From an alpha proteobacterium U9-1i (lineage in GTDB: Bacteria; Pseudomonadota; Alphaproteobacteria; Caulobacterales; Aquidulcibacteraceae): a stretch of DNA of 64,000 nucleotides. Below the pieces are notes generated by a model. It was given only the letters and a program-made list of their open reading frames with translations, was not told where the DNA came from and did not search any database. Shown here piece after piece: positions 1-64,000 of the stretch. The position numbers were made by a program, and so were the translations under genes. Numbering within the stretch: the first letter of the stretch is position 1; each line of letters begins with the position of its first letter. The stretch lies in assembly GCA_000974665.1 (NCBI GenBank), contig BBSY01000002.1, forward strand, positions 620,001-684,000, read 5' to 3'.

Positions 1-1
1 G

Positions 2-20
2 TCGCGGGCGAGACCCGCGA
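2..20. terminator. Stem-loop at the window start
   Basis: TCGCGGG at 2-8 pairs perfectly with CCCGCGA at 14-20 across a 5-nt loop. No T-tract follows. It sits between an unseen gene to the left and the SSB-like gene, so it may be a terminator or processing hairpin for that gene; this is inference from structure only. Confidence 0.35.
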
Positions 21-59
21 TCCCGGGATCAACCGGGAACGCTCTCGGAGATCACTCTC

Positions 60-410
60 ATGACCAATCGCGTCACCATCCTCGGCAAACTCTTGGATGA
101 TCCCAAGCTCAAGAGCTTTGAAGCCCGCGGCGGCACGATCGAAATCGTCTCGCTCTGGGTCGAAGTCAAAGACGACATTCGCGCCGATCGCTTCACCGTC
201 GAGATCAACGATCCCAAAGCGCAAACCGCGGCGAAAGCCATGCGCAAGGACGTGCTGGTCGAAGTCAGCGGCAAGCTCCGTCATGACCGCTGGAAGAGCA
301 AAGTCACCGGCCAATGGACCGGTAAGGTCTTCATCGCGCTCGATCCGGGCGAGGGCAACATCCGCTCCAAGGGTGTCGCTACCGAGGCCGAGCGCGCCGA
401 GGCCGCCTGA
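60..410 (+). CDS. Single-stranded DNA-binding (SSB-like, OB-fold) protein
   Basis: A 116-aa protein starting MTNRVTILGKL, as in the first strand of SSB-type OB folds, with further strand-like segments (VSLWVEV, RFTVEIND, LVEVSGKLRHDRW). The family binds ssDNA during replication, repair or conjugative transfer. It is shorter than housekeeping SSB and lacks an acidic C-terminal DDDIPF-like tip (it ends in EAERAEAA), so it is probably an accessory element-borne version. The ATG at 60 gives the complete OB fold; a longer overlapping frame from 97 is a shadow. A strong hairpin follows directly. Assignment rests on the N-terminal pattern and length. Confidence 0.75.
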   Translation: MTNRVTILGKLLDDPKLKSFEARGGTIEIVSLWVEVKDDIRADRFTVEINDPKAQTAAKAMRKDVLVEVSGKLRHDRWKSKVTGQWTGKVFIALDPGEGNIRSKGVATEAERAEAA

Positions 411-417
411 CGCTTTC

Positions 418-452
418 GCCAAAGCCGCCGCGCGCGTCGCGGCGGCTTTGGC
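418..452. terminator. Long perfect hairpin after the SSB-like gene
   Basis: A perfect 15-bp inverted repeat (418-432 and 438-452) with a 5-nt loop begins 8 nt after the SSB-like stop codon. It is very GC-rich and has no T-tract downstream. Its position fits termination or 3'-end protection of the SSB transcript. Confidence 0.6.
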
Positions 453-492
453 CGCGAATCCCTCTAACCTGCCCGCCTTAGAAAGGCTCATC

Positions 493-1449
493 ATGGCCGA
501 CGGCGGAACACCTCATTCTCTACGCGCGCCAGGATCTCCGATGAACCTGCGCGGCCGCTTGCGGGAAGCACGGCAGCTGATGCATGCCGCTTTCCTATTT
601 TACGGTCGCTGCCTGGTGCGCGCCGTCAGCGGCAAGCTTGGCCGCGCTGCAACTGTGACCAGCGCCGTGTCGCTGGCGGGTTTGTTGCTGGTGGCGTTCC
701 TTAACCGTGGAGCGGCCTTCGAGCGCCTGGTCACCACCAGCATACCGGCGGTCCTCTTCGTCGTCTTGCTCCTGCTTTCTATAGGGATCAGCCTCGTGCT
801 GGCGCCGGTGCAGCTTCAGCTCGAAGAAGTGCGCAAACGCGAAGCGATCGAAGCTTTGCGCAAACCGAAATTTGCCGTGTCGCTACCGGCCGGCGGGGCG
901 ACGCATCTTCCGTTCCGTGGCTCGACCACGGAGACGCGCGGCGGCGAGCGCCAGACCGTGATGGCGCCGGGCGAGACCAATGTGCTCTGCTTCATCTGTG
1001 AGAACATCGGAGAGGTCGCCATCCGCAATGCGCGCGCCCGCGTGCTCGCGGCCTCGCGTCAAGATGAGACGAACGCTGCAACGCCGCTCGACATCATCGA
1101 ACCCATCGAGCTCACCTGGAAAAAAGATGATCTCAAGAGCGCGTTCTCGAAGGATTTGGCGCCCGGCGAAAAGTGCCGCGTTTGGTTGGGCGGCGTGCGC
1201 GCCCAAGGCCAATTCTGGATTTATCGCGACGTCAACGATTTGCCGGTCGAATACCAGCAAGTGTTCGGACGTGCGGGCGAGTTTCATGTCCTGATCCAAG
1301 TCGATGCAGACGGCGCGCCGCCGCTGCAATTTGTGCTGCGTGTTCGCGCCGCCGCCGGGGAAGCGCCGAACACCAGCGGCATCATGCGCGGTAGGGCTGA
1401 GATTGCTTTGCTGACGCAAGCCAGCCCCAGGGTGGCGTGGCCAATCTGA
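493..1449 (+). CDS. Membrane protein of unknown function
   Basis: A 318-aa protein with the start chosen at ATG 493, preceded by GAAAGG at a suitable distance; ATG 541 is an alternative. The frame is open further upstream over the SSB gene, but that part is arginine/serine-rich shadow sequence. Two hydrophobic stretches lie at about residues 55-75 and 80-110, followed by a charged segment and a soluble C-terminal domain of about 190 residues with beta-rich segments (NVLCFICENIGEVAIRNARA). This suggests an inner-membrane protein with a large cytoplasmic or periplasmic domain. No family is recognised. Confidence 0.6.
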   Translation: MADGGTPHSLRAPGSPMNLRGRLREARQLMHAAFLFYGRCLVRAVSGKLGRAATVTSAVSLAGLLLVAFLNRGAAFERLVTTSIPAVLFVVLLLLSIGISLVLAPVQLQLEEVRKREAIEALRKPKFAVSLPAGGATHLPFRGSTTETRGGERQTVMAPGETNVLCFICENIGEVAIRNARARVLAASRQDETNAATPLDIIEPIELTWKKDDLKSAFSKDLAPGEKCRVWLGGVRAQGQFWIYRDVNDLPVEYQQVFGRAGEFHVLIQVDADGAPPLQFVLRVRAAAGEAPNTSGIMRGRAEIALLTQASPRVAWPI

Positions 1450-1459
1450 CGGTGGCGCA

Positions 1460-1894
1460 CTATTTTGCTGAGCGGCTGACGATCAGGCCCGGCACGCGCT
1501 TGCTGAGTTCGGCAATCGCGCTGTTTCTCGCCGCATCGAGCAGCTTTTGCGGAATGTATCCATAAAGCGCCGTGGCGGGCGTGCGATCAGGCACGGCCCG
1601 AAGGTCGGGGCCCGGCCACACGAAGCGATTGATCGTGGCGATGCTGATCCAGCACTGGTCCGCATCGAGGCCAAGATGGGCCCTCACGCGCGGCGGGATT
1701 TCGATGGCAGGCGCGCCCGCTTCCGGCGGCACGGTCGTGATCGGGGCCACCACCGCTTCCTCGCCGTCGGCCATCAGAATGAGCACGACAACCGGCCGGT
1801 CTTTCGCGCCTTCTTCCTGACCGCGCTCAGCCTCATGCGCCCACAAGAAACTGTAGCGCAGCACCATGCCTGCTTGCGGCGTCGCCGGGATCAT
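1460..1894 (-). CDS. PemK/MazF-like toxin of a type II toxin-antitoxin pair
   Basis: A 144-aa protein. Its N-terminus (GMVLRYSFLWAHEAERGQEE, then KDRPVVVL) matches the PemK-like subgroup common in alphaproteobacteria; the first beta strand and the K-[DS]-RP-x-VVL motif are the family's best marks. PemK/MazF toxins are usually sequence-specific endoribonucleases. The C-terminus (ALYGYIPQKLLDAARNSAI) also fits this subgroup. It lies 12 bp downstream of a Phd-like antitoxin on the same strand, the usual antitoxin-first order. Activity is untested and this subgroup is divergent from classical MazF. Confidence 0.75.
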   Translation of the reverse strand: MIPATPQAGMVLRYSFLWAHEAERGQEEGAKDRPVVVLILMADGEEAVVAPITTVPPEAGAPAIEIPPRVRAHLGLDADQCWISIATINRFVWPGPDLRAVPDRTPATALYGYIPQKLLDAARNSAIAELSKRVPGLIVSRSAK

Positions 1895-1906
1895 CGCGCT
1901 TGGACG

Positions 1907-2242
1907 TCAGGCTTTGGCGGCGCCGGCGCTATCATCCATCAGATGATCGAGCGCCACGGCTTCAGGCGTCTTCGGCGCCGCCGCCAACGCCCGGATCAGC
2001 TCGGCCGCCTCATCCGGGGTTGTCTCGTCGAGCACCACCACCCGTCGAAAGGTCGCGCGCATGCGCTCGTATTCCGCGGCCGACAGCACCACCAGATCAT
2101 CGCGCCCGTAATGAGTGACGACCACCGGGGCCTGCCGGGCAGCGACAGTGTAGCGGCCAAAATTGTTCTGGAATTCGGCCGCGGAGATCTTGGTCTTGGC
2201 GTCCATATTGGGGAAGTTAGCGAACATATCTAAGTCAGTCAA
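1907..2242 (-). CDS. Phd/YefM-family antitoxin
   Basis: A 111-aa protein. The core (KISAAEFQNNFGRYTVAARQ, then PVVVTHYGRDDLVVLSAAEY) is the characteristic Phd/YefM antitoxin N-terminal DNA-binding fold; the acidic C-terminal tail would wrap the toxin. Internal Met codons about 15 and 36 nt downstream of the listed start are plausible true starts because the Phd core begins just after the second. It lies upstream of the PemK-like toxin and is divergent from the HTH-RelA/SpoT gene. Family members repress their own promoter, and inverted repeats overlap its start region. Confidence 0.85.
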   Translation of the reverse strand: MTDLDMFANFPNMDAKTKISAAEFQNNFGRYTVAARQAPVVVTHYGRDDLVVLSAAEYERMRATFRRVVVLDETTPDEAAELIRALAAAPKTPEAVALDHLMDDSAGAAKA

Positions 2243-2280
2243 TATCTATGAGGTTGCATGTTGTTCGCTATGACCTCATA
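2218..2280. promoter_or_regulatory. Divergent operator region with two nested inverted repeats
   Basis: Two perfect inverted repeats lie between the antitoxin gene and the HTH-RelA/SpoT gene. TAGCGAACA (2218-2226) pairs with TGTTCGCTA (2262-2270), and TATGAGGT (2247-2254) pairs with ACCTCATA (2273-2280). The second ends 8 bp before the ATG at 2289. Either the Phd antitoxin or the HTH domain of the downstream protein could bind here; which one is inference. Confidence 0.6.
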
Positions 2281-2288
2281 CTATTCCT

Positions 2289-5200
2289 ATGAACCCAGCG
2301 CAAGATCATCCCCAAGCCGGTGCAACCCTGACAGCGGAACAAGTGAAGGCCGCCAGGGCGATCTTGAGGTGGTCGCAGACCCAGCTCGCCCACGAGGCGG
2401 GGGTCGGGGCATCGACCGTGGCCGACTTTGAGCGGGGCCAACGGACCCCGGTGTCCGCCTCTCTGCAGGCCATGCGCAGCGCACTGGAAGGCGCGGGGAT
2501 CGCCTTTGTAGCCGGCGGCGCGGTGGAGGCCGGCAGCCTTGGCGCCTTCTCTGGGGCGGGCATGACCATGGACGCTTATGAGCGCCAGGGCGTGAGCCGC
2601 TACGCTCAGCTTGCGGCCATCGTCGCCTCGATCCTCGACGCCGCGATCCGCGCCCAGCCCAATCTGCATGCTCAGCCGGCACAGTACCGCGCCAAAGACC
2701 CGGCCTCGCTCAAGGCCAAGCTGGTCAAACTGGAGATCGCTGAAGGGCGCGATCTCACCACCGCGATCAAGGATCTGGCCGGCGTCAGGCTCGTCTTCTA
2801 TTCCAACGCCGACGTCGATCGCTTCCTGCACTCTGGCATCGTGCGGGACAATTTCGATGTCGATTGGTCACGCACGCGACTGCACTATCCAGGCGCCGAT
2901 CCCGCCCAGCCCGACAACCAATTCATCGGCAACAATTACGTGGTGCGGCTTAAACCCGATCGCGCGGCGCTGCCCGAATACGCACCCGTGGCCGGGCTCT
3001 GGTGCGAAGTGCAGGTGCAGACCATTCTGAACCACGCCTGGTCGGCGATGGCGCACGACACCATTTATAAGCGCCCCGATCTCGCCGGCGTTGGCCAAGC
3101 GCAAATGGAGCGCATCAATGCGCGCATGAGCAAGATCATGCGCCAATATCTGCTCCCGGCCGGGTTCGAGTTTCAGAAGGTGCTGGCCGACTTCGATCGT
3201 CTGGCCGAGGGCAAGAACCTCTTCGACACCGATGTCTTGGATCAGATCGTCAACGCGCCCGATAACAACGTGCGCTACGACTTGATCGACGCGTTCGACG
3301 ACAATGTGCTGCCGCTCTACGACAACATCACGGACGTCTATCCCGCGATCCGCGACGCCTTGCTGCGCGCCGTTGCGGTGGCGCGCACGACGCCCGAGCA
3401 GCCGAAGGAAACCCCGTACGGCAGCTTTATGGCCCGCACCGTCAAAGCCATCACCGATCGGGTGCTCAAGATCGTCATGCGCCTCCGATACGTCGACATC
3501 GAGGCTACGTTCGATGCGCTGGCCGAGCTTTATCTCGGCGCTGCCGCCGAAGAGGAGCGCGAATACGTTGTCAAAGCCGCGGCGGAATTCGCCAAGCATG
3601 ACCTTGCCGTCTGGCGCCAGCACGGGGCCATCGTTCAGATCCGGCTGTTGGATCGCATCGACACGCTCGATGAAAACCATCGCGCCTTGCTGCGGCCGCT
3701 GCTGACGGAAATCTACCGGAGCGCTCTCGATCCGGAAGTGCATGGCACGACCAGCACTTGGAACGCGGTGCAGATTTCAACGGGCTCCGTTGTCGCCAGC
3801 GATGCGCTCAAGATCATGCGCCGGCGCGCCATTGCTGCGCTGTTCGCGCAATATCTGGCGGCTGCGACCGATGTGGAACGGCGCGATATTATTGCGGCGC
3901 TGAATCGCGCCACGCGCATGCCGATCCGCGGCAATTACGCGGACGCCCTTCTGGTTGCGGTGCTGGACGACACCAAGACGGTTGTCGATTTCTATGCAAG
4001 CCAGGCCAGCGCGCAGGCGCACGAACTTCGCCAAGCGATCGAACACGATCTTCTGTTTCTCTATCACCGCAATCGCGGTGTGCCTCAGGAAGGGGAGTTC
4101 GCCGAAGCGATCGCCGCGGCGCGCGCAGCGTTGGATGCGGCGATTCTGCGCTATCGCGACACGGTCAACGCCATCGCCGACTTCGTCGCCTTTAAAACCC
4201 TCGTCGGCTACCAATCGGTGTTCGAGCCGGAATGGGAAAATTCCCAACTTGGCTGGGAAGCGAAGGAGGCTTACCGCGAGACGCGCATTGAAGACTACGT
4301 CGCCGGAATCGACGCCAGCAACGCCGATCACTGGTTCGACATCGCGCTTTCGTGCGCGTCGGTGAAGTCCAACGATCTCGCCACCTTTCCAAGCTTCGGC
4401 AAATTCATCCGACGCGTCTCAGAGCTCAAACCCGACATCGGCGAAGCGTGGCTGGAGAAGGCCCAAGGCACGCCGCTGGCGCGGTTCATGCCGGGCTTTC
4501 TACATGGGCTGGCCAAGAGCCGGCCGAAACTGGCGCGCAAGATCGCCAGCAGCGCCATCGCCAAAGGTGAGTTCTTGGCCGAAGTGGTGCTTTGGCTCCG
4601 CCACGCCGAGCCTCTCGATGGTTCGCTCGCCAAACGCGGCGCGGGCGCCGCAATCAAACGCGATGCGGCCGATGCGGTTTACACCGCGCTCGAAATGGCC
4701 GTCGCGCGTGCGCCCGATCTGGGCGCGGCCGAGGCGCGCGAGATTTTCCTGAGCTGCCTCAATTATCTCGATCGCACCAACAACGTCCATTGGACGCTGA
4801 CCGGTTCGATCTGGTGGGAGAAAAACAAATTCGCCGACGCGCTTACCGACGATGACCTGCGCACGGTGCTGAAGGCGCTGGTCGCCGTTCCGGAAGTGGA
4901 TTGGCACGTCGAGACCATGCTGATGGACATGAGTGCGCGCGTTCCTTCGGACGTCATCGCGCTCTTCGGTCAGCGCTTCGCCCATGAAAACGCGCTGCGC
5001 GAGGATCCGTTGAGCGCCCGCTATGAGGCCTTGCCGTTCAAGCTCGATCGCTTGGCGCCGCATCTGGCGGCGCACGTTGAGCTGACGCTGGCGCAGGCGG
5101 CAGTCTGGAACGCCGCCGATCCTCGGCTGGCGCGGTTCAAGAGCGCCGCCTTCATGGCCAAGCTCCACCCGCAATGGTCGGCCGGTTTGGAGAACGCGCT

Positions 5201-5615
5201 CTGGACACTCTTCGAGACCGGGGACCAAACCACGCGCGAATTCGTGCTCGCCGTGCTCGCCAATTATGAGGGCGCAGCGTTCATGCATCCGTTGTTGCGC
5301 AACATCGTCGCCGCCTTGCCGGAAGGCGACGAGCTCCTGTCCGACGTCAGCCTGGCGCTGCATGAGACCGGCGTCATGCATGGCGAATTCGGCGCCGTGG
5401 CCGCTTATCGCGCCAAAGCCGATGCGTTGAAGGCTTGGCTAACCGACGAGCGCGCGCGTGTGCGGGCCTTCGCTGAGGACACCATGCGCGGCTACGAAAA
5501 CCACATCGCCGCAGAGCAGCGGCGCGCCGAAGAGGACTTGGCGATGCGCCGGCTTGCCTATGACGAACCGCCTGTCCCGCCATCCGAAGCGACCGAGGGA
5601 GAAGAGCAGTCGTGA
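2289..5615 (+). CDS. Giant fusion: XRE-like HTH + RelA/SpoT-type nucleotidyltransferase domain + long helical C-terminus
   Basis: An 1108-aa protein. Residues about 14-72 form an XRE-type HTH (RAILRWSQTQLAHEAGVGAS). Residues about 130-262 resemble a (p)ppGpp synthetase domain: YRAKDPASLKAK (nucleotide-binding R/K/S/K pattern at 133-144), DLAGVRLVF (D162, R167), and CEVQVQT with H249 and H256 (E240, Q242). The segment that normally reads GYxSIHYVV is here FIGNNYVV (212-219), so the conserved Tyr and His are missing. The remaining roughly 840 residues look alpha-helical and match no family I recognise. The ATG at 2289 lacks a clear Shine-Dalgarno. The gene is coupled by a 4-bp overlap to two HEPN-motif genes. 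A toxic alarmone-type or other nucleotide-transfer effector in a defence operon is likely but inferred. Confidence 0.7.
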   Translation: MNPAQDHPQAGATLTAEQVKAARAILRWSQTQLAHEAGVGASTVADFERGQRTPVSASLQAMRSALEGAGIAFVAGGAVEAGSLGAFSGAGMTMDAYERQGVSRYAQLAAIVASILDAAIRAQPNLHAQPAQYRAKDPASLKAKLVKLEIAEGRDLTTAIKDLAGVRLVFYSNADVDRFLHSGIVRDNFDVDWSRTRLHYPGADPAQPDNQFIGNNYVVRLKPDRAALPEYAPVAGLWCEVQVQTILNHAWSAMAHDTIYKRPDLAGVGQAQMERINARMSKIMRQYLLPAGFEFQKVLADFDRLAEGKNLFDTDVLDQIVNAPDNNVRYDLIDAFDDNVLPLYDNITDVYPAIRDALLRAVAVARTTPEQPKETPYGSFMARTVKAITDRVLKIVMRLRYVDIEATFDALAELYLGAAAEEEREYVVKAAAEFAKHDLAVWRQHGAIVQIRLLDRIDTLDENHRALLRPLLTEIYRSALDPEVHGTTSTWNAVQISTGSVVASDALKIMRRRAIAALFAQYLAAATDVERRDIIAALNRATRMPIRGNYADALLVAVLDDTKTVVDFYASQASAQAHELRQAIEHDLLFLYHRNRGVPQEGEFAEAIAAARAALDAAILRYRDTVNAIADFVAFKTLVGYQSVFEPEWENSQLGWEAKEAYRETRIEDYVAGIDASNADHWFDIALSCASVKSNDLATFPSFGKFIRRVSELKPDIGEAWLEKAQGTPLARFMPGFLHGLAKSRPKLARKIASSAIAKGEFLAEVVLWLRHAEPLDGSLAKRGAGAAIKRDAADAVYTALEMAVARAPDLGAAEAREIFLSCLNYLDRTNNVHWTLTGSIWWEKNKFADALTDDDLRTVLKALVAVPEVDWHVETMLMDMSARVPSDVIALFGQRFAHENALREDPLSARYEALPFKLDRLAPHLAAHVELTLAQAAVWNAADPRLARFKSAAFMAKLHPQWSAGLENALWTLFETGDQTTREFVLAVLANYEGAAFMHPLLRNIVAALPEGDELLSDVSLALHETGVMHGEFGAVAAYRAKADALKAWLTDERARVRAFAEDTMRGYENHIAAEQRRAEEDLAMRRLAYDEPPVPPSEATEGEEQS

Positions 5616-6739
5616 GCGCCGAGCCGATCAAACTCAAGGATTACGATTTTCACGGCTTCGCCATGAATGGCGCCCTGGCTGGCGAAGAGGTGCAGGTCGC
5701 TCATCGCGCCATGCTGACCTCCGACAGCCCCGCCTTCTATGTGTTCATGCGCGGGGTATGCGACTCGCTTGCGGACGCGGCGCACGCAGCCGGCGTCCTG
5801 ATCCAGCCCGATCACGTCAGTCATCTGCTGTTGGTGATACATACCGGCCGCACAGCCGACCTCTATCTCGGCAATTTCGCCATGACGCTCGAACTGATGG
5901 CCAAGAAGGATATCACCGCTGGGCAAGCAGTGTCGGAGGCCGACATCGCCGACATCCGGCGCCTCAGGCTGCACGATGTGAAGCTCGACCCGAGCGACAA
6001 GGTGCTGATCTGCTTTAAGGTGAACTGGAAGTTCGGGCTCTATTTCGACCTCGGCGATGAAGAGCCCTTGGACATGAACGGGCTCGAACGCGACCTCGGC
6101 CACCTCTACCGCTTGCTGCGGTTTGAGGCCGCGTACGATGCGCTCGCCGATGAGAACTTCGTGGCAAGGTTCTTCGCAGGGGGATGGTTTCCCTTTGTCG
6201 AAATTTTCGGCCCAGAAAGCGAGCGCTTGCTCAAAGCTTGGCGGCTCGATTTCAACATCGCCGGCGAAGAAGAAGCCCTGCTGCGCCGTTTCGACGCCGC
6301 GCGGATCGACGCTATCGCGGCGCGGTGGGCGGCCCATCCCACATTGGGGCCCCACGCGGCCGTGCTGAACAGCGGCCTAGAAGCGTTCAAGCGCGGCGAC
6401 GCAGTGGCTTCGCTTAAAGTCATCCTCACCGAAATAGAGGGCGTGCTGCGTAACGCCCACATGGCGGAGAACGGGGCTAGCGCGAAGATCGGCCAGCTTT
6501 TGGCGTTTGCCGCCCAGCGGGGCCTGCGCAAGACCGAGTCAGAAGCGTCGCTCTTCTTTCCAGCTCTGTTCCTGCGCTACCTGACCACCTCCACGTTCGC
6601 GGCTTTCGATCCGATGGCGCCGACCAGCGATGCCTCACGCCACAGCGTCGGTCACGGTGCGGCCAATGCCGGCGCCTATACGCAAAAGCGCGCCCTGCAG
6701 GCCATTCTCACCTTGGATCAAATCGCGCGTTACCTGTGA
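5612..6739 (+). CDS. HEPN-motif protein, second gene of the RelA/SpoT-domain operon
   Basis: A 375-aa protein starting at GTG 5612, overlapping the previous stop by 4 bp, so translation is probably coupled. The last 33 residues contain RHSVGHG (R343, H348), an Rx4H motif of the HEPN type, followed by a helix (YTQKRALQAILTLDQIARYL) resembling the ends of RNase-like HEPN proteins found in abortive-infection loci. The N-terminal 300 residues are a mixed alpha/beta region I do not recognise. HEPN proteins are often metal-independent RNases, but not all Rx4H proteins cut RNA. Confidence 0.6.
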   Translation: MSAEPIKLKDYDFHGFAMNGALAGEEVQVAHRAMLTSDSPAFYVFMRGVCDSLADAAHAAGVLIQPDHVSHLLLVIHTGRTADLYLGNFAMTLELMAKKDITAGQAVSEADIADIRRLRLHDVKLDPSDKVLICFKVNWKFGLYFDLGDEEPLDMNGLERDLGHLYRLLRFEAAYDALADENFVARFFAGGWFPFVEIFGPESERLLKAWRLDFNIAGEEEALLRRFDAARIDAIAARWAAHPTLGPHAAVLNSGLEAFKRGDAVASLKVILTEIEGVLRNAHMAENGASAKIGQLLAFAAQRGLRKTESEASLFFPALFLRYLTTSTFAAFDPMAPTSDASRHSVGHGAANAGAYTQKRALQAILTLDQIARYL

Positions 6740-6749
6740 GCGATCGATT

Positions 6750-8081
6750 ATGAGCAACATCAAAACGCTGCGCCGATGGGTGCCCTTGCTTGAGGCGCAG
6801 GACATCGTCACGTCTGAGACCAACGTCATCGCGCGCGACCATGACCCCGTCATCATGACGGGCGAAGGCCGCATCGACATCAGTCATCCCGCGCGGTTCT
6901 CCTATATCTTCCGTGGCGTCGCGACCGATCTCTCGCGCGCGGTCGATCGGCTGATGCATGCCCGGCGCAACCCCTATGATGGGCTCAGCCAGTTTCGCAT
7001 CGAAGGCGTCGATCAAGGCGGGACCAAGTGGAGCTACGGCTATGTCCGGCCGAACCATATCGATCACACTGGCGAGCAATGGACGCTCGCCGGCGATTGC
7101 AACGGGCTCATCACCGACGATCCCGACGCCCATACGGAGAGCGGGGTTGAGCTCATCTTTCTTGTTCCGCCGGAACTCAATCTGGGCGCGTTGATGACCG
7201 ACACCGAGCGGCCGGATGGAGAGCCGCTGCTGCGGACACATGCGTGCAGCGTTCTGGGCGCTATGATCTCGTTTGCCTACGAACCGTCTACGCATCGGCT
7301 GTACGTCACCGCCAAGTCGAGCGAGGCGCTTCGCCATCCCTATCTCGAGAACTGGCTCGGTGAGCCATTTCGAATTCTCTTCGGCCAGCTGATCTATCCA
7401 AGGCTGGTCGCGCGTAATTTCGGCGATGGGCGGGCGATGATCGGTTTGCGCCCCTCGCCTGGGTTGGAGCCCGACGCCGGCTTTGCCGCACTCTGGAGCA
7501 GAGGCCGGGCGGAAGCGGGACGAAAGTCGTTCTGGTTATTGTACGAGAAGCTCTTGACCATCATCGCGACCGACAAGGACGATAAAGGCCATCCGAATTT
7601 TGAAGCGCATAAGATCACCGCGCTTTACGGCGAAATCATCCAGGCCGCACGCGGCTCGCGCTGGGTCTGGGCGCTTACCATGGCCAGTGCGGCCGAAGGG
7701 TTAACCAAGCTGATCATGCCCATGCTCGGGATCAAGATCGATCCTATCCTCGACGAAGAGATCGACAAACTTGCAGCCCACATCGAGAGCTGGCCAGGTT
7801 CAGCCGAGTTGAAACGGCGTGCCGTGAATGGACTAAAGCGCGCTCGCGATACCACCACCGTCGTGGCGCTCCGGCGTCTGCGCGAGCTGGGCGTGCTCGA
7901 GAAGGATCATCTTGGCGCATGGGAGACGCTCCGGCACGCCGTGATGCACGGATCGATGCTGGCACCGTGGTCTACCGAGGAGGAAGACAAGCGTCTGCTA
8001 GACCTCAGCGAACTGATGCACCGGCTGACGTTTTTTCTGTGCGGCGCGGTCGCGAGCGCGACGACTGAAGCCGTCCAATGA
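6750..8081 (+). CDS. ApeA-like HEPN-motif protein, third gene of the operon
   Basis: A 443-aa protein with the start chosen at ATG 6750, 10 bp after the previous stop; the longer frame from 6630 overlaps the upstream gene. The N-terminal half is beta-rich (INISHPARFSY-like segment, then WTLAGDCNGLI) and the C-terminal half helical. Near the C-terminus is RHAVMHG (R395, H400), a HEPN Rx4H motif, followed by a final helix (LLDLSELMHRLTFFLCG). This architecture, a large beta N-terminal domain plus terminal HEPN, is like ApeA-type abortive-infection RNases. The link to ApeA is by layout only. Confidence 0.6.
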   Translation: MSNIKTLRRWVPLLEAQDIVTSETNVIARDHDPVIMTGEGRIDISHPARFSYIFRGVATDLSRAVDRLMHARRNPYDGLSQFRIEGVDQGGTKWSYGYVRPNHIDHTGEQWTLAGDCNGLITDDPDAHTESGVELIFLVPPELNLGALMTDTERPDGEPLLRTHACSVLGAMISFAYEPSTHRLYVTAKSSEALRHPYLENWLGEPFRILFGQLIYPRLVARNFGDGRAMIGLRPSPGLEPDAGFAALWSRGRAEAGRKSFWLLYEKLLTIIATDKDDKGHPNFEAHKITALYGEIIQAARGSRWVWALTMASAAEGLTKLIMPMLGIKIDPILDEEIDKLAAHIESWPGSAELKRRAVNGLKRARDTTTVVALRRLRELGVLEKDHLGAWETLRHAVMHGSMLAPWSTEEEDKRLLDLSELMHRLTFFLCGAVASATTEAVQ

Positions 8082-8112
8082 TTGCTATGGCGAAAGCAGC
8101 AACGTCGCTCGC

Positions 8113-9156
8113 CTAGAGCGGCAACCGCATCAGTGCCTGAAACGACTGCCCTGCGGTGCGAACCAGCGCGCCATTCGTATACTCCACCGCCTCGCAGCCG
8201 AATGGATTGCTCGACAGCGGATGCGTTGCGCTGGGATTGAGATAGAGCTTCAGCGACGGGGCAAACGACGAGGGCTTCCAGCGCTGGCAGGCCAGCACCG
8301 CGCTTACGTTGGCGCGCGGGCTCCGGATGAAGAAGCCGCGTTGTTCGCCCGAGCCTTCCCGGAAGAGAGCCTCCTCCACCTCTTCGTCGTGGGCGTAACT
8401 CTTGGCGCTGCAGATAGCGATAATGTAGGGCGCGCCGGCGTCGGCATATTTCCTATTCTTACGCTCCAACCCGCGGCGCAGCTCTTCGGAGGTGGCAAAA
8501 TCGTTTGGCGCGCCGTCCATCATGCCGACGCCGCCTTTGCTGCCGGGTTTGCGATAGGGGATGACCTGAAGCACGAGGTCGTCGCCATCTTTGATGGCGA
8601 ACGCATGGTGTTTGTTCTCAAGCGCCTTCGTGGAGAGGGCGGCGATGTCGAGCGTCATCATCTGCTGGCGTAGATCTCGCTGCAGCAATTTCACTGGCAG
8701 CGAGCGTCCGGGCGTCTTTCGAAGACGCACATAATAGAGCAGGCTCGGAATCTGGACTGCATCAATGGCGTCGCAGAGGATATCGTAGAGTTTGAGATTG
8801 CCCGGTTTGAGCATGCGACATTCCACAAAGGCGTGCGCATTGTCGCCAAGCTCGATGCGCTGATCGGGCAAGCCAGCTCCCAGTGGGGCGTCCGCTTGGG
8901 GGCCCAAACCGCGCCGCCGCGCCAATTCGTGCAACAAGAGTTCGAACACGGCGCCCAGATGGGCCGTGTTGTCCAATGAACGCAGGCGCTGCCGCAGCGC
9001 CGGCTTGTCGCCGCCATAACTGACGAATGCGCTCTCTATCAGCGCGCGCATTTGCGCGGCCTCCGGAATCGCGGTGGCGTTCAGAAAGGCAAATTCGCTG
9101 CGGTCGCTGGACGGGCCTTCGAGGCTTGTGCGTTCGATCTCGTCGAAAACCTTCAT
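8113..9156 (-). CDS. Protein of unknown function, possibly nuclease-like
   Basis: A 347-aa protein, the last gene of a minus-strand operon. Residues about 30-125 contain AHLGAVFELLLHELARRRGLG, then a segment ending HAFVECRML. That order (helix with a conserved Glu, then a beta strand with an acidic residue) is seen in PD-(D/E)XK-like families, but the K of an ExK signature is not evident, so the idea is tentative. A later part (KNRKYADAGAPYIIAICS) looks like a core beta strand and helix. It starts 9 bp after the preceding stop and converges on the HEPN gene that ends at 8081. Confidence 0.55.
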   Translation of the reverse strand: MKVFDEIERTSLEGPSSDRSEFAFLNATAIPEAAQMRALIESAFVSYGGDKPALRQRLRSLDNTAHLGAVFELLLHELARRRGLGPQADAPLGAGLPDQRIELGDNAHAFVECRMLKPGNLKLYDILCDAIDAVQIPSLLYYVRLRKTPGRSLPVKLLQRDLRQQMMTLDIAALSTKALENKHHAFAIKDGDDLVLQVIPYRKPGSKGGVGMMDGAPNDFATSEELRRGLERKNRKYADAGAPYIIAICSAKSYAHDEEVEEALFREGSGEQRGFFIRSPRANVSAVLACQRWKPSSFAPSLKLYLNPSATHPLSSNPFGCEAVEYTNGALVRTAGQSFQALMRLPL

Positions 9157-9165
9157 CGCGAATGT

Positions 9166-9900
9166 TCAGTGCGGGACGATGCGGCCGCCCGCGACCAGCA
9201 CGTCGCGGCAACGAACGCAAAGCAGCGTCAAATCCGAGCTACGCTCGCGGCCGACGCACTCCAGGCTCTTGTGGAAGACATCAAGACCCTCGCGCGCCTT
9301 GCAAATCTCACATTCGTGGTGGCCGCGCCGGTACATCCAATCGAGGTGCTCAAAGTGCATGGCGCGCCGGCGGCGCCAATCCTCGGTGCCGAGATACTCG
9401 GCATAGGGCAGCGTACGCATTTTGGCGCCGTGGATCTCCGCCGACTTTTCCTGCCGCTCCCGCTCGTCGCGGCGCTCACGCATGGTGGCGTCATAACAAG
9501 TCTCGCAAACAGCGCGGTAGCCTTCGGCAAATTGCGCGACGCCGTCGCGATGGCGCTCTAGGACCTGGCGCATCTGCGTGCGGCTGGTGATCGGCAAACG
9601 CTCGCCGCACCGATCGCAATTGATCGAGGTGACGACTGGCCCTGCGAGTTCGCGAAATTTATGTTGCGCCCGCGTGTCCTTCAGCACCGCCCAGGTCAAA
9701 TCGTCGGTGCGCACGTCGGGCATGTACCAATAGGCGTAGACAGCGGCGGCCAGACGCCGGGGGCCATCGGCGATGTTGTCGAGTTTCCTCGTTTCTTCCC
9801 GCAACGCGGCCTTCAATTGCGCGATCTGCGCTTCGTGGTCGCTGATCTTGTCGAGAATAGCGTCGAGCGCGTCGAGACCGGGTTCATTAGGACGTTCCAT
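9166..9900 (-). CDS. Degenerate HNH-like zinc protein
   Basis: A 244-aa protein. Residues 1-60 include a probable coiled coil (ILDKISDHEAQIAQLKAALR). Two Cys pairs, CDRCGE and CETCYD, form a zinc ribbon in the middle. The C-terminal third (YAEYLGTEDWRRRRAMHFEH, then CEICKAREGLDVFHKSL and LLCVRCRDV) follows the layout of HNH endonucleases that start with Y-x-EYL-x-T-x-xW. In active relatives the motif reads VHH and ends CxxCH; here these positions are FHK and CVRCRD, so catalysis may be lost while zinc binding is kept. It is the middle gene of three, 12 bp after the DUF4145 gene. Confidence 0.65.
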   Translation of the reverse strand: MERPNEPGLDALDAILDKISDHEAQIAQLKAALREETRKLDNIADGPRRLAAAVYAYWYMPDVRTDDLTWAVLKDTRAQHKFRELAGPVVTSINCDRCGERLPITSRTQMRQVLERHRDGVAQFAEGYRAVCETCYDATMRERRDERERQEKSAEIHGAKMRTLPYAEYLGTEDWRRRRAMHFEHLDWMYRRGHHECEICKAREGLDVFHKSLECVGRERSSDLTLLCVRCRDVLVAGGRIVPH

Positions 9901-9912
9901 GTTGGCCCCGAA

Positions 9913-10662
9913 CTAGCTGCCTGTCGTGCCGTCGCGCTTGGCGATGCCAGCAAGTGCTGCCGCGGGAAGGTCTTTATACATTCCGGCGATTTTCTTCGGC
10001 TGCGTGATCATCGCGTCGGCGATGAAGTTCACGAGCTCAAACAAGACCGACGCGGTCGCCGCGTCGTCCTTAAGATCGAGCTGGCCGGGATGGACCGCGT
10101 TGTTGCCGACCACACGCACGATATCGAGCGCCTGCTGGATGTCAGCACGGAGCCCGCGCTTGTTCATGCGCCCAATCGCATCATTGAGATCGCGGGCGTC
10201 CGGCTCGACGACTTGGCAGAGACGCTGGATCGCCAGACGCAGCAGAGCGGCCGCACCCCGCGGCGAGGCCTGGAAGATGCTGTCCGCCTCATTGAAGTCA
10301 CGCAGCGCCTCGCTCGGCAGATCAGGGTTGGCGTGGTGGGTCTTTTCGACCGGCGGCCACGCCGGCAAACGCCGCACCCACACGCTCAGTTGCTGACAAC
10401 TGAAGCACCGCGACAGCGCAACACTGCCGACATACGACAGCCCTTCGCCGCTGATCTGCCGCACCGCCGGGGCGGGAAAGATTCCAGGCGGATAGTCGCC
10501 GTCGTCGCTTTCGAACCGCTCGAACGTTTCGGGTTCAAGCCTGTGCTCATCGGCCTGCGCGCGCTTGGCCGCCCGGAGGCCGAACCATTCTTGCTGCGCG
10601 AGCGCCCCGCATTGCAGACAAGAGAAGCTTGCTTCGCCAAAGCGCGCCGGCACGTTCTTCAT
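9913..10662 (-). CDS. DUF4145 domain protein
   Basis: A 249-aa protein. A zinc-ribbon-like part (CLQCGA near residue 15, CFSCQQ near residue 86) is followed by the DUF4145 signature: SPRGAAALLRLAIQRLCQ, LNDAIGRMNKRGL and ALDIVRVVGNNAVHPGQLD. DUF4145 is related to HEPN-type helical domains and often accompanies restriction or defence genes. RVVGNNAVH provides the usual Arg and His of this family. It is the first gene of a three-gene minus-strand operon, and AAGG lies just before its ATG. Its precise role is unknown. Confidence 0.8.
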   Translation of the reverse strand: MKNVPARFGEASFSCLQCGALAQQEWFGLRAAKRAQADEHRLEPETFERFESDDGDYPPGIFPAPAVRQISGEGLSYVGSVALSRCFSCQQLSVWVRRLPAWPPVEKTHHANPDLPSEALRDFNEADSIFQASPRGAAALLRLAIQRLCQVVEPDARDLNDAIGRMNKRGLRADIQQALDIVRVVGNNAVHPGQLDLKDDAATASVLFELVNFIADAMITQPKKIAGMYKDLPAAALAGIAKRDGTTGS

Positions 10663-11273
10663 CGGACCTTGCTTTCAAGCAGAGTGAATTGGTTTTGCCC
10701 CCGTGAACTCACGGCCGAGCCCTCAGATCATATCATGAACTGTGATTCGGGCCGCGCGTGGCGAGCACGGGTACGGGCACTCTGATCGCAAGACGCTGCC
10801 CGTCCGAAGCGGCCCGCCGTCGCCTAGATAGAAGCCGAGGCCGCACGCGGCCACGAAGGACGATAGAGCGGCCTCTTCCAGACACGGCCACATTCGTGGC
10901 GCGACGTTTGCGGGCTTTCCCACCCACCCACCCGCGCTGCGCGCTTGCATGCGCAGCGTAAGCTGCGGCAGGCGCTGCCTACGCTCCTAGTGCGGGTGCT
11001 TCTGCATGCTGGTTTGGGCGACCGCCGGCTGACGCCGGCGCCAGGCTTTCGTGCTCCGCACCGAGCCCGCATGCGCGGTCTCGGCCATTCGGCTTCGATC
11101 CTTGTCGCAAGACCCGCCCGCCCACCCCGAGGAATAGATGTGCGTCTCGTCGAGGCGGCGCCCTTCGCTGAATAGGGTGCGGCAAGTTGCGGCAAAAACG
11201 CCAATGCAGCGTGGCGCGCAGCACGCAGGGCGAAGCGAGGTGACACCTACGCGGAGGTCGTCAGCATCGCCAC
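10663..11273. other. 611-bp intergenic region before the mobilisation genes
   Basis: No convincing gene is visible. Short overlapping frames on both strands are Arg/Pro/Ala-rich, as expected from GC-rich noncoding DNA. It should carry the promoter of the minus-strand DUF4145 operon at its left end and that of the S26 peptidase at its right end. It includes the 20-bp sequence at 11177-11196 that recurs near the second relaxase, so it is a candidate transfer-origin region. Confidence 0.5.
11177..11196 (+). repeat. 20-bp sequence shared with element 2 (candidate oriT or regulator site)
   Basis: GTGCGGCAAGTTGCGGCAAA contains two TGCGGCAA units spaced 10 bp. Its perfect reverse complement lies at 27215-27234, just upstream of the minus-strand relaxase of element 2. 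Relative to the relaxase reading direction both copies face the same way. Single TGCGGCAA units also occur at 11950-11957, 11970-11977 and 13851-13858 around the element 1 relaxase. Confidence 0.6.
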
Positions 11274-11768
11274 ATGGCGAGCACAGGAACGCGTCGATTG
11301 GCGCTTGCATGCGGCATGGGCGCCATTTGCGCCTTAGTCATTGCTTCCGTCAGCAATGCCGAATTGGTCGTGTACAATCACAGCCCCTCGATCCCAGAAG
11401 GCTTCTATCTGCGGACTTCGGAGGAGGTGAGAGAAGGCTCTATCGTCACTGTCCGCGCGAGGGACGTGGCCCCTCAGGCGGCGCGAGAGCGGCGCTACGA
11501 CAGGCAAGGCGACCGCTTCATCAAGCGCGTCGCTGCACGCGGCGGACAGCGTGTCTGCAGTGATGGCGCAACGTTGAGGGTCAACGGACGTGTTGCAGCT
11601 ATTGTCTACCGGGATCGGGCGCGGACAGCGCCGCCTGGCTGGGTTGGCTGCCGCACTTTGCGTCCAGGCGAAGTTCTCCTGTTAGGCGACAGCGCAGATA
11701 GCTTCGACGGGCGTTATTGGGGACCGGTTAGCACGCATCTAATCGAAGGCGTGTGGCGTCCATTCTGA
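11274..11768 (+). CDS. traF: S26-family signal peptidase, TraF-like
   Basis: A 164-aa protein with an N-terminal membrane anchor (LALACGMGAICALVIASVS). The segment NHSPSIPEGFYLR carries the catalytic Ser of S26 peptidases, DRFIKRVAARGG the catalytic Lys, and the end (LLLGDSADSFDGRYWGPV) is the conserved box E. TraF-like members mature conjugative pilin or pilin-like proteins at the inner membrane. In alphaproteobacterial elements such a gene commonly precedes a DUF3363-type relaxase, as here. ATG 11313 is an alternative start. Confidence 0.88.
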   Translation: MASTGTRRLALACGMGAICALVIASVSNAELVVYNHSPSIPEGFYLRTSEEVREGSIVTVRARDVAPQAARERRYDRQGDRFIKRVAARGGQRVCSDGATLRVNGRVAAIVYRDRARTAPPGWVGCRTLRPGEVLLLGDSADSFDGRYWGPVSTHLIEGVWRPF

Positions 11769-12021
11769 CATTTTTCAAACGTAGGGAATCGTGGCGCCAT
11801 GCGCGGCAACAGTTTTGCGCGTGGTGACTTGCGCGTTGGTTTGAGCACAGTTGGAAGGCGAAGGGCGGATTTCGAAAGTGATGCGGTGGAGAGCAAGATA
11901 GAGAGCGCCGCAGGTTTTCTTCTGAAGCTTGCAAATGCTGGAGATTTCTTGCGGCAAGCGCGAGTGTGATGCGGCAAAATCCGCCGCAACGGCGTGATTT
12001 CAAGCGTGAGCGCCGCCGCAT

Positions 12022-13791
12022 ATGCCCAGCGCCAGCATTTCGGAGTCGTTGCGACACTCAGCGCTGCTGAAGCCGTTCGATCGGCCGCACACGCTCGCGG
12101 GCAATCGCGGCATGCAGGTCGAGCGCGGTGAAGACCTGCTCAAGGGCCGGATCGAGAAGGGGCGGAGGGCGCCAGCGGCGCGCTCCGGATCGCTCGGCGC
12201 GCAGCTCTCGAAGTTGCTTGCGGAGCGAAAAGGCAGCGGGCCCAGCTCGCGCCGAGGCAAGTTCAAAACCGGCTATGCCGCAGATCCGCGTCAGCGTGCT
12301 GTGGTGACCGTGTTTCCGCAAAGCCATCGCGGCGACGCGGCTGGCAAATTGGTGGCGCATGGCAAGTATCTGGAGCGGGACGGGGCGGGGCCAGATGGCG
12401 AGAAGGGTCAGCTCTATGACCGTGACCATGATGGGATTGAAGCGTCGGCGCGGCTGACCGATTGGGCCGAGAACGACCCACGCCATTTCCGGCTGATGCT
12501 CGCCCCTGAAAGCGGCGTCCGCATCCAGGACCTCAAGGACTTCACCCGTGCGACCATGGCGCGGATGGAGCGCGACATCGGTCACAAACTCGATTGGATG
12601 GCGGTCGATCACCACAACACCGACAACCCGCATGTCCACGTCATCTTGCGCGGGCGCAGCCGCGATGGCGTCGAGTTCACGCTGGCGCGCGACTATATTC
12701 GCCACGGCCTGCGCAACAGCGCCCGCGACATCGCCACAGAGGTGCTGGGCAATCGCGGCCGGGACGATGAGCGCTTGGCGCTGGAGCGGGAAACGCGCGC
12801 GGAAAAGAAGACCCGCCTCGACCAATTGCTGGAGGCGGAGCTGAAGCCCGATAAGCCGATCCGCATTCAAGCCATTGGGCGTCGGTTCGAGCCGATGTTG
12901 AGAGCCGCGCTCCGCAACCGGGTCCGCGAGCTCGCGAAGATGGGCCTGGCGCGCGAAGAGAAGCGTGACCGGTTTCGGTTCGAGCCGGACTGGACGGCGC
13001 GACTGGAAGGGATCGGCGTCGGCATCGATCTGCGCCGCCGGCTCGGGCGCGAACTAGCGCCAGGGCAGGGGCGGCTCAAACTTTACGACCGCGAGATGGG
13101 GCGCATCGCTGGCGAGGTGCTGGAAGCGGGACGCCGGGGCGAGAAGGGCAAGGGCTACGTCATCGTGCGCGACAAGTTTAAGCGCCCGGTGCTGGCCAAT
13201 GTTCGCCATCGCGACGTCGACGGCCTGGAGCCCGGCGCTATCGTCGCCATCGAGCCGAAAACGCACGAGGGACCCGGCACCCGGGTCCGGCTTGATCGGC
13301 TCTCGGAAACTCCGATCAAATCGCAGATCGATGCACCTGCCGAGACTGAACTCGACCGCGAGATCGTCCGTACGCTCGCCGGCGCGCCGAACCGGCTGCC
13401 GAACACGCGCGAGGTCCGCAATGCCGTTAGCGAGCGGGTGGCATGGCACCAGCGCGAAGGCAACGGCCAGCGCGATCTGACCGGGCGCTTCGAGTTTGAA
13501 CCCGGCGCACTGGATCGGCTCAAATCAGCGGAGTTCTCGCGCGCCGAGGACAAGCTGGTGAAGGCGACCGGCAAGCGCGCCATTGACGTCGCCGATGGGC
13601 TGGAGCGCGAATGGCGCGTTCGCGGCTTCATTCAATTGCAGCAAGGACGCTTCGCCGCGCTCGAACGAAATGATTCCGTGGCGCTGTTGCGGCTCTCGCG
13701 CGGCGTCTCGTTGAAGCAAGGCAAGGCCTATTCGATGTCGGTTGCGAACGGAAAAGTGAAGGCAACGCCGTCGCTCGGCTTGGAGCGCTGA
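12022..13791 (+). CDS. Relaxase/mobilisation nuclease, DUF3363 type (VirD2-like)
   Basis: A 589-aa protein. The HUH-type metal motif is in DHHNTDNPHVHVILRG (residues about 194-209); an upstream segment (HFRLMLAPESG, then DLKDFTRATMARMERDIG) is typical of VirD2/RlxS-like relaxases, with the nicking Tyr expected in the N-terminal third (candidates in VAHGKYLERD). The C-terminal half matches DUF3363. Such proteins nick oriT and lead the strand into the recipient. The first 30 residues may be untranslated, with Met 31 (12112) as an alternative start. A paralogue lies at 25157-27151. Confidence 0.9.
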   Translation: MPSASISESLRHSALLKPFDRPHTLAGNRGMQVERGEDLLKGRIEKGRRAPAARSGSLGAQLSKLLAERKGSGPSSRRGKFKTGYAADPRQRAVVTVFPQSHRGDAAGKLVAHGKYLERDGAGPDGEKGQLYDRDHDGIEASARLTDWAENDPRHFRLMLAPESGVRIQDLKDFTRATMARMERDIGHKLDWMAVDHHNTDNPHVHVILRGRSRDGVEFTLARDYIRHGLRNSARDIATEVLGNRGRDDERLALERETRAEKKTRLDQLLEAELKPDKPIRIQAIGRRFEPMLRAALRNRVRELAKMGLAREEKRDRFRFEPDWTARLEGIGVGIDLRRRLGRELAPGQGRLKLYDREMGRIAGEVLEAGRRGEKGKGYVIVRDKFKRPVLANVRHRDVDGLEPGAIVAIEPKTHEGPGTRVRLDRLSETPIKSQIDAPAETELDREIVRTLAGAPNRLPNTREVRNAVSERVAWHQREGNGQRDLTGRFEFEPGALDRLKSAEFSRAEDKLVKATGKRAIDVADGLEREWRVRGFIQLQQGRFAALERNDSVALLRLSRGVSLKQGKAYSMSVANGKVKATPSLGLER

Positions 13792-14043
13792 TCGGGGCAC
13801 TCTCGCGTCTGGCGAATTGCGGCGAGATGGCCGTGCAACGCTAGGAAACATGCGGCAACGCGCAGTCGGCAACACCGTCCAACACGCGACGCAGTGAGGA
13901 GATGCGCGGAGTCTCGATCGGCGAACTTGCTCGGCAAGGATGCGTTCGTTGCTGCGCTTTTGCTTTGCTCCTCACGCGCTCGAACGCTTCATCGCGCTGT
14001 GTTTCTGAAACAGAATGATCGTCATCAGCGCGAGGAATGTGCG

Positions 14044-14253
14044 ATGGCCAGTGAAATTCTGTTGACGGTCGAGGAAGCGGCAGCGCGGCTCAAGATCTCC
14101 AAGCACACGCTCAATCGCTGGCGCGTAACCGGCGAAGGTCCTCCGTTCGTGAAGTACGGGCCGCGCCTTGTGCGCTACAGCGAAGACACGCTGGACGCGT
14201 GGGCCGCTGCGCGTCGCTACGGCTCCACCAGCGAATACGGGCGCGTTGGGTGA
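14044..14253 (+). CDS. Excisionase-like HTH (MerR-like/AlpA-like) protein
   Basis: A 69-aa protein starting at ATG 14044, with GAGGAA 6 bp upstream; this beats the in-frame upstream start at 13894, which adds an unrelated arginine-rich stretch. The sequence LLTVEEAAARLKISKHTLNRW is the winged HTH of excisionase-family (helix-turn-helix domain 17) proteins, ending in a beta hairpin (YGPRLVRYSEDTLDAW). It sits 30 bp from the 3' end of the convergent integrase gene, which fits a recombination directionality factor. Confidence 0.85.
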   Translation: MASEILLTVEEAAARLKISKHTLNRWRVTGEGPPFVKYGPRLVRYSEDTLDAWAAARRYGSTSEYGRVG

Positions 14254-14282
14254 CGGTCGTTTTTGACCATCTGCGCGTGATC

Positions 14283-15569
14283 TCAGGCCGCGTTGGCGCT
14301 TGGAGCTGTAGCGTCTTCTGTCTGCGGCTCCGCCTGTTTCGCGCCGGTGTAGATGGCGCCGACGTGGTCGAACGCAGCGCGCGTGGCTTCGTCCTTGAGG
14401 TGCGCATAGCGCGCGGTCACTTCCGGTCGCGAGTGGCCTAGCGCCTTTTGCACGAAGGCGAGGCTGTGTCCGTCTTTTATCAAGAGCGACGCGAACGTGT
14501 GCCGCAAATCATGGATGCGCAGATTTTCGAATTTCGTGCGCTTCAGCACCGCCCGCCACGCATGTCGCGGCGTCTCCATCGGGCCGTGGTAGGGCGCGGG
14601 CTTCGGAAACACCCAGTCGGTCTTGTTGGCCCGGCGCTTCAAAATCTCGACGGTGGCCGCATTAAGATTGATGACTTTGCGTCGCCCGCCCTGGCCCGTC
14701 TTATGACGCTCAGGCGCCAGCACGACGGCAGGGCGCGAGAAGTCCACCTCCGACCAAGCCAAGTCGCGCATTTCGGCCAGCCGCGAGCCGGTCAGGGCGA
14801 TGATGCGGAAGAGGTCGGCATGGTCGGGCCGGATTTCGGCGAGCGTTTCCATGTCGTCCAATGTCGTAAAAAGGTGGACGGCTTCCTCGTCGGTGAGGAA
14901 GCGCTCGCGCATCACATCGGCTGGTTTGGACACCCGCGCGGCCGGGTTGTCCTTGATGAGCTCGCGTTTGATCGCCCAGTTGAGCATTGCCGAAAGGGTG
15001 CGCGTGGCGCGTCCGACCACCTTGGGCCCGCCGCGGGTGCAGGAGAGCTTGCGGAAGCCGAGCTTCCTAACCTTTGCGGTCTTGAAGGCGGCGACGTCGC
15101 GCTGCCAGCGCTGGATGTCAGGTGTGGTGAGCGCGTTGATCGGCGTCGCCCCGAGGATAGGGTGGACGTGCAGCAACAGGTCTCGCTTGTCGCACTCCCA
15201 GGAACTCTCGCGCTTGTTCGGTTTATCGATCCGGCCTTCGGTCAAATAGAGCTGGATCAGTTCCGCTACCGTCGAGGCGTTTCGGTGGACCACCTTTTCA
15301 TGCTGGGGGTCGCCGCCGCCGCTGGCGTTGTGCTTGGCGTCCTCGGCGGCCTTGCGGGCCTTCTCGGCGGTGAAGGGGCCGTAGTCGCCGATCACCAAGA
15401 GGCGCTGGCGCCGGCCGGCGCGGTACTTGAGTTCGAAGGTCTTGCGCCCGCTCGGGCGGATACGCAGACGGAAGCCTTTTACGTCGCTGTCCCAGATGCA
15501 GTATGCTTTGTCCTGGTTCGGTTCGGCGGCGTCGATGACGCGTTTGGTGAGACGTTGAGCAGCCTGCAT
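14283..15569 (-). CDS. int: Tyrosine site-specific integrase of element 1
   Basis: A 428-aa protein. Residues 1-90 are an arm-binding domain of the DUF4102/P4-integrase type (KAYCIWDSDVKGFRLRIRPS). The catalytic domain shows the first Arg in LTGSRLAEMRDLAW, HDLRHTFASLLI (His-x-x-Arg), the late His in LGHSRPEVTARYAHL and the nucleophile Tyr in the same segment. It starts about 170 bp from the tRNA-Gly att repeat, with paired TGGTCACCAC motifs between, so it should act at that site. It resembles the second integrase (shared GRIDKP..R.SSW segment) but is clearly a different protein. Confidence 0.95.
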   Translation of the reverse strand: MQAAQRLTKRVIDAAEPNQDKAYCIWDSDVKGFRLRIRPSGRKTFELKYRAGRRQRLLVIGDYGPFTAEKARKAAEDAKHNASGGGDPQHEKVVHRNASTVAELIQLYLTEGRIDKPNKRESSWECDKRDLLLHVHPILGATPINALTTPDIQRWQRDVAAFKTAKVRKLGFRKLSCTRGGPKVVGRATRTLSAMLNWAIKRELIKDNPAARVSKPADVMRERFLTDEEAVHLFTTLDDMETLAEIRPDHADLFRIIALTGSRLAEMRDLAWSEVDFSRPAVVLAPERHKTGQGGRRKVINLNAATVEILKRRANKTDWVFPKPAPYHGPMETPRHAWRAVLKRTKFENLRIHDLRHTFASLLIKDGHSLAFVQKALGHSRPEVTARYAHLKDEATRAAFDHVGAIYTGAKQAEPQTEDATAPSANAA

Positions 15570-15590
15570 GCGTGTCGTTGGTCCGAATTT

Positions 15591-15611
15591 TGGTCACCAC
15601 ATGGTCACCAC
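15591..15611. repeat. Candidate integrase arm-binding sites, element 1
   Basis: TGGTCACCAC occurs at 15591-15600 and 15602-15611, an 11-bp repeat period, between the integrase start and its att core. The same spacing is used by the TTGCTACCA pairs of element 2, and both end in CCAC. This fits paired arm sites for the N-terminal domain of the integrase. Confidence 0.55.
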
Positions 15612-15741
15612 GCGGTGGGAAATTCCCACTCAGTCGCGACCACCAATGACAATCGAGGACGCATCATAACGCTTGCAAAATCAACGCGTAATCTCACTCC
15701 TGACAAGTCGTGCTATGTTGCGAAAAGCGGCTCAGTTCGAG

Positions 15742-15786
15742 TTGCCAAGGTTGGGGTCGTGAGTTCGAATCTCATCGCCCGCTCCA
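15742..15786 (+). repeat. Attachment site: 3' part of tRNA-Gly(GCC), copy 1
   Basis: These 45 bp start at the anticodon loop (TTGCCAA, anticodon GCC) and continue through the GGTTG anticodon stem, variable loop, T-arm (GTGAG-TTCGAAT-CTCAT), acceptor strand CGCCCGC, discriminator T and CCA. They are identical to 53052-53096. The preceding bases do not form a tRNA 5' half, so this is not a functional tRNA but the att junction between the two elements. The break in the anticodon loop fits crossover there. Confidence 0.92.
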
Positions 15787-15805
15787 GTTTTCATTGAGTT
15801 TTTCT

Positions 15806-15864
15806 TGGTAGCAAGCCGCCTGCGGGGGCGGCCCTCAACAGGCTTGCTACCATTTTGCTACCAC
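15806..15864. repeat. Left-end arm-type sites of element 2
   Basis: TTGCTACCA occurs at 15844-15852 and 15855-15863, an 11-bp period. An inverted copy, TGGTAGCAAGCC at 15806-15817, pairs perfectly with GGCTTGCTACCA at 15841-15852 across 23 nt. The direct pair matches the right-end pair at 52889-52909 with one mismatch in 21 bp. These are likely integrase arm sites; the inverted pair could also form a hairpin. Confidence 0.65.
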
Positions 15865-16052
15865 TTGTTGCGTCGCGATCGAGCTAGATCGTTTCTGTGA
15901 GCATCTTTGAGCACACGCGCCCTCGCCGAAAGGCGGAAACAAATGCGCAGGGCACGGCTTTGACGGGGTCGTGTGCTGTGCAGCGACCGCGCTCACGCAC
16001 CAAATCCTAAGAGCCCGACGTCGACCATGCGGACGAAGTGAGCGGTCGCGAC

Positions 16053-16058
16053 TAATAT
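16053..16058 (+). promoter_or_regulatory. Possible -10 box of a leaderless defence transcript
   Basis: TAATAT lies 7 bp before the GTG start at 16065, about the distance from a -10 box to a transcription start. No Shine-Dalgarno precedes the GTG and no clear -35 box is seen. The transcript may be leaderless; this is inference from spacing only. Confidence 0.3.
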
Positions 16059-16064
16059 ACCGGT

Positions 16065-19000
16065 GTGAAGTACATTGATCTCGATCGCCGCTTCGTCAGT
16101 TTGGCCGAGGCGCAGGACATTGATCCGGAAGTTTGGCTAGCGATCCGCGGCGCCGACGGCCGCTTGGGTTGGAAGCAGTTGCTTGAGCGCAAGCGCGTCG
16201 TGATTTTGGCGGAAGCCGGAAGCGGCAAAAGCACCGAGCTTGAGCAGCAGTTCCGCGCCTGGAAGGGTGCCGGCCATGCGGCCTTCCACGGCAAGCTTCA
16301 GACCGTCGGACGCCGCGGGCTCATGGCCGCGATCGGCGGAAAATCCCGCACCGCCTTTGAGGCCTGGCAGGCGAGCGATGAGCCAGCTTGGTTTTTCCTC
16401 GACTCCGTCGACGAGGCCAAGCTCGACAACATCCGCTTGGATGATGCGCTCGGTGCAATCGCGGACGTGCTCGACCCTTATCTTGGCCGCGCTCACATCG
16501 TGCTTTCCGGCCGGCACACCGATTGGGAATTCCGCCTCGACCTGGAGCGCTTGGCGGATATTTTGCCCGTGCCCAATCTGCAGCCCTTGGAGGAGCTGTC
16601 GGATCAGGAGCGCCTGGACGATGTCATTCACAACCGGGCGCCAAGCCGAAAGACAAAGGACGAGGTCAAGCCGGAAGCGCCGTTAGTTGTAGTGCTGGCG
16701 GGGCTCGATGAGGCGCAAATTCGGCTGTTCGCCGGTGCGGCCGGCATCACCGACCTCGACGCCTTCTGCGATGCGCTAAAACGATCCGACCTGCTCGACT
16801 TTGCCAAGCGGCCGCTCGATCTGGACTGGCTGGCGCTCGGCTGGAAACGCGACAAGCGCTTCGGCGCCTTCGCCCACATGCTCGATCAGGCGCTTCAAGA
16901 ACGGTCCAAGGAAACCGACCCGCTGCGCGCTCAGCAGGCGCCGCTCGATCCTACGCGCGTGCGGGCCGCACTGCGCCGCATCGGCGCGGCGCTTGTGTTG
17001 TCGCGCAAGCAAGCCATCGCGGTGCCGGACAGCGGCCTCGCGGCTGATCCCAACGACGACGCCATCGATCTTCAAACGGTATTACCAGACTGGCAGCCGC
17101 CCGACATTCAGCGACTTGCGCGCCTGCCAGCGTTTGATCCGGGCACGCCGGGCAGGGCGCGCCTGCATAATGACAATCAAGGCGTCGTGCGCGGCTTTCT
17201 CGCCGCCGATTGGATGCGCGCGCTGCGCGCCAACAATTGCCCGGTGCGGTCGATCTTCGACCTGCTGTTCGCCGACGTTTATGGCCACGCCTTTGTGCGG
17301 CCCTCAATGCGCGAGACAGCCGCCTGGCTCTCCTTGTGGGACGAGGACGTCGCCAACGAAACGCTGAAACGCGATCCGTTCGTGCTGCTCAATTTTGGTG
17401 ATCCGGGATCGCTGCCGCCCGCTGTCAGAGAGCGGGCGCTGGAGCATTTCACCGCCGCGCTCGTCGCCGGCGGCGACAATCACATTCAGTATGACCACGA
17501 CGCTTTGCGGCGTTTCGCCAAACCGGATTTGGCGAGCGCCATCCGCAAGGCTTGGGCGGCGCATGGTGCGACCAAAAAGGTGCGCGCCTTCCTGCTGCAA
17601 CTGATCTGGCTGGGCGAAATCGAAGCGTGCAGCGATCTGGCCATTGAAGCGGCGTATGCCGCAGGCGCATCCCGGATTGTCGTGATCCTGGCCGGGCGCG
17701 CGCTGATGGTGAGCGCGCCTGACGCGGAAAAGAAGCGCTATGCCGCCCACATCAAAGCCAAGGCGGCGACCTTGCCGATCACGGCAGTGTGGGATGGGGT
17801 CGACAAGCTGTTTCCGGCCACGCTTCCGCCAGCCGATTTCATCGCCGTCCTCAATTCGGTTGATCTGTCCGATGGCGACAGCATTGGTGGGCTGGAGACC
17901 GATGGCGCTGCATGGGCGCAGCGTCTCGCTCAGCGCGACGATCTGGTGGCGTTGATTGAGGCGTTGGACGCCAAGGTGGCGCGCCCCTATGGCGACATTC
18001 ACAGCGTCGATGACAATGACGATCGCCAGATTCTGCCGATCATGGTGTCGGCTGCGCGGCGGCTGCTTGAGGTTGTTGGCGCTGACGAAGCGCCGGACGC
18101 GGCGATCGACGCCTTGCTGCGCATTGGCGGCGACAGTCGTGGCTATGACAGCGAACGCAATGAGCGGACCGTGCTGGCCAAAGCGATGCACTGTTCAAGC
18201 GGGCGACGCCGCGCCGCTTTCTGGCGCGCCGCGCATCGGCTGAAGAATGCCAAGTATCTGACCGACGGCTTGGACAGCGTCTGGAAGATGCAGCATTTCG
18301 GCTACGAGCCGGGTCTTGTGACTGAAGACGCCGATTGGCTGCTCGCAGATGCGCCACAACGCAAAGAGGCGTCCGAACGCGCCTTGGGTATCGATGGCGC
18401 CATGTGGGTGTGGCGCGCCACCGGCAAAGACGAAAATCTCTTGCAGCGCGTCCGCGCGGTCGCCGGGGCCGATGCGAAGCTGAAGGGCGTCATCGATGCT
18501 TGGACGGTCGAGCGCGCCAGTTCGCCGGAGATGGTCGAACTGGAAAAACGCCAGGAAGAGATGAAGCGCCAGGATCGGCTGCGCAAAGACAAGGTCTCCA
18601 AGTCGTGGAAGACCTTCATCGGCAGCTTGCGGGACAAGCCCGATCAGCTGCGCAAGCTGCGGCCGGTGACAAGCGACACCGTGGACCGGCGCCTGCACGA
18701 TGTGTGGCAATTGCTGAGCAGCGCCGATCGTGGCCGGTCGCGCTATGCGATTGACACAGCGGATGCGCTGAAGCCGTTGCTTGGCGCGGCGGCCGCGCAA
18801 GCGGTCGAGGATGCGCTGATCGACTTCTGGCGCAAGTGGACGCCGAACATTCGTAGTGGCCGCGCCGAGGACAAACGCGACCTTTCCTATTCCTTCGACA
18901 ATATGGGTATCGCCGGCATCGCCATGGAAGCCCGGCGCTCGCCAGATTGGCCCGCTTCATTGTCCGAGGCGGACGCGTTGCGCGCCGCGCAGTTCGCGAC

Positions 19001-20378
19001 GCTGGAACTCAATGGCTTCCCATCCTATGTGGCGCGCTTGGCCGCGCGTTTCCCAAACGCGGTTCGCGACGCGCTGATGACGGAAATTCGCGCCGAGCTC
19101 GACAATCGCAGTGCGCGTGGCGGCGTGCTGGAGGCGATCGCGAACACGGAGGAGGGCATTGCGCGGGTGTTGGCGCAGAGCCTGGAAGATGAGCTGCGTT
19201 TGCGAACCGATTTCGGCGAGCGTCACCTCAACGCCATGCTTGAAGCGCTTGCGCCGGTGGTTGCGTCGGAGCGGCGCGAGGATTTGACCACGCTGTTGCT
19301 GGAGCGGTTTCAGCGCACGGGCGCGCTGCGTGACGAGCAGATCGAATATCTTGGCGCCGCGTTCGAACTCGACGCGAAGCGCGCCGCGTCCGCAATGCTC
19401 GCCGCGGCCGCCAAGATGCAGCAGCCCGAGCGCTCCGAATTCCTGCAGCAGACTATGGCGGTCTATTTCGGCCGCTCCTATCGCCGCCGCCGCGGACCGG
19501 TCCGGGCGCCGTTTGAGATGCTGGAAGAATTGATCCGCGCCGCTTACGGCGCGATCGATCCGGCGCACGACGCCGTGCATAAGGGCGTTTACACTCCGGG
19601 GCTCCGCGACGACGCAGAGGGCGCGCGCTCGCATCTGGTGGAAATTCTCGTCAAGACGCCGGGCCGCGCCAGCTATGAGATGCTGCGCCGCCTCAACGAT
19701 GATCCCGAATTCAACAGCATGCCTGGCCGGTTCGAGGAATTGGCGATCTCGCGCGCCGCCGAAGACAGTGAGCACGAGCCTTGGCACGGCGCAGCCATTG
19801 CCGGATTCGAGGCCGATTTTGACGATACGCCTCGCACTGGCGCGGACCTGCTCCTGCTCACGCGCCGCCGGCTCGAAGATATCCAGCACGCGCTGACGGA
19901 GAGCGATTACGCCCAGGCCGCGACCCTGCGGGAGTTGGCGGGCGGTGAGACCGCGGTTCAGAACTTCATCGCCGAGCGCATGCGCATGAAGCAGGGCCGC
20001 GCCTATTCCATCGAGCGCGAAGTTCATGTCGCCGGCGAGAAGGAGCCGGACATGCGCGTGCGCGCGCGGGCGACCGATACTTCGGTCGCCGTCGAGATCA
20101 AGGATTTGGATTCGCCCTGGACGCTTCCTGATTTGGAAAAGGCGTTGCGCGACCAATTGTGCGGGCAGTACCTCCGCGACAAGGATCACCGTCACGGCAT
20201 TCTACTGCTCACTCATCGCCACACCCGGCCAAATGGATGGCGCGCCGCAGACGGCAGTTTTTGGGCGCTGCACCAGGTCGTGACGCACCTTCAAGGCTTG
20301 GCGGCAGAGATCGCCGCGCAGGGGCCGCATGCCCCGGACGCGGAAATCCTCGTCATCGATGTCGCCGAAGGCGCGTGA
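16065..20378 (+). CDS. STAND/NACHT-like NTPase with C-terminal PD-(D/E)XK-like nuclease domain
   Basis: A 1437-aa protein starting at GTG. Near the N-terminus are a Walker A motif (AEAGSGKSTE, residues 49-58) and a Walker B motif (WFFLDSVDEA, 109-118), followed by SGRHTDWEF, a pattern like STAND or NACHT ATPases. The middle roughly 1000 residues are helical and repeat-like, suitable as a sensor. At the C-terminus, D1329 in EPDMRV, then E1344 and K1346 in VAVEIKD, and QLCGQYL about 20 residues later fit a restriction-endonuclease-like fold. Large NTPase-nuclease proteins of this kind are typical antiphage sensors (Avs and related), but I cannot place it in a named type. A HEPN-motif gene starts at the next base. 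Confidence 0.7.
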   Translation: MKYIDLDRRFVSLAEAQDIDPEVWLAIRGADGRLGWKQLLERKRVVILAEAGSGKSTELEQQFRAWKGAGHAAFHGKLQTVGRRGLMAAIGGKSRTAFEAWQASDEPAWFFLDSVDEAKLDNIRLDDALGAIADVLDPYLGRAHIVLSGRHTDWEFRLDLERLADILPVPNLQPLEELSDQERLDDVIHNRAPSRKTKDEVKPEAPLVVVLAGLDEAQIRLFAGAAGITDLDAFCDALKRSDLLDFAKRPLDLDWLALGWKRDKRFGAFAHMLDQALQERSKETDPLRAQQAPLDPTRVRAALRRIGAALVLSRKQAIAVPDSGLAADPNDDAIDLQTVLPDWQPPDIQRLARLPAFDPGTPGRARLHNDNQGVVRGFLAADWMRALRANNCPVRSIFDLLFADVYGHAFVRPSMRETAAWLSLWDEDVANETLKRDPFVLLNFGDPGSLPPAVRERALEHFTAALVAGGDNHIQYDHDALRRFAKPDLASAIRKAWAAHGATKKVRAFLLQLIWLGEIEACSDLAIEAAYAAGASRIVVILAGRALMVSAPDAEKKRYAAHIKAKAATLPITAVWDGVDKLFPATLPPADFIAVLNSVDLSDGDSIGGLETDGAAWAQRLAQRDDLVALIEALDAKVARPYGDIHSVDDNDDRQILPIMVSAARRLLEVVGADEAPDAAIDALLRIGGDSRGYDSERNERTVLAKAMHCSSGRRRAAFWRAAHRLKNAKYLTDGLDSVWKMQHFGYEPGLVTEDADWLLADAPQRKEASERALGIDGAMWVWRATGKDENLLQRVRAVAGADAKLKGVIDAWTVERASSPEMVELEKRQEEMKRQDRLRKDKVSKSWKTFIGSLRDKPDQLRKLRPVTSDTVDRRLHDVWQLLSSADRGRSRYAIDTADALKPLLGAAAAQAVEDALIDFWRKWTPNIRSGRAEDKRDLSYSFDNMGIAGIAMEARRSPDWPASLSEADALRAAQFATLELNGFPSYVARLAARFPNAVRDALMTEIRAELDNRSARGGVLEAIANTEEGIARVLAQSLEDELRLRTDFGERHLNAMLEALAPVVASERREDLTTLLLERFQRTGALRDEQIEYLGAAFELDAKRAASAMLAAAAKMQQPERSEFLQQTMAVYFGRSYRRRRGPVRAPFEMLEELIRAAYGAIDPAHDAVHKGVYTPGLRDDAEGARSHLVEILVKTPGRASYEMLRRLNDDPEFNSMPGRFEELAISRAAEDSEHEPWHGAAIAGFEADFDDTPRTGADLLLLTRRRLEDIQHALTESDYAQAATLRELAGGETAVQNFIAERMRMKQGRAYSIEREVHVAGEKEPDMRVRARATDTSVAVEIKDLDSPWTLPDLEKALRDQLCGQYLRDKDHRHGILLLTHRHTRPNGWRAADGSFWALHQVVTHLQGLAAEIAAQGPHAPDAEILVIDVAEGA

Positions 20379-20981
20379 GTGGTTGGACGTGTTCATCCGT
20401 TCACGGAGGCGTTCGTCGCGGCCGTTGGCGCGACGGCGCCGCCGCACGCGCCACTGGTGATTCCGTGGCCCGCGCCCGGAAATCCTGCGGGCTTTATCAG
20501 CTTTGACAGATTTGCGCCGTGGCTGTCCTTCGTGTCCTCTTTGAGCTTGCGCGATAGTATTCCGCTGATTGTCGTCGCCAAATTTGCGCGGGCGCAGAAG
20601 CTGATGCTGCTGGGATGGATCGACGCCGATCTCATCAAGGCTGCGGAGCTGGTCGGGCTTTCAACCTTGGAGCTGGCGCTGACCGATCGCTACGGACCGC
20701 GCGCCGCGGCGAAATACGGCAATGACTCGTTCGGGCATTTGCTAAAATATATGGTCCATCACGACGATCTAACCGACGCCAAGATCGAGATGAACCAACG
20801 CTGCGGCGGCGGCAGCGTTGTGCCGCTTTTGACTGGCGATCGAAAGCCCAGTCTGGCGGAAATCCGCAACGCCGCCGCGCATGGCGATCCTTTTGACGGC
20901 TTCCTCTGGGCCGGCATGCTGGAGCTGATCCGAGATCTGATCGAGTACGCCTATCGCGACTTTGTGCCGGATCAGGTCTAG
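20379..20981 (+). CDS. Small HEPN-motif protein coupled to the NTPase-nuclease
   Basis: A 200-aa protein whose GTG start directly follows the TGA of the NTPase gene, so it is probably translated by reinitiation. The C-terminal region has EIRNAAAHGD (R163, H168), an Rx4H motif of the HEPN type, followed by a helix (MLELIRDLIEYAYRDFV). The N-terminal half is hydrophobic in places (LIVVAKFARAQKLMLLGW) but has no clear membrane segment. It may be an RNase effector, an antitoxin-like partner or a structural subunit. Its stop overlaps the end of the convergent gene by 4 bp. Confidence 0.6.
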   Translation: MVGRVHPFTEAFVAAVGATAPPHAPLVIPWPAPGNPAGFISFDRFAPWLSFVSSLSLRDSIPLIVVAKFARAQKLMLLGWIDADLIKAAELVGLSTLELALTDRYGPRAAAKYGNDSFGHLLKYMVHHDDLTDAKIEMNQRCGGGSVVPLLTGDRKPSLAEIRNAAAHGDPFDGFLWAGMLELIRDLIEYAYRDFVPDQV

Positions 20982-22258
20982 CTCAGCGGAACCGGCACGG
21001 TTGGACCGCGCCAGCCTGTGTAACGGCGACGGTCATTCATTTCGCCACGATAGCCGAGCAGAAAGAACACCAGCAATTCGCACAGCCATTGCGACAGCAG
21101 CCACGCTTCCATGATTTCCACGCCAGAATAGGAGAACGCCTTCTTGTGATGCGTGATCCGGTTTCTGAACAGCGCCAGAATGTCGAAGGGATCGCCATTC
21201 GCGTCGGCCTTGGCGCGCTTGGTCAAGTCTGGCGCATGCTCCAAGGGGTCGGCTGTCAAGCCCATGAACGCGGTCGCGGCGCGCAGCTTGTCGGCAAAGG
21301 CGGTCTGGCTGCCCAGTAAATTGTTCGACCATCCCGCTTGGCTGGACAAGATATATGGCACCAGCGTTTCGAGCGCCGCGTAGGAGGCGACAAGCGCCAT
21401 CTCGGCGCTTGCCGCGCGTCCGACATTCGCGGCGCGATAATAGTCAAGAGCGCGAACCAGGACGCGTCTCGCCTCGGGCTCAGACGTCATCGAGCGATAG
21501 AGGCCATAGATCTGAGGCGTCTGACGAATGACCATCTCGTCGCACCAATTGCGCTCACTCCAAAAGCCGTCAGACTTGCCGAAGCCCAGGTGAGCGAAGG
21601 TGGGCGCCGAATTGGCATCCAGGCCGCGCAAGTTGCCCACCGCGCTGTTGCCGCCACGAACGAAGGTGAAAAAGCGCGACAGGTTTGTGAGTTCGGTCAG
21701 CGCTGCGTCGGCATTGATTGGGTTCCCGTCCGTCGCCGTCATCACCAGTTCGGCCGTGGCGATGCTGTCGTCTTTGTGGAGCCGCGCCTCGCGGCGAAAA
21801 TCTCGTGCGCTCTGAAACTCGCGACACTCGATGGTGTACTGATCAACGGCAAAGCTCAGCTGTCCATTGGCGTATTCGAGCGATGGTCCATTGACCAGGA
21901 TAGCGCTGACCGAGGTCGCGGCATCGGCGCGACGCCACAACAGAGGTTGGAAGCGGGGGAGGAATACAGTGCGGTCTGCCTGCATCGACACCGATAGGAG
22001 CTCCACCGGTTCTGGAAAGTCGGAGCCGGAGAGAATTGCGTTGGTGTGACCGCTCAGGAGTTTGAATGGGTCGCTCGGATTGTGATGATCAAGGTAGAGC
22101 GTCGTGTGGCGATCATAGCGCGCCTCAAGCGACACATCAGGCGTATCGGCGTCGCCAATCGCCAGCTTGTCGCCGCGCAGTTCGAATTCACGGGGCGGGA
22201 AGAGACCGTGCTCAAAATCAGCGGCGGTTAGGAATGCGTCCCAGGATGTCATGCGCAT
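20978..22258 (-). CDS. HEPN-motif protein facing the NTPase operon
   Basis: About 426 aa from the Met at 22258; a second Met lies 6 bp on, and the frame is open upstream to 22504, but that extension is arginine/alanine-rich and unlike protein. Neither start has a good Shine-Dalgarno. The N-terminal half is beta-rich (GHTNAILSGSDFP, then VELLSVSMQADRTVFLPRF); the C-terminal half is helical with FRNRITHHK (R365, H370), an Rx4H HEPN motif. Its layout resembles the protein at 6750-8081, though sequence similarity is not obvious by eye. It is convergent with the small HEPN-motif gene. Confidence 0.55.
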   Translation of the reverse strand: MRMTSWDAFLTAADFEHGLFPPREFELRGDKLAIGDADTPDVSLEARYDRHTTLYLDHHNPSDPFKLLSGHTNAILSGSDFPEPVELLSVSMQADRTVFLPRFQPLLWRRADAATSVSAILVNGPSLEYANGQLSFAVDQYTIECREFQSARDFRREARLHKDDSIATAELVMTATDGNPINADAALTELTNLSRFFTFVRGGNSAVGNLRGLDANSAPTFAHLGFGKSDGFWSERNWCDEMVIRQTPQIYGLYRSMTSEPEARRVLVRALDYYRAANVGRAASAEMALVASYAALETLVPYILSSQAGWSNNLLGSQTAFADKLRAATAFMGLTADPLEHAPDLTKRAKADANGDPFDILALFRNRITHHKKAFSYSGVEIMEAWLLSQWLCELLVFFLLGYRGEMNDRRRYTGWRGPTVPVPLS

Positions 22259-22490
22259 AAGTAGCGGTCGATTCGCTGCGCATCCAACCAAGTCGCTCGA
22301 TCTCGGGAGATTCCAGAGTTTCTCGCTTGGCCCTGTGGTCGACGCCGCCGGCAGGCGCGTCGACGTTTGCTTGGGACGCCCCGCGGCGCGACGCCTAAGT
22401 CGCGGCCATCGCGCGCAGTGCGTGCCAAGGGACGCGCGCCAGCGCGGCGCGGAACGCGCTTGCCCTTGGCGCGCGCGAGCACGGTGGCAT

Positions 22491-22997
22491 CTAGCCTCGT
22501 TCAAGTGCGCTTAGATCGCGGATCGTCGCCTTAAGCAGGCGATACGCGCTCGGAAACTCATCCGGTTCGATCGCGGCAACGACCACTCGGAGTTTGCCCA
22601 TTGCTCCGGCCAGGCTTTTGGCGGGCGTGCGACGCAGGCGGCGCATCGCACGTGGACGCTCTTTCTTGAGCGCGGCGAAACGCCGATCGATGTCATTGAG
22701 CTTTCGAGCCTCGGGCAGCGCACGCTGCTGCTCCTCAGTAAGCTTGAACCAGTCATGGTTGTCAGCAAGCCAAGCCTCGACGTCTCCCCAGCGACGATGC
22801 AGCCGCTCGTTCTCGCGGTGCAACGCCAGACATTCGCGCGCTAGGTCAACGGCCGGATCGACAGGGGCGCGTTCCGTCGGTGGCTCTTGTGCGGTCGCGT
22901 GCGTTGGCGAAGCGCCGCCAGCGGCGATTAGTGGCGCTGCGGCGGCGCCCGCGATCAGTGCGCGACGCGAGGGGCCGGAAGTTCTACGCGGCTTCAC
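22491..22997 (-). CDS. Predicted Tat-exported protein, paralogue of the 23272-23769 product
   Basis: About 168 aa from GTG 22997, which overlaps the preceding gene's stop as GTGA; an upstream ATG at 23054 would overlap that gene more. The N-terminus has a twin-arginine signal (GPSRRALIAGAAAAPLIAAG). The rest is helical: ARECLALHRENERLHRRW, a segment ending EEQQRALPEARKLNDIDRRFAALKK, and a C-terminal YRLLKATIRDLSALE. The same order and key words occur in the product of 23272-23769, so the two are duplicates. The function is unknown. It is the third gene of a three-gene operon. Confidence 0.65.
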   Translation of the reverse strand: MKPRRTSGPSRRALIAGAAAAPLIAAGGASPTHATAQEPPTERAPVDPAVDLARECLALHRENERLHRRWGDVEAWLADNHDWFKLTEEQQRALPEARKLNDIDRRFAALKKERPRAMRRLRRTPAKSLAGAMGKLRVVVAAIEPDEFPSAYRLLKATIRDLSALERG

Positions 22998-23275
22998 AGA
23001 TCTTCTGTCCAAGCGGCTAAAACAATGCGGCGCGGCGCAAAGCAGCTCATCCAAGCCGTGATAATGGCGAACCGCGCTAGCGTCGAAACGCCGAGCGCCG
23101 CCGCGACGGCTAAGGCCGTGTTCTCACTGCATTCGGCGACGTACCATCCGGCGACAATCCCGGCATAACCGGATGGCGCCCAGATCAGTGCAGCACGGAG
23201 AATGCCCCATGCAAGGTGCAGGAGCGCGCCGAGGCACATCAGGATGCAAACGGACAGAAGCAAGGAGGCGATCAT
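22994..23275 (-). CDS. Small membrane protein between the two paralogues
   Basis: A 93-aa protein with two or three hydrophobic segments (IASLLLSVCILMCLGALLHL, then a segment around AGIVAGWYVAE, then TALAVAAALGVSTLARFAII). Its ATG overlaps the upstream stop as ATGA and its own stop overlaps the downstream GTG, so all three genes of the operon are translationally coupled. No family is recognised; it probably sits in the inner membrane and works with the two exported paralogues. Confidence 0.6.
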   Translation of the reverse strand: MIASLLLSVCILMCLGALLHLAWGILRAALIWAPSGYAGIVAGWYVAECSENTALAVAAALGVSTLARFAIITAWMSCFAPRRIVLAAWTEDL

Positions 23276-23769
23276 GGGCTTCGAGGCGTCATTGCCTTGA
23301 GATCGCGTATGATCGAGGCAATCAGGTGATGAGCTTCCTCATTCTCTTCGGGGCATACTTCGACGGCTGCAACCGCGAGCTTTCCGGCTAGGCCCAGCGC
23401 GCTGATGGCGGCGAACGTCGGCAGAACTGCTAGCAGCGTCTGCTGCTGTTCGTGCAACTCCTCTAATTGATCGTCGATGTCGTCGAGTTCTCGCGCCTCG
23501 GGCAACGCGCGCTGTTGGCGACGGGACAGACTCAGATAGTTGTGTTCGCGCGCGAGCTTGGCTTCCAAGCTTGACCATCGACGGGCCAAACGCTCGTGCT
23601 CAGCGCGCAGAGCGAGCCAGTTTTCGCACGCGACGACTGATTGATCGGCATCTGCCGTCGACCTTTCGAGTAGCAGCGGCGCTGCTGTCGCTCCGCCGAG
23701 AAGTGCTCGGCGGGAGGGGCCGTCGGGACGCGGGTCCGCGTTCGCCGCCACGGGTGGGCGTCGAGACAT
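23272..23769 (-). CDS. Predicted Tat-exported protein, first gene of the operon
   Basis: A 165-aa protein. A twin-arginine signal (GPSRRALLGGATAAPLLL) is followed by a helical region: NWLALRAEHERLARRWSSLE, a segment ending RRQQRALPEARELDDIDDQLEEL, and a C-terminal HLIASIIRDLKAM. The shared RxQQRALPEAR-x-L-x-DID core links it to the 22491-22997 product. The function is unknown; proteins of this pattern occur as hypothetical proteins in alphaproteobacterial accessory DNA. An inverted repeat upstream (23805-23827) separates it from a divergent XRE regulator. Confidence 0.65.
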   Translation of the reverse strand: MSRRPPVAANADPRPDGPSRRALLGGATAAPLLLERSTADADQSVVACENWLALRAEHERLARRWSSLEAKLAREHNYLSLSRRQQRALPEARELDDIDDQLEELHEQQQTLLAVLPTFAAISALGLAGKLAVAAVEVCPEENEEAHHLIASIIRDLKAMTPRSP

Positions 23770-23804
23770 TGGTTTGCCTTTCTGGTACGTATGAGTCGTT
23801 TGCT

Positions 23805-23827
23805 ATCACGCACAATAGCAGCGTGAT
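23805..23827. promoter_or_regulatory. Palindromic operator between the paralogue operon and the XRE regulator
   Basis: ATCACGC (23805-23811) and GCGTGAT (23821-23827) form a perfect inverted repeat across 9 bp. It lies 36 bp upstream of the minus-strand operon and 32 bp upstream of the XRE gene at 23859. Autoregulation by that XRE protein is the simplest reading. Confidence 0.5.
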
Positions 23828-23858
23828 CGCTTTTTGCAAGTATGATCGCAAAAGCAAA

Positions 23859-24107
23859 ATGCCGGAATTCACCGCTGCTCAAATACGCGCTGCCCGAGCG
23901 CTGCTCGACTGGACCCAACCGAAGCTCGCTGAGAAGACAAAGCTGTCCGTGCCAACGATACGGCGCATGGAAAGTGAGCGCGGACCTGCAGCCAGCACCG
24001 CCGCAAATGTCGAGGCTGTTCGGCGCGCGCTCGAAGACGCTGGCGTAGTCTTTCTGGAGCCGAAGGAGATGAAGACGGGCGGAGCGGGCGTGCGGCTAAA
24101 GAAATGA
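23859..24107 (+). CDS. XRE-family transcriptional regulator
   Basis: An 82-aa protein starting at ATG 23859; a GTG at 23823 in the same frame is an alternative, while the longer frame overlaps the divergent gene. The HTH is TAAQIRAARALLDWTQPKLA, then KLSVPTIRRMESERGP, and the tail (ANVEAVRRALEDAGVVFLEP) is the standard alphaproteobacterial ending of this small XRE group. The same ending style is visible in the HTH of the RelA/SpoT fusion at 2289 (LEGAGIAFV). It probably controls the divergent paralogue operon through the palindrome upstream. Confidence 0.85.
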   Translation: MPEFTAAQIRAARALLDWTQPKLAEKTKLSVPTIRRMESERGPAASTAANVEAVRRALEDAGVVFLEPKEMKTGGAGVRLKK

Positions 24108-24271
24108 GTCATCGAAGCGATGACGAACGGCGTGGCACCGTGTTGCCCGACGTTGCCGTGTGTGTCCCAGTTGTTTCCCGTTGTCTCCGGCACCCATCAC
24201 GACCTTGACCGCGCGCCATTGCGTCCTGAGCTTGTGAATAAGTTGTGGGGAACGCAGGAGCAGAACGCACC

Positions 24272-24541
24272 ATGTTCGAGAACATCACAGAACCGCATGA
24301 TCCGCTTTATTCGCGCAAGGAAGCGGCGCGCTATCTCACGGAATTGGGACTAGAGACCGCGCCGCAGACACTGGCGCGCAAATTCCACGAAGGTACGGGG
24401 CCGCTCTGCACGCACGTCGCCGATCGCGCCATGTATCGAAAAAGTCATCTCGATGTGTATTTCGGCACGCAGGTCTCTGCGCCACGTCGTTCGTCGAGTG
24501 AGCCGCGCAAGCCCGCCAGCGAGCAAGCAAGCTTCGGATGA
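24272..24541 (+). CDS. Small DNA-binding protein (HTH-like)
   Basis: An 89-aa protein with the start at ATG 24272, preceded by AGGAG; an upstream start at 24245 is possible. The segment YSRKEAARYLTELGLETAPQ followed by LARKFHEGTGP resembles winged HTH proteins of the excisionase/AlpA type, in which the residues after the turn read the DNA and the C-terminal YRKSHLDVYF forms the wing. It lies on element 2 between a regulator and the relaxase region, so a role in excision or transfer control is likely. The C-terminal tail is low-complexity. Confidence 0.6.
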   Translation: MFENITEPHDPLYSRKEAARYLTELGLETAPQTLARKFHEGTGPLCTHVADRAMYRKSHLDVYFGTQVSAPRRSSSEPRKPASEQASFG

Positions 24542-24575
24542 TTGCCATGGCGCGCCAACGCTGTTTCTTAAGTGC

Positions 24576-24607
24576 GAGTCAATAGGCCTGATCGTGCCTA
24601 TTGACTC
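24576..24607. terminator. Perfect 12-bp hairpin
   Basis: GAGTCAATAGGC (24576-24587) pairs with GCCTATTGACTC (24596-24607) across an 8-nt loop, 34 bp after the small HTH gene's stop. It is AT-richer than its surroundings and has no T-tract. It may be a terminator or a protein-binding palindrome. Confidence 0.45.
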
Positions 24608-24813
24608 TCTCACCGCCAACAAAGGCCGCGCCGGTCGTTCGCGCGAAACTAGAACGGCATTTTCGTTCGCGCGTTCGTATGCTTGCCTTCGCGTGCGATG
24701 CCAAAGCGTTCGACACTCGCTCGCGTCAGATCGCACAGTGTTGCACCGTGTTTCCTCACGTTGCATGCGGCCCGTACGCGGCCCGTCGCACCCTACTTGT
24801 GGGGTGTGTGCGT

Positions 24814-25179
24814 ATGAGGGATTTGGTGCCTCAGAAGCGCATTGCCTCTGAACTTGGCGTCAGCCGTTCAAGTCTATGGCGCGCAAGCCGTAGCGCCATT
24901 CCAGGATTTCCTTCGCCGGTCGTGCTTCGCGCTCGCGTTTATTGGCTTCGCAGCGACCTGCCGGCGCTGAGGGCCGCCATGGATCGTTTTCAGGGGCGAA
25001 GTGCGTTCGAAGCAGAGCGGCGCCATGCAAGGGCGCGCACTGCGCTCGCTGAAGCGACCGGCCTCAAGCCTAAGCGCCGAAAACAAGCGAGCGCGATTCC
25101 ACAGCCTGACTTGTTCGACGCTGACGGCGCCGCCGATCTCGGCGGCGCAGAACGCGCTAGCCGCGCCCGCCGATACTGA
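24814..25179 (+). CDS. Putative HTH protein next to the relaxase
   Basis: A 121-aa protein with the start chosen at ATG 24814; the open frame extends to 24601, but that extension is not protein-like. The N-terminal 60 residues (QKRIASELGVSRSSLWRA, then PSPVVLRARVYWLRSDLPAL) look like an AlpA-type HTH with a wing. The C-terminal part is charged and helical, ending in a short Ala/Arg tail that overlaps the 3' end of the convergent relaxase gene by 23 bp. Roles in controlling the relaxase or excision are possible but unproven. Confidence 0.5.
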   Translation: MRDLVPQKRIASELGVSRSSLWRASRSAIPGFPSPVVLRARVYWLRSDLPALRAAMDRFQGRSAFEAERRHARARTALAEATGLKPKRRKQASAIPQPDLFDADGAADLGGAERASRARRY

Positions 25180-27151
25180 GCGCCTTGGCGATCTCCTTCT
25201 CGACGCCTTTGCCATACTTGAAGTCGAAGTCGCGTCCATTGACGCGGCCTGAGACGAATTGATTGAGCGCGCGGTCCATTTCAGGCCGCCACGGCACAAG
25301 TGTTGACGAGAAGCGATGATCGACGCGCTCGATGAGCGCGAAGCTCTGTTCCGCCATGTGTATGCGGCTCGTATAAAGCCCCTGAACCTGATCGCCATCG
25401 CGGGCGAAGTGGGGCGCGCGGCCAGTGTCGCGCTCGATGCGTTCGCGCGCCGCTTTCTCTTCCATCGTCGATAGGACGCCGCGCCAGTCTTGCGCCGGAT
25501 GGAAGCCGTCGGCGCGGTTTTCGCCAAGGCCAAGCTTCTCCAACGTCGTTTCCCGTCGTTTCCAGGCCTGGCTCACTTCCTTTCCAAAGCCTTCCTGGCG
25601 GAATTGGCTTCGGTCTTCGATGCCGTCAGCCATCCGGTCGAGCCATGTGGGTCCGCGATAGTCTGCTTGCCGCTCAAGCGAGTGTGGGTCGAGTAGGGTG
25701 ACGCGTGCGCTTTCGCGCCCGCCCAAGCCTTCGCGCGCCGCCACGCGGGATTGATAATCGTTGGGGAGATGAAACGCCCCACCGGAGTCGCGGGTGACGA
25801 TGCCGTCGCGCCGGAGCGCCTCCAATCGACGCTCATGCATGGTGATGTAGTTGTCGCGATCCCCTGGACGCATGCCGCGATGCAGGTCAGCCGAGTAGGT
25901 GAGGCCATTCTTCTCGGCGATCTCCCAGATCGCGCGATCCGAAGTGCGCATTTCCGGGGTGGCTCGATCGAGCTGGACAATCGCTCCGCGTTCGACCCCG
26001 GCCAGACCACGGAGATCTTCGAGACGCCCAACGCGAGCCGTCCAGAACTTGCCATCGATGCCTTCGACGCCAAGGAGGTGAGGGCCGCGAGCGTCGTCAC
26101 CAAGCTGCTCCAATCCAATCAGGCGACCGGTCACGCGCTGGCTTGAGTGCGCGGCTTCCAGTTCTCGTGTTCGATCGGGCTGAACACCGCGATCCTCGTG
26201 CGCCAACAGGCGTGCCGTCGCGCGTTCGCGTTCGCGCCGATCTGCGAGGCGCATGAGCTGGTCTTCCAGATCGCCCTGCAGCCGCCAGGCGCCGGGTCGC
26301 GGCTGCTCGGCCAGGCCCAGCTCTTCTAGGCGATTGAGGCGCTGAACCAGTCTGCTGGCGCGTTTGCCTTCGTCGGGCAAATTGGCGAGCGCGATTTCAC
26401 CGCCACGCGCGTGACTCAAGAGATCACGGTCAAGTTCGGTGAAGCGTTCGAGCTTCACCGCGCGATCAAGCCGATCCGGCTCAAGGCGTGGACCAAGTAG
26501 CTCGGTTGCCAGTCCCTCCGCCCGCTCCCGGAAACCACGGGAAACGTAGGAGCGCGGGATCACCAAGTCGCGCCCATCGTCGCGGCGACCGCGCATCAGC
26601 AAATGGACATGGGGCCGGCCCGTGTCGTGGTGCTCGGCGGCGATCCAGTCGATGCGCGTGCCGAGATCGAGTTCGACCCGTCGTACGAGGTCGCGGGTGT
26701 AGCCTTTGAGGTCGTCGATTTGGCCGCCGTGCTCGGGCGAGATAATGACCCGGAAATGGTGGCGGTCGTTCTCGCAGCGCTCGACGAAGGCGGCGCCGTC
26801 GGCCCTGTCTAGCTCACGATCAAACACCTGAACGGGATCGCCCTCGCGTCCGGCGCCGTCGCGCTCGACATAGAGGGCATGACGCATGAGCGCGCCGCCG
26901 CCGCCGGCGGCGTGGGCGACGGGCTTGAGCTTGATGATCACCCGCTGTTGGCCGGCTGGGCGCTCGTGAGCCAGCTTTACGTTCGGCGCACCGCGCGCGC
27001 GGTTGTACCAGGCGGCGCGCTGACGTTTGGCGACACGCTTCGAGCTGACCGCTGAAGGGGGGCGAAAGAGGGAAGCGCTATCCTGTGATGAGCGTGGACG
27101 ACGTCTCCCGACATCGCCTTCGAACAGGTCCTCGTTGTCCTTCGACGTCAT
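25157..27151 (-). CDS. Relaxase/mobilisation nuclease of element 2, DUF3363 type
   Basis: A 664-aa protein. The metal-binding motif is in EHHDTGRPHVHLLMRG, preceded by HHFRVIISPEHGG and DLKGYTRDLVRRVELDLG, the same order as in the element 1 relaxase. The N-terminal region (ALMRHALYVERDG) probably carries the nicking Tyr. The C-terminal half is DUF3363-like, with a longer linker than the first relaxase. It should nick oriT of this element; a candidate site is 60-80 bp upstream of its start. It has no S26 peptidase partner, unlike the element 1 copy. Confidence 0.92.
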   Translation of the reverse strand: MTSKDNEDLFEGDVGRRRPRSSQDSASLFRPPSAVSSKRVAKRQRAAWYNRARGAPNVKLAHERPAGQQRVIIKLKPVAHAAGGGGALMRHALYVERDGAGREGDPVQVFDRELDRADGAAFVERCENDRHHFRVIISPEHGGQIDDLKGYTRDLVRRVELDLGTRIDWIAAEHHDTGRPHVHLLMRGRRDDGRDLVIPRSYVSRGFRERAEGLATELLGPRLEPDRLDRAVKLERFTELDRDLLSHARGGEIALANLPDEGKRASRLVQRLNRLEELGLAEQPRPGAWRLQGDLEDQLMRLADRRERERATARLLAHEDRGVQPDRTRELEAAHSSQRVTGRLIGLEQLGDDARGPHLLGVEGIDGKFWTARVGRLEDLRGLAGVERGAIVQLDRATPEMRTSDRAIWEIAEKNGLTYSADLHRGMRPGDRDNYITMHERRLEALRRDGIVTRDSGGAFHLPNDYQSRVAAREGLGGRESARVTLLDPHSLERQADYRGPTWLDRMADGIEDRSQFRQEGFGKEVSQAWKRRETTLEKLGLGENRADGFHPAQDWRGVLSTMEEKAARERIERDTGRAPHFARDGDQVQGLYTSRIHMAEQSFALIERVDHRFSSTLVPWRPEMDRALNQFVSGRVNGRDFDFKYGKGVEKEIAKALSIGGRG

Positions 27152-27194
27152 TGCGGGCGCTCCAATCTGAGCGCATCAGCGGCTTATGTCAGCG

Positions 27195-27234
27195 CAGGCC
27201 GCGACGGCCTGTGGTTTGCCGCAACTTGCCGCAC
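27195..27234. repeat. Candidate oriT-type region upstream of relaxase 2
   Basis: CAGGCC (27195-27200) and GGCCTG (27206-27211) form a small hairpin, followed at 27215-27234 by the perfect reverse complement of the 20-bp sequence found at 11177-11196 in element 1. The site lies 64 bp upstream of the relaxase ATG. A hairpin next to a conserved site is typical of transfer origins, but the nic site is unknown. Confidence 0.45.
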
Positions 27235-27401
27235 AGCAGGTCGCGACGAGGTGGAAAAAGAGATGTGCAGACAAGCCGCTGTGCGTTTCAACACTGCGGC
27301 GCATTCTATCTTGCCATCAATTCCTTCTCTTCTTCCGCGATGATTCTGCCCATTCCGCATTGTTCGCAGCGAGGTTGCTGCCGGCATCCGCGCCGCGTTG
27401 C

Positions 27402-27782
27402 CTAGTTCGCGCTGCTTGTCGCTCTATTGTCGATGCAGCGCAGTAAGCTGCCGTCGAGGTCGATCAAGTGGAACATGCGCAAGCCGAAAGGCATGACCTC
27501 CGGCTTGTCCATGCGCGGGACAGACCAACAGTCGTTCGGCAAGTTGCTCTTGCTGAAATCCGCGTAGAGCGCATCGAGATCGTCCACACGCAAGCAGGCG
27601 GAGAAGCAGCTCGTCCGCGGGTCAAGCTCGGCGTGCGGAAAGAACTCCAGCTGCAGGTTGCCGCGCGAAAGGATCATCCAACCGTCGTCTTTGAACCCGA
27701 CCTCGAAGCCTAGCGCCACATAGAACGCCGCCGTCTTGTCCAGGTCGCGGCTCGGAAGATTGGCGGTCGCGTGGTCCGTCAT
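27402..27782 (-). CDS. Bleomycin-resistance-type VOC protein
   Basis: A 126-aa protein of the glyoxalase/bleomycin-resistance fold. The N-terminus (ATANLPSRDLDKTAAFYVAL), GWMILSRGNLQLEFFPHAE and FSACLRVDDLDALYADF match Ble-type drug-sequestering proteins, which bind bleomycin as dimers without modifying it. The C-terminal segment (MFHLIDLDGSLLRCI) completes the second module. It is the last gene of the mer-like operon, 14 bp after the membrane protein, so it may be expressed from the MerR-type promoter. Confidence 0.85.
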   Translation of the reverse strand: MTDHATANLPSRDLDKTAAFYVALGFEVGFKDDGWMILSRGNLQLEFFPHAELDPRTSCFSACLRVDDLDALYADFSKSNLPNDCWSVPRMDKPEVMPFGLRMFHLIDLDGSLLRCIDNRATSSAN

Positions 27783-27796
27783 TGGGCTCGTCCTGC

Positions 27797-28174
27797 TTAG
27801 CGTCGGTATCTATCCCAGGCGCGTTCTAAGCCATAGGTCAGGCTCGCCAACGCCAGCGTCACTGCGACGATGAGAATGAGACCGTGGGAGCCGAAGTCGA
27901 CGACGCCGGCCGCGAGCGCAGCGAGGGCGCCGACGAGTAGGATAGGGCCCGAGAAATAGCAATGAAGGCGTCCGCAGCGGCGCGCGTTGAGGAGGCATGC
28001 GCCGCCCATCCATGAGAATGCGGCCGTCCAAGCTATCGGGGCTGCCCACGGCGGCTCTGGCGCGAACACTGTCACGAGGCCCGCGCACACGATCGGCGCA
28101 ATCCAGATGCCGAGAAAGCTCCCTGCGCGCGCGGATAGATCGCGCGCGGCCCGTTCGTCAGCCCGCTGCGTCAT
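27797..28174 (-). CDS. Four-segment membrane protein of the mer-like operon
   Basis: A 125-aa protein with about four hydrophobic segments (SFLGIWIAPIVCAGLVTVF, then around PIAWTAAFSWMGGACLL, PILLVGALAALAAG and LILIVAVTLALASL). Short loops carry Cys residues (ACLLNARRCGRLHCY) that could handle soft metals. It overlaps the GDCCVxC gene by 17 bp. Similar small membrane proteins accompany GDCCVxC genes; the function is not known to me. Confidence 0.65.
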   Translation of the reverse strand: MTQRADERAARDLSARAGSFLGIWIAPIVCAGLVTVFAPEPPWAAPIAWTAAFSWMGGACLLNARRCGRLHCYFSGPILLVGALAALAAGVVDFGSHGLILIVAVTLALASLTYGLERAWDRYRR

Positions 28175-28409
28175 GGTTTCGAAAGCAGCAATCGTCGGTC
28201 TGCATCGGGGGACACTGAACGTCCGCGTAAGAGCAGAAGACGCAGCAATCCCTGGCTTTGGGTCTCAGCACGACGCGGCATCCTTTGCAGTCATAAAAGT
28301 ATTGGCAGGCGTTGGTTGGCATGAGTTCGGTTTCGACGTGCCCGCAGTGCGGACAAGTTATTGTCGCACGAAGCTTGAGCGGCGCAGCGCCGTCGGCAGA
28401 GGCGGTCAA
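28158..28409 (-). CDS. GDCCVxC-domain protein
   Basis: An 83-aa protein. The sequence TCPHCGHVETELMPTNACQ, then FYDCKGCRVVLRP, then RDCCVFCSYADVQCPP matches the GDCCVxC family; the usual GDCCVxC is ARDCCVFC here, so the Gly is replaced by Arg. Ten or more cysteines suggest metal or redox chemistry. The start is TTG 28409, overlapping the upstream TGA, which indicates coupling. The family is found near mercury and other metal-resistance genes. Confidence 0.85.
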   Translation of the reverse strand: MTASADGAAPLKLRATITCPHCGHVETELMPTNACQYFYDCKGCRVVLRPKARDCCVFCSYADVQCPPMQTDDCCFRNHDAAG

Positions 28410-28999
28410 GCGACTTGCTCCACGCGCGCACGAACATCAGCGGCGAAGGCTTCAGGATTGAGGCGATTCTCGGGTGATAGGCGCCCGAGTTGATGGCTCC
28501 AAGCAGCAGGCGCCGGGGGCGCCGTGTCAGTCCACGTTGGCCCCGGTGGATAGGTGAGCCAAACGTCCCAAGCATACTCTGGAATGCCCAGCGACTGCTG
28601 CACTGCGTCTCCGGTCGCGCCTCTTGGATCCCAATAATGTTGCACGCTTGAGCCATGGAGCAGGTTTGCCGCGCGACGCGCATGATGTTCCTGGGCGCCG
28701 AGCGTGGGGACATGCACGATCAAGACGTCGAGGTGGTCGCTAGCTCGGAGGCCCGACCCAAGCGCCTCGCTCATCTCTATGAGCCCGCGCAGGCAGGGCC
28801 CACAGCTCGGTCCGATCACAAACAGCAGTCGGACCTTTTCGGGAAATGCGTTGAAAGCGGTCTTCAGAGCGGTGAGATTCTCGTCGAGTACCGCGACATC
28901 GACTTGCGCTCCGTCATCAAGCGCAACCTGATCGATCGCCTCGCCGCACGCTGTGAGTCCTATTGATCCCGCCGCTATGAGAAGCGTTCGTCGGTGCAT
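28406..28999 (-). CDS. Exported thioredoxin-like protein
   Basis: About 197 aa from ATG 28999, with GGGAG 6 bp upstream; an upstream start at 29029 would overlap merT. The signal region (HRRTLLIAAGSIGLTACGEA) has a lipobox-like LTAC, so a lipoprotein is likely. The active-site motif is FVIGPSCGPCLRGL (CxxC). The C-terminal half (YWDPRGATGDAVQQSLGI) follows the family seen next to MerT-like genes. A role in thiol or metal redox at the membrane is inferred. Confidence 0.75.
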   Translation of the reverse strand: MHRRTLLIAAGSIGLTACGEAIDQVALDDGAQVDVAVLDENLTALKTAFNAFPEKVRLLFVIGPSCGPCLRGLIEMSEALGSGLRASDHLDVLIVHVPTLGAQEHHARRAANLLHGSSVQHYWDPRGATGDAVQQSLGIPEYAWDVWLTYPPGPTWTDTAPPAPAAWSHQLGRLSPENRLNPEAFAADVRARVEQVA

Positions 29000-29000
29000 G

Positions 29001-29351
29001 TCATGCTCCCGTTGGGTCAAGACGAACAAGAAGCGTCGCGAGCTCGGGAAGAAACAATGACGCGAGCAAGAGAATGAGCGAAACCCAAAGCACGATCTGA
29101 ATACCGATGCCGCGCACGGGCGAGCGGTAGACCCGCCAGAAGGACCAGGCGAGCAGGGCGCCCGCGGCGATCAGCACGAACGGCCGATAGGGCTCGAAGC
29201 GTGAAAACCATGCGGCGCCAGTGACGCCGACGAGCGTCACTGCCAGTGGCCCGTAACAACAAAAGCCCATGGCGGCGGCAAGGCCGGATAGGCCGACGGA
29301 GCCGCATGCCGCGCCCGCGGCTCCGAGGTTTGACTTGGCTTGGTCGCTCAT
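29001..29351 (-). CDS. merT: MerT-like mercuric transport protein
   Basis: A 116-aa protein, the usual MerT length, with three hydrophobic segments. The first carries the vicinal Cys pair in AAMGFCCYGPLAVTLVGVTG, as in MerT where it takes up Hg(II). FEPYRPFVLIAAGALLAW is the second MerT signature. The cytoplasmic Cys pair found in classical MerT between segments 2 and 3 is absent (YRSPVRGIG). Its promoter overlaps a MerR-type dyad. No merP or merA gene is seen, so the exported end product of this operon is unclear. Confidence 0.8.
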   Translation of the reverse strand: MSDQAKSNLGAAGAACGSVGLSGLAAAMGFCCYGPLAVTLVGVTGAAWFSRFEPYRPFVLIAAGALLAWSFWRVYRSPVRGIGIQIVLWVSLILLLASLFLPELATLLVRLDPTGA

Positions 29352-29357
29352 GGGAAG

Positions 29358-29388
29358 ACCCTGCTTCCTGTAGCGGCTACAGGAGCAA
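29358..29388 (-). promoter_or_regulatory. MerR-type promoter of the mer-like operon
   Basis: On the minus strand TTGCTC (29388-29383) and CAGGGT (29363-29358) are separated by 19 bp, the long spacer of MerR-controlled promoters. A perfect dyad, CCTGTAG-N3-CTACAGG at 29367-29383, fills the spacer. The -10 box is weak. The divergent merR gene starts 10 bp to the right. Confidence 0.65.
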
Positions 29389-29392
29389 GGCC

Positions 29393-29806
29393 TTGGACGC
29401 GTCAGACTTCACGATCGGATGGTTGAGCCAGCAAACCGGCGTCAACATAGAAACCGTGCGGTATTACGAGCGGATCGGGCTCCTGCCCAAGCCGCCGCGT
29501 TCGGATGGCGGCCGCCGCCTCTACGACCCTGCCGCCGCGCGCCGGCTCAATTTCATTCGGCGATCCCGGGAACTCGGGTTTTCGATCGACGAGATTCGCG
29601 CCCTGTTGGTCTTGTCCGGCGGCAACGGTCGCTGTGCCGATGTGCACGCGCTGACAGTCCGGCATCTTGACGAGGTGCGCGCTAAGATCGCTGACCTACG
29701 AAAACTCGAGCGCACGCTGGCGCGAACGGCTGAGCGTTGCGCGCGCGATGCCTCGCCCGAGTGCCCGATCATTGAGGCGCTCTCCGCGCCAGACGCGCGT
29801 CGATGA
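29393..29806 (+). CDS. merR: MerR-family mercury-responsive regulator
   Basis: A 137-aa protein starting at TTG 29393, with AGGAG 7 bp upstream; the frame is open to 29246, but that would cross the promoter dyad. The HTH is FTIGWLSQQTGVNIETVRYY, then RLYDPAAARRLNFI. Three cysteines at the classical MerR positions (GRCADVHAL, ERCARD, ECPIIEAL) suggest Hg(II) binding. It should repress and activate the divergent merT operon. Its stop overlaps the start of the GNAT gene. Confidence 0.9.
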   Translation: MDASDFTIGWLSQQTGVNIETVRYYERIGLLPKPPRSDGGRRLYDPAAARRLNFIRRSRELGFSIDEIRALLVLSGGNGRCADVHALTVRHLDEVRAKIADLRKLERTLARTAERCARDASPECPIIEALSAPDARR

Positions 29807-30312
29807 AGGTCGAGATTGTGCAGGCAAGCGAGGCGGACATCGCCCGTATCGCCGCCGTGCGGAACGCCGCCGGTGAAGACCTCGCACGCCGCTTTGGCGC
29901 GCGCGTGCCTTGCGTCAACGAGGCCGCGGTCAAGCGCGGGCTTTCCGCCGCACGCGTCTTAGTCGTTCGTTCAGGGAATGCGATCGTCGCCACGCTGCGC
30001 TTGGCGACGAAAAAACCCTGGGCGATCGACGTGAGCTACTTCACCGCCGTCGAGCGGGCCATCTATCTTCATGACATGGCGGTCGACCCAGCCTGCCAGC
30101 GCCAGGGCATCGGGCGAGCACTGGTTGAAGAGGCAAAGACGATTGCGCGTTCTTGGCCTGCTGAGGCCATTCGCCTCGACGCTTATGACGCTCCCCACGG
30201 CGCTGGTGAGTTCTATGCGCGCTGTGGGTTTCGAGAGGTTGGGCGTGTCGCCTATCGGAAGACGCCGCTAGTTTATTTCGAATCGCTGCTCCCCACACGA
30301 CGCCAGCCCTAG
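29803..30312 (+). CDS. GNAT-family acetyltransferase
   Basis: A 169-aa protein. The acetyl-CoA loop is in HDMAVDPACQRQGIGRALVE (motif A, Q/R-x-x-G-x-G/A), followed by LDAYDAPHGAGEFYARCGF. GNAT enzymes acetylate small molecules or protein N-termini. The ATG overlaps the merR stop as ATGA, so it is co-translated with merR. The substrate is unknown; it may be a passenger gene. Confidence 0.85.
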   Translation: MKVEIVQASEADIARIAAVRNAAGEDLARRFGARVPCVNEAAVKRGLSAARVLVVRSGNAIVATLRLATKKPWAIDVSYFTAVERAIYLHDMAVDPACQRQGIGRALVEEAKTIARSWPAEAIRLDAYDAPHGAGEFYARCGFREVGRVAYRKTPLVYFESLLPTRRQP

Positions 30313-30494
30313 CGCGTCCGCGCTGCGCACGCGCAAGACCGACCGCACATGATTCACTTCGGCCGAGCGAGCGGAATGGGAGCCCGGGCATCGGCCGTTC
30401 GCGGGGAGTTCGCGCGTAAACGAGGTTAATTTCGGCGGAATGCTGGTGCGCCGCGTTGACGAATTCGGCACCCATAACCACTATCCTGGTCCTC

Positions 30495-30845
30495 ATGCGC
30501 CGTTTCTGGCTCACTCTTCTGACGGCTTTCGCCCTCGCGGCGGGCGGCATTTCAACGGCCATGGCCGCTGAAGCCTGTCCGATGCTTGAGGCTGCCGCCG
30601 TCCAGACGCAGCATGATTGCTGCCCCGACGAGGGCGGCGCCGATAAGAACCAGCCCACACAGCAGCACGACATGGACGGCTGCATGATGGGGATGGCCTG
30701 CCGCACAGCGCCCGCCGTCGCGCCGAGTGTTGCGCCGATCTCGCTTCCGAATGCGACCATCCTCACGTCGGCGCCGGTCGCTCATGAACCCGCCAATTTG
30801 AGCGGGCCGCTCCAGCAACTCTTCCGACCGCCACGAAGCATCTGA
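30495..30845 (+). CDS. Small exported His/Cys/Met-containing protein ahead of the RND pump
   Basis: About 116 aa from ATG 30495. A signal peptide (WLTLLTAFALAAGGISTAMA) precedes a short mature region with QHDCCPDEGG and QQHDMDGCMMGMACR, a Cys/His/Met-rich cluster suited to copper or other soft-metal binding. The C-terminal half is low-complexity. It is followed 74 bp later by the TolC-family gene. No named family is recognised. Confidence 0.65.
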   Translation: MRRFWLTLLTAFALAAGGISTAMAAEACPMLEAAAVQTQHDCCPDEGGADKNQPTQQHDMDGCMMGMACRTAPAVAPSVAPISLPNATILTSAPVAHEPANLSGPLQQLFRPPRSI

Positions 30846-30919
30846 CACCGGAATAGAGCGCTCGCGCGCGCATTGCGCACGCATGCGTTCGGGCTTGTCC
30901 CTTTTCTCTGGAGTCAGAC

Positions 30920-32152
30920 ATGCGTCACGCATGGGCATTGGCCTGCGCCGTCACCTTGGCGCCGGCCGCATACGCACAAGATTTGAGTTTCACCGACGCG
31001 CTGGAGCGCGCGGCGAGCGAGGGGCCGACCATCGTCGCCCGGCGCGCGGCGCTTGATGCGGCGACGCGCGGCATCGGTCCCGCCGGCGCGCTGCCCGATC
31101 CCGAACTGGTGCTGGCGATCGAGAACGTCCCAGCGACGGGACCGGATCGCTATCGCCTCGACCGCGACGAGATGACGATGCAGCGCGTCGGCGTCATGCA
31201 GGAGATGCCGAGCTTCGCCGAGCTGGGCGCGCGGCGCGCCATGGCGCGCGCGGAAGCGGAACGCGCCGGCGCGGGTTTGGAGTTGGGGCGCCTCGAAGCG
31301 CGCCTCGGCGCAGCGCAAGCCTGGATCGGACTCTATTATGCCGAGCGCCGCGTGGCGCTCTTGGAAAGACTTTCGCGGGAGGCGCGCGCATCGGCCGAAG
31401 CGGCGCGCGCGCGGCTCGGGGCCGGTGCAGGCAGCGTCGATGAAGCCATCGCCGCCGAAGTGGAAGCGGCGCGCTTTGAAGATCGCGGCGCGGAGGCGTC
31501 CGCTTCCGTCATCGCCATGCGCGCTGAATTGCGCCGCTGGATTGGCGAGGCGGCCGACGAGCCGCTGGCTGATGCTGCGCCCGCCTTTGTCATCGACGCC
31601 GAAATGCTGCGCCAGCATCTGCGGCGCCATCCGGCGCTTGCAGCCTACGACGCCGAGAGCGATGTGGCGCAAGCGGGCCTTCGCATGGCGCGCGCCGAAC
31701 GCTGGCCCGATTGGTCTTGGGAGCTGTCCTACGGACGGCGCGATCCGGCGCTTGAAGACATGGCTTCCGTTGAAGTGCGCGTTGGGCTGCCGCTCTTTCA
31801 AGCCTGGCGGCAGGGGCCGCTGATCGACGCGCGGCGCTCCGATGTCGTGCGCGTTGGCGCCGAGCGTGAAGCAACGCTCCGCGAGCACGAAGCGATGCTT
31901 GAGGCGGGACTTGCGCAACACGCGGCACTCTCGGCAAGCGTGGCGCGGGCGCGCGATGTGAGGTTGCCGCTGGCGCGCCAGCGCGCCGAAGCCTCGGCCG
32001 GCGCCTTTGCCGCCGGCAATGCGAGCGCCGGTGCGCTCATCGCCGCGCGGCGCGATGCGCGCGAAGCGGAATTGGATCTGATCACGCTTGAAGAGCGCCT
32101 CGCGCTCACGGGTGCGGCGCTCACGTTGCAATATGCGGAGATGACCCCATGA
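30920..32152 (+). CDS. TolC-family outer-membrane efflux protein (CusC-like)
   Basis: A 410-aa protein with signal peptide AWALACAVTLAPAAYA. The outer-membrane efflux repeats start with LSFTDALERAASEGPTIVAR and PDPELVLAIENVP, and long helices (ARAEAERAGAGLELGRLEAR) form the periplasmic tunnel. It is the outer-membrane channel of a tripartite RND pump. GGAG lies 10 bp upstream of the ATG. The stop overlaps the next start by 4 bp (ATGA), so the pump genes are coupled. Confidence 0.88.
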   Translation: MRHAWALACAVTLAPAAYAQDLSFTDALERAASEGPTIVARRAALDAATRGIGPAGALPDPELVLAIENVPATGPDRYRLDRDEMTMQRVGVMQEMPSFAELGARRAMARAEAERAGAGLELGRLEARLGAAQAWIGLYYAERRVALLERLSREARASAEAARARLGAGAGSVDEAIAAEVEAARFEDRGAEASASVIAMRAELRRWIGEAADEPLADAAPAFVIDAEMLRQHLRRHPALAAYDAESDVAQAGLRMARAERWPDWSWELSYGRRDPALEDMASVEVRVGLPLFQAWRQGPLIDARRSDVVRVGAEREATLREHEAMLEAGLAQHAALSASVARARDVRLPLARQRAEASAGAFAAGNASAGALIAARRDAREAELDLITLEERLALTGAALTLQYAEMTP

Positions 32153-33624
32153 CCCCTTCATGGCAATCGCGCGCGCCCAAGCTCGCGCCCTTCATCGTCG
32201 CGGGCGCGCTCGCGCTCGGTCTTGTCGGCGCCGGCGGCTATTGGCTGGGCGCCAATCGCGCTGTTCGGCCGGCCGCGCAAGGCGATCGGCAAGTGCTCTA
32301 TTGGTACGATCCGATGCGGCCCGAGGTGCATTTCAACGAACCTGGCCAATCGCCCTTCATGGATATGGCGCTGGTGCCGCGTTACGCCGACGAAGGCGAA
32401 GCCGCTGCCGGCGTGCGCATCGATCCGGGCGTTGCGCAAAATCTGGGCGTGCGCCTAGCCACCGTCGAGCGCTCAAACGTGGCGCGCTCGCTCGTGGCTG
32501 CCGGCATCATTTCTTTCAGCGAACGCAGTTTGGCCGTGGTGCAGGCTCGCGCGGGCGGGTTCGTCGAACGCTCATATGGCCGCGCCGTTGGCGACGTGGT
32601 GGCCGCGGGCGCGCCCATTGTCGATGTGCGCGTGCCGGAATGGACTGCGGCTCAAGCGGAATACTTGGCGCTGCGCGGCGCGGGCGGCGATCTGGCGATC
32701 GCCGCGCGCCGGCGCCTCGCGATGCTCGGCATGCCGGCGTCACTCATCGAGGGCGTGGAGCGCGAGGGCGCACCACGCCCGGTCATCACCATTGTGGCGC
32801 CTGTGACCGGCGCGATCACCGCGCTCGATATTCGCCAAGGCATGAATGTCATGCCGGGTGCGACGCTCGCGACCATCAACGGGCTCTCGCCCGTGTGGCT
32901 GATCGCGTCTTTGCCGCAAGCGGACGCAGGCCTTGCGCGTCCCGGTGTGCGCGTTGTCGCGAGCTTGCCGGCTTATCCCGGTGAAACGTTTGCGGGCCGC
33001 ATCGAAAGCGTGTTGCCGGCAGCGAGTGCCGCGACCCGCACCATCGAGGTGCGCATCGCCCTCACCAATAATGATGGCCGATTGCGGCCGGGCATGACAG
33101 CCGAGGCGCGTTTGGAGGACAGGGCGGAGTCCGCGCTCGTCATTCCGTCCGAGGCCGTCATTCGCACGGGCCAGCGCTCCATCGTCATTGCGGTGCAAGA
33201 GGATGGAAGTTACGCGCCGGTTGAAGTGACGCTCGGGCGCGCCCAAGGCGACGCCATCGCCATCACCGCGGGTCTGAGTGAAGGCCAGCGCGTCGTTGCG
33301 TCCGGTCAATTCCTGATCGACTCAGAAGCCAATCTCTCGGGCGCCTTGGCGCGGCTCAATGCCTCGCGCGCCAGTGTAGGTGAGGCGGCGAACGCTGTGC
33401 ACCAAGCGTCGGGACGCATCACCGCGACCTCTTTGGAAGGCGTGACGATTTCCCATGGTCCGGTCGCGAGCCTCAATTGGCCGGCCATGACCATGCAGTT
33501 CAGATTCGCGCGTCCTGAACTTGGGCGCGGTTTGACCGTTGGCGAGACCGTGACGTTCCGCTTTCGCGAGGTGAGCGGCGGCTATGTGATCGAAGAGATC
33601 AGCGAGACGGGGCGCACGCCATGA
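32149..33624 (+). CDS. cusB: CusB-like periplasmic adaptor with metal-binding domains at both ends
   Basis: A 491-aa protein. After an anchor (residues 13-33) comes a heavy-metal-binding domain ([16 protein letters not shown], then [12 protein letters not shown], about 50-79), then the biotinyl-lipoyl and beta-barrel adaptor domains ([15 protein letters not shown], then [12 protein letters not shown]). The C-terminus contains a fused CusF-like domain with WPAMTMQF at about 444-451. CusF normally is a separate copper chaperone, so the fusion brings the donor into the pump. It overlaps TolC and CusA by 4 bp each. Confidence 0.92.
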
Positions 33625-36600
33625 TCGCGGCCATTATCCGCTGGTCTGTCGCCAATCGCCTGTTGGTGGTGTTGGCCGCGCTTGCCCTCGCTGTAGCTGG
33701 CGCGATCGCGGTTCGGACGACTCCGGTCGATGCGTTGCCCGATCTCTCCGATGTGCAGGTGGTCATCCGCACTACTTATCCCGGCCAGGCGCCGCAAATC
33801 GTCGAGGACCAAGTCACGTATCCTTTGACCACGACGATGCTGTCCGTGCCCGGCGCGCGCACCGTGCGCGGCTATTCCTTCTTCGGCGACAGCTTCGTCT
33901 ACGTCATCTTCGAGGACGGCACAGATCTTTATTGGGCGCGCTCGCGCGTGCTCGAATATCTGAGCCAGGTGCAAACCCGGCTGCCGCCGACGGCGCGCGC
34001 ATCGCTCGGGCCCGACGCCACCGGCGTCGGCTGGGTCTTTCAGTACGCGTTGATCGATCGCACCGGCCAGCACGATTTGAGCCAATTGCGCAGTCTGCAG
34101 GATTGGTTGTTGCGCTTCGAACTGAAAAGCGTGCCTGGCGTCGCCGAAGTCGCCTCGATCGGCGGCATGGTGCGCCAATATCAGATCGTCCTCGATCCCG
34201 AGCGGATGGCGGCTTACGGCATATCACAGCAGCGCATCGCAGACGCCGTGCGCGCCGCCAATGGCGAGACCGGCGGCGCCGTCGTCGAGATGGGCGAGGC
34301 CGAGCACATGGTGCGTGCCTCGGGCTATTTGCGAACGCTCGAAGACTTCAACAACATTCCGGTTGGACTAGGCGCGGGCGGGATAGCGGTTCGCTTGAGC
34401 GATGTCGCCTGGGTGCAGCTCGGCCCCGAAATGCGCCGCGGCATCGCTGAATTGAACGGCGAAGGCGAGGTCGCCGGCGGCGTTGTCATCATTCGCGCCG
34501 GCGAGAACGCGCGCGCCGTGATCGGCGCGGTGCGCGCGCGTTTGACTGAGCTGGAGCGAAGCCTGCCGGCCGGCGTGGAAGTCGTCACCACTTATGACCG
34601 TTCCTCGCTGATCGACCGCGCCATAGAGAATCTCACCGGCAAGCTGTTGGAGGAATTCATCGTCGTTGCGCTGGTGTGCGCGCTTTTCCTCTTCCACATC
34701 CGTTCGGCGATGGTGGCCATCGTTACGTTGCCGCTGGGCGTCGCGACCGCCTTTCTGGTGATGCGTCTGCAAGGCGTCGACGCCAACATCATGTCGCTCT
34801 CGGGCATCGCCATCGCCGTGGGGGCCATGGTCGATGCGGCGATCGTCATGGTCGAGAACGCGCACAAGAAACTCGAACGCTGGCGTGACGAGCATGACGG
34901 GGAGATGCCGCAAGGCGGCGATCATTGGCGCGTCATCACCGAGGCGGCGGTTGAAGTGGGGCCCGCGCTCTTCTTCAGTCTCCTCATCATCACGCTCTCC
35001 TTCCTGCCGGTCTTCACCTTGCAGGCGCAGGAGGGGCGCCTCTTCGCGCCGCTCGCTTTCACCAAGACTTATGCGATGGCCGCGTCCGCCGCGCTCGCGG
35101 TGACGCTGACGCCGGTGCTGATGGGCTATTGGATCAGAGGGCGCATTCCCCACGAGGACGACAATCCGGTGAACCGTTTTCTCGCCGCCCTCTATCGGCC
35201 GGCGATCGAGTTCTCATTGATCAATCCGCGTCTCATTCTGTTGGTGGCATTGCTGGCCTTCGCGACCACGGCCTGGCCGCTCTCGCGCGTCGGCGGCGAA
35301 TTCATGCCGATGATGGATGAAGGCGATCTCCTCTATATGCCGACAGCGCTGCCGGGCTTGTCGGCGTCGGAAGCGTCCGAGCTGCTGCAACAAACCGACC
35401 GCTTGATCCGCACCGTGCCGGAGGTCGAAAGCGTGTTCGGCAAAGCGGGCAGGGCCGAGACCGCGACCGATCCCGCGCCGCTCGAAATGTTCGAGACCAC
35501 GATCCAGTTGCGTCCGCGCTCTGAGTGGCGCCCGGGCATGACGCCCGAGCGCTTGATCGAAGAGCTCGACCGCGTCGTGCAAGTGCCGGGCTTGACCAAT
35601 GTGTGGGTGCCGCCGATCCGCAACCGCATCGACATGCTGGCGACCGGCGTCAAAAGCCCCATTGGCGTCAAAGTCAGCGGTCCCGACCTCGCTTCGATCG
35701 ATACGGCCGCGCGCGCCATCGAGACCGCCGCGCGCGGCGTGCGCGGCGTTTCCTCGGCCGTCGCCGAACGCATCACCGGCGGGCGCTATGTCAATGTCGA
35801 CATCGACCGCTTTGCCGCTGCGCGCTACGGGCTCAATGTCGAAGACGTTCAGCGTGTCGTCTCGGGCGCGATCGGCGGGGAAAACATCGGCGAAGTCATC
35901 GATGGGCGCGCGCGCTATCCGATCAATCTGCGCTATCCGCGCGAAGTGCGCGACACGCTCGAACGGCTGATCGCGCTGCCGATCGTCACCGAGGAGGGCT
36001 TGCGCCTGACGCTCGGCGAAGTGGCGCGCGTCGAGATTGCCGATGGGCCGTCCATGATCCGCAGCGAGAACGGACGCCTTTCCGCGTTCGTTTATGTCGA
36101 CGTGCGCGGGCGCGATCTGGCTTCGGTCGTGGGCGATCTGCAGCGCGCTGTTGGGCAGCAGCAATTGCCGGCGGGCGTGAGCGTCGCCTATTCGGGGCAG
36201 TTCGAATATCTCGAACGCGCCGCCGAGCGGCTCATGATCGTTGGCCCCGCGACGTTGGCCATCATCTTCCTTCTGCTCTACGCCACCTTCCGCCGCTTCG
36301 ATGAAGCGGCGATCGTGATGGCGAGTTTGCCGTTCGCGCTGACCGGCGGCATCTGGCTCGTTTACTTGTTGGGCTACGATTTCTCGGTCGCCGTCGCGGT
36401 CGGCTTCATCGCCCTTGCGGGCCTTGCCGCCGAGTTCGGCGTCGTCATGCTGATCTATCTGAAGAACGCGCTGCAGGAGCGGATCGATCGCGGTGAAGAG
36501 ATCACGCCCGCGCTCGTCGCCGAAGCCGTGCGCGAGGGCGCGCTGCTGCGCCTGCGCCCCAAAGCCATGACCGTCGCGGTTATTCTGGCCGGCTTGTTCC

Positions 36601-36797
36601 CGATCCTATGGACGGGCGGGGCGGGCGCGGAAGTCATGCGCCGCATCGCAGCGCCTTTAGTCGGCGGCATGCTCAGCGCACCGCTTTTATCTTTGTTCGT
36701 CATTCCCGCGGCCTATCTTATGATCCGGCGCCGCGAGATCGAGCGCGGCGCGCTCGCAACCAACCAAGACCGGATCGCACCACAAGAGGGAAACTGA
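33621..36797 (+). CDS. cusA: CusA-like heavy-metal RND efflux transporter
   Basis: A 1058-aa inner-membrane pump of the HME-RND family, usual length about 1040. The N-terminus ([19 protein letters not shown]), [20 protein letters not shown] and a transmembrane stretch with [20 protein letters not shown] show the proton-relay helix. The C-terminal half repeats the fold ([20 protein letters not shown]). Metal-binding methionines are expected in the periplasmic cleft ([15 protein letters not shown]). With CusB and TolC it should export Cu(I)/Ag(I) across the envelope. Confidence 0.95.
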
Positions 36798-36799
36798 TC

Positions 36800-37147
36800 A
36801 TGCTGAGATGGCTCATTGCGCCAATCGCGCTCCTCGCCGCGGCCTGCTCGCCGCCGGCGCAGCAAGAACCCGCCAAGACCGATGCAGGCATGAACATGGA
36901 AACACCGGCGCCAGCAGCGGCAGGCCCGATCACCAGCACCGGGACGGTGACGCAGGTCGATGCGGCCGCAGGCACCATCACCATCAATCACGGCGCGATC
37001 GCAGCCATCAGCTGGCCGGCGATGACGATGCAATTCACCGCCGAGAACCCAGCCATCCTGCAAGGCATCGCCGTCGGCGATTCTGTCAGCTTCGAGTTGA
37101 AGAGTGCGACCGAAACCTCAGTCGTGACGAGCGTTCAGAAACAATAG
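36800..37147 (+). CDS. cusF: CusF-like copper-binding lipoprotein
   Basis: A 115-aa protein starting at ATG 36800 with GAGGGA upstream. The signal (LIAPIALLAAACSPP) ends in a lipobox, so it is lipid-anchored. The mature domain has the CusF core: [20 protein letters not shown], then GIAVGDSVSFELK; the Trp and two Met bind Cu(I)/Ag(I). It should pass metal to the CusBA pump just upstream and is the last gene of that operon, 2 bp after the cusA stop. Confidence 0.9.
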   Translation: MLRWLIAPIALLAAACSPPAQQEPAKTDAGMNMETPAPAAAGPITSTGTVTQVDAAAGTITINHGAIAAISWPAMTMQFTAENPAILQGIAVGDSVSFELKSATETSVVTSVQKQ

Positions 37148-37163
37148 AGGCGCGTTGCGAACG

Positions 37164-37925
37164 TCAGTGGCCGGAGACGGTCAGCGACGTGAGCCACATG
37201 GCAAACCGCCCGCCCGCTTCGGCGGGCGGGTTCATGTGCGCGGCAAAGAGCATGATCGGCCCCTCGCCATCGAGGTTTAAGGTCACGCGGCCGTCGGCGT
37301 CCGTGCGCGCGCTGGCGCGCGCGCCGGAATTGGCGATTGCGATTGGATAGTTCGCCAACGGGCGTCCGTTGAGCAGCAGACGAAATTGATTGGCGCCTGA
37401 GGCGTCGGCGACAAATTCCAGCGGATAGCCGAAGGCTTGCGCCGCCGCCGCGCCCGCGCAGGTCTCGCTGCAAACGATGGTCTTGGCGAAACGCTCGGAG
37501 GTCGCTCTAAGCACGCGGGGCGCGGGGAGCGCGGCGACCGCTTGCGCGGCCTCGGCGCTTACCTCGTATTCTTCCATGATGAGCCCAATACGCTCACCTT
37601 CGTATTCAACCTCGCGCGGCAAGAGGCGAACACCCGCCACATGCGCGCCCGGACGCTCTGGCGAGAGCGTGAGGCGCAGCGATTGCTCGCCTGAGCCGGC
37701 GATTGCGAGCGATGCGCCTTCGCTTGTGCGCAATTCGGCGATGCGATCCTGGCCGACGACAGTCTCCGGCGTCGGAAAAGCCGCACCGACCGTTGCATGC
37801 ACCTCGACGCTTTGGCCGCTGTGGAATTGAGCAGGCAGCAGGAAGAAATCGTGCGCCAGTGCGGCGCTGGGCCAAGCGGCGGCGACAAGAGCGGCGCATG
37901 CGGCGGCGGAAACAGCAAGCTTCAC
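37164..37925 (-). CDS. DUF4198 domain protein, exported
   Basis: About 253 aa from GTG 37925, with AAGGAG 7 bp upstream; the frame is open to 37970. The signal peptide (AAWPSAALAHDFFLLPAQF) releases a mature protein starting with HDFFL, the usual DUF4198 start. The C-terminal domain (GRPLANYPIAIANSG, then TDADGRVTLNLDGEGPIMLF) is the carboxypeptidase-regulatory-like beta fold of DUF4198. Members often sit in cobalt, nickel or copper loci as periplasmic metal-handling proteins. It lies between the Cus operon and the ECF sigma operon. Confidence 0.8.
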   Translation of the reverse strand: MKLAVSAAACAALVAAAWPSAALAHDFFLLPAQFHSGQSVEVHATVGAAFPTPETVVGQDRIAELRTSEGASLAIAGSGEQSLRLTLSPERPGAHVAGVRLLPREVEYEGERIGLIMEEYEVSAEAAQAVAALPAPRVLRATSERFAKTIVCSETCAGAAAAQAFGYPLEFVADASGANQFRLLLNGRPLANYPIAIANSGARASARTDADGRVTLNLDGEGPIMLFAAHMNPPAEAGGRFAMWLTSLTVSGH

Positions 37926-37951
37926 GAAATCGCTCCTTATTGTGACCGGTG

Positions 37952-38629
37952 TTAGCGGCGGGCGAGCCAAGTTGTGATCTGGCCCGTCGGCGTGTGCGTG
38001 CGCGAGGTTTCTGTGAGTGTCTTAAGTCCCGCTTCGCGCACGATTGCTGGGAATTGGCCCCGGGCATGGGGTTCGGTGTCCTCAACGCCATCGAGCGCCT
38101 GCACCGTGCTTCGAAACGCAAGACGCATCAAACCGCGTTGCTCACCATAATCGGCGATATGCACTTCGCCATCGGGGCCCAGCACGTGACGGCAGGTGTT
38201 CAGGATGCGCAGCTTCTCTTTCACCGGCGTCTGATGCAGCACCAGGCTGATCACGATCTTGGTGAGCGGCCGCAACGGCTTGCTCAGCGCGTCGTTGGCG
38301 AAGCCTTGCAGGAAGGTGATGTCAGCGCCGGCTCGCTTTGCCTTACTCCGCGCCATCGCGAGAGCTTGTGGGTCGGGATCCAGACCGAACACGATTGCCG
38401 ATGGCGCGCGGCGCTTCAGCATCAGCGCGAGCGATCCAGTGCCGCAGCCGACATCGAGGACGCGGTCATCGGGTTGCAGGTTCATCTGCGCGATGAGGCG
38501 GTTGCGCCACCGTCCTTCGCGCGTCGCCAATCCGATGGCGGCGTCATAGAAGGGCGACAGCGCGCTGGCGCCGAGAAGCGGGGTGAAGCTTCCGGTTTCC
38601 GCCATCTGGCCCCCATGCCCCTTGTCCAT
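37952..38629 (-). CDS. Class I SAM-dependent methyltransferase, sigma operon
   Basis: About 225 aa from the Met at 38629; 38605 is an alternative. Motif I is VLDVGCGTGSLAL, with VFGLDPDPQALAMA as motif II and TKIVISLVLHQT as motif IV-like. The C-terminus (GLKTLTETSRTHTPTGQITTWLARR) fits the UbiE-like small-molecule group. It starts 46 bp after the sigma factor gene on the same strand and may be its target or last operon gene. The substrate is unknown. Confidence 0.8.
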   Translation of the reverse strand: MDKGHGGQMAETGSFTPLLGASALSPFYDAAIGLATREGRWRNRLIAQMNLQPDDRVLDVGCGTGSLALMLKRRAPSAIVFGLDPDPQALAMARSKAKRAGADITFLQGFANDALSKPLRPLTKIVISLVLHQTPVKEKLRILNTCRHVLGPDGEVHIADYGEQRGLMRLAFRSTVQALDGVEDTEPHARGQFPAIVREAGLKTLTETSRTHTPTGQITTWLARR

Positions 38630-38675
38630 GTCAGAGATACGCGCGCGCCCCCGCAACCCCTCAGCCACGGAAAGG

Positions 38676-39239
38676 CTAGAGTTCGTCCGGGAGCTTCAGT
38701 GTTTCGCGCAGTTTCTGCTTGGCGCGATAGACGCGCGTTTCGACGGCCTTGGCGCTGACGCCTAAAAGCCTCGCCGCCTCGGCCTGCGACATTTCTTCGA
38801 AGACGGTAAGCAAGAGCGGCTCTTTGAGCGCGGCGGGGAGAGCCGCGATCGCCGCGTCGAGCGCAGCCAGGCGCGCTTGGTGCGGCGCCTCATCGGCGGG
38901 CGCCGACGATAAAGTGTCGGCGGCTTCGAGTGGGGCGGCGGTGAAGAAGAATCGGCGCACCTGCCGCCGGCGGCTCCAGTCGCGGCACTTGTTGAGCGCG
39001 ATACGGCGAAGCCAGACCGCGAACGGGCGGCCTTGCTCGAATGTGTTGAGTGCGCTCCAGCCGGCGACAAAGGTCTCCTGCACCAGGTCGAAGGCTTCGT
39101 CGGCGTCGCCGACATAGCGGCGCACGAACCGGTAGAGCGGCTCCTTATGACGTCCCATAAGAGTTGAGAACGCGGCGTTGTCGCCGCTGAGCGCGGCAGC
39201 GATCAGCGTGTCGTCGTCGTCCCCGCCGGGGGCATTCAT
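38676..39239 (-). CDS. ECF RNA polymerase sigma factor (CnrH-like)
   Basis: A 187-aa protein from ATG 39239, which overlaps the upstream stop as ATGA. Region 2 is FSTLMGRHKEPLYRFVRRYV, then DLVQETFVAGW; region 4 is LLTVFEEMSQAEAARLLGVS, then AVETRVYRAKQKLR. The preceding genes encode a periplasmic metal sensor and a membrane protein, the cnrYXH arrangement in which the sigma factor is released on metal sensing. Nickel, cobalt or copper could be the signal. Confidence 0.88.
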   Translation of the reverse strand: MNAPGGDDDDTLIAAALSGDNAAFSTLMGRHKEPLYRFVRRYVGDADEAFDLVQETFVAGWSALNTFEQGRPFAVWLRRIALNKCRDWSRRRQVRRFFFTAAPLEAADTLSSAPADEAPHQARLAALDAAIAALPAALKEPLLLTVFEEMSQAEAARLLGVSAKAVETRVYRAKQKLRETLKLPDEL

Positions 39240-39673
39240 TGGTGCTCGTCGGTCAGCGCCGAGGCGACAATGGCGTCGAACTCGACGCATTGTTCAGGCG
39301 TCAACACCGCGCGCATGGCGAAGACGTGCCCCATCGTTTCGCTCTGAAGCTGGCCCATCGCGTGGTGGAAGCGTTCAACGGCAGCGGTGACGCGGGGGCC
39401 GTATTCGTGCTCTTCGCGCATCGCCGCGGCCAGTTCAGCATTGGCGGCGCGCATCTCCACTTCGAGCGCGCGCCGGCGCGTCGCGAAATCGCGTTCCAGC
39501 GCTTCAATCTCTTGCTCTTGCGCAGGCGTGAGATCGAGTTCGTTGTGCAGCACTTCGTGGAGGCTAGGCGTCCGCTCCGGCGCAAACACGATCCGCCCAA
39601 GCCCCATGCCGGCAAGGCCCGCCAAGAACGCAACGACAATGGTGACGGCAATGGCGCGCTGCGCCGGCGTCAC
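39236..39673 (-). CDS. Periplasmic heavy-metal sensor (CnrX/ZraP-like)
   Basis: A 145-aa protein with the start chosen at GTG 39673, overlapping the preceding TGA as GTGA; the frame is open to 39868, but that part is arginine-rich shadow. A membrane anchor (AVTIVVAFLAGLAGMGLG) is followed by a helical domain with HEVLHNELDLTPAQEQEIEA, then RFHHAMGQLQSETMGHVFAM and LTPEQCVEFD. The LTPAQ pattern and His/Met-rich helices mark the CnrX/CzcE-sensor group. It probably regulates the ECF sigma factor encoded next. Confidence 0.85.
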   Translation of the reverse strand: MTPAQRAIAVTIVVAFLAGLAGMGLGRIVFAPERTPSLHEVLHNELDLTPAQEQEIEALERDFATRRRALEVEMRAANAELAAAMREEHEYGPRVTAAVERFHHAMGQLQSETMGHVFAMRAVLTPEQCVEFDAIVASALTDEHQ

Positions 39674-39945
39674 CGGCTCTCTCCGAGCAGAGTCGAGGGC
39701 GCGAGCGCCGCATTGGGCGAGAAGAGATCGAATTCGGGCGAGGCCTGGGCCATGCTGGCGCCTTGTGTGAGCAGACCGAATGCCATGAGCGCGGCGGCGG
39801 TGGCGCTGCGCCAGCCCCACAGCATCATTGCTGACGGCGCGCGCTGGCGTTCGCCGATCGCGGCCCACACCCGTGACTCAAGTCCCACCAAGGAACGATC
39901 CGGCGCTTGTCGCCCGAGATCCTTTAGCCAATCGTCGATACCCAT
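39670..39945 (-). CDS. Putative anti-sigma membrane protein (CnrY-like position)
   Basis: About 91 aa from ATG 39945, with GGAAGG upstream. The N-terminus is cytoplasmic (DWLKDLGRQAPDRSLVGLE), followed by one membrane segment (MLWGWRSATAAALMAFGLL) and a short periplasmic tail. The size, topology and first place in the operon match CnrY, the anti-sigma factor of cnrYXH, though sequence similarity to CnrY cannot be judged by eye. It is translationally coupled to the sensor gene. Confidence 0.7.
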   Translation of the reverse strand: MGIDDWLKDLGRQAPDRSLVGLESRVWAAIGERQRAPSAMMLWGWRSATAAALMAFGLLTQGASMAQASPEFDLFSPNAALAPSTLLGESR

Positions 39946-40068
39946 AGCTCTACCTTCCGCCATCCATCATACGCAGCCGTAAATGGAACCCCTCAAACCG
40001 CAAGCAGCGTCAGGGCTGAAGCGGGGTCGGCGCGTATTATATCGGAATAGGGAAGTTTGGGCCTCGTC

Positions 40069-40560
40069 ATGCAAAAACCTGTTCACGTGCAATCGCGTCG
40101 CGCCCTGCTTGGCGCTGCTGGATCGGCTCTTCTTGTGGCGGGTCTCGCCGGCTGCACTGAGGCGGCCGCGCGGCCCGTGCCGATGGCGGTTCGCCGTAAC
40201 CCGGGCTGCGGCTGCTGCGAAGTCTGGACCGAACAGATGCGCGCGAGCGGGCGCTTCATCGTCACGACCGAAGACGATCCCGATCTTGCCGCGTTCAAGA
40301 GCGCACGCGGCGTGCCCGCAGAACTCGCCTCGTGTCATACCGCGATCGTCGGCGATTACGTTATCGAGGGACACGTGCCGTTGGCTGATGTGGTGCGCCT
40401 GCTCGATGAGCGTCCGCAAATTGCCGGCATCGCCGTTGGCGGCATGCCGATGGGATCGCCCGGCATGGAACAACCCGGCGGGGGTAACGAAGCCTACGAT
40501 GTCGTGGCTTTCACCTCCACCGGAGTGCGCCGTGTCTTCTCGCACTATCCGGCGCGATGA
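40069..40560 (+). CDS. DUF411 metal-binding protein, exported
   Basis: About 163 aa from ATG 40069; TTG 40057 is an alternative. The signal (SRRALLGAAGSALLVAGLAG, then CTE) is twin-arginine-like and ends in a lipobox. The DUF411 core is complete: GCGCCEVWTEQMRASG, GVPAELASCHTAIVGDYVIE, GHVPLADVVRLLDERP and GGMPMGSPGME. Family members bind copper in the periplasm and occur in copper operons. It is divergent from the CnrYXH-like genes and convergent with cueR. Confidence 0.9.
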   Translation: MQKPVHVQSRRALLGAAGSALLVAGLAGCTEAAARPVPMAVRRNPGCGCCEVWTEQMRASGRFIVTTEDDPDLAAFKSARGVPAELASCHTAIVGDYVIEGHVPLADVVRLLDERPQIAGIAVGGMPMGSPGMEQPGGGNEAYDVVAFTSTGVRRVFSHYPAR

Positions 40561-40588
40561 TCGCTCAAGCTTAGCTCTAGGCGCGCTC

Positions 40589-41011
40589 TTACGCGTGCGC
40601 GTGTTTGCGCGCCGCCTTCTTGGCCGGCGCGGAGGCAAAATCATCCAGGATCGGACACTCCGAGCGTTCGTCGCCACGACAATGCTCGGCCAGGGTTTTG
40701 AGCGTGCGCACCACCGCGCGCATCTCGCGCATGCGCCGCTCAAGATCTTCGATGTGCTGAGAGGCAAGCTTTTTGACTTCGCGCGACGGGCGCTTGCGAT
40801 CGCGCCAGAGCGCCAAGAGGTTCGACACCTCATCGAGCGAGAAGCCAAGATCGCGCGTGCGCCGGATGAATTGCAGCACGCTCACATCATTGGCGTCATA
40901 GTCCCGGTAGCCGTTGGCGCGGCGCGCCGCCTTGATGAGGCCGATCTCCTCATAATAGCGGATCATCTTGGCCGACACGCCCGACCGTTCGCTGGCGTCT
41001 CCAATGTTCAT
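40589..41011 (-). CDS. cueR: CueR-like copper-responsive MerR regulator
   Basis: About 140 aa from ATG 41011, where the protein begins [12 protein letters not shown] like known CueR; ATG 41038 has a better Shine-Dalgarno (GGAAGG), but this lies in the operator. The HTH is followed by [11 protein letters not shown] and a C-terminal metal loop, [12 protein letters not shown], with two Cys spaced as in CueR (residues 111 and 119). CueR senses Cu(I)/Ag(I) and twists the promoter. The divergent operator and copA ATPase gene fit this exactly. Confidence 0.92.
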
Positions 41012-41041
41012 CTCTCTCAAATCGCTCCGAATTTTCATCGC

Positions 41042-41072
41042 TTGACCTTCCCATTATGGGAAGGATTAGGCT
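41042..41072 (+). promoter_or_regulatory. CueR-controlled promoter of copA
   Basis: TTGACC (41042-41047) and TAGGCT (41067-41072) are separated by 19 bp. The spacer region holds a perfect dyad, CCTTCCCAT-T-ATGGGAAGG at 41046-41064. This is nearly the textbook CueR operator of the copA promoter in enterobacteria. It would drive the ATPase gene on the plus strand. Confidence 0.9.
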
Positions 41073-41121
41073 TGCCCGCAAGATCAGAGCAAAGGACGCA
41101 CGCCTTCGTGCGGTAAGCACC

Positions 41122-43518
41122 ATGTCCAACCATTCTTCCCACGGCCATCACGACCACGATCACGCGGTCGCCACAGCGCCTAAGCTGATCGATCCGGTCT
41201 GCGGCATGACGGTCAAAGCCGACACGCCGCATCGCGTTATGCACGAAGGCGAAGAGGTGCTCTTCTGCAGCGCCGGCTGCAAAGCGAAGTTTGAAGCCGA
41301 TCCCGCGAAATACGCAAAGCCTGCTGAAGCGAGTTGCTGCAGCACGGACGGCCATCATGGCCACTTGAGCCATGGCGCGCCGCCGGTTGATCCATCGACC
41401 GTGCCTGCGGGCGCGCAATGGACCTGCCCGATGCACCCTGAGATCGTGCGTGACGGTCCGGGCTCGTGCCCGATCTGCGGCATGGCGCTTGAGCCGATGA
41501 TGCCGACCGCGGATGCGGGGCCTAATCCCGAATTGATCGACATGAGCCGCCGCTTTTGGATTGGCGCTCTGCTCGCTTTGCCTGTGCTCGCGCTTGAAAT
41601 GGGTCGCCATCTTTTCAACGTCGACAGCATCGTGGCGCCGGCCTTGAATGGCTGGATCCAATTCCTGTTGGCGACGCCGGTCGTGCTGTGGGGCGGGTGG
41701 CCCTTCTTCGAGCGCGGCTGGGCGTCGCTTAAGACGCGCAACCTCAACATGTTCACGCTGATTGCCTTGGGCACGGGCGTGGCCTGGACCTACAGCGTCA
41801 TAGCGCTCTTTGCGCCGTCCGCGTTCCCCGCGGAGTTCAGGGACCACCACGGTCTTGTCGCTGTCTATTTCGAAGCCGCCGCCGTCATCACAGTGCTCGT
41901 TCTGCTGGGACAAGTGCTGGAGCTTCAGGCGCGCGAACGGACCGGCGGCGCCATCCGCGCCCTGCTCGATCTTGCGCCAAAGACGGCGCGGCGCATTCGT
42001 GACGGGGGCGAAGAGGAGGTCGGCCTCGACCAGATCATGGTCGGCGACCGGCTTCGCGTGCGCCCGGGTGAAAAGATACCGATCGACGCCATCGTTGCCG
42101 AAGGGCGCTCAAGCATCGATGAATCGATGGTGACGGGCGAATCCATGCCGGTTACGCGCGAGGCGGGCGAACGCGTGATTGGCGGAACGCTCAACCAGAC
42201 CGGCGCGCTCGTCATCGAAGCCGAGCGCGTCGGCGCCGATACGATGTTGTCGCGCATCGTCCAAATGGTGGCCGAGGCGCAGCGTTCGCGCGCGCCGATC
42301 CAACGCCTCGCCGACCGCGTCTCTGGCTGGTTCGTTCCCGCCGTGATCGGGGTCGCGATCGTCGCCCTCATCGTTTGGTGGGCGTTCGGGCCTTCACCGG
42401 CGTTTTCCTACGGGCTGATCGCTGCGGTGTCGGTGCTGATCATCGCGTGCCCATGTGCGCTGGGGTTAGCTACGCCGATGTCGATCATGGCCGGCGTCGG
42501 ACGCGGCGCACGCGCCGGCGTTCTGATCAAGAACGCAGAAGCCTTGGAGCGTTTCGAGAAGGTCGACACGCTCATCCTCGACAAGACCGGCACGCTGACC
42601 CAAGGCAAACCTGCAGTCGTCGCGATTGAACTCGGGCAAGGCTTCGAAGAGCCAGTAGTGCTCGCGCTTGCGGCCAGTCTGGAAAACCAAAGTGAGCATC
42701 CGCTCGCCCAAGCGATCGTCGAAGCGGCGCAGCGGCGGGGTCTGCCCATGACCGAAGCGCGCGATTTTGACTCGCCAACGGGTAAGGGAGTGATCGGCGT
42801 GGTGGACGGCGAAAATATCGCCCTGGGCGCCGAACGCTACATGCGAGAGCTTGGCGTCGCCACGACTGCGCTCGAAGCAAAAGCCGAGAAGCTGCGCAGC
42901 GACGGCGCCACCGCCATCTATGTAAGCGTGAATGGCGTGGCCGCCGCCGTGATCGGCATCGCCGACCCGGTCAAGCCGACAACGCTGGCGGCGCTCGATC
43001 AATTGCGCGCCCAAGGCTTAAAGCTTGTGATGCTGACTGGCGACAATCGCACCACGGCGGAAGCCGTCGCCAACAAGCTTGGCATCACCGACGTGGAGGC
43101 CGAGGTCTTGCCTGATCACAAAGCCGATGTGGTGACGCGCCTTAAGCGGGAAGGCCGCGTCGTTGCGATGGCCGGAGATGGCGTCAATGACGCGCCGGCT
43201 CTCGCGGCGGCCGATGTCGGCATCGCCATGGGCGGAGGCACCGATGTCGCCATCGAGAGCGCCGGGGTCACGCTGCTGCACGGCGACCTCATCGGCATCG
43301 TGCGGGCCCGCACAATTTCCCGCGCAGTGATGGGCAACATCCGGCAAAACCTCTTCTTCGCTTTTGCCTACAATGTTGCCGGCGTGCCGATCGCTGCGGG
43401 TGTGCTCTATCCGCTGACGGGAATGCTCCTCTCGCCGATGATCGCCGCGCTCGCCATGGCGCTCTCGTCGGTATCTGTGATCGCCAATTCACTGCGCCTG
43501 GGTTCGCTTCGCGTATGA
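41122..43518 (+). CDS. copA: CopA-type Cu(I)-exporting P1B ATPase
   Basis: A 798-aa protein; the start is ATG 41122 after the CueR promoter. The N-terminus has a His-rich segment, a YHS-like domain ([20 protein letters not shown], then [16 protein letters not shown]) and a heavy-metal-binding domain ([20 protein letters not shown]). The core motifs are CPC ([13 protein letters not shown]), DKTG ([12 protein letters not shown]), the HP locus ([10 protein letters not shown]) and [10 protein letters not shown]. It should export Cu(I) from the cytoplasm to the periplasm. There is no classical GMTCxxC domain; the YHS/HMBD pair takes its place. Confidence 0.95.
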
Positions 43519-43538
43519 CGCACCACGCAGGCGCCTCG

Positions 43539-44240
43539 CTACGCCGCAGGTTTCTTCCGTCGCCAGCGGAAGCGATAGGGGATGAGCGCGATCCCGGCGA
43601 TGGTGGAGAGAAACGCCAGGATCGAGACGATGATGATGGGTGCGTGGTTGAAGTTCTCGTGGTCGCGATAATCCATGATGTGGAGCGCCCAGAGGAAATC
43701 GTAGACGCGCCAGAGTTCCGAACGCCGCGCGGTCACTTGCCCATTGTTGGCGCCGACATAGACGGCGAGCTTGGAAGGCTCGTCGAAGGCGATGCGCCAA
43801 GCCGGCAGCGCGCCGCGATATTCGGGGCTCGCCGTGGTGATGAGTTCGGACGAGGCGACGGGCGCTTCGGTGATGATGCGCGAGCGCGCGATGGTGAGCG
43901 CGCTTTCAGCATCGAGCGGCGAGAGCTTGGCGCCAGTGCGCGCGTCGAAGAGGGCAGCGCTGCCATCGGCATAGTCGGCGACAATGCGCGCGCCTTCTGG
44001 CCGGTTCTCGACGGTGAGCCGGATCGGCGCCTCGGCGCCGGCGAGCGCGCTGGAAAACGTGGCGAGATCGGCCACACTCAGATGAAGGGGCGCTGCCTCG
44101 CGGATGCGATGCTCGCTTCTGACCTGCTCGATCGGGACGACGGTGAAGAAAAGCCCCGTCGCGATCCAGATGAAGATCTGGACGCCGATAATGAGCGCCA
44201 GCCACTTGTGAACAAACGACGCCAGCCAGGAAATGCGCAC
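43539..44240 (-). CDS. PepSY-domain membrane protein
   Basis: About 233 aa from GTG 44240, with GGGGGA upstream; the frame is open to 44270. The N-terminal helix (SFVHKWLALIIGVQIFIWIA) and C-terminal helix (IIIVSILAFLSTIAGIALI) flank a periplasmic PepSY-like region (ALTIARSRIITEAP, then WRIAFDEPSKLAVYVGANNG). The HxH-like DFLWALHIMDYRDH is typical of PepSY membrane proteins of copper or iron loci. It is convergent with copA, so it has its own promoter. A redox or reductase-partner role is possible. Confidence 0.8.
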   Translation of the reverse strand: MRISWLASFVHKWLALIIGVQIFIWIATGLFFTVVPIEQVRSEHRIREAAPLHLSVADLATFSSALAGAEAPIRLTVENRPEGARIVADYADGSAALFDARTGAKLSPLDAESALTIARSRIITEAPVASSELITTASPEYRGALPAWRIAFDEPSKLAVYVGANNGQVTARRSELWRVYDFLWALHIMDYRDHENFNHAPIIIVSILAFLSTIAGIALIPYRFRWRRKKPAA

Positions 44241-44397
44241 GATGTTTCCCCCATAAAACCGCGCCAACACACAAAGGCTATACGCACCGTTCGCGCAAAT
44301 CCCTCATGCGCCGGCGAAGATTTTCGCGTTGCCCAGCAAGCTGGAACAGGCGCGCTATGGCGCGGTTCTAGCGGTCAAATAAACGAGGAGCGAGGCC

Positions 44398-44886
44398 ATG
44401 ACAGACCATTCCGCGCATCAGGGCGGCCATGGCGAGATGAAGCACGCCAATCCCTACCGCACGCTGGCGCTGATGGCGCTCCTCTCCTTCGTGGCCATGT
44501 ACATCCTCATGTACGCGATGGTGGACCGCGTCGAGAACGCGTTGCCCAATCTCAATCAGGCGTACATGGCGGCCTTGATGGCGGCGCCCATGGTGGCGAT
44601 CGAACTTATCCTCATGCGGGGCATGTATATGAGTGCGCGCGCGAACTTGATCGCCTATGGGCTCTGCCTGGTGATCGGGGTTGGATCGTTCTTCGCCATC
44701 CGCACCCAGGCAGCCATCGGCGACGCCGAATTTCTGCGCTCAATGGTGCCGCACCATTCGGGCGCGATTCTGATGTGCGAGCAGGCCAAGATCACCGATC
44801 CGGAAATTCGCGAGCTCTGCCAAGGAATCATCGCAGGCCAGCAGCAAGAGATCGCGCAAATGAGAGAGTTGCTCGCCGAACGGTGA
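44398..44886 (+). CDS. DUF305 protein with membrane anchor
   Basis: A 162-aa protein preceded by GAGGAGCGAGG. A His-rich N-terminus (DHSAHQGGHGEMKHAN) is followed by three hydrophobic segments, then the DUF305 region: DAEFLRSMVPHHSGAILMCE and QEIAQMRELL. DUF305 proteins have conserved His/Met and are common in copper-resistance islands as periplasmic metal-binding proteins. It is 57 bp upstream of the methyltransferase gene. Confidence 0.88.
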   Translation: MTDHSAHQGGHGEMKHANPYRTLALMALLSFVAMYILMYAMVDRVENALPNLNQAYMAALMAAPMVAIELILMRGMYMSARANLIAYGLCLVIGVGSFFAIRTQAAIGDAEFLRSMVPHHSGAILMCEQAKITDPEIRELCQGIIAGQQQEIAQMRELLAER

Positions 44887-44943
44887 GGGATCGCGACTTC
44901 CACTGCGTAACTTTCGGAAGGACGGACACGTCCGCCGGAGGAC

Positions 44944-45687
44944 ATGAGCTTGTCGCCAGATCGAGATCGCGACGCACCGATCGCGCTCCAGCAATCGTTT
45001 TGGGACAATTGGAACACCCAGCACCGGGAAACCGGTGTGGGCGAGGTGTCGAGCGACCAGAAGCGCGTCGTTCTCAACTGGCTCACCGGGATCGCACGCA
45101 CCGATCTCGATATTCTCGATGTGGGTTGCGGGGCGGGCTGGCTCGATCCGTCCTTGAAACAGTTCGGCGTTGTCACCGCCACCGATCTGTCGGCGGACGT
45201 GCTGGCCCGTATTCGCACCCGCATCCCGCAGGTGAATTATATCGCCGGCGACTTCATGGAATTGCCGTTCGAGCCGGCGAGTTTCGACGTGGCGGTGAGC
45301 CTCGAAGTGTTGGCGCACGTCGCCGATCAAACCGCCTTCATCGCCAAGATCCATTCTTTGTTGCGGCCGGGCGGCTGGCTGATGCTCGCAACGCAAAACC
45401 GGCCGGTGCTCGAGCGCCACAACATGAACTCGATCCAGCCCGCCGCACCCGGACAACTCCGGCGCTGGACCGATGCTGGGGAATTGCGCGCGCTGATCGA
45501 ACCGCACTTCGAGATCGCCGAACTCTTCACCAAGACGCCGCGCGCCTCGCAAGGACCGCTGAGGCTCATCAATGCCCGCCCACTGCGTCAGGCGATGCGC
45601 GCCATCGTGGGCGAGAGCTTCGAGCGCATGAAGGAAAGACTGGGGCTGGGCTGGACGCTCATGTGTCTCGCCAAGAAGCGCGCTTGA
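44944..45687 (+). CDS. SAM-dependent methyltransferase (UbiG/UbiE-like)
   Basis: A 247-aa protein with GGAGG just before the ATG. Motif I is LDILDVGCGAGWLDP, followed by VTATDLSADVLARI, and the post-motif is FDVAVSLEVLAHVADQTAFI. The C-terminal region (RPGGWLMLATQNRPVLERH) resembles UbiG-like enzymes. It lies in the copper cluster but could be a passenger. The substrate is unknown. Confidence 0.85.
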   Translation: MSLSPDRDRDAPIALQQSFWDNWNTQHRETGVGEVSSDQKRVVLNWLTGIARTDLDILDVGCGAGWLDPSLKQFGVVTATDLSADVLARIRTRIPQVNYIAGDFMELPFEPASFDVAVSLEVLAHVADQTAFIAKIHSLLRPGGWLMLATQNRPVLERHNMNSIQPAAPGQLRRWTDAGELRALIEPHFEIAELFTKTPRASQGPLRLINARPLRQAMRAIVGESFERMKERLGLGWTLMCLAKKRA

Positions 45688-45742
45688 ACCCGCCCTTAAC
45701 CCTGCGTCGCATTGCCTCGCCGCTGCTCAATTCACTGCTCTT

Positions 45743-45778
45743 TCCCGCGCCCAGGCGCGGGATTGCGCAAGCTTGCGC
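45743..45778. terminator. Hairpin and palindrome before cusF
   Basis: TCCCGCGCC (45743-45751) pairs with GGCGCGGGA (45754-45762) across 2 nt, and the palindrome GCGCAAGCTTGCGC follows at 45765-45778. They sit between the methyltransferase stop and the next start. The hairpin could end the upstream transcript; no T-tract follows. Confidence 0.5.
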
Positions 45779-45806
45779 GTAATTACCAACGAACAGGAGA
45801 TATTCC

Positions 45807-46142
45807 ATGACCAAGCAACTGATCCTCGCTCTGGCCGCAGCACTCAGCCTCGGCGCCGCAGCGCCGGCGTTTGCGCATCAGGGCCACGATCATGCCGCTC
45901 AGGCCGAAGTGCCGCAAAGCGCCCAAGGCGTCGGCGTCGTACGCGCCATCGATGCGCGCAACAACCGTATCACCATCGCACACGAACCGATGCCGGCGCT
46001 TGGCTGGCCGGCGATGACGATGGCGTTTCCGCTGCACTCGGCCGACCTCTTGACCGGCGTCGCCGTCGGCAATCGTGTCAACTTCACGTTGGTCAATCAC
46101 GATGGCCAACCGATGGTGTCGGCGCTGCAAGTGCAGCGTTAA
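45807..46142 (+). CDS. CusF-like periplasmic copper-binding protein
   Basis: A 111-aa protein with CAGGAGA upstream. The signal peptide LALAAALSLGAAAPAFA leaves a mature start HQGHDHA. The CusF core is ITIAHEPMPALGWPAMTMAF, then GVAVGNRVNFTLV. Trp and Met residues bind Cu(I). It is the third copy of this domain in the island, after the CusB C-terminus and the 36800 lipoprotein. Confidence 0.9.
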   Translation: MTKQLILALAAALSLGAAAPAFAHQGHDHAAQAEVPQSAQGVGVVRAIDARNNRITIAHEPMPALGWPAMTMAFPLHSADLLTGVAVGNRVNFTLVNHDGQPMVSALQVQR

Positions 46143-46162
46143 GCAGCGGCGCGGAGGGGCGT

Positions 46163-46825
46163 ATGACTGGTCTCGCATCATGGCTGCGCCGCCTGGGCGT
46201 CTTGGGCGTGATGTTGGCGCTCTTTGCGCTGACGCCGGCGATCGCCCACCAGCACGAGCCCCACACGCCGCAACAACAGCAGACCGAACCGGCGCCGGCT
46301 GAAGCGGCGCCCGGCGACGAACCGGTCATGACGATGCCGTGGCCGACCGCGCCGGTGATGACCGAGCACGATGAACGGCCGACGACGTTTTCAGGCCGCT
46401 TGTTGCGTTGGCTGGGCGGTTGGCATCCAGCGGCGGTGCACTTTCCGATCGCCTTGCTGCTGACGGTCGCGTTCCTCGAACTGATGGCGCTGGTGCGCCG
46501 CAAGCCGATCTACAGCGCGAGCAACAAGCTCTTGCTGGGGATTGCGGTCATCGGCGCGTTCGTTGCGGCGCCGCTCGGCTGGATCAATGCAGGCTTGCCG
46601 GCGGCAGATGACGACTCCGCTCTGACGCTGCACCGCTGGATCGGCACGGCGCTGCCGTTCTTGATGCTGGGGGCTTGGTGGTTGAAGCCCCATGCTGAAG
46701 CCGCGGCCGCAGGCCGTAACGGTCCTCTTTACGCAATCGCGCTTAGCGTCGTGGCGGCGGCGATTTTGGCCCAAGCTTATCTCGGTGCCGAAGTGACCCA
46801 CGGCGCAGGGCATATGGCGTTCTAA
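46163..46825 (+). CDS. DUF2231-like membrane protein
   Basis: A 220-aa protein starting at ATG 46163 with GGAGGGG upstream. A signal or first helix (GVLGVMLALFALTPAIA) leads to a His/Met-rich linker (HQHEPHTPQQQQ, then VMTMPWPTAPVM) and four helices: WHPAAVHFPIALLLTVAFLE, LLLGIAVIGAFVAAPLGWI, then around IGTALPFLMLG and IALSVVAAAILAQAYLG. HPxxVHFPIAL is the DUF2231 motif. It is 20 bp after the CusF gene and 16 bp before the oxidase gene, so it is in the same operon. Confidence 0.85.
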   Translation: MTGLASWLRRLGVLGVMLALFALTPAIAHQHEPHTPQQQQTEPAPAEAAPGDEPVMTMPWPTAPVMTEHDERPTTFSGRLLRWLGGWHPAAVHFPIALLLTVAFLELMALVRRKPIYSASNKLLLGIAVIGAFVAAPLGWINAGLPAADDDSALTLHRWIGTALPFLMLGAWWLKPHAEAAAAGRNGPLYAIALSVVAAAILAQAYLGAEVTHGAGHMAF

Positions 46826-46841
46826 ATCTCGGGCAGGGACG

Positions 46842-48599
46842 ATGTTTTCGCGACGCAGATTATTGCATGGCGCAGGCGCGCTTGGCGCGGGGCTCATCGC
46901 CGCGCGCGCCTTTCCGGCATGGGCGCAGACACACGCCCATGGCCTCGCCTCAACGCTGCCGACGCTCAGCGGCGAAGACATCGCACTCAACGTCGCGCGC
47001 ATGCATCTCAGCGTCGAAGGCCGCAGCGGTCACGCCATTGGCATCAATGGCACGGTGCCCGCGCCGCTGATCCGACTGCGCGAAGGCCAGAACGTTCGCT
47101 TGACCGTCAACAACGCGCTCGACGAAGAAACCTCGATCCACTGGCACGGCCTTATCTTGCCGTTCCAGATGGATGGCGTGCCGGGCGTCAGCTTTCCGGG
47201 CATCCGCGCGGGCGCAAGTTTCACCTACGAATTTCCGGTCCGCCAATCGGGCACCTACTGGTATCACTCCCATTCCGGCTTGCAGGAGCAGGAGGGCCAG
47301 TACGGTCCGATCGTCATCGATCCCGCGGGCCATGATCCGATCGCTTATGATCGCGAGCACGTCATCGTGCTCTCCGATTTCAGCTTCCTGCACCCGCACA
47401 CGATCTTTGCGCGCCTGAAGCAGGAGCCCGGCCATTTCAACATGCAGCGCGAAACCATTCTGGGCGCGCTTTCTGGCCGCGATGCGGCGCTCTCCGACCA
47501 GATGGAATGGGCCGCGATGCGGATGGATCCAACCGACATCTCCGATGTCACCGGATCGACCTATACATTTTTGATCAACGGCCATGGGCCTGCCGACAAT
47601 TGGACTGGGCTCTTTCAGCCGGGTGAGCGCGTGCGGCTTCGCTTCATCAACGCCGCGGCGATGACGATCTTCAATGTCCGCATTCCGGGCCTGCCGCTCA
47701 CCATCGTGCAAGCGGACGGCCAGAACGTGAAGCCGGTCGCGGTTGATGAGTTTCAGATCTCGGTCGCCGAAACCTATGACGTGATCGTCGAGCCGCGCGA
47801 GGATCGCGCCTTCGCGCTCGTCGCCGAAGCCGTCGACCGCTCCGGCATGGGCCGCGCCACTTTGGCGCCGCGTCCGGGCATGAGCGCGGAAGTCCCGCCG
47901 TTGCGTGCGCGGCCGCGCGCCACCATGCGCGACATGGGCATGGACATGTCCGGCATGACGATGGCGTGGCCGGGCGCGGAATCATCCAGCGGCGGCATGG
48001 CTGGGATGGATCATGGCGGCATGGACATGGGCGGTATGGACATGTCGATGCGCAATCCGGAGAACGCGCCGCAAGTGCGGATGGGGCCGGGCGTACAAAC
48101 CATCGCGCCGATGGCCGTCGATCGCATGGGCGAGCGCGGGCAGGGTCTCGAAGACGTCGACCACCGGGTGCTCGTCTACACCGATCTCGAAGCGCTCGAC
48201 GCCAATCCCGACACACGCACGCCGACCCGTTCGCTCGAATTGCACCTGACCGGCAATATGGAACGCTTCATGTGGTCGTTCGACGGCGAGCGCTTCAGCG
48301 AAGTCACCGAACCGATTCCGTTCCGCCGCGACGAACGCGTGCGGGTGACGCTCGTCAACGATTCCATGATGGCCCACCCCATCCACCTGCACGGCCATTT
48401 CTTCGAACTCTTGACCGGGCCCGACGGCAAGCGGCCGCGCAAACACACCGTCAATGTGCTGCCGGGTGGCAAGGTGACGTTCGATCTCACCGCCGATGCG
48501 CCCGGCGATTGGGCGTTTCACTGCCACATGCTCTATCACATGCACGCCGGCATGTTCCGTGTCGTCACCGTGCGTCCGCTCGATGAGACGCGCTCATGA
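46842..48599 (+). CDS. Copper-resistance multicopper oxidase (CopA/PcoA type)
   Basis: A 585-aa protein with twin-arginine signal (SRRRLLHGAGALGAGLIAAR). Copper sites are visible: IHWHGLILPFQMDGVPG and GTYWYHSHSGLQEQEG near the N-terminus, and MAHPIHLHGHFFEL and HCHMLYHMHAGMF at the C-terminus. A Met-rich middle segment (MGMDMSGMTM, then GGMDMGGMDMSM) is typical of PcoA/CopA. It oxidises Cu(I) in the periplasm. The symbol copA is avoided because the ATPase carries it. Confidence 0.93.
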   Translation: MFSRRRLLHGAGALGAGLIAARAFPAWAQTHAHGLASTLPTLSGEDIALNVARMHLSVEGRSGHAIGINGTVPAPLIRLREGQNVRLTVNNALDEETSIHWHGLILPFQMDGVPGVSFPGIRAGASFTYEFPVRQSGTYWYHSHSGLQEQEGQYGPIVIDPAGHDPIAYDREHVIVLSDFSFLHPHTIFARLKQEPGHFNMQRETILGALSGRDAALSDQMEWAAMRMDPTDISDVTGSTYTFLINGHGPADNWTGLFQPGERVRLRFINAAAMTIFNVRIPGLPLTIVQADGQNVKPVAVDEFQISVAETYDVIVEPREDRAFALVAEAVDRSGMGRATLAPRPGMSAEVPPLRARPRATMRDMGMDMSGMTMAWPGAESSSGGMAGMDHGGMDMGGMDMSMRNPENAPQVRMGPGVQTIAPMAVDRMGERGQGLEDVDHRVLVYTDLEALDANPDTRTPTRSLELHLTGNMERFMWSFDGERFSEVTEPIPFRRDERVRVTLVNDSMMAHPIHLHGHFFELLTGPDGKRPRKHTVNVLPGGKVTFDLTADAPGDWAFHCHMLYHMHAGMFRVVTVRPLDETRS

Positions 48600-49561
48600 A
48601 GTGGACATTGATCATCGCCGCCGCCGCGCCAGTCGTGCTGGCGTGCCCGGTCTTCGCCCAGACCGACCCGCCGGCAATGCAGATGCCGTGGCCGACTTCA
48701 CCGCCGCAGACGCAAGCGTCGGCTGAGACCGGGAACGAAGATGCGGCCGACCATTCGCAGATGGACCATGGCGCGATGGACCACCCGCAAATGGATCATG
48801 GCGCCATGCAGAACGCCGGCGAAGTCGGCGGGGAGCCTGCGCCTGCGCCGCCGACAGACCATGCGGCCGAGCGCTTTTACAGCGCCGAGGATATGGCGGC
48901 CGCGCGCGGGCAACTGCGTCGTGAGCACGGCGGCGCCATCATATCCAATGTGATGGTGGATATGGCCGAATTGCAGTTCGGCGACGATGAGACCGTGTTT
49001 CACTGGGAAGGCGAGGGCTGGATCGGCGGCGACATCAATCGCTTCGTCTTCAAGACCGAAGGCGAGGCGAGCGAAGATGATGTCGAACACGCCGAAGTGC
49101 AGGCGCTCTATTCGCGCGCGATCGGACCTTATTTCGATCTGCAAGCCGGCGTACGCTACGACATCGAGCCCAGTCCAAACCGCGCTTATGCGGTCCTCGG
49201 CTTTGAAGGCGTCGCGCCTTATTGGTTTGAGACCACCGGTGCGCTCTTTCTCTCCGACGAAGGCGAAGTGAGCGCGCGCTTGGAAGGCTCTTACGATGCG
49301 CGCCTGACGCAACGTCTCATTCTGCAGCCGCGCGCGGAGATCAATCTCTCCGCCGACGACATCCCCGAGCTCGAAGTGGGCGCGGGCGTGACCGACGTCG
49401 AGCTTGGTCTGCGCCTGCGCTACGACATTACCCGCAACTTCGCGCCTTATGTCGGCGTCACCTACGAGACCAAACTCGGCGACACCGCCGATTATGCCAG
49501 CGCCGCGGGCGAAGACGAGAGCGACACGCGCTTGGTATTCGGCGTTCGCGCCAGGTTCTGA
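48596..49561 (+). CDS. copB: Copper-resistance outer-membrane protein CopB
   Basis: A 321-aa protein whose ATG overlaps the oxidase stop (ATGA). The signal is IIAAAAPVVLACPVFAQ. A His/Met-rich stretch (HSQMDHGAMDHPQMDHGAM) is followed by the CopB beta-barrel: SNVMVDMAELQFGDD, WIGGDINRFVFKTEGE, GVRYDIEPSPNRAYAVLGFE and a C-terminal RLVFGVRARF. CopB/PcoB pairs with the multicopper oxidase and sits in the outer membrane. The last copper gene before the defence-like ATPase. Confidence 0.93.
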   Translation: MKWTLIIAAAAPVVLACPVFAQTDPPAMQMPWPTSPPQTQASAETGNEDAADHSQMDHGAMDHPQMDHGAMQNAGEVGGEPAPAPPTDHAAERFYSAEDMAAARGQLRREHGGAIISNVMVDMAELQFGDDETVFHWEGEGWIGGDINRFVFKTEGEASEDDVEHAEVQALYSRAIGPYFDLQAGVRYDIEPSPNRAYAVLGFEGVAPYWFETTGALFLSDEGEVSARLEGSYDARLTQRLILQPRAEINLSADDIPELEVGAGVTDVELGLRLRYDITRNFAPYVGVTYETKLGDTADYASAAGEDESDTRLVFGVRARF

Positions 49562-49852
49562 CGCTCATGCGCACTCAATGATGCGCAAAGGTTGTCCAAG
49601 TCATGTGCATGAGCGGCGATGATAGCGACAAGACCCATCGCCCCGAGTCCGCTGGCAGACGGCACCGCGTTTCTTTCCTGCGAAGGGCGCGACCCGGCGC
49701 GGCTTGAAGAACATGACCACAGCCAGTCATCTGGCGATGGCGAAGCTCTCATCAACAACGAGTCGCAGGCCAAGTCGGCCCGGGTCGCTGCGCTGCGCCG
49801 TAATATCATTCGCTTCCCCGATTGGCGTTCGGGCCCGCCGACGACCCCTTAT

Positions 49853-51292
49853 CTAGTCCAACACGAGGGTGATTGCGTCGACGATGGGTTTGATCTGATC
49901 GGGTTCGAGCGTCTTGCCCCATTCTGCGCACATGCTCTGCCACAGGGTGTCGCCCGAGCATTGGAGCTGCGTCGCTGCCATGTTGACCCACTCATGATGA
50001 TCACCAACGGTCATGGCGCGCGACAGCGCGTCTGAGACCGCCGCGCTTTTCCTGCTAACGCGCAGAGCGACTTCACCCCAATTCCGGTGCCGCAAACCTT
50101 CGAAGACTACGCGCTCCGGTGCGTCGCCTCCCGGCAGGATGACGCAACCTGGAGACGGACCGTTGTCGCCATCAAGGAAAACCACGGTAGGCCGAGCGAA
50201 ACGCTTTTGGCTGGCCATGATGCCGAGTGCTTGGCCGACGGATGCTGCTCCGTATGGAACTATTGAGCATCTAACGAAGAGATCGCTTGCATGCTGGGCG
50301 AGGACTTCACCGACCATTACCTTTGCGGCCAAATCTTCCACATACAGTTCGCATTCCGGATGCTGTTGATCGTCCATTTGAGTCATGGCGAACATCGCGC
50401 TGACGCCCGGGACTGTCTTCTTCACGCCGTCGTCCTGCAATATGAACGTTCGTGCTTCGAGCGGTAGTTCTTCGAGGATGAAGGGCGAGTGCGTGGTCAG
50501 GATGATCTGGATATCCCGATCACGGCAGATTTCAGCGAGTTCGCGGATCAGGCGCCGTTGCGTTCGTGGGTGAAGTGACGATTCAATCTCGTCGATCAGA
50601 ACCAAGCTGTATTTCTGAAAGTCGGCTTCCAGAAGTTCGGCGACCGTGATCTCGCCCGAGCCCTGGTGGAAGCCCGAATACACCGTGCCCTTTTGCCCGA
50701 TGACCGGAATCTGCCGGCTCTCGTCGATATTGGTGAGCGCCATTTTGGCGACGTCGTACTCGCGGCCCATGACATGAGAGAAGCGGCTCAGCCGCTCCTT
50801 TTCGAACGACCGCGCGGAGGCTTCGGTGTGGCGGCTCTTGGCGATTTTGAGATAGCCGACGCGCGCGGAGACCGGCTGTATCCGGCTGAGGTCGATGTAG
50901 GTGACGTGCCGTTTCGGGCGCTCCTGATTTCCGAGCCAGCGTGTGGTCGGCTTGCGGACGCTGCCTTCCTTCCGGTTTGGGCCTTCGCGATAGGCAAATC
51001 CAATGCGTGCGTCGCGAACCTGATCCCAGGCCGTGTCGGGGAAGAATTCCGAAGCGAACCAGGGCTCGGCGCCATCCTCTCCCAGGTACACGGCGGCGGC
51101 GGCCTGCAGGATCGTGCTCTTGCCGGAGCCGTTCTCGCCGACAATGGCGGTGATGGGGTAGGAGAAGTCGATGCGCTGGCCCGTCCAGCCCCGAATGCCG
51201 TTAACCTCAAGCCATTCCAGCCGTTTGGGCCATCCTTGACCATTGTCCCAGCGTTTGGACAGAAGCCTGATTTGACTGCTGATTTTGGCCAT
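49853..51292 (-). CDS. OLD-like AAA ATPase with TOPRIM-like C-terminus
   Basis: A 479-aa protein. Walker A is AIVGENGSGKST (residues 49-60); the signature and Walker B are in SGEITVAELLEADF and LVLIDEIESSLHPRTQ; the H-loop is LTTHSPFILEEL. The C-terminal part has ECELYVEDLAAKVMV and TVVFLDGDNGPSP, acidic motifs at the spacing of OLD TOPRIM nucleases. OLD-type ATPases act in antiphage defence, for example Gabija or PARIS-like systems. No partner gene is next to it; several palindromes precede it. It is the last cargo gene before the integrase. Confidence 0.8.
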   Translation of the reverse strand: MAKISSQIRLLSKRWDNGQGWPKRLEWLEVNGIRGWTGQRIDFSYPITAIVGENGSGKSTILQAAAAVYLGEDGAEPWFASEFFPDTAWDQVRDARIGFAYREGPNRKEGSVRKPTTRWLGNQERPKRHVTYIDLSRIQPVSARVGYLKIAKSRHTEASARSFEKERLSRFSHVMGREYDVAKMALTNIDESRQIPVIGQKGTVYSGFHQGSGEITVAELLEADFQKYSLVLIDEIESSLHPRTQRRLIRELAEICRDRDIQIILTTHSPFILEELPLEARTFILQDDGVKKTVPGVSAMFAMTQMDDQQHPECELYVEDLAAKVMVGEVLAQHASDLFVRCSIVPYGAASVGQALGIMASQKRFARPTVVFLDGDNGPSPGCVILPGGDAPERVVFEGLRHRNWGEVALRVSRKSAAVSDALSRAMTVGDHHEWVNMAATQLQCSGDTLWQSMCAEWGKTLEPDQIKPIVDAITLVLD

Positions 51293-51311
51293 TGATCGCT
51301 CCAGCGGCCCC

Positions 51312-51430
51312 GGTTAGCGGCGCTAACCTCGCTCTGGAGCTACTCCAGAGGCATACAACAGGGCATTTAATTTTCCCACAGGAAAATTGTTCGGCCATTT
51401 GCCTCGCTCTGGGAGCGTCCTGGAGCGAGG
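51312..51430. promoter_or_regulatory. Cluster of palindromes between the OLD-like gene and the integrase
   Basis: Four perfect inverted repeats lie in 119 bp: GGTTAGC-N3-GCTAACC (51312-51328), CTCTGGAG-N3-CTCCAGAG (51332-51350), AATTTTCC-N4-GGAAAATT (51369-51388) and CCTCGCTC-N13-GAGCGAGG (51402-51430). The first two are within 60 bp upstream of the ATPase start, so they could be operators or a structured leader or small RNA. The last could be the integrase terminator. Confidence 0.5.
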
Positions 51431-51486
51431 CCGCCATAACTGAGTGATGCTCAGCGAGCGCCTCAAACTGGGCTCGCAACCCGAAT

Positions 51487-52818
51487 TTACCCTCCCGTGA
51501 GGACCTTGGCGGCACGGCCATCCCCGAACAGGTCGGCTTGGACGCCGTCGGCGGGGCCGTCGTCATTGGCCGGCGGTGCGCTGGGCGGCACGAACCGCGC
51601 CGCCACGTCCGACGCGATGGCGCGCGCGCCGGCATCGGTTGGGTGGGCGTAGCGCTCGGTTGAAACCGATTTTGCGTGCCCGAGCGCCCGGCCGACTTGG
51701 AAGAGGGAAGCGCCGTTCTCGACAGCGAAGGTCGCGAAGCTGTGGCGGAGGTCATGCAGCCGCACATCGGCGATGCCGGCGAGCGTGCGCACTTTTTCCC
51801 AGGCGCGATTGACGCCCACGAGAGGCTTATCGCCGACGCTTGATGGAAAGACATGCTCACCGCGTCGCTTCCCCTTTTGCAGGATGTCGAGCGCCGGCGC
51901 CGACAGCACGATGTAACGTGAGCGATTAAGCGCCCCCATCTTGGTTCGAACGGGCGGCAGCACCAGGCGGGCGCGGTCGAAATCTACCTCCGACCAACGC
52001 AGCGCCACGATCTCGGTCCGGCGCGCGCCGGTGAGCATGATCAGGCGGAAGATGTCCGCGAAATCCTTGGTGATGACCCAAGCCTTTTCGGCTTCGGCGA
52101 TCATCGTCCACAGCCGAGTCGCCTCGTCCTCGGTGAGCGCCCGCTCCCTTTGGTCGTCGCGATACTTCTGGATTTTGCCGCAAGGGTTCTGATCGAGGAT
52201 CTCGTGACGGACGGCCCACGACATCATCGCCGAAAGCGTGCGCATCGAGCGTGCTGCGGCGCCGGTTCCGCCGGTAACGATGGCGCGACCCTGTTTGCGC
52301 GTCTTCACGTCGATGGAAGTCTTTCCCGCCGCGACCTGCGCCTGCCATTGCGAAAGATCGGAAAGCGTCAACTCGCGCGCGATCCTCTTGCCGATCAATG
52401 GCTCGATGTGGCGCGTATAATTGGTGCGATCGACCTTCCACGAGCTGTCGCGCTTAAGCGGCTTGTCGATTCGGCCTTCGACGAAATAGCGCTCGAATAG
52501 TTCCTTGATCGTCCCGCTTTTGGCGCGGGTCTCAATCTTCACCGCCTGCGGATCGTCGCCATGGCTGGCTTGGTAGAGTGCTTCTTTGGCGCGAGCGCGG
52601 GCGGTGTCTGGCGTCCAGGGCGAACCGTGCTCGCCGATGGTCAGCCAGCGTTGACGGTTGCTGTAGCGATATTTGAGGCAGTAGGTTTTGCGCCCGCTCT
52701 TGGCGATGCGCAGCATGAAGCCCCGTACGTCAGTGTCCCAAATGCGAAGCTCCCCTTCGCTTGGCGCCGAGGTGGCGTCGATCAAGCGGATCGTGATGCG
52801 CGCGCGAATGCCGTCCAT
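51487..52818 (-). CDS. int: Tyrosine site-specific integrase of element 2
   Basis: About 443 aa from the Met at 52818; 52842 is an alternative. The N-terminal arm-binding domain contains GELRIWDTDVRGFMLRIAKS. Catalytic residues appear in LTGARRTEIVALRW, HDLRHSFATFAVE and LGHAKSVSTERYAHP. It starts about 235 bp from the right att repeat, with TTGCTACCA repeats between. It is related to but distinct from the element 1 integrase; both target the same tRNA-Gly site. Confidence 0.95.
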   Translation of the reverse strand: MDGIRARITIRLIDATSAPSEGELRIWDTDVRGFMLRIAKSGRKTYCLKYRYSNRQRWLTIGEHGSPWTPDTARARAKEALYQASHGDDPQAVKIETRAKSGTIKELFERYFVEGRIDKPLKRDSSWKVDRTNYTRHIEPLIGKRIARELTLSDLSQWQAQVAAGKTSIDVKTRKQGRAIVTGGTGAAARSMRTLSAMMSWAVRHEILDQNPCGKIQKYRDDQRERALTEDEATRLWTMIAEAEKAWVITKDFADIFRLIMLTGARRTEIVALRWSEVDFDRARLVLPPVRTKMGALNRSRYIVLSAPALDILQKGKRRGEHVFPSSVGDKPLVGVNRAWEKVRTLAGIADVRLHDLRHSFATFAVENGASLFQVGRALGHAKSVSTERYAHPTDAGARAIASDVAARFVPPSAPPANDDGPADGVQADLFGDGRAAKVLTGG

Positions 52819-52864
52819 GAGCCGTCCCACCGGATGACCCAAACTCGGTGCGCAGTGTTGAGTG

Positions 52865-52961
52865 TGCTACCAAGAGTTCGAGTCTGTTTTGCTACCATAT
52901 TGCTACCACGAGAGCGGAATTCGCAGTAACGACGAGGCAAAATCGTTTCTGCTACCAAGAG
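52865..52961. repeat. Right-end arm-type sites of element 2
   Basis: TTGCTACCA occurs at 52889-52897 and 52900-52908 (11-bp period), matching the left-end pair at 15844-15863. TGCTACCAAGAG occurs at 52865-52876 and 52950-52961. They lie between integrase start and att core, the expected place for integrase arm sites. Confidence 0.65.
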
Positions 52962-53051
52962 CGAAAACGCGCAATAACGCAGTGACTCGACACGAGAATT
53001 TGGAATGAAGCGGAAAGTGCTAGAATGAAGCGGAATCAGGACTTGCGACGA

Positions 53052-53096
53052 TTGCCAAGGTTGGGGTCGTGAGTTCGAATCTCATCGCCCGCTCCA
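53052..53096 (+). repeat. Attachment site: 3' part of tRNA-Gly(GCC), copy 2
   Basis: These 45 bp are identical to 15742-15786: anticodon loop with GCC, T-arm, acceptor strand and CCA. The flanking bases differ on both sides (A before and TG after, against G and GT), so the repeat is exactly 45 bp. No tRNA 5' half precedes it. It marks the junction of element 2 with the chromosome. Confidence 0.93.
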
Positions 53097-53205
53097 TGTT
53101 TCTTCGTTGATCTGCCCCGTCCTGGCGCGAAAGCGCTTGGTCGGTGTTGGGCGTTCGCTGAAACTGGGCGCGAACGGGCGCGGGGCCCGATACTTCGGTC
53201 GCCTG

Positions 53206-54465
53206 ATGAGAATTCTCGCTACTTTGCTTGCGGTCTGCCTGCTGGCCGCGCCGGCGCGCGCACAAGTCGCTGACACGGCGATTGTGCTTCGCCCTGACCG
53301 CGTATGGACGGGCAGCGCCACGCCGCCGCAGGCGGAGTGGGCGGTCCTGATCGCCGATGGCCGGATCGCCGCAGTGGGGCCGAGCGCTTCGATTGCGGCG
53401 CCGGCAGGCGCTCGCGAAATTGCGCTGCCTGGTGTGACGTTGACGCCGGGCCTGATCGACCTCCACACGCATCTTTTGCTGCGCGCGTATTCGATCGAAT
53501 CCTGGGACGATCAAGTCCTGCGTGACAGCGAAGCGACGCGCGTCATCCGCGGCGTCGCCGGCGCCCGCGCCACATTGCTATCGGGCTTCACGACTATCCG
53601 TGACCTGGGCAGCGAAGGCGCCGGCTACGCCGACGTCGCACTGCGCAATGGCGCAAACGACGGATCGATGCAGGGCCCGCGCATGTACGTGGCCACGCTG
53701 GCAATCGTAGCGCGTGGTGGCTACGGTCCGCGTCGCACGGCCTTTCGCCCTGATCTCGACGTGCCGCAGGGCGCGCAGGAGGCGAGCGGTGTCGATGAAG
53801 TCGTCGCGGCGGTGCGCACGCAGATGGCGCACGGCGCGGATTGGATAAAACTCTACGGCGATTACCGCTTCGGCAACAGCGCCGCTTCGCGCCCCACTTT
53901 CAGCCAAGCTGAGATCAACGCAGCCGTGGCGACCGCCCACGACGCGGGCTTGCGCGTTTCGGTGCATGCGGTCACTGACGAGGCCATCCGTCGCGCCGTG
54001 CTTGCTGGCGCCGACACCATCGAACACGGTTACGGCGCGACGCGTGAGACATTCAGGCTAATGGCCCGCCGGGGTGTGGCGTTTATCCCGACTTTGGCGG
54101 CGGCGGACACTGTCCGTCGCGCTGAAAACGCCGGGGTGGCCGCAACCTTTCGTTTGGCGTTGTCGCAAGGCGTCGCGATCGGCGCCGGTAGCGATGCAGG
54201 TGTGTTCGCGCATGGCGAGAACGTGCGCGAATTGGAGCTGATGGTGGCGGGCGGAATGACGCCAACGCAAGCGCTCATCGCGGCTACATCGACGAACGCA
54301 CGTCTGCTCGGACAAGCTGATCAACTCGGCGTGATCGCCGTCGGCGCCCAAGCCGATCTCGCTGGCTTCGTGGGCGATCCAACTTCAAACATTACCGCGT
54401 TGCGCAACGTTTCGTTCGTCATGCAACGCGGCGCTGTCGTACGCGCGCCGATCGCCGCGCAATAG
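53206..54465 (+). CDS. Exported amidohydrolase (imidazolonepropionase-like)
   Basis: A 419-aa protein starting at ATG 53206 with a signal peptide (ATLLAVCLLAAPARAQ). Metal motifs: GLIDLHTHLLL, the carboxylated Lys in ADWIKLYGDY, His in LRVSVHAVTDEA, GADTIEHGYG, and GSDAGVFAHGEN. This is a periplasmic member of the imidazolonepropionase/prolidase-type amidohydrolases, which often cleave Xaa-Pro or cyclic amide bonds. It is the first chromosomal gene after the island, with about 110 bp to the att site. Confidence 0.88.
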   Translation: MRILATLLAVCLLAAPARAQVADTAIVLRPDRVWTGSATPPQAEWAVLIADGRIAAVGPSASIAAPAGAREIALPGVTLTPGLIDLHTHLLLRAYSIESWDDQVLRDSEATRVIRGVAGARATLLSGFTTIRDLGSEGAGYADVALRNGANDGSMQGPRMYVATLAIVARGGYGPRRTAFRPDLDVPQGAQEASGVDEVVAAVRTQMAHGADWIKLYGDYRFGNSAASRPTFSQAEINAAVATAHDAGLRVSVHAVTDEAIRRAVLAGADTIEHGYGATRETFRLMARRGVAFIPTLAAADTVRRAENAGVAATFRLALSQGVAIGAGSDAGVFAHGENVRELELMVAGGMTPTQALIAATSTNARLLGQADQLGVIAVGAQADLAGFVGDPTSNITALRNVSFVMQRGAVVRAPIAAQ

Positions 54466-54572
54466 GATCCAGACCCCAGTTCATCGCGCGTGACCCAGCA
54501 TCTATCTTGCGAGATTGTGTAGCCGTCGTCTGTGATTGGAGGTTGGCGCTTGCGGTTTCGATTGTCGCCGCC

Positions 54573-55190
54573 ATGGACGGCGCCTTTCAGTTTACCAATA
54601 CGTGGTTCGAGCCGAGCGCCAAGACGTGGACGCGGCTCATCGATGAAATCAGACCGTCGCGCGTGCTGGAGATCGGGTCCTACGAAGGACGCAGCGCCTG
54701 TTTTCTGATTCAAGCCTGCACGACCTATGCACCATTGTCGCTGACGTGCGTCGATACCTGGCAAGGAGGCGTCGAGCACGATCCCGAAGCAATGGGCGCC
54801 GTCGAAGCGCGGTTCGACAGCAATGTCCGCCGCGCTTGCGCGGAGGCGCACCACGACGCGCGCGTGCGCAAATACAAGGCGCGCTCGGTGGACGCGCTCA
54901 CGCGTCTAATCGCGGCCGGAGAGGCTGGGACGTTCGATATAGTTTATATCGATGGCTTGCATATCGCGGGAGACGTACTCGCAGACGCGGTGCTGGCGTT
55001 TGAGCTCACGCGCGTTGGCGGCTTCATCTTTTTCGACGACTACCTTTGGCACAACGAGCCCGCTGGCGCGCAGGATCCGCTCAACATGCCGAAGCCCGCG
55101 ATCGACGCCTTTATCAATCTCTATCAGCGGCGGCTTGGCGTCGTTACAGACGCACCGTTGCGGCAGCTCTACGTGCGCAAGTTGGCTTAG
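54573..55190 (+). CDS. SAM-dependent methyltransferase (class I, MT-24-like)
   Basis: About 205 aa from ATG 54573; the frame is open to 54507. SAM motif: SRVLEIGSYEGRSACFLIQA, then LTCVDTWQGG, and FDIVYIDGLHIAGDVLADAV as motif post-I. The C-terminal VGGFIFFDDYLW is typical of the Methyltransf_24/CmcI-like group. The substrate is unknown. The stop overlaps the convergent thioesterase by 4 bp. Confidence 0.85.
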   Translation: MDGAFQFTNTWFEPSAKTWTRLIDEIRPSRVLEIGSYEGRSACFLIQACTTYAPLSLTCVDTWQGGVEHDPEAMGAVEARFDSNVRRACAEAHHDARVRKYKARSVDALTRLIAAGEAGTFDIVYIDGLHIAGDVLADAVLAFELTRVGGFIFFDDYLWHNEPAGAQDPLNMPKPAIDAFINLYQRRLGVVTDAPLRQLYVRKLA

Positions 55191-56038
55191 CGCTTGCGGA
55201 TCAGGCCTTCCTGCGCCGTGCTGGCCACCAGCACGCCGTCGTCGCGATAGATGCTGCCACGGTTGAAGCCGCGCGCCCCGGAAGCCGACGGGCTATCCTG
55301 CACATAGAGATGCCAACGCGAGAAATTGGTTGGTCGGTGAAACCAGACGATGTGATCGAGGCTCGCGCCTTGAATGCCGGTCATCCAGCTGACGCCGTGT
55401 GGACGCATGCCGGTGCCGAGCAGCGAATAGTCGGACGCATAGGCGAGCACGACCTGGTTGAGCGCGATGTCATCGCCCCAATCCTCGCGGAGTCGAAACC
55501 AAACGCGATGGATTGAAGAGACAGGCTTTGGATCGCGAATGTTGACCGGCTCAACGGCGCGCATCTCGATTGGCGTCTCGGGCCAGCGTTCAATCGTAGC
55601 AGGCGCGTCCGCAAACAATTCCAGCAGACGCGCGCGTTCTTCCTGGACCGTATCGGGCGCCGGGGCGTCCGGCATGGCGTCCTGGTGGCTGTAGCCTTCT
55701 TCCGGCACTTGGAACGAGCACGCCATGTTGAAAATCTGCTCGCCCTTTTGGATCGCGATCACGCGGCGTGTCGTGAAGCTTCTGCCGTCGCGCGAATGCT
55801 CGACTTGGTAGAGCACCGGTTGCGTTGGATCGCCGGGGCGAATGAAATAGCTTTGCAGCGAATGGCATACGCGCCCTTCAACGGTTTTCATCGCTGCGAG
55901 CAACGCCTGCGAGACGACTTGTCCGCCGAATATGCGTCCCGTCTCACCTGGCCTGGAGCGGCCGAGGAAAAGGTTCACCTCGATCTGCTCAAGGGTCAAA
56001 GTACGCTTCAACTGGTCCGTTGCGGACAATTCGGACAT
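55187..56038 (-). CDS. tesB: Acyl-CoA thioesterase II (TesB)
   Basis: About 283 aa from the Met at 56038, the usual TesB length. The double hot-dog fold shows FLGRSRPGETGRIFGGQVVS, QSYFIRPGDPTQPVLYQVEH and RDGRSFTTRRVIAIQKGEQI in the first half, and ASDYSLLGTGMRPHG, then LDHIVWFHRPTN and RGFNRGSIYRDDGVLVAST in the second. It hydrolyses acyl-CoA to fatty acid and CoA. Confidence 0.93.
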   Translation of the reverse strand: MSELSATDQLKRTLTLEQIEVNLFLGRSRPGETGRIFGGQVVSQALLAAMKTVEGRVCHSLQSYFIRPGDPTQPVLYQVEHSRDGRSFTTRRVIAIQKGEQIFNMACSFQVPEEGYSHQDAMPDAPAPDTVQEERARLLELFADAPATIERWPETPIEMRAVEPVNIRDPKPVSSIHRVWFRLREDWGDDIALNQVVLAYASDYSLLGTGMRPHGVSWMTGIQGASLDHIVWFHRPTNFSRWHLYVQDSPSASGARGFNRGSIYRDDGVLVASTAQEGLIRKR

Positions 56039-56110
56039 GAGGCATTTCCAAGTTTCGGGGAGAGCGCTGGCATATGGCCGCGCGCGCTCTCGCACAAGCC
56101 GGACGCAGGG

Positions 56111-57211
56111 TCAGGCCAGGGAGCCCAGGTTCTCGTCGCGCACCAATTTCGCCGCCTCGTCATAGAGGAACGGTACAAAAACGTAGCGGGTCCCCCGTAC
56201 GACCTTGGTGGCTTCGTGCAGGAGCGAGCATGAAAATACACACGCGCCGCCGGGAGGCGGGCGAAAATGCACGCGCCCGAACTCGGGAAACACAAGATCG
56301 CCGCCGTCATAATCATCGTTGAGATTGATGGACACGGCGAAACGCCGATGCGCCGTGCCGCGCGTGGTGTTGTCGCGGTGCGGCGAGAAGTGACCGTCCG
56401 CTTCCGCTTCGTAGCACGCCACCAGATAGCGCTCGATGCGCGAGACGTGGAATTGATAGGCGCGCTGAATTTCGGGGCCGATGCGCCTGCGGATGCGATA
56501 GCGCGCGGCGTCGATCAGGCGCTGATCGGTGAGCACCCAATCGGAGCGGCGCTTATGCGCATGATCGTGCTCGAGCACGGTCTTGCCGTCACGCTCCACC
56601 ATGAAACCAGATTCCTGGCCGCCGTGCTCCACATAGCCATCGATCAAGGTTTTGCAGAAAGCCGGCTCGAATACGTTGGGAACGATGAGCACCGGCGCTT
56701 GAGGGTGCGCGCGGCTGCTTGGCTCCATGGGCCCGAAGCGATCGTAGAGATCATACACAATCGCCGCATGGCCCTCGGCCGTGCGCACCGGAGATACCGC
56801 AACGATACGCAGACGTTCATTGATCAAGAATGTCGTTGGCCGCAGATTACCCTCATCCGTTACGCCATAGAGCTTCGCGACCACGAGTTCGGGATCGTAC
56901 AAGAAGCGCACGCCACTCACGTCAGGGGGCACGGATAGCCCGCGATCGTTGGCGTCGGCGCTGAAGATCAGCATGCCCGCCGTGTTTTTGCTGAAGCGCC
57001 CGGCGCCGGCCAGAAGCTGATCGACGATGAGTTTGCCTTCGCCGCTCGAAAGCGAGGGCAGGAAGCTCACCAGAACGCGGCGGCCACCCACTGTCGACAG
57101 CTGAAAGCGTTCATTGGCATCCGACGGCGCGATGAACCAGGGCGCGGGATCGCCAGCCGTAAGCGGCGGCGCGACGGCCGCCGGCGCGTTCCTGGGCGCG
57201 ATGTCGATCAT
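56111..57211 (-). CDS. Peroxiredoxin-like/2OG-Fe(II) dioxygenase fusion
   Basis: A 366-aa protein. Residues about 15-165 look like an AhpC/TSA-type thioredoxin fold (GDPAPWFIAPSDANERFQLS, then RVLVSFLPSLSSGEGK and FLYDPELVVAKLYGV) but with Ser in place of the peroxidatic Cys. Residues about 190-360 form a prolyl-4-hydroxylase-type domain: HFSPHRDNTT (HxD), SLLHEATKVVRG (His) and the Arg in GTRYVFVPFLY. Proteins of this fused type occur in alphaproteobacteria; the substrate is unknown. Confidence 0.85.
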   Translation of the reverse strand: MIDIAPRNAPAAVAPPLTAGDPAPWFIAPSDANERFQLSTVGGRRVLVSFLPSLSSGEGKLIVDQLLAGAGRFSKNTAGMLIFSADANDRGLSVPPDVSGVRFLYDPELVVAKLYGVTDEGNLRPTTFLINERLRIVAVSPVRTAEGHAAIVYDLYDRFGPMEPSSRAHPQAPVLIVPNVFEPAFCKTLIDGYVEHGGQESGFMVERDGKTVLEHDHAHKRRSDWVLTDQRLIDAARYRIRRRIGPEIQRAYQFHVSRIERYLVACYEAEADGHFSPHRDNTTRGTAHRRFAVSINLNDDYDGGDLVFPEFGRVHFRPPPGGACVFSCSLLHEATKVVRGTRYVFVPFLYDEAAKLVRDENLGSLA

Positions 57212-57258
57212 GGCCTAAAGTGCCAAAACGTGCGCCGGCGATCAATCGCGTACGCGGC

Positions 57259-59607
57259 TCAGGCGCTTCGCGTCGCGGGCGTATTGGCGTCCTGCGATGG
57301 CGTCGCCGTTCGGCGGCTGATCAAGGCCACCGTCTCCATCACCTGCTCAAGCGCGCGAATGCTCTTTCGCTCAGCATCCGCCAAGCGCTCCTCGACGCGG
57401 TCACGCAGAGTCTGAAGCTCGGCATTCATCGCCGGGTCCCCCAATTTGTTCTCCACCGCCGAGATGCGCGCGTGATTGTCGTTCAGAAAACGTGCGATGT
57501 CCGCAGTCAGTGTTTCCAGCGCATCGACCTGGCGAAGCTCCGCCTCACGCATGCGTTCTGTCAGCGCCGCCGTCATTTCATGTGCGCCCGAAGCCTGCTG
57601 AAGCCGCAACTCCGCGATCGCGACTTCAACGTCCTGCAAGCGCTCGGCGGTCTCAACGGAAGCGTCCGCACCTTGAGCGGAGAGCCGGTCGACGACACGC
57701 GCGAGATTGCGCACATGGTCGGTGGTTTCAATGGAAGCGGCTTCTTGCGCTGCGATCCGCGCGGCGTTGCTTTGGTTGGCCGCGTCGATACGCTTGGTGA
57801 GGGACGACAATGCGTCTTCCATGCGCGACGTCACCGCTTGGCTCACGTGATCAGCTTGGCCGGCGACGATCTCGACGCGTGCGCGCAAACCTTCCATCGC
57901 CGTGGCATGTGCGGCGGCCGCGCTTTCGAGGCCGGTCATGCGACCAGGCAGTTTCGATAGGTCGCCATCCACTTTGGCGGCCACAGAGTCGATCCGCGCT
58001 TGCAGTCCCGCGCGCTGCCCGCGAAGTGCGGCAAGCTCGTGGGCGATGCGTTGGTCGCCTTCGTCAGCATGAGCACGCGCGGCGTGCGAGACATTGGCGA
58101 TGTCGAGCTTCAGCGCTTGTTCGGTCGTGACGCGCGCGCGCTCTGTGTCCTCGAAGCTCAGCCGCATGACGCTTTCGAGCGCCGCGCGATCCTGCGCGCT
58201 TTTCTCCAACGCCGCGAGCGTGCAAGCTTCGACGCGGTGGATTTCAGCCATCGCCGTATGGTGAGCGTGCGCGGCGTCCGCCTCACTGTCGCTCATGCGC
58301 GCCGTGACGGCGTCAAGGCGGCCAGACCACGCGTCGCGGGCGAGCGCCAAATCTTGCCGCGCTTGCGCGGCGGTTTCGCCAGCACGGCGATCAATGATCT
58401 CCCGAACGGCGCCGATGTCGCTGATCGTGTTGGCGATGACGGAATCGACCAGCTTCAATCGCGCCTGAACGTTGGCTTGGGCCTCGCGGAAGCCAGCGCT
58501 TTCGCGCGCCAGCTCAGCGCGAAGCGCTTCGTGTGCGCCGCGCGCGTCGTGCGCGACACGGGCGACATCAACCGCCAAGGCCGCGTGTGCGGCGCGCAGC
58601 GTGTCGGCCGTAGCTTCAAGCGCAGTCTGGCCCGCGTCCTCTACGTCGCTCAATCGTAAGCGCATATTCTCGGTCGCGACGGCGGCATTGCGTTCGTGCT
58701 CGATCACGCGGCTGTTGAGCGCGCTGACGAGTTCCACGGAGTCCGCGAAGGCGGCGTGCATGCGTGCTTGGGTTTCGGCGGCTGTTTCAGCAAGCCGGCC
58801 TTCGACCGTCTCCCGCAGCGCGCGCATTTCGCTCAGTACATGCGCGGCGGCCTCGTCGGCGTGATTTGCCGCGGCGACGGCGGCGGTTCGCAGTTCGTCC
58901 AGATCTGACCGGAGCCGGGCGTCCGTGGCGCGGCTGATCTCGCGCAGATCTTGCGAGATCGCCTGCCGCAGCGCGTCTTGCGAGCGGGCAAGCTCCGCGC
59001 CGGCGCGATCGGCGTCGCGGGCGATGTCGTCGGTGACCGCCAGACGTTGGTCCAGGTCAGCGACGCGTTCGGCAAGGTCCGCATGGGCGAGGGCGTTGGT
59101 GGCGTTCAGATGGGATAGGCCACCCTCTGCTTGGGCCAATTGCCCCCGAACGGCAGTGAGGCTGACCGAAAGCTCGTTGAGCGCTCCGCTTAGGCTTTCT
59201 GCGGCTTCGTTATAGGTCGCGTCTTGTTCGTCCACCCGGCCAGCGAGACTTAACACCGAGCCATCAACGGCGTTGATGGCGTGGTCGAGGCTACTGACGG
59301 CGGTGGCGATGCGGCGCTCAAGCGCGTCGAGGCGATGCGCGATGGTCACGTCTTCGCCTTGTTTGCGGCGCGGCAGCGCGTATGGCGCTTCATGGGCGGA
59401 GGCTGGCTGAGCTGGCTGCGCTGAAGGCCTAACTTCGGGCGGCGCGGCGAGCGCTTCCGGCTCGATCGGTCGATCCATCGTGTCGAACGCCTGCTCAAGC
59501 AGCAATTCGGTGAGATAATCGTCGAGGCTAACGCCGCGCGCTTCGGCGGCGGCAGCCGCTTGCGCCCGCACTTCGGGGTCCAGGGCGTCCCAAGCGTCCT
59601 CGTTCAT
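57259..59607 (-). CDS. Long coiled-coil protein with PodJ-like N-terminus
   Basis: About 782 aa from the Met at 59607. The first 30 residues (AWDALDPEVRAQAAAAAEAR, then GVSLDDYLTELLLEQAF) resemble the N-terminus of PodJ and related polarity proteins, which read DP-x-x-R-x-x-A-x-x-x-A followed by GxSLxxWL. From about residue 90 to the end the protein is almost continuous coiled coil (heptads of Ala, Leu, Asp/Glu and Arg). It has no membrane segment or peptidoglycan-binding domain. A structural or scaffold role is likely. Confidence 0.65.
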   Translation of the reverse strand: MNEDAWDALDPEVRAQAAAAAEARGVSLDDYLTELLLEQAFDTMDRPIEPEALAAPPEVRPSAQPAQPASAHEAPYALPRRKQGEDVTIAHRLDALERRIATAVSSLDHAINAVDGSVLSLAGRVDEQDATYNEAAESLSGALNELSVSLTAVRGQLAQAEGGLSHLNATNALAHADLAERVADLDQRLAVTDDIARDADRAGAELARSQDALRQAISQDLREISRATDARLRSDLDELRTAAVAAANHADEAAAHVLSEMRALRETVEGRLAETAAETQARMHAAFADSVELVSALNSRVIEHERNAAVATENMRLRLSDVEDAGQTALEATADTLRAAHAALAVDVARVAHDARGAHEALRAELARESAGFREAQANVQARLKLVDSVIANTISDIGAVREIIDRRAGETAAQARQDLALARDAWSGRLDAVTARMSDSEADAAHAHHTAMAEIHRVEACTLAALEKSAQDRAALESVMRLSFEDTERARVTTEQALKLDIANVSHAARAHADEGDQRIAHELAALRGQRAGLQARIDSVAAKVDGDLSKLPGRMTGLESAAAAHATAMEGLRARVEIVAGQADHVSQAVTSRMEDALSSLTKRIDAANQSNAARIAAQEAASIETTDHVRNLARVVDRLSAQGADASVETAERLQDVEVAIAELRLQQASGAHEMTAALTERMREAELRQVDALETLTADIARFLNDNHARISAVENKLGDPAMNAELQTLRDRVEERLADAERKSIRALEQVMETVALISRRTATPSQDANTPATRSA

Positions 59608-59628
59608 GTGTCCAGCCTTGCCGCGCAT

Positions 59629-59956
59629 CCGATCAGCAATGCGCCAGCGTGCTTAAGGTCGCGTAAAATAGAGGCTTTGTTCGGTGCGGGCGCCTCAAAT
59701 GCGACCCGGCGCCATAATTTGTTGCGGCGCGTTTAACGATTGTGACGCGCAACCCATTCCGGCAGCATGTAAAAATGCGTGAATGAGGCGTCACGGTCGC
59801 GTGCAAATCATGGCATTGTACGCGGACGATTTGGGGCGATGCGGGCGCGCCAAGCGCAACTTCTCCTCACGAGCGCCTGAATTGTATGGCGTTTTGGTAA
59901 GGCGTTGAACGTCGGCTCGGCGAGCGTGACACCGGCGGCGACGCGACGGAGGCACG
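59629..59956. other. 328-bp intergenic region between the coiled-coil and prkA genes
   Basis: The region separates divergent genes and should hold both promoters. GGAGG lies close to the prkA start. No RNA gene, long inverted repeat or credible small coding frame was seen. Confidence 0.5.
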
Positions 59957-61897
59957 ATGTCTGACGAGATCTTTCGCACCTATGCCCGCGCTTTCGAGCA
60001 GCGGCGCGAAGCGGAAATGTCGCTGCAGGATTTTCTGACGCTCTGCCGCGACGATCCCATGGCGTATGCAAGCGCGCATGAGCGCCTGCTGAAAGCGATC
60101 GGCGAGCCCAGGATGGTCGATACGTCGAAGGACGCTCGGCTCGGCCGCATCTTCATGAACCGCACGGTCCGGTTCTATCCGGCGTTCGCTGAGTTTTACG
60201 GCATGGAGGAAACGATCGAACGGATCGTCGCCTTCTTCCGTCACGCGGCGCAGGGCTTGGAGGAGCGCAAGCAAATCCTTTACCTGCTTGGCCCTGTCGG
60301 CGGCGGTAAATCCTCTCTGGCGGAGCGCTTGAAGGCGCTCATGGAAGACCAGCCAATTTATGTGCTTAAGGCCGGCGATCAGATGTCGCCGGTGTTTGAG
60401 CACCCGCTCGGCCTGTTCGACCCTGAGGTTTGGGGCGAAAAGCTTGAGGACGGTTACGGCATCCCGCCGCGGCGATTGACCGGCTTGATGAGCCCGTGGT
60501 GCATCAAGCGGCTCGACGAATTCGGCGGCGACATCACGAAGTTTCGCGTGGCGAAGATCAACCCATCGCGCTTGCGCCAAATTGGCGTCGGCAAGGTCGA
60601 GCCGGGCGACGACAACAACCAGGACGTCTCCTCGTTGGTCGGCAAGGTCGATATTCGCAAGCTTGAGATGCACGCGCAAAACGATCCTGACGCCTACTCG
60701 TACTCAGGCGGCCTGAACCGCGCCAACCAGGGCATTCTCGAATTCGTCGAGATGTTCAAAGCGCCGATCAAGATGCTCCATCCGCTGCTGACGGCGACAC
60801 AGGAAGGCAATTACGTCGGTACGGAAAACATTGGCGCCATCCCGTATCAAGGGATCATCATGGCGCACTCGAACGAGGCCGAGTGGCAGACGTTCAAGAA
60901 CAACAAGAACAATGAAGCCTTCATCGACCGCATCTTTGTGATCAAGGTTCCGTACTGCCTCCGGGTGATGGAAGAGCAAAAAATATATGAAAAGCTCGTG
61001 CGCGGTTCCGAGTTGACGGAGGCGCCGTGCGCGCCGGGGACGCTTGAGATGATGGCGCGCTTTTCGGTGCTCTCGCGCCTGAAGGAGCACGAGAACTCCA
61101 ACGCCTTCGCGAAAATGCGCGTCTATAACGGCGAGAGCCTCAAGGAGGTCGATCCGAAAGCGCGCACCTTGCAGGAATACAAGGACGCCGCGGGCGTGGA
61201 CGAAGGCATGGAAGGCATCTCGACGCGCTTCGCGTTCAAGGTGCTGGCCGCCACTTACAATCACGACACGCAGGAGGTGGCGGCCGATCCCGTGCATCTG
61301 ATGTATGTGCTGGAGCAGGCCATCCGCCGCGAGCAATTCCCTCAAGAGAACGAGAACAAGCTCATCGAGTTCATCAAAGCAGAGCTTGCGCCGCGCTACG
61401 CCGAATTCATCGGCCATGAAATTCAGAAGGCGTACCTGGAGAGCTACCACGATTACGGTCAGAACCTGTTTGACCGTTACGTCGATTATGCGGACGCATG
61501 GATTGAAGACATCGACTTCAAGGACCCCGATACTGGTCAGCTGCTCAATCGCGAACTCCTGAATCAGGAGCTTTCAAAGATTGAAAAGCCGGCGGGGATC
61601 GCCAACCCAAAGGATTTCCGCAACGAAGTCGTGAAGTTCACGCTGCGCGCGCGCGCAGGTCATGGCGGCAAGAATCCATCTTGGACGAGCTACGAGAAAA
61701 TCCGCGAAGTGATTGAGCGGCGCATGTTCAGCCAAGTCGAGGATCTGCTGCCGGTGATCACGTTCGGCTCGAAGAAGGATAGCGACAGCGAAAAGAAGCA
61801 TGAGGAATTCGTGCTGCGCATGGTGGAGCGCGGCTATACTGAACGCCAAGTGCGGCGCTTGGTTGAATGGTACATGCGGGTCAAGCAGGCTGGGTAA
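59957..61897 (+). CDS. prkA: PrkA-family serine protein kinase (YeaG-like)
   Basis: A 646-aa protein, the normal YeaG length. The N-terminal AAA part has MEETIERIVAFFRHAAQGLE, YLLGPVGGGKSSLAERL (P-loop) and GIIMAHSNEAEWQTFKNN. The C-terminal part is the PrkA kinase-like domain (ENKLIEFIKAELAPRYAEFI). Members act in stress and starvation adaptation and may be AAA proteases as well as kinases. It is followed 42 bp later by DUF444 and then SpoVR, the usual operon order. Confidence 0.96.
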   Translation: MSDEIFRTYARAFEQRREAEMSLQDFLTLCRDDPMAYASAHERLLKAIGEPRMVDTSKDARLGRIFMNRTVRFYPAFAEFYGMEETIERIVAFFRHAAQGLEERKQILYLLGPVGGGKSSLAERLKALMEDQPIYVLKAGDQMSPVFEHPLGLFDPEVWGEKLEDGYGIPPRRLTGLMSPWCIKRLDEFGGDITKFRVAKINPSRLRQIGVGKVEPGDDNNQDVSSLVGKVDIRKLEMHAQNDPDAYSYSGGLNRANQGILEFVEMFKAPIKMLHPLLTATQEGNYVGTENIGAIPYQGIIMAHSNEAEWQTFKNNKNNEAFIDRIFVIKVPYCLRVMEEQKIYEKLVRGSELTEAPCAPGTLEMMARFSVLSRLKEHENSNAFAKMRVYNGESLKEVDPKARTLQEYKDAAGVDEGMEGISTRFAFKVLAATYNHDTQEVAADPVHLMYVLEQAIRREQFPQENENKLIEFIKAELAPRYAEFIGHEIQKAYLESYHDYGQNLFDRYVDYADAWIEDIDFKDPDTGQLLNRELLNQELSKIEKPAGIANPKDFRNEVVKFTLRARAGHGGKNPSWTSYEKIREVIERRMFSQVEDLLPVITFGSKKDSDSEKKHEEFVLRMVERGYTERQVRRLVEWYMRVKQAG

Positions 61898-61939
61898 CCG
61901 GCCCAAACAAACGAGACGTGCGTTGGATAGGGCTGGCGT

Positions 61940-63244
61940 ATGCACATAATCGACCGGCGCTTGAATCCCGGCGGCAAGAGCCTGGCCAATCGCCAGCGCT
62001 TCATGCGCCGCGCGCGCGCATTGGTGCGCAAGGCCGTGCGCGAAGCGTCATCGCATCGTTCGATCAAGGACGCCGGCAAGGGCGGAGAAGTTTCGGTGCC
62101 GTCGGGCAGCGTGCATGAGCCGATGCTGCGGCGCGGCGCGCAAGGCGGCAATCGCGACTACGTGTTGCCGGGCAACAAGAAGTACGTCGAAGGCGATGGC
62201 ATCCCGCGCCCAGAGGGCGGTGGCGGGCAGGGCTCGAAGGCGAGCGACAGCGGCGAGGGCGAAGACGAGTTCCGCTTCGCGCTGTCCGACGAAGAATATC
62301 TCGATCTCTACCTGGAAGACCTTGAGCTGCCCGATCTAGCCAAGCGGCAGCTATCCGGCGTTGAGTCCGTGCAATGGCGCCAGGCGGGCTTCTCAACCGC
62401 CGGCCCGCCGTCGCGCATCTCGGTGCCCCGCACATTGCGGCATTCGATGTCGCGGCGCATGGCGCTGAAACGCCCGAAGCCCGAGGAGATCGAAGCCTTG
62501 CGCGCCGAGATCGAGCGGCTGGAGCGCGAGGGCGGGCACTTCGAGGAGTTGGTCAAGCTCCGCGCCGACCTGGAGCTTCGCCTCACCCGCACCAAGCGCA
62601 TTCCCTATATCGATCCCGTCGATGTTCGGTATCGCCGGCTTGAATCTGTCCCCAAGCCGATCGCCAAAGCGGTGATGTTTTGCCTGATGGACGTGTCCGG
62701 CTCGATGAACGAGCACATGAAGGATCTGGCCAAGCGCTTCTATTCGCTGCTCTACCTGTTCTTGAAGCGCCGTTACGATCACGTCGAGGTGGTGTTCATC
62801 CGTCACACGCACGAAGCGCAAGAGGTGGATGAGCAAACCTTTTTCTACTCGCGCGAAACGGGCGGCACCGTTGTGTCCACAGCGCTTTTCAAGATGGACG
62901 AGATCGTCCGCGAGCGTTTCCCGATCAGCGATTGGAATATTTACGCCGCGCAAGCCTCCGACGGCGACAACACGTCGAGCGATAACGCTGTGGTGTTGAC
63001 GCAGCTGAAGGATGTGATCCTCCCGATGTGCCAATACTATGCCTATGTCGAAGTCGGCATGGACGACGATGACGATCATCCCGGCGCAGGAGAGCCAAGC
63101 ACGAATTTGTGGCGCGCCTATCGCCGCGTCGGCGATGATCAGCCCTTCGCGATGCGCAAAGTCCGCCACCGCCGGGACATCTACCCGGTGTTCCGCGATC
63201 TGTTCACGCGCCGTCCCGAAGGCGTTTCGTCGGAGGGCGCGTGA
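61940..63244 (+). CDS. yeaH: DUF444 protein (YeaH/YhbH)
   Basis: A 434-aa protein beginning MHIIDRRLNPGGKSLANRQR, the family's usual start. The C-terminal half has a von Willebrand A-like metal site (VMFCLMDVSGSMNEHMKDLA) and HVEVVFIRHTHEAQEVDE. The middle is Gly-rich and low-complexity (PEGGGGQGSKASDSGEGED). It functions with PrkA and SpoVR in stress response. Its stop overlaps the SpoVR start by one base. Confidence 0.96.
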   Translation: MHIIDRRLNPGGKSLANRQRFMRRARALVRKAVREASSHRSIKDAGKGGEVSVPSGSVHEPMLRRGAQGGNRDYVLPGNKKYVEGDGIPRPEGGGGQGSKASDSGEGEDEFRFALSDEEYLDLYLEDLELPDLAKRQLSGVESVQWRQAGFSTAGPPSRISVPRTLRHSMSRRMALKRPKPEEIEALRAEIERLEREGGHFEELVKLRADLELRLTRTKRIPYIDPVDVRYRRLESVPKPIAKAVMFCLMDVSGSMNEHMKDLAKRFYSLLYLFLKRRYDHVEVVFIRHTHEAQEVDEQTFFYSRETGGTVVSTALFKMDEIVRERFPISDWNIYAAQASDGDNTSSDNAVVLTQLKDVILPMCQYYAYVEVGMDDDDDHPGAGEPSTNLWRAYRRVGDDQPFAMRKVRHRRDIYPVFRDLFTRRPEGVSSEGA

Positions 63245-64000
63245 TGTTGGGCGATAGCGGCAAGCTGCTCTTCACCGGGCCGGACTGGGATTTCGATCTG
63301 ATCAAGCGCGTGCACGAAGCGTGCGGCGAGGTCGGGATCAAGGAGATGGGGCTCGATCCCTATCCCAACCAGATCGAAGTGATCACAACAGAACAGATGC
63401 TCGACGCGTACGCCTCGACCGGTATGCCCTTGTTCTACCGTCACTGGAGCTTCGGCAAGGAATTCGCACGCAACGAGGCGCTTTACCGCAAGGGCTATCA
63501 GGGTCTCGCCTACGAGATCGTCATCAATTCCAACCCGTGCATCGTCTACATTATGGAAGAAAACTCCGCGACGATGCAGACGCTTGTGCTCGCGCACGCG
63601 GGTTATGGACACAGCCACTTCTTCAAGAACAATTATCTGTTCAAGCAATGGACAGATGCGGACGGTATCCTCGATTACCTTGAGTTCGCGCGTGGCTTTA
63701 TCGCCAAGTGCGAGGACCGCTACGGCATCGGCGAAGTTGAGCGTGTGCTTGACGCAGCGCATGCGCTGCAAAGCCACGGCATTCACCGCTTCCCACGTAA
63801 GCGCATGCCGGACCTGCGCTCCGAGGAGCGCCGCGAGGAAGAGCGCCGCCGGCATGGCGAGCAATTGTTCAACGACCTCTGGCGCACCGTACCGCAAGGC
63901 AAACGCAAGCCCAGCAAGGACGATGATGAGCGCCGCAAAGCTTTGCTCGGCCTTCCCGAAGAGAATTTGCTGTATTTCTTGGAGAAGACGTCTCCGCGGC
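63244..64000 (+). CDS. spoVR: SpoVR-family protein, cut by the window end
   Basis: The gene starts at ATG 63244 (TGATG overlap with DUF444) and is still open at 64000, so about 252 residues are visible of roughly 500. Read from the sequence, it starts MLGDSGKLLFTGPDWDFDLI, followed by YPNQIEVITTEQMLDAYAST, FYRHWSFGKEFARNEALYRK, then EIVINSNPCIVYIMEENSAT and LVLAHAGYGHSHFFKNNYLF, all SpoVR family marks. It completes the PrkA-DUF444-SpoVR operon. Its role outside sporulating bacteria is in stress physiology but poorly defined. Confidence 0.97.
   Translation, partial: MLGDSGKLLFTGPDWDFDLIKRVHEACGEVGIKEMGLDPYPNQIEVITTEQMLDAYASTGMPLFYRHWSFGKEFARNEALYRKGYQGLAYEIVINSNPCIVYIMEENSATMQTLVLAHAGYGHSHFFKNNYLFKQWTDADGILDYLEFARGFIAKCEDRYGIGEVERVLDAAHALQSHGIHRFPRKRMPDLRSEERREEERRRHGEQLFNDLWRTVPQGKRKPSKDDDERRKALLGLPEENLLYFLEKTSPR

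Follow-up and report, generated by a model that had tools for sequence, protein, structure and literature searches.

A RelA/SpoT-type synthetase joined to a predicted HEAT/ARM-like α-solenoid: a candidate single-gene abortive-infection protein on a mobile element

Gene A, located on a mobile element of the alpha proteobacterium U9-1i, encodes a small-alarmone-synthetase domain followed by a long predicted α-solenoid, and it belongs to a widespread, laterally moving single-gene family. The protein is probably a self-contained effector-sensor of the abortive-infection type. The two genes behind it, B and C, are best treated as two further candidate defence genes of the same island that are co-transcribed behind A, and not as its subunits.

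Layout of the locus and architecture of gene A

The window, i.e. the whole stretch of DNA that was analysed (64,000 nucleotides), contains a same-strand trio of genes at 2289..8081 in the list of open reading frames. The features are given below in window coordinates.

2289-5615, + strand: gene A, 1108 aa; HTH, RelA/SpoT-type synthetase and predicted HEAT/ARM α-solenoid
2343..2459, + strand: XRE-type HTH, residues 19-57 of A; N-terminal addition
2568..3203, + strand: small-alarmone-synthetase domain, residues 94-305 of A
3204..5558, + strand: predicted HEAT/ARM-like α-solenoid, residues 306-1090 of A; proposed sensor and autoinhibitor
5612-6739, + strand: gene B, 375 aa, GTG start; candidate HEPN protein
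6638..6658, + strand: RHSVGHG, residues 343-349 of B; Rx4H motif
6750-8081, + strand: gene C, 443 aa, own ATG; candidate HEPN protein
7932..7952, + strand: RHAVMHG, residues 395-401 of C; Rx4H motif
9913-10662, − strand: PD-T7-4-like DUF4145 protein, a known defence gene (E 7e-66)
12148-13788, + strand: relaxase-type gene (profile match)
14286-15569, − strand: tyrosine integrase of the mobile element (profile match)
25160-27151, − strand: relaxase-type gene (Relaxase match below cutoff, DUF3363 match strong)

The three ORFs named in the preliminary description are all present, and its reading of A as a 1108-aa protein with an XRE HTH and a RelA/SpoT domain is borne out by two Pfam matches above their cutoffs, HTH_3 at residues 19-57 (26.2 bits against a cutoff of 23) and RelA_SpoT at residues 134-262 (32.8 bits against 27). 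The GTG of B at 5612 overlaps the stop codon of A by 4 nt, which makes the translational coupling claimed for this pair plausible. The ATG of C at 6750 is positioned 10 nt past the stop of B; the protein read from this ATG has 443 residues, compared to the longer ORF that begins at 6630. The setting is indeed that of a mobile element with defence-like neighbours. In addition to the integrase, the relaxase-type genes and the PD-T7-4 match, the element around the trio contains a TraF-like peptidase and a Phd-type antitoxin with a PemK-like partner, the latter below its cutoff.

Residues 94-305 of A show the fold of small alarmone synthetases, and the metal and ATP site is intact. Nine residues (R134, K136, D162, G165, H199, E240, Q242, H256 and Y260) are invariant in 74 of 74 alignment rows, and four of them, D162 and E240 on the one hand and R134 and K136 on the other, we take from RelQ and RelSeq to be the metal-site and the basic ATP-site residues, respectively. 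The G-loop tyrosine is not found in the window copy, which has Phe212 at this position (as aligned to RelP) paired with Asn216. The 74 rows divide evenly at position 212, with 37 Phe and 37 Tyr, and nearly so at position 216, with 38 Asn and 36 His. The two positions are coupled: Phe-Asn occurs 36 times and Tyr-His 35 times, whereas the mixed pairs, Tyr-Asn (2) and Phe-His (1), amount to only 3 rows. On a tree built from the solenoid only, the Phe-Asn label requires three changes, at least two of which are forced by well-supported branches.

Exchange of the G-loop tyrosine in CapRel (Y155A) is described as abolishing protection (PMC9712102). Since this residue is variable within A's own family, its replacement lowers the certainty of catalysis, not that of homology. 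The Phe212/Asn216 class, including the window copy, might have lost or changed its pyrophosphokinase activity and act by binding or on another acceptor. The sharp division into two residue pairs and the repeated changes on the tree are what such a reading would expect; however, the metal and ATP-site residues are invariant in both classes, and two positions that switch together suggest re-tuning more than decay. We consider this alternative quite unlikely.

The remainder of A, residues 306-1090, is modelled as a long HEAT/ARM α-solenoid. Beyond residue 305 the structure model is all helical except for short strands at 373-380 and 483-500. The preliminary description had assigned about 840 residues to a helical region with no visible family; the helical character holds, but the region spans about 785 residues and its predicted fold is of the HEAT/ARM type. 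The solenoid is more variable than the enzyme (identity among relatives 0.31 versus 0.47), as would be expected if it tracks changing phage ligands.

The HTH is an addition to the common architecture. Relatives usually start at the position of M92, and the structure model has low confidence at residues 1-89. In the five whole A proteins scanned, HTH_3 scored above the cutoff in the window copy and just below it in G038/L035 (the same gene as L050), and was absent in three; a scan of the N-terminal extension of the L114 protein found no HTH. Fused to the window copy, the domain probably autoregulates the operon.

Spread of gene A and its relation to genes B and C

Gene A usually stands alone and encodes about 1000 residues. 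A search of 84,980 bacterial and archaeal species genomes returned 89 stretches with relatives, and the best 80 of these 89, which were kept, span seven phyla: Pseudomonadota, Nitrospirota, Cyanobacteriota, Myxococcota, Armatimonadota, Thermodesulfobacteriota and a Poribacteria MAG. Two loci were found in viral contigs. Both chromosomal and plasmid copies occur; two plasmid records cover at least 80% of the query and two further ones contain the solenoid only. Full-length A was not found in phage records, of which one matched residues 99-278 and another the HTH. Nearly full-length copies (about residues 93-1092 or more) are present in 4 of 101 genomes near the host, its own genome counted. The solenoid profile, run against 398 genomes of the window's phylum, recovered the genome of origin, a full-length A-type protein in G823 that is identical to L092, and one weak match to a non-relative. 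Near-identical copies in different genera (e.g. L088 and L090) point to lateral movement. One locus, L123, carries the enzyme and the solenoid as two overlapping ORFs, possibly due to a sequencing frameshift.

The three genes had been proposed to form one abortive-infection system, in which A would make a nucleotide signal or modify B and C, and the HEPN proteins would cut RNA. The 4-nt overlap, the 10-nt gap and the conservation of Rx4H in both B and C fit this proposal, as does the pairing of HEPN proteins with nucleotidyltransferases (MNT-HEPN) described in a HEPN survey (PMC3710099), although that enzyme belongs to a different superfamily. The neighbourhoods in other genomes argue against it. 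In tblastn comparisons (E 1e-3), neither B nor C was matched in any of 87 A-bearing loci, comprising 82 from the species-genome and viral-contig scans and 5 others; three of these loci repeat genomes already counted, and four (L032, L111, L112 and L128) have one common neighbourhood. The reverse comparison was also empty: none of the 8 plasmid loci with B or C relatives that were read contains A, and none contains both B and C. At E 1e-5, A matched 22 plasmid records, B 8 and C 6, with no accession in common. Apart from short fragments of 34-57 residues, B and C were not found in 59 other genomes of the family and 384 other genomes of the class. A conserved A-B-C operon was thus rejected on synteny in both directions, the outcome that the preliminary description itself had named as speaking against its proposal, and we regard a single three-gene system as highly unlikely.

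Nor does A have another constant partner in the loci compared. Three of the 87 loci, where A is not one ORF, and ten, where it lies less than 1.5 kb from a contig end, were set aside. In 8 of the other 74, an ORF of 100 aa or more on the same strand is positioned within -30 to 60 nt of A, and two pairs among these eight are repeat records. One of the eight, L126, has a truncated A followed by an unrelated 496-aa ORF without a match to the A profile, and another, L115, has an ORF behind A that by eye is transposase-like. The 278-aa gene behind A in G038 matches neither B nor C. When the genes lying up to 5 kb from A were compared all-against-all, for 80 of the 87 loci, no constant partner emerged; the largest cluster, recombinase-like by eye, occurs in 9 of the 80 loci, and the other clusters listed in 2 to 4 loci each.

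By their motifs, B and C look like separate HEPN-type candidate RNases. They had been described as ending in RHSVGHG and RHAVMHG; both motifs are present, but 26 and 42 residues, respectively, follow them. Rx4H alone is frequent by chance, appearing in 58% (B) and 75% (C) of 5000 shuffles, compared to 0.02% and 0% for the full pattern R[HN]x[VI]xHG. R[HN]xVGHG is kept in 4 of 5 fetched B relatives. The four include two near-identical copies from Bradyrhizobium, one of which has an altered end; L044, the fifth, is interrupted, and its far piece is set apart. R[HN]xVMHG is kept in all 3 fetched C relatives. Both proteins have the conserved Rx4-6H with a polar residue following the arginine, the motif described in the HEPN survey (PMC3710099). 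The earlier pairing of a nucleotide-transfer domain with two HEPN proteins thus stands as far as the pyrophosphokinase-type domain and the conserved motifs are concerned, whereas the HEPN membership of B and C is one of motif conservation, with no HEPN profile match in Pfam or PADLOC, none in PDB sequences and none for six relatives (L042, L043, L045 and L046-L048). Searches of Pfam, NCBIfam and PADLOC gave no convincing family for B or C, the few listed matches having E above 0.1.

Relatives of B occur on 8 plasmid records and those of C on 6; eight of these 14 neighbourhoods (5 for B, 3 for C) were fetched and read. In L048 the C relative immediately follows an Abi-family gene, in L046 it is two genes behind one, and in L047 it is near a CHAT-domain gene. 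The Agrobacterium B relative is followed by a Swt1-HEPN gene. Kinship of B with this Swt1 protein was rejected because the two do not match, and the same applies to C. Nor is B related to C: only 13 columns around the motif align, with a probability of 0.3. No relative of B or C was found in viral contigs.

The solenoid with other effectors and the proposed function

The solenoid is also found without the synthetase. On plasmids of Legionella adelaidensis and Pseudanabaena galeata it is a gene of its own, preceded by a PIN_12 gene at a distance of 2 nt. The PIN proteins of the two plasmids are relatives with 25% identity, and both of the plasmid records that match the PIN also carry the solenoid. 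An Aulosira laxa plasmid encodes a 1206-aa protein with the solenoid as its rear part; the front gives EAD10 and AAA/STAND matches below the curated cutoffs and is probably an EAD10/STAND NTPase. The Aulosira solenoid aligns with the A solenoid family at an hhalign probability of 99.7 over 614 columns; the same comparison gave 2.2 and 0.7 for two OloA proteins, 0.1 for a HEAT-repeat protein with a front that is NTPase-like by eye, and 0.1 for the gene B family. The proteins of L031 and L070 carry a poly-gamma-glutamate-hydrolase domain as a C-terminal fusion. L098, of the same clade, has a C-terminus of similar length. No further PIN or STAND solenoids were found in the 398 genomes of the window's phylum, and a scan of 292 genomes from the phylum to which the cyanobacterial locus L065 belongs yielded the L065 genome itself and a weak 51-position match. 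Single-protein queries found no PIN-type solenoid in viral contigs.

It is quite possible, if somewhat short of probable, that the solenoid is a transferable phage-sensing module placed on at least three kill switches, namely the RelA/SpoT-type pyrophosphokinase of the main family (seven phyla), the PIN nuclease encoded by its own gene on the Legionella and Pseudanabaena plasmids, and an EAD10-STAND NTPase on the Aulosira plasmid; a rhizobial clade would have a poly-gamma-glutamate hydrolase as an add-on. On this view the coupled Phe-Asn site, present in the window copy and in half of the main family overall, may serve a new acceptor. As the same sensor type occurs with different effectors, the roles of sensor and effector should be separable and could be swapped experimentally.

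In the proposed mechanism, the solenoid would keep the enzyme of A inactive until it binds a phage component. The freed enzyme would then use ATP as pyrophosphate donor, with either the 3'-CCA ends of tRNA or a nucleotide as acceptor (the latter giving (p)ppGpp or (p)ppApp), and growth would stop before phage release.

The surroundings of A are consistent with a role in defence. Ninety random ORFs out of 357 (150-900 aa, within 3.5 kb of A) were scanned along with 90 out of 218 from beyond 6.5 kb. At E 1e-10 or better, the near set matched 91 PADLOC models and the far set 10, which is a trend and not a rate, as models were counted and several may match one protein. The 25 near-A models listed out of the 91 include type III restriction, an effector endonuclease, DrmMII, PifA, methylases, SAVED and candidate families.

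RelA/SpoT domains function mostly in stress signalling. A might accordingly be a stress or plasmid-maintenance alarmone synthetase that responds to a host ligand via the solenoid and has no anti-phage role. The usual role of the domain, the HTH, which suggests regulation, and the existence of both chromosomal and plasmid copies favour this reading. However, the distribution of A is patchy, with one other full-length copy in 398 genomes of the phylum, its neighbourhoods are rich in defence genes, effectors are swapped on the solenoid, and the solenoid evolves fast. We consider a pure stress synthetase unlikely and prefer the effector-sensor reading. If this reading is true, one gene found across several phyla combines a toxin of the RelA/SpoT type with a large solenoid that senses phage, and the natural Tyr-His/Phe-Asn split would provide a built-in test of acceptor choice in the enzyme superfamily.

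Comparison with known systems

The RelA/SpoT-HEAT solenoid architecture was not found described in the literature searched, which left most subscription papers and bioRxiv preprints outside. A has the fold and active site of the small alarmone synthetases RelP and RelQ, but differs in the added solenoid and HTH; it is placed with them by fold and active site, not by a role in (p)ppGpp synthesis. The candidate PADLOC model PDC-S33 matches the RelA/SpoT stretch (E 2e-4 for A, down to 6e-11 for relatives), but the matches cover a part of its 349 positions, over the enzyme, without the solenoid. No STAND/Avs P-loop NTPase core was matched in A by Pfam. The PIN-type relative L033 matched the OloA model of Olokun (E 3e-7). 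Membership in Olokun was rejected because the hhalign probabilities given above for the two OloA proteins point to a generic HEAT resemblance; weak matches to the OloA model also take in general HEAT-repeat proteins.

CapRel, a fused toxSAS toxin-antitoxin (e.g. CapRel-SJ46), is described as a related enzyme that is freed by a phage capsid protein and stops translation by pyrophosphorylation of tRNA, its regulator being a small pseudo-zinc-finger (PMC9712102). A has a 785-residue solenoid in place of this element; the structural alignment of CapRel to A is restricted to residues 86-294, and the C-terminal pseudo-zinc-finger antitoxin is lacking. Furthermore, the G-loop residue is Tyr in CapRel, whereas it is Phe in the window copy.

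DSR2 was absent among the 50 VIA-align matches listed for A, which excludes nothing. Pfam finds RelA_SpoT in A and no SIR2. In DSR2, a phage tail-tube protein is reported to bind the middle and C-terminal helical parts and thereby turn on the N-terminal enzyme (PMC11087589, PMC11263360). Both are large single proteins with an N-terminal enzyme and a C-terminal α-solenoid, which in DSR2 binds phage proteins, but the enzyme is an NADase in DSR2 and a pyrophosphokinase-type domain in A, and the likeness meant here is one of design. On the best reading, A would resemble CapRel in its effector and DSR2 in its sensor, while being a member of neither.

Genes surrounding gene A in the window

The Phd/YefM-type antitoxin and its PemK-like partner are located immediately before gene A, which combines an HTH, a RelA/SpoT-type synthetase and an alpha-solenoid, and are oriented divergently from it. 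A known defence gene, PD-T7-4, is also present and is followed downstream by two genes on its own strand.

1460-2242, minus strand: Phd/YefM-type antitoxin with PemK-like partner (PemK-like match below cutoff)
8113-9156, minus strand: gene without family, downstream of PD-T7-4
9166-9900, minus strand: gene without family, downstream of PD-T7-4
9913-10662, minus strand: PD-T7-4 (DUF4145) defence gene (model match, E 7e-66)
12148-13788, plus strand: relaxase-type gene with DUF3363
16065-20378, plus strand: 1437-aa ORF
25160-27151, minus strand: relaxase-type gene with DUF3363

The two relaxase-type genes are on opposite strands, close to one integrase, and perhaps represent two adjacent mobile elements. 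A Pfam search at E 0.01 gave no match for the 1437-aa ORF or for the 200-aa ORF directly after it.

Neighbours of gene A relatives in other loci

Large, mutually related proteins of 1136-1257 aa are encoded within 3 kb of gene A in three loci (L031, L108 and L126), and one of them carries a SIR2 family annotation. In genome G038, a 278-aa gene (L035 10181-11017) begins 44 nt behind gene A. Its product is unrelated to B and C, the candidate HEPN proteins with which it was compared, and contains near its end the stretch RHTTHDPHH, which could be an Rx6H motif.

Variant architectures and the segment behind the enzyme

Two rhizobial relatives of gene A have a poly-gamma-glutamate hydrolase domain fused at the C terminus.

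L031 6653-10585: relative with C-terminal poly-gamma-glutamate hydrolase
L070 9866-13726: relative with C-terminal poly-gamma-glutamate hydrolase

The RelA-type enzyme and the solenoid are two overlapping ORFs in Bradyrhizobium retamae (L123 9869-13016), representing either a natural split or a frameshift.

A profile built from 67 gene A relatives matched three entries for the small s protein, of HET-s type (2wvq, 2wvn and 2wvo), with E-values of 8e-4 to 6e-3.

~3204-3560, plus strand: region of the match, lying directly behind the enzyme within gene A and spanning profile positions 215-336

This similarity may be a chance match between helical sequences or may hint at a HeLo-like segment.
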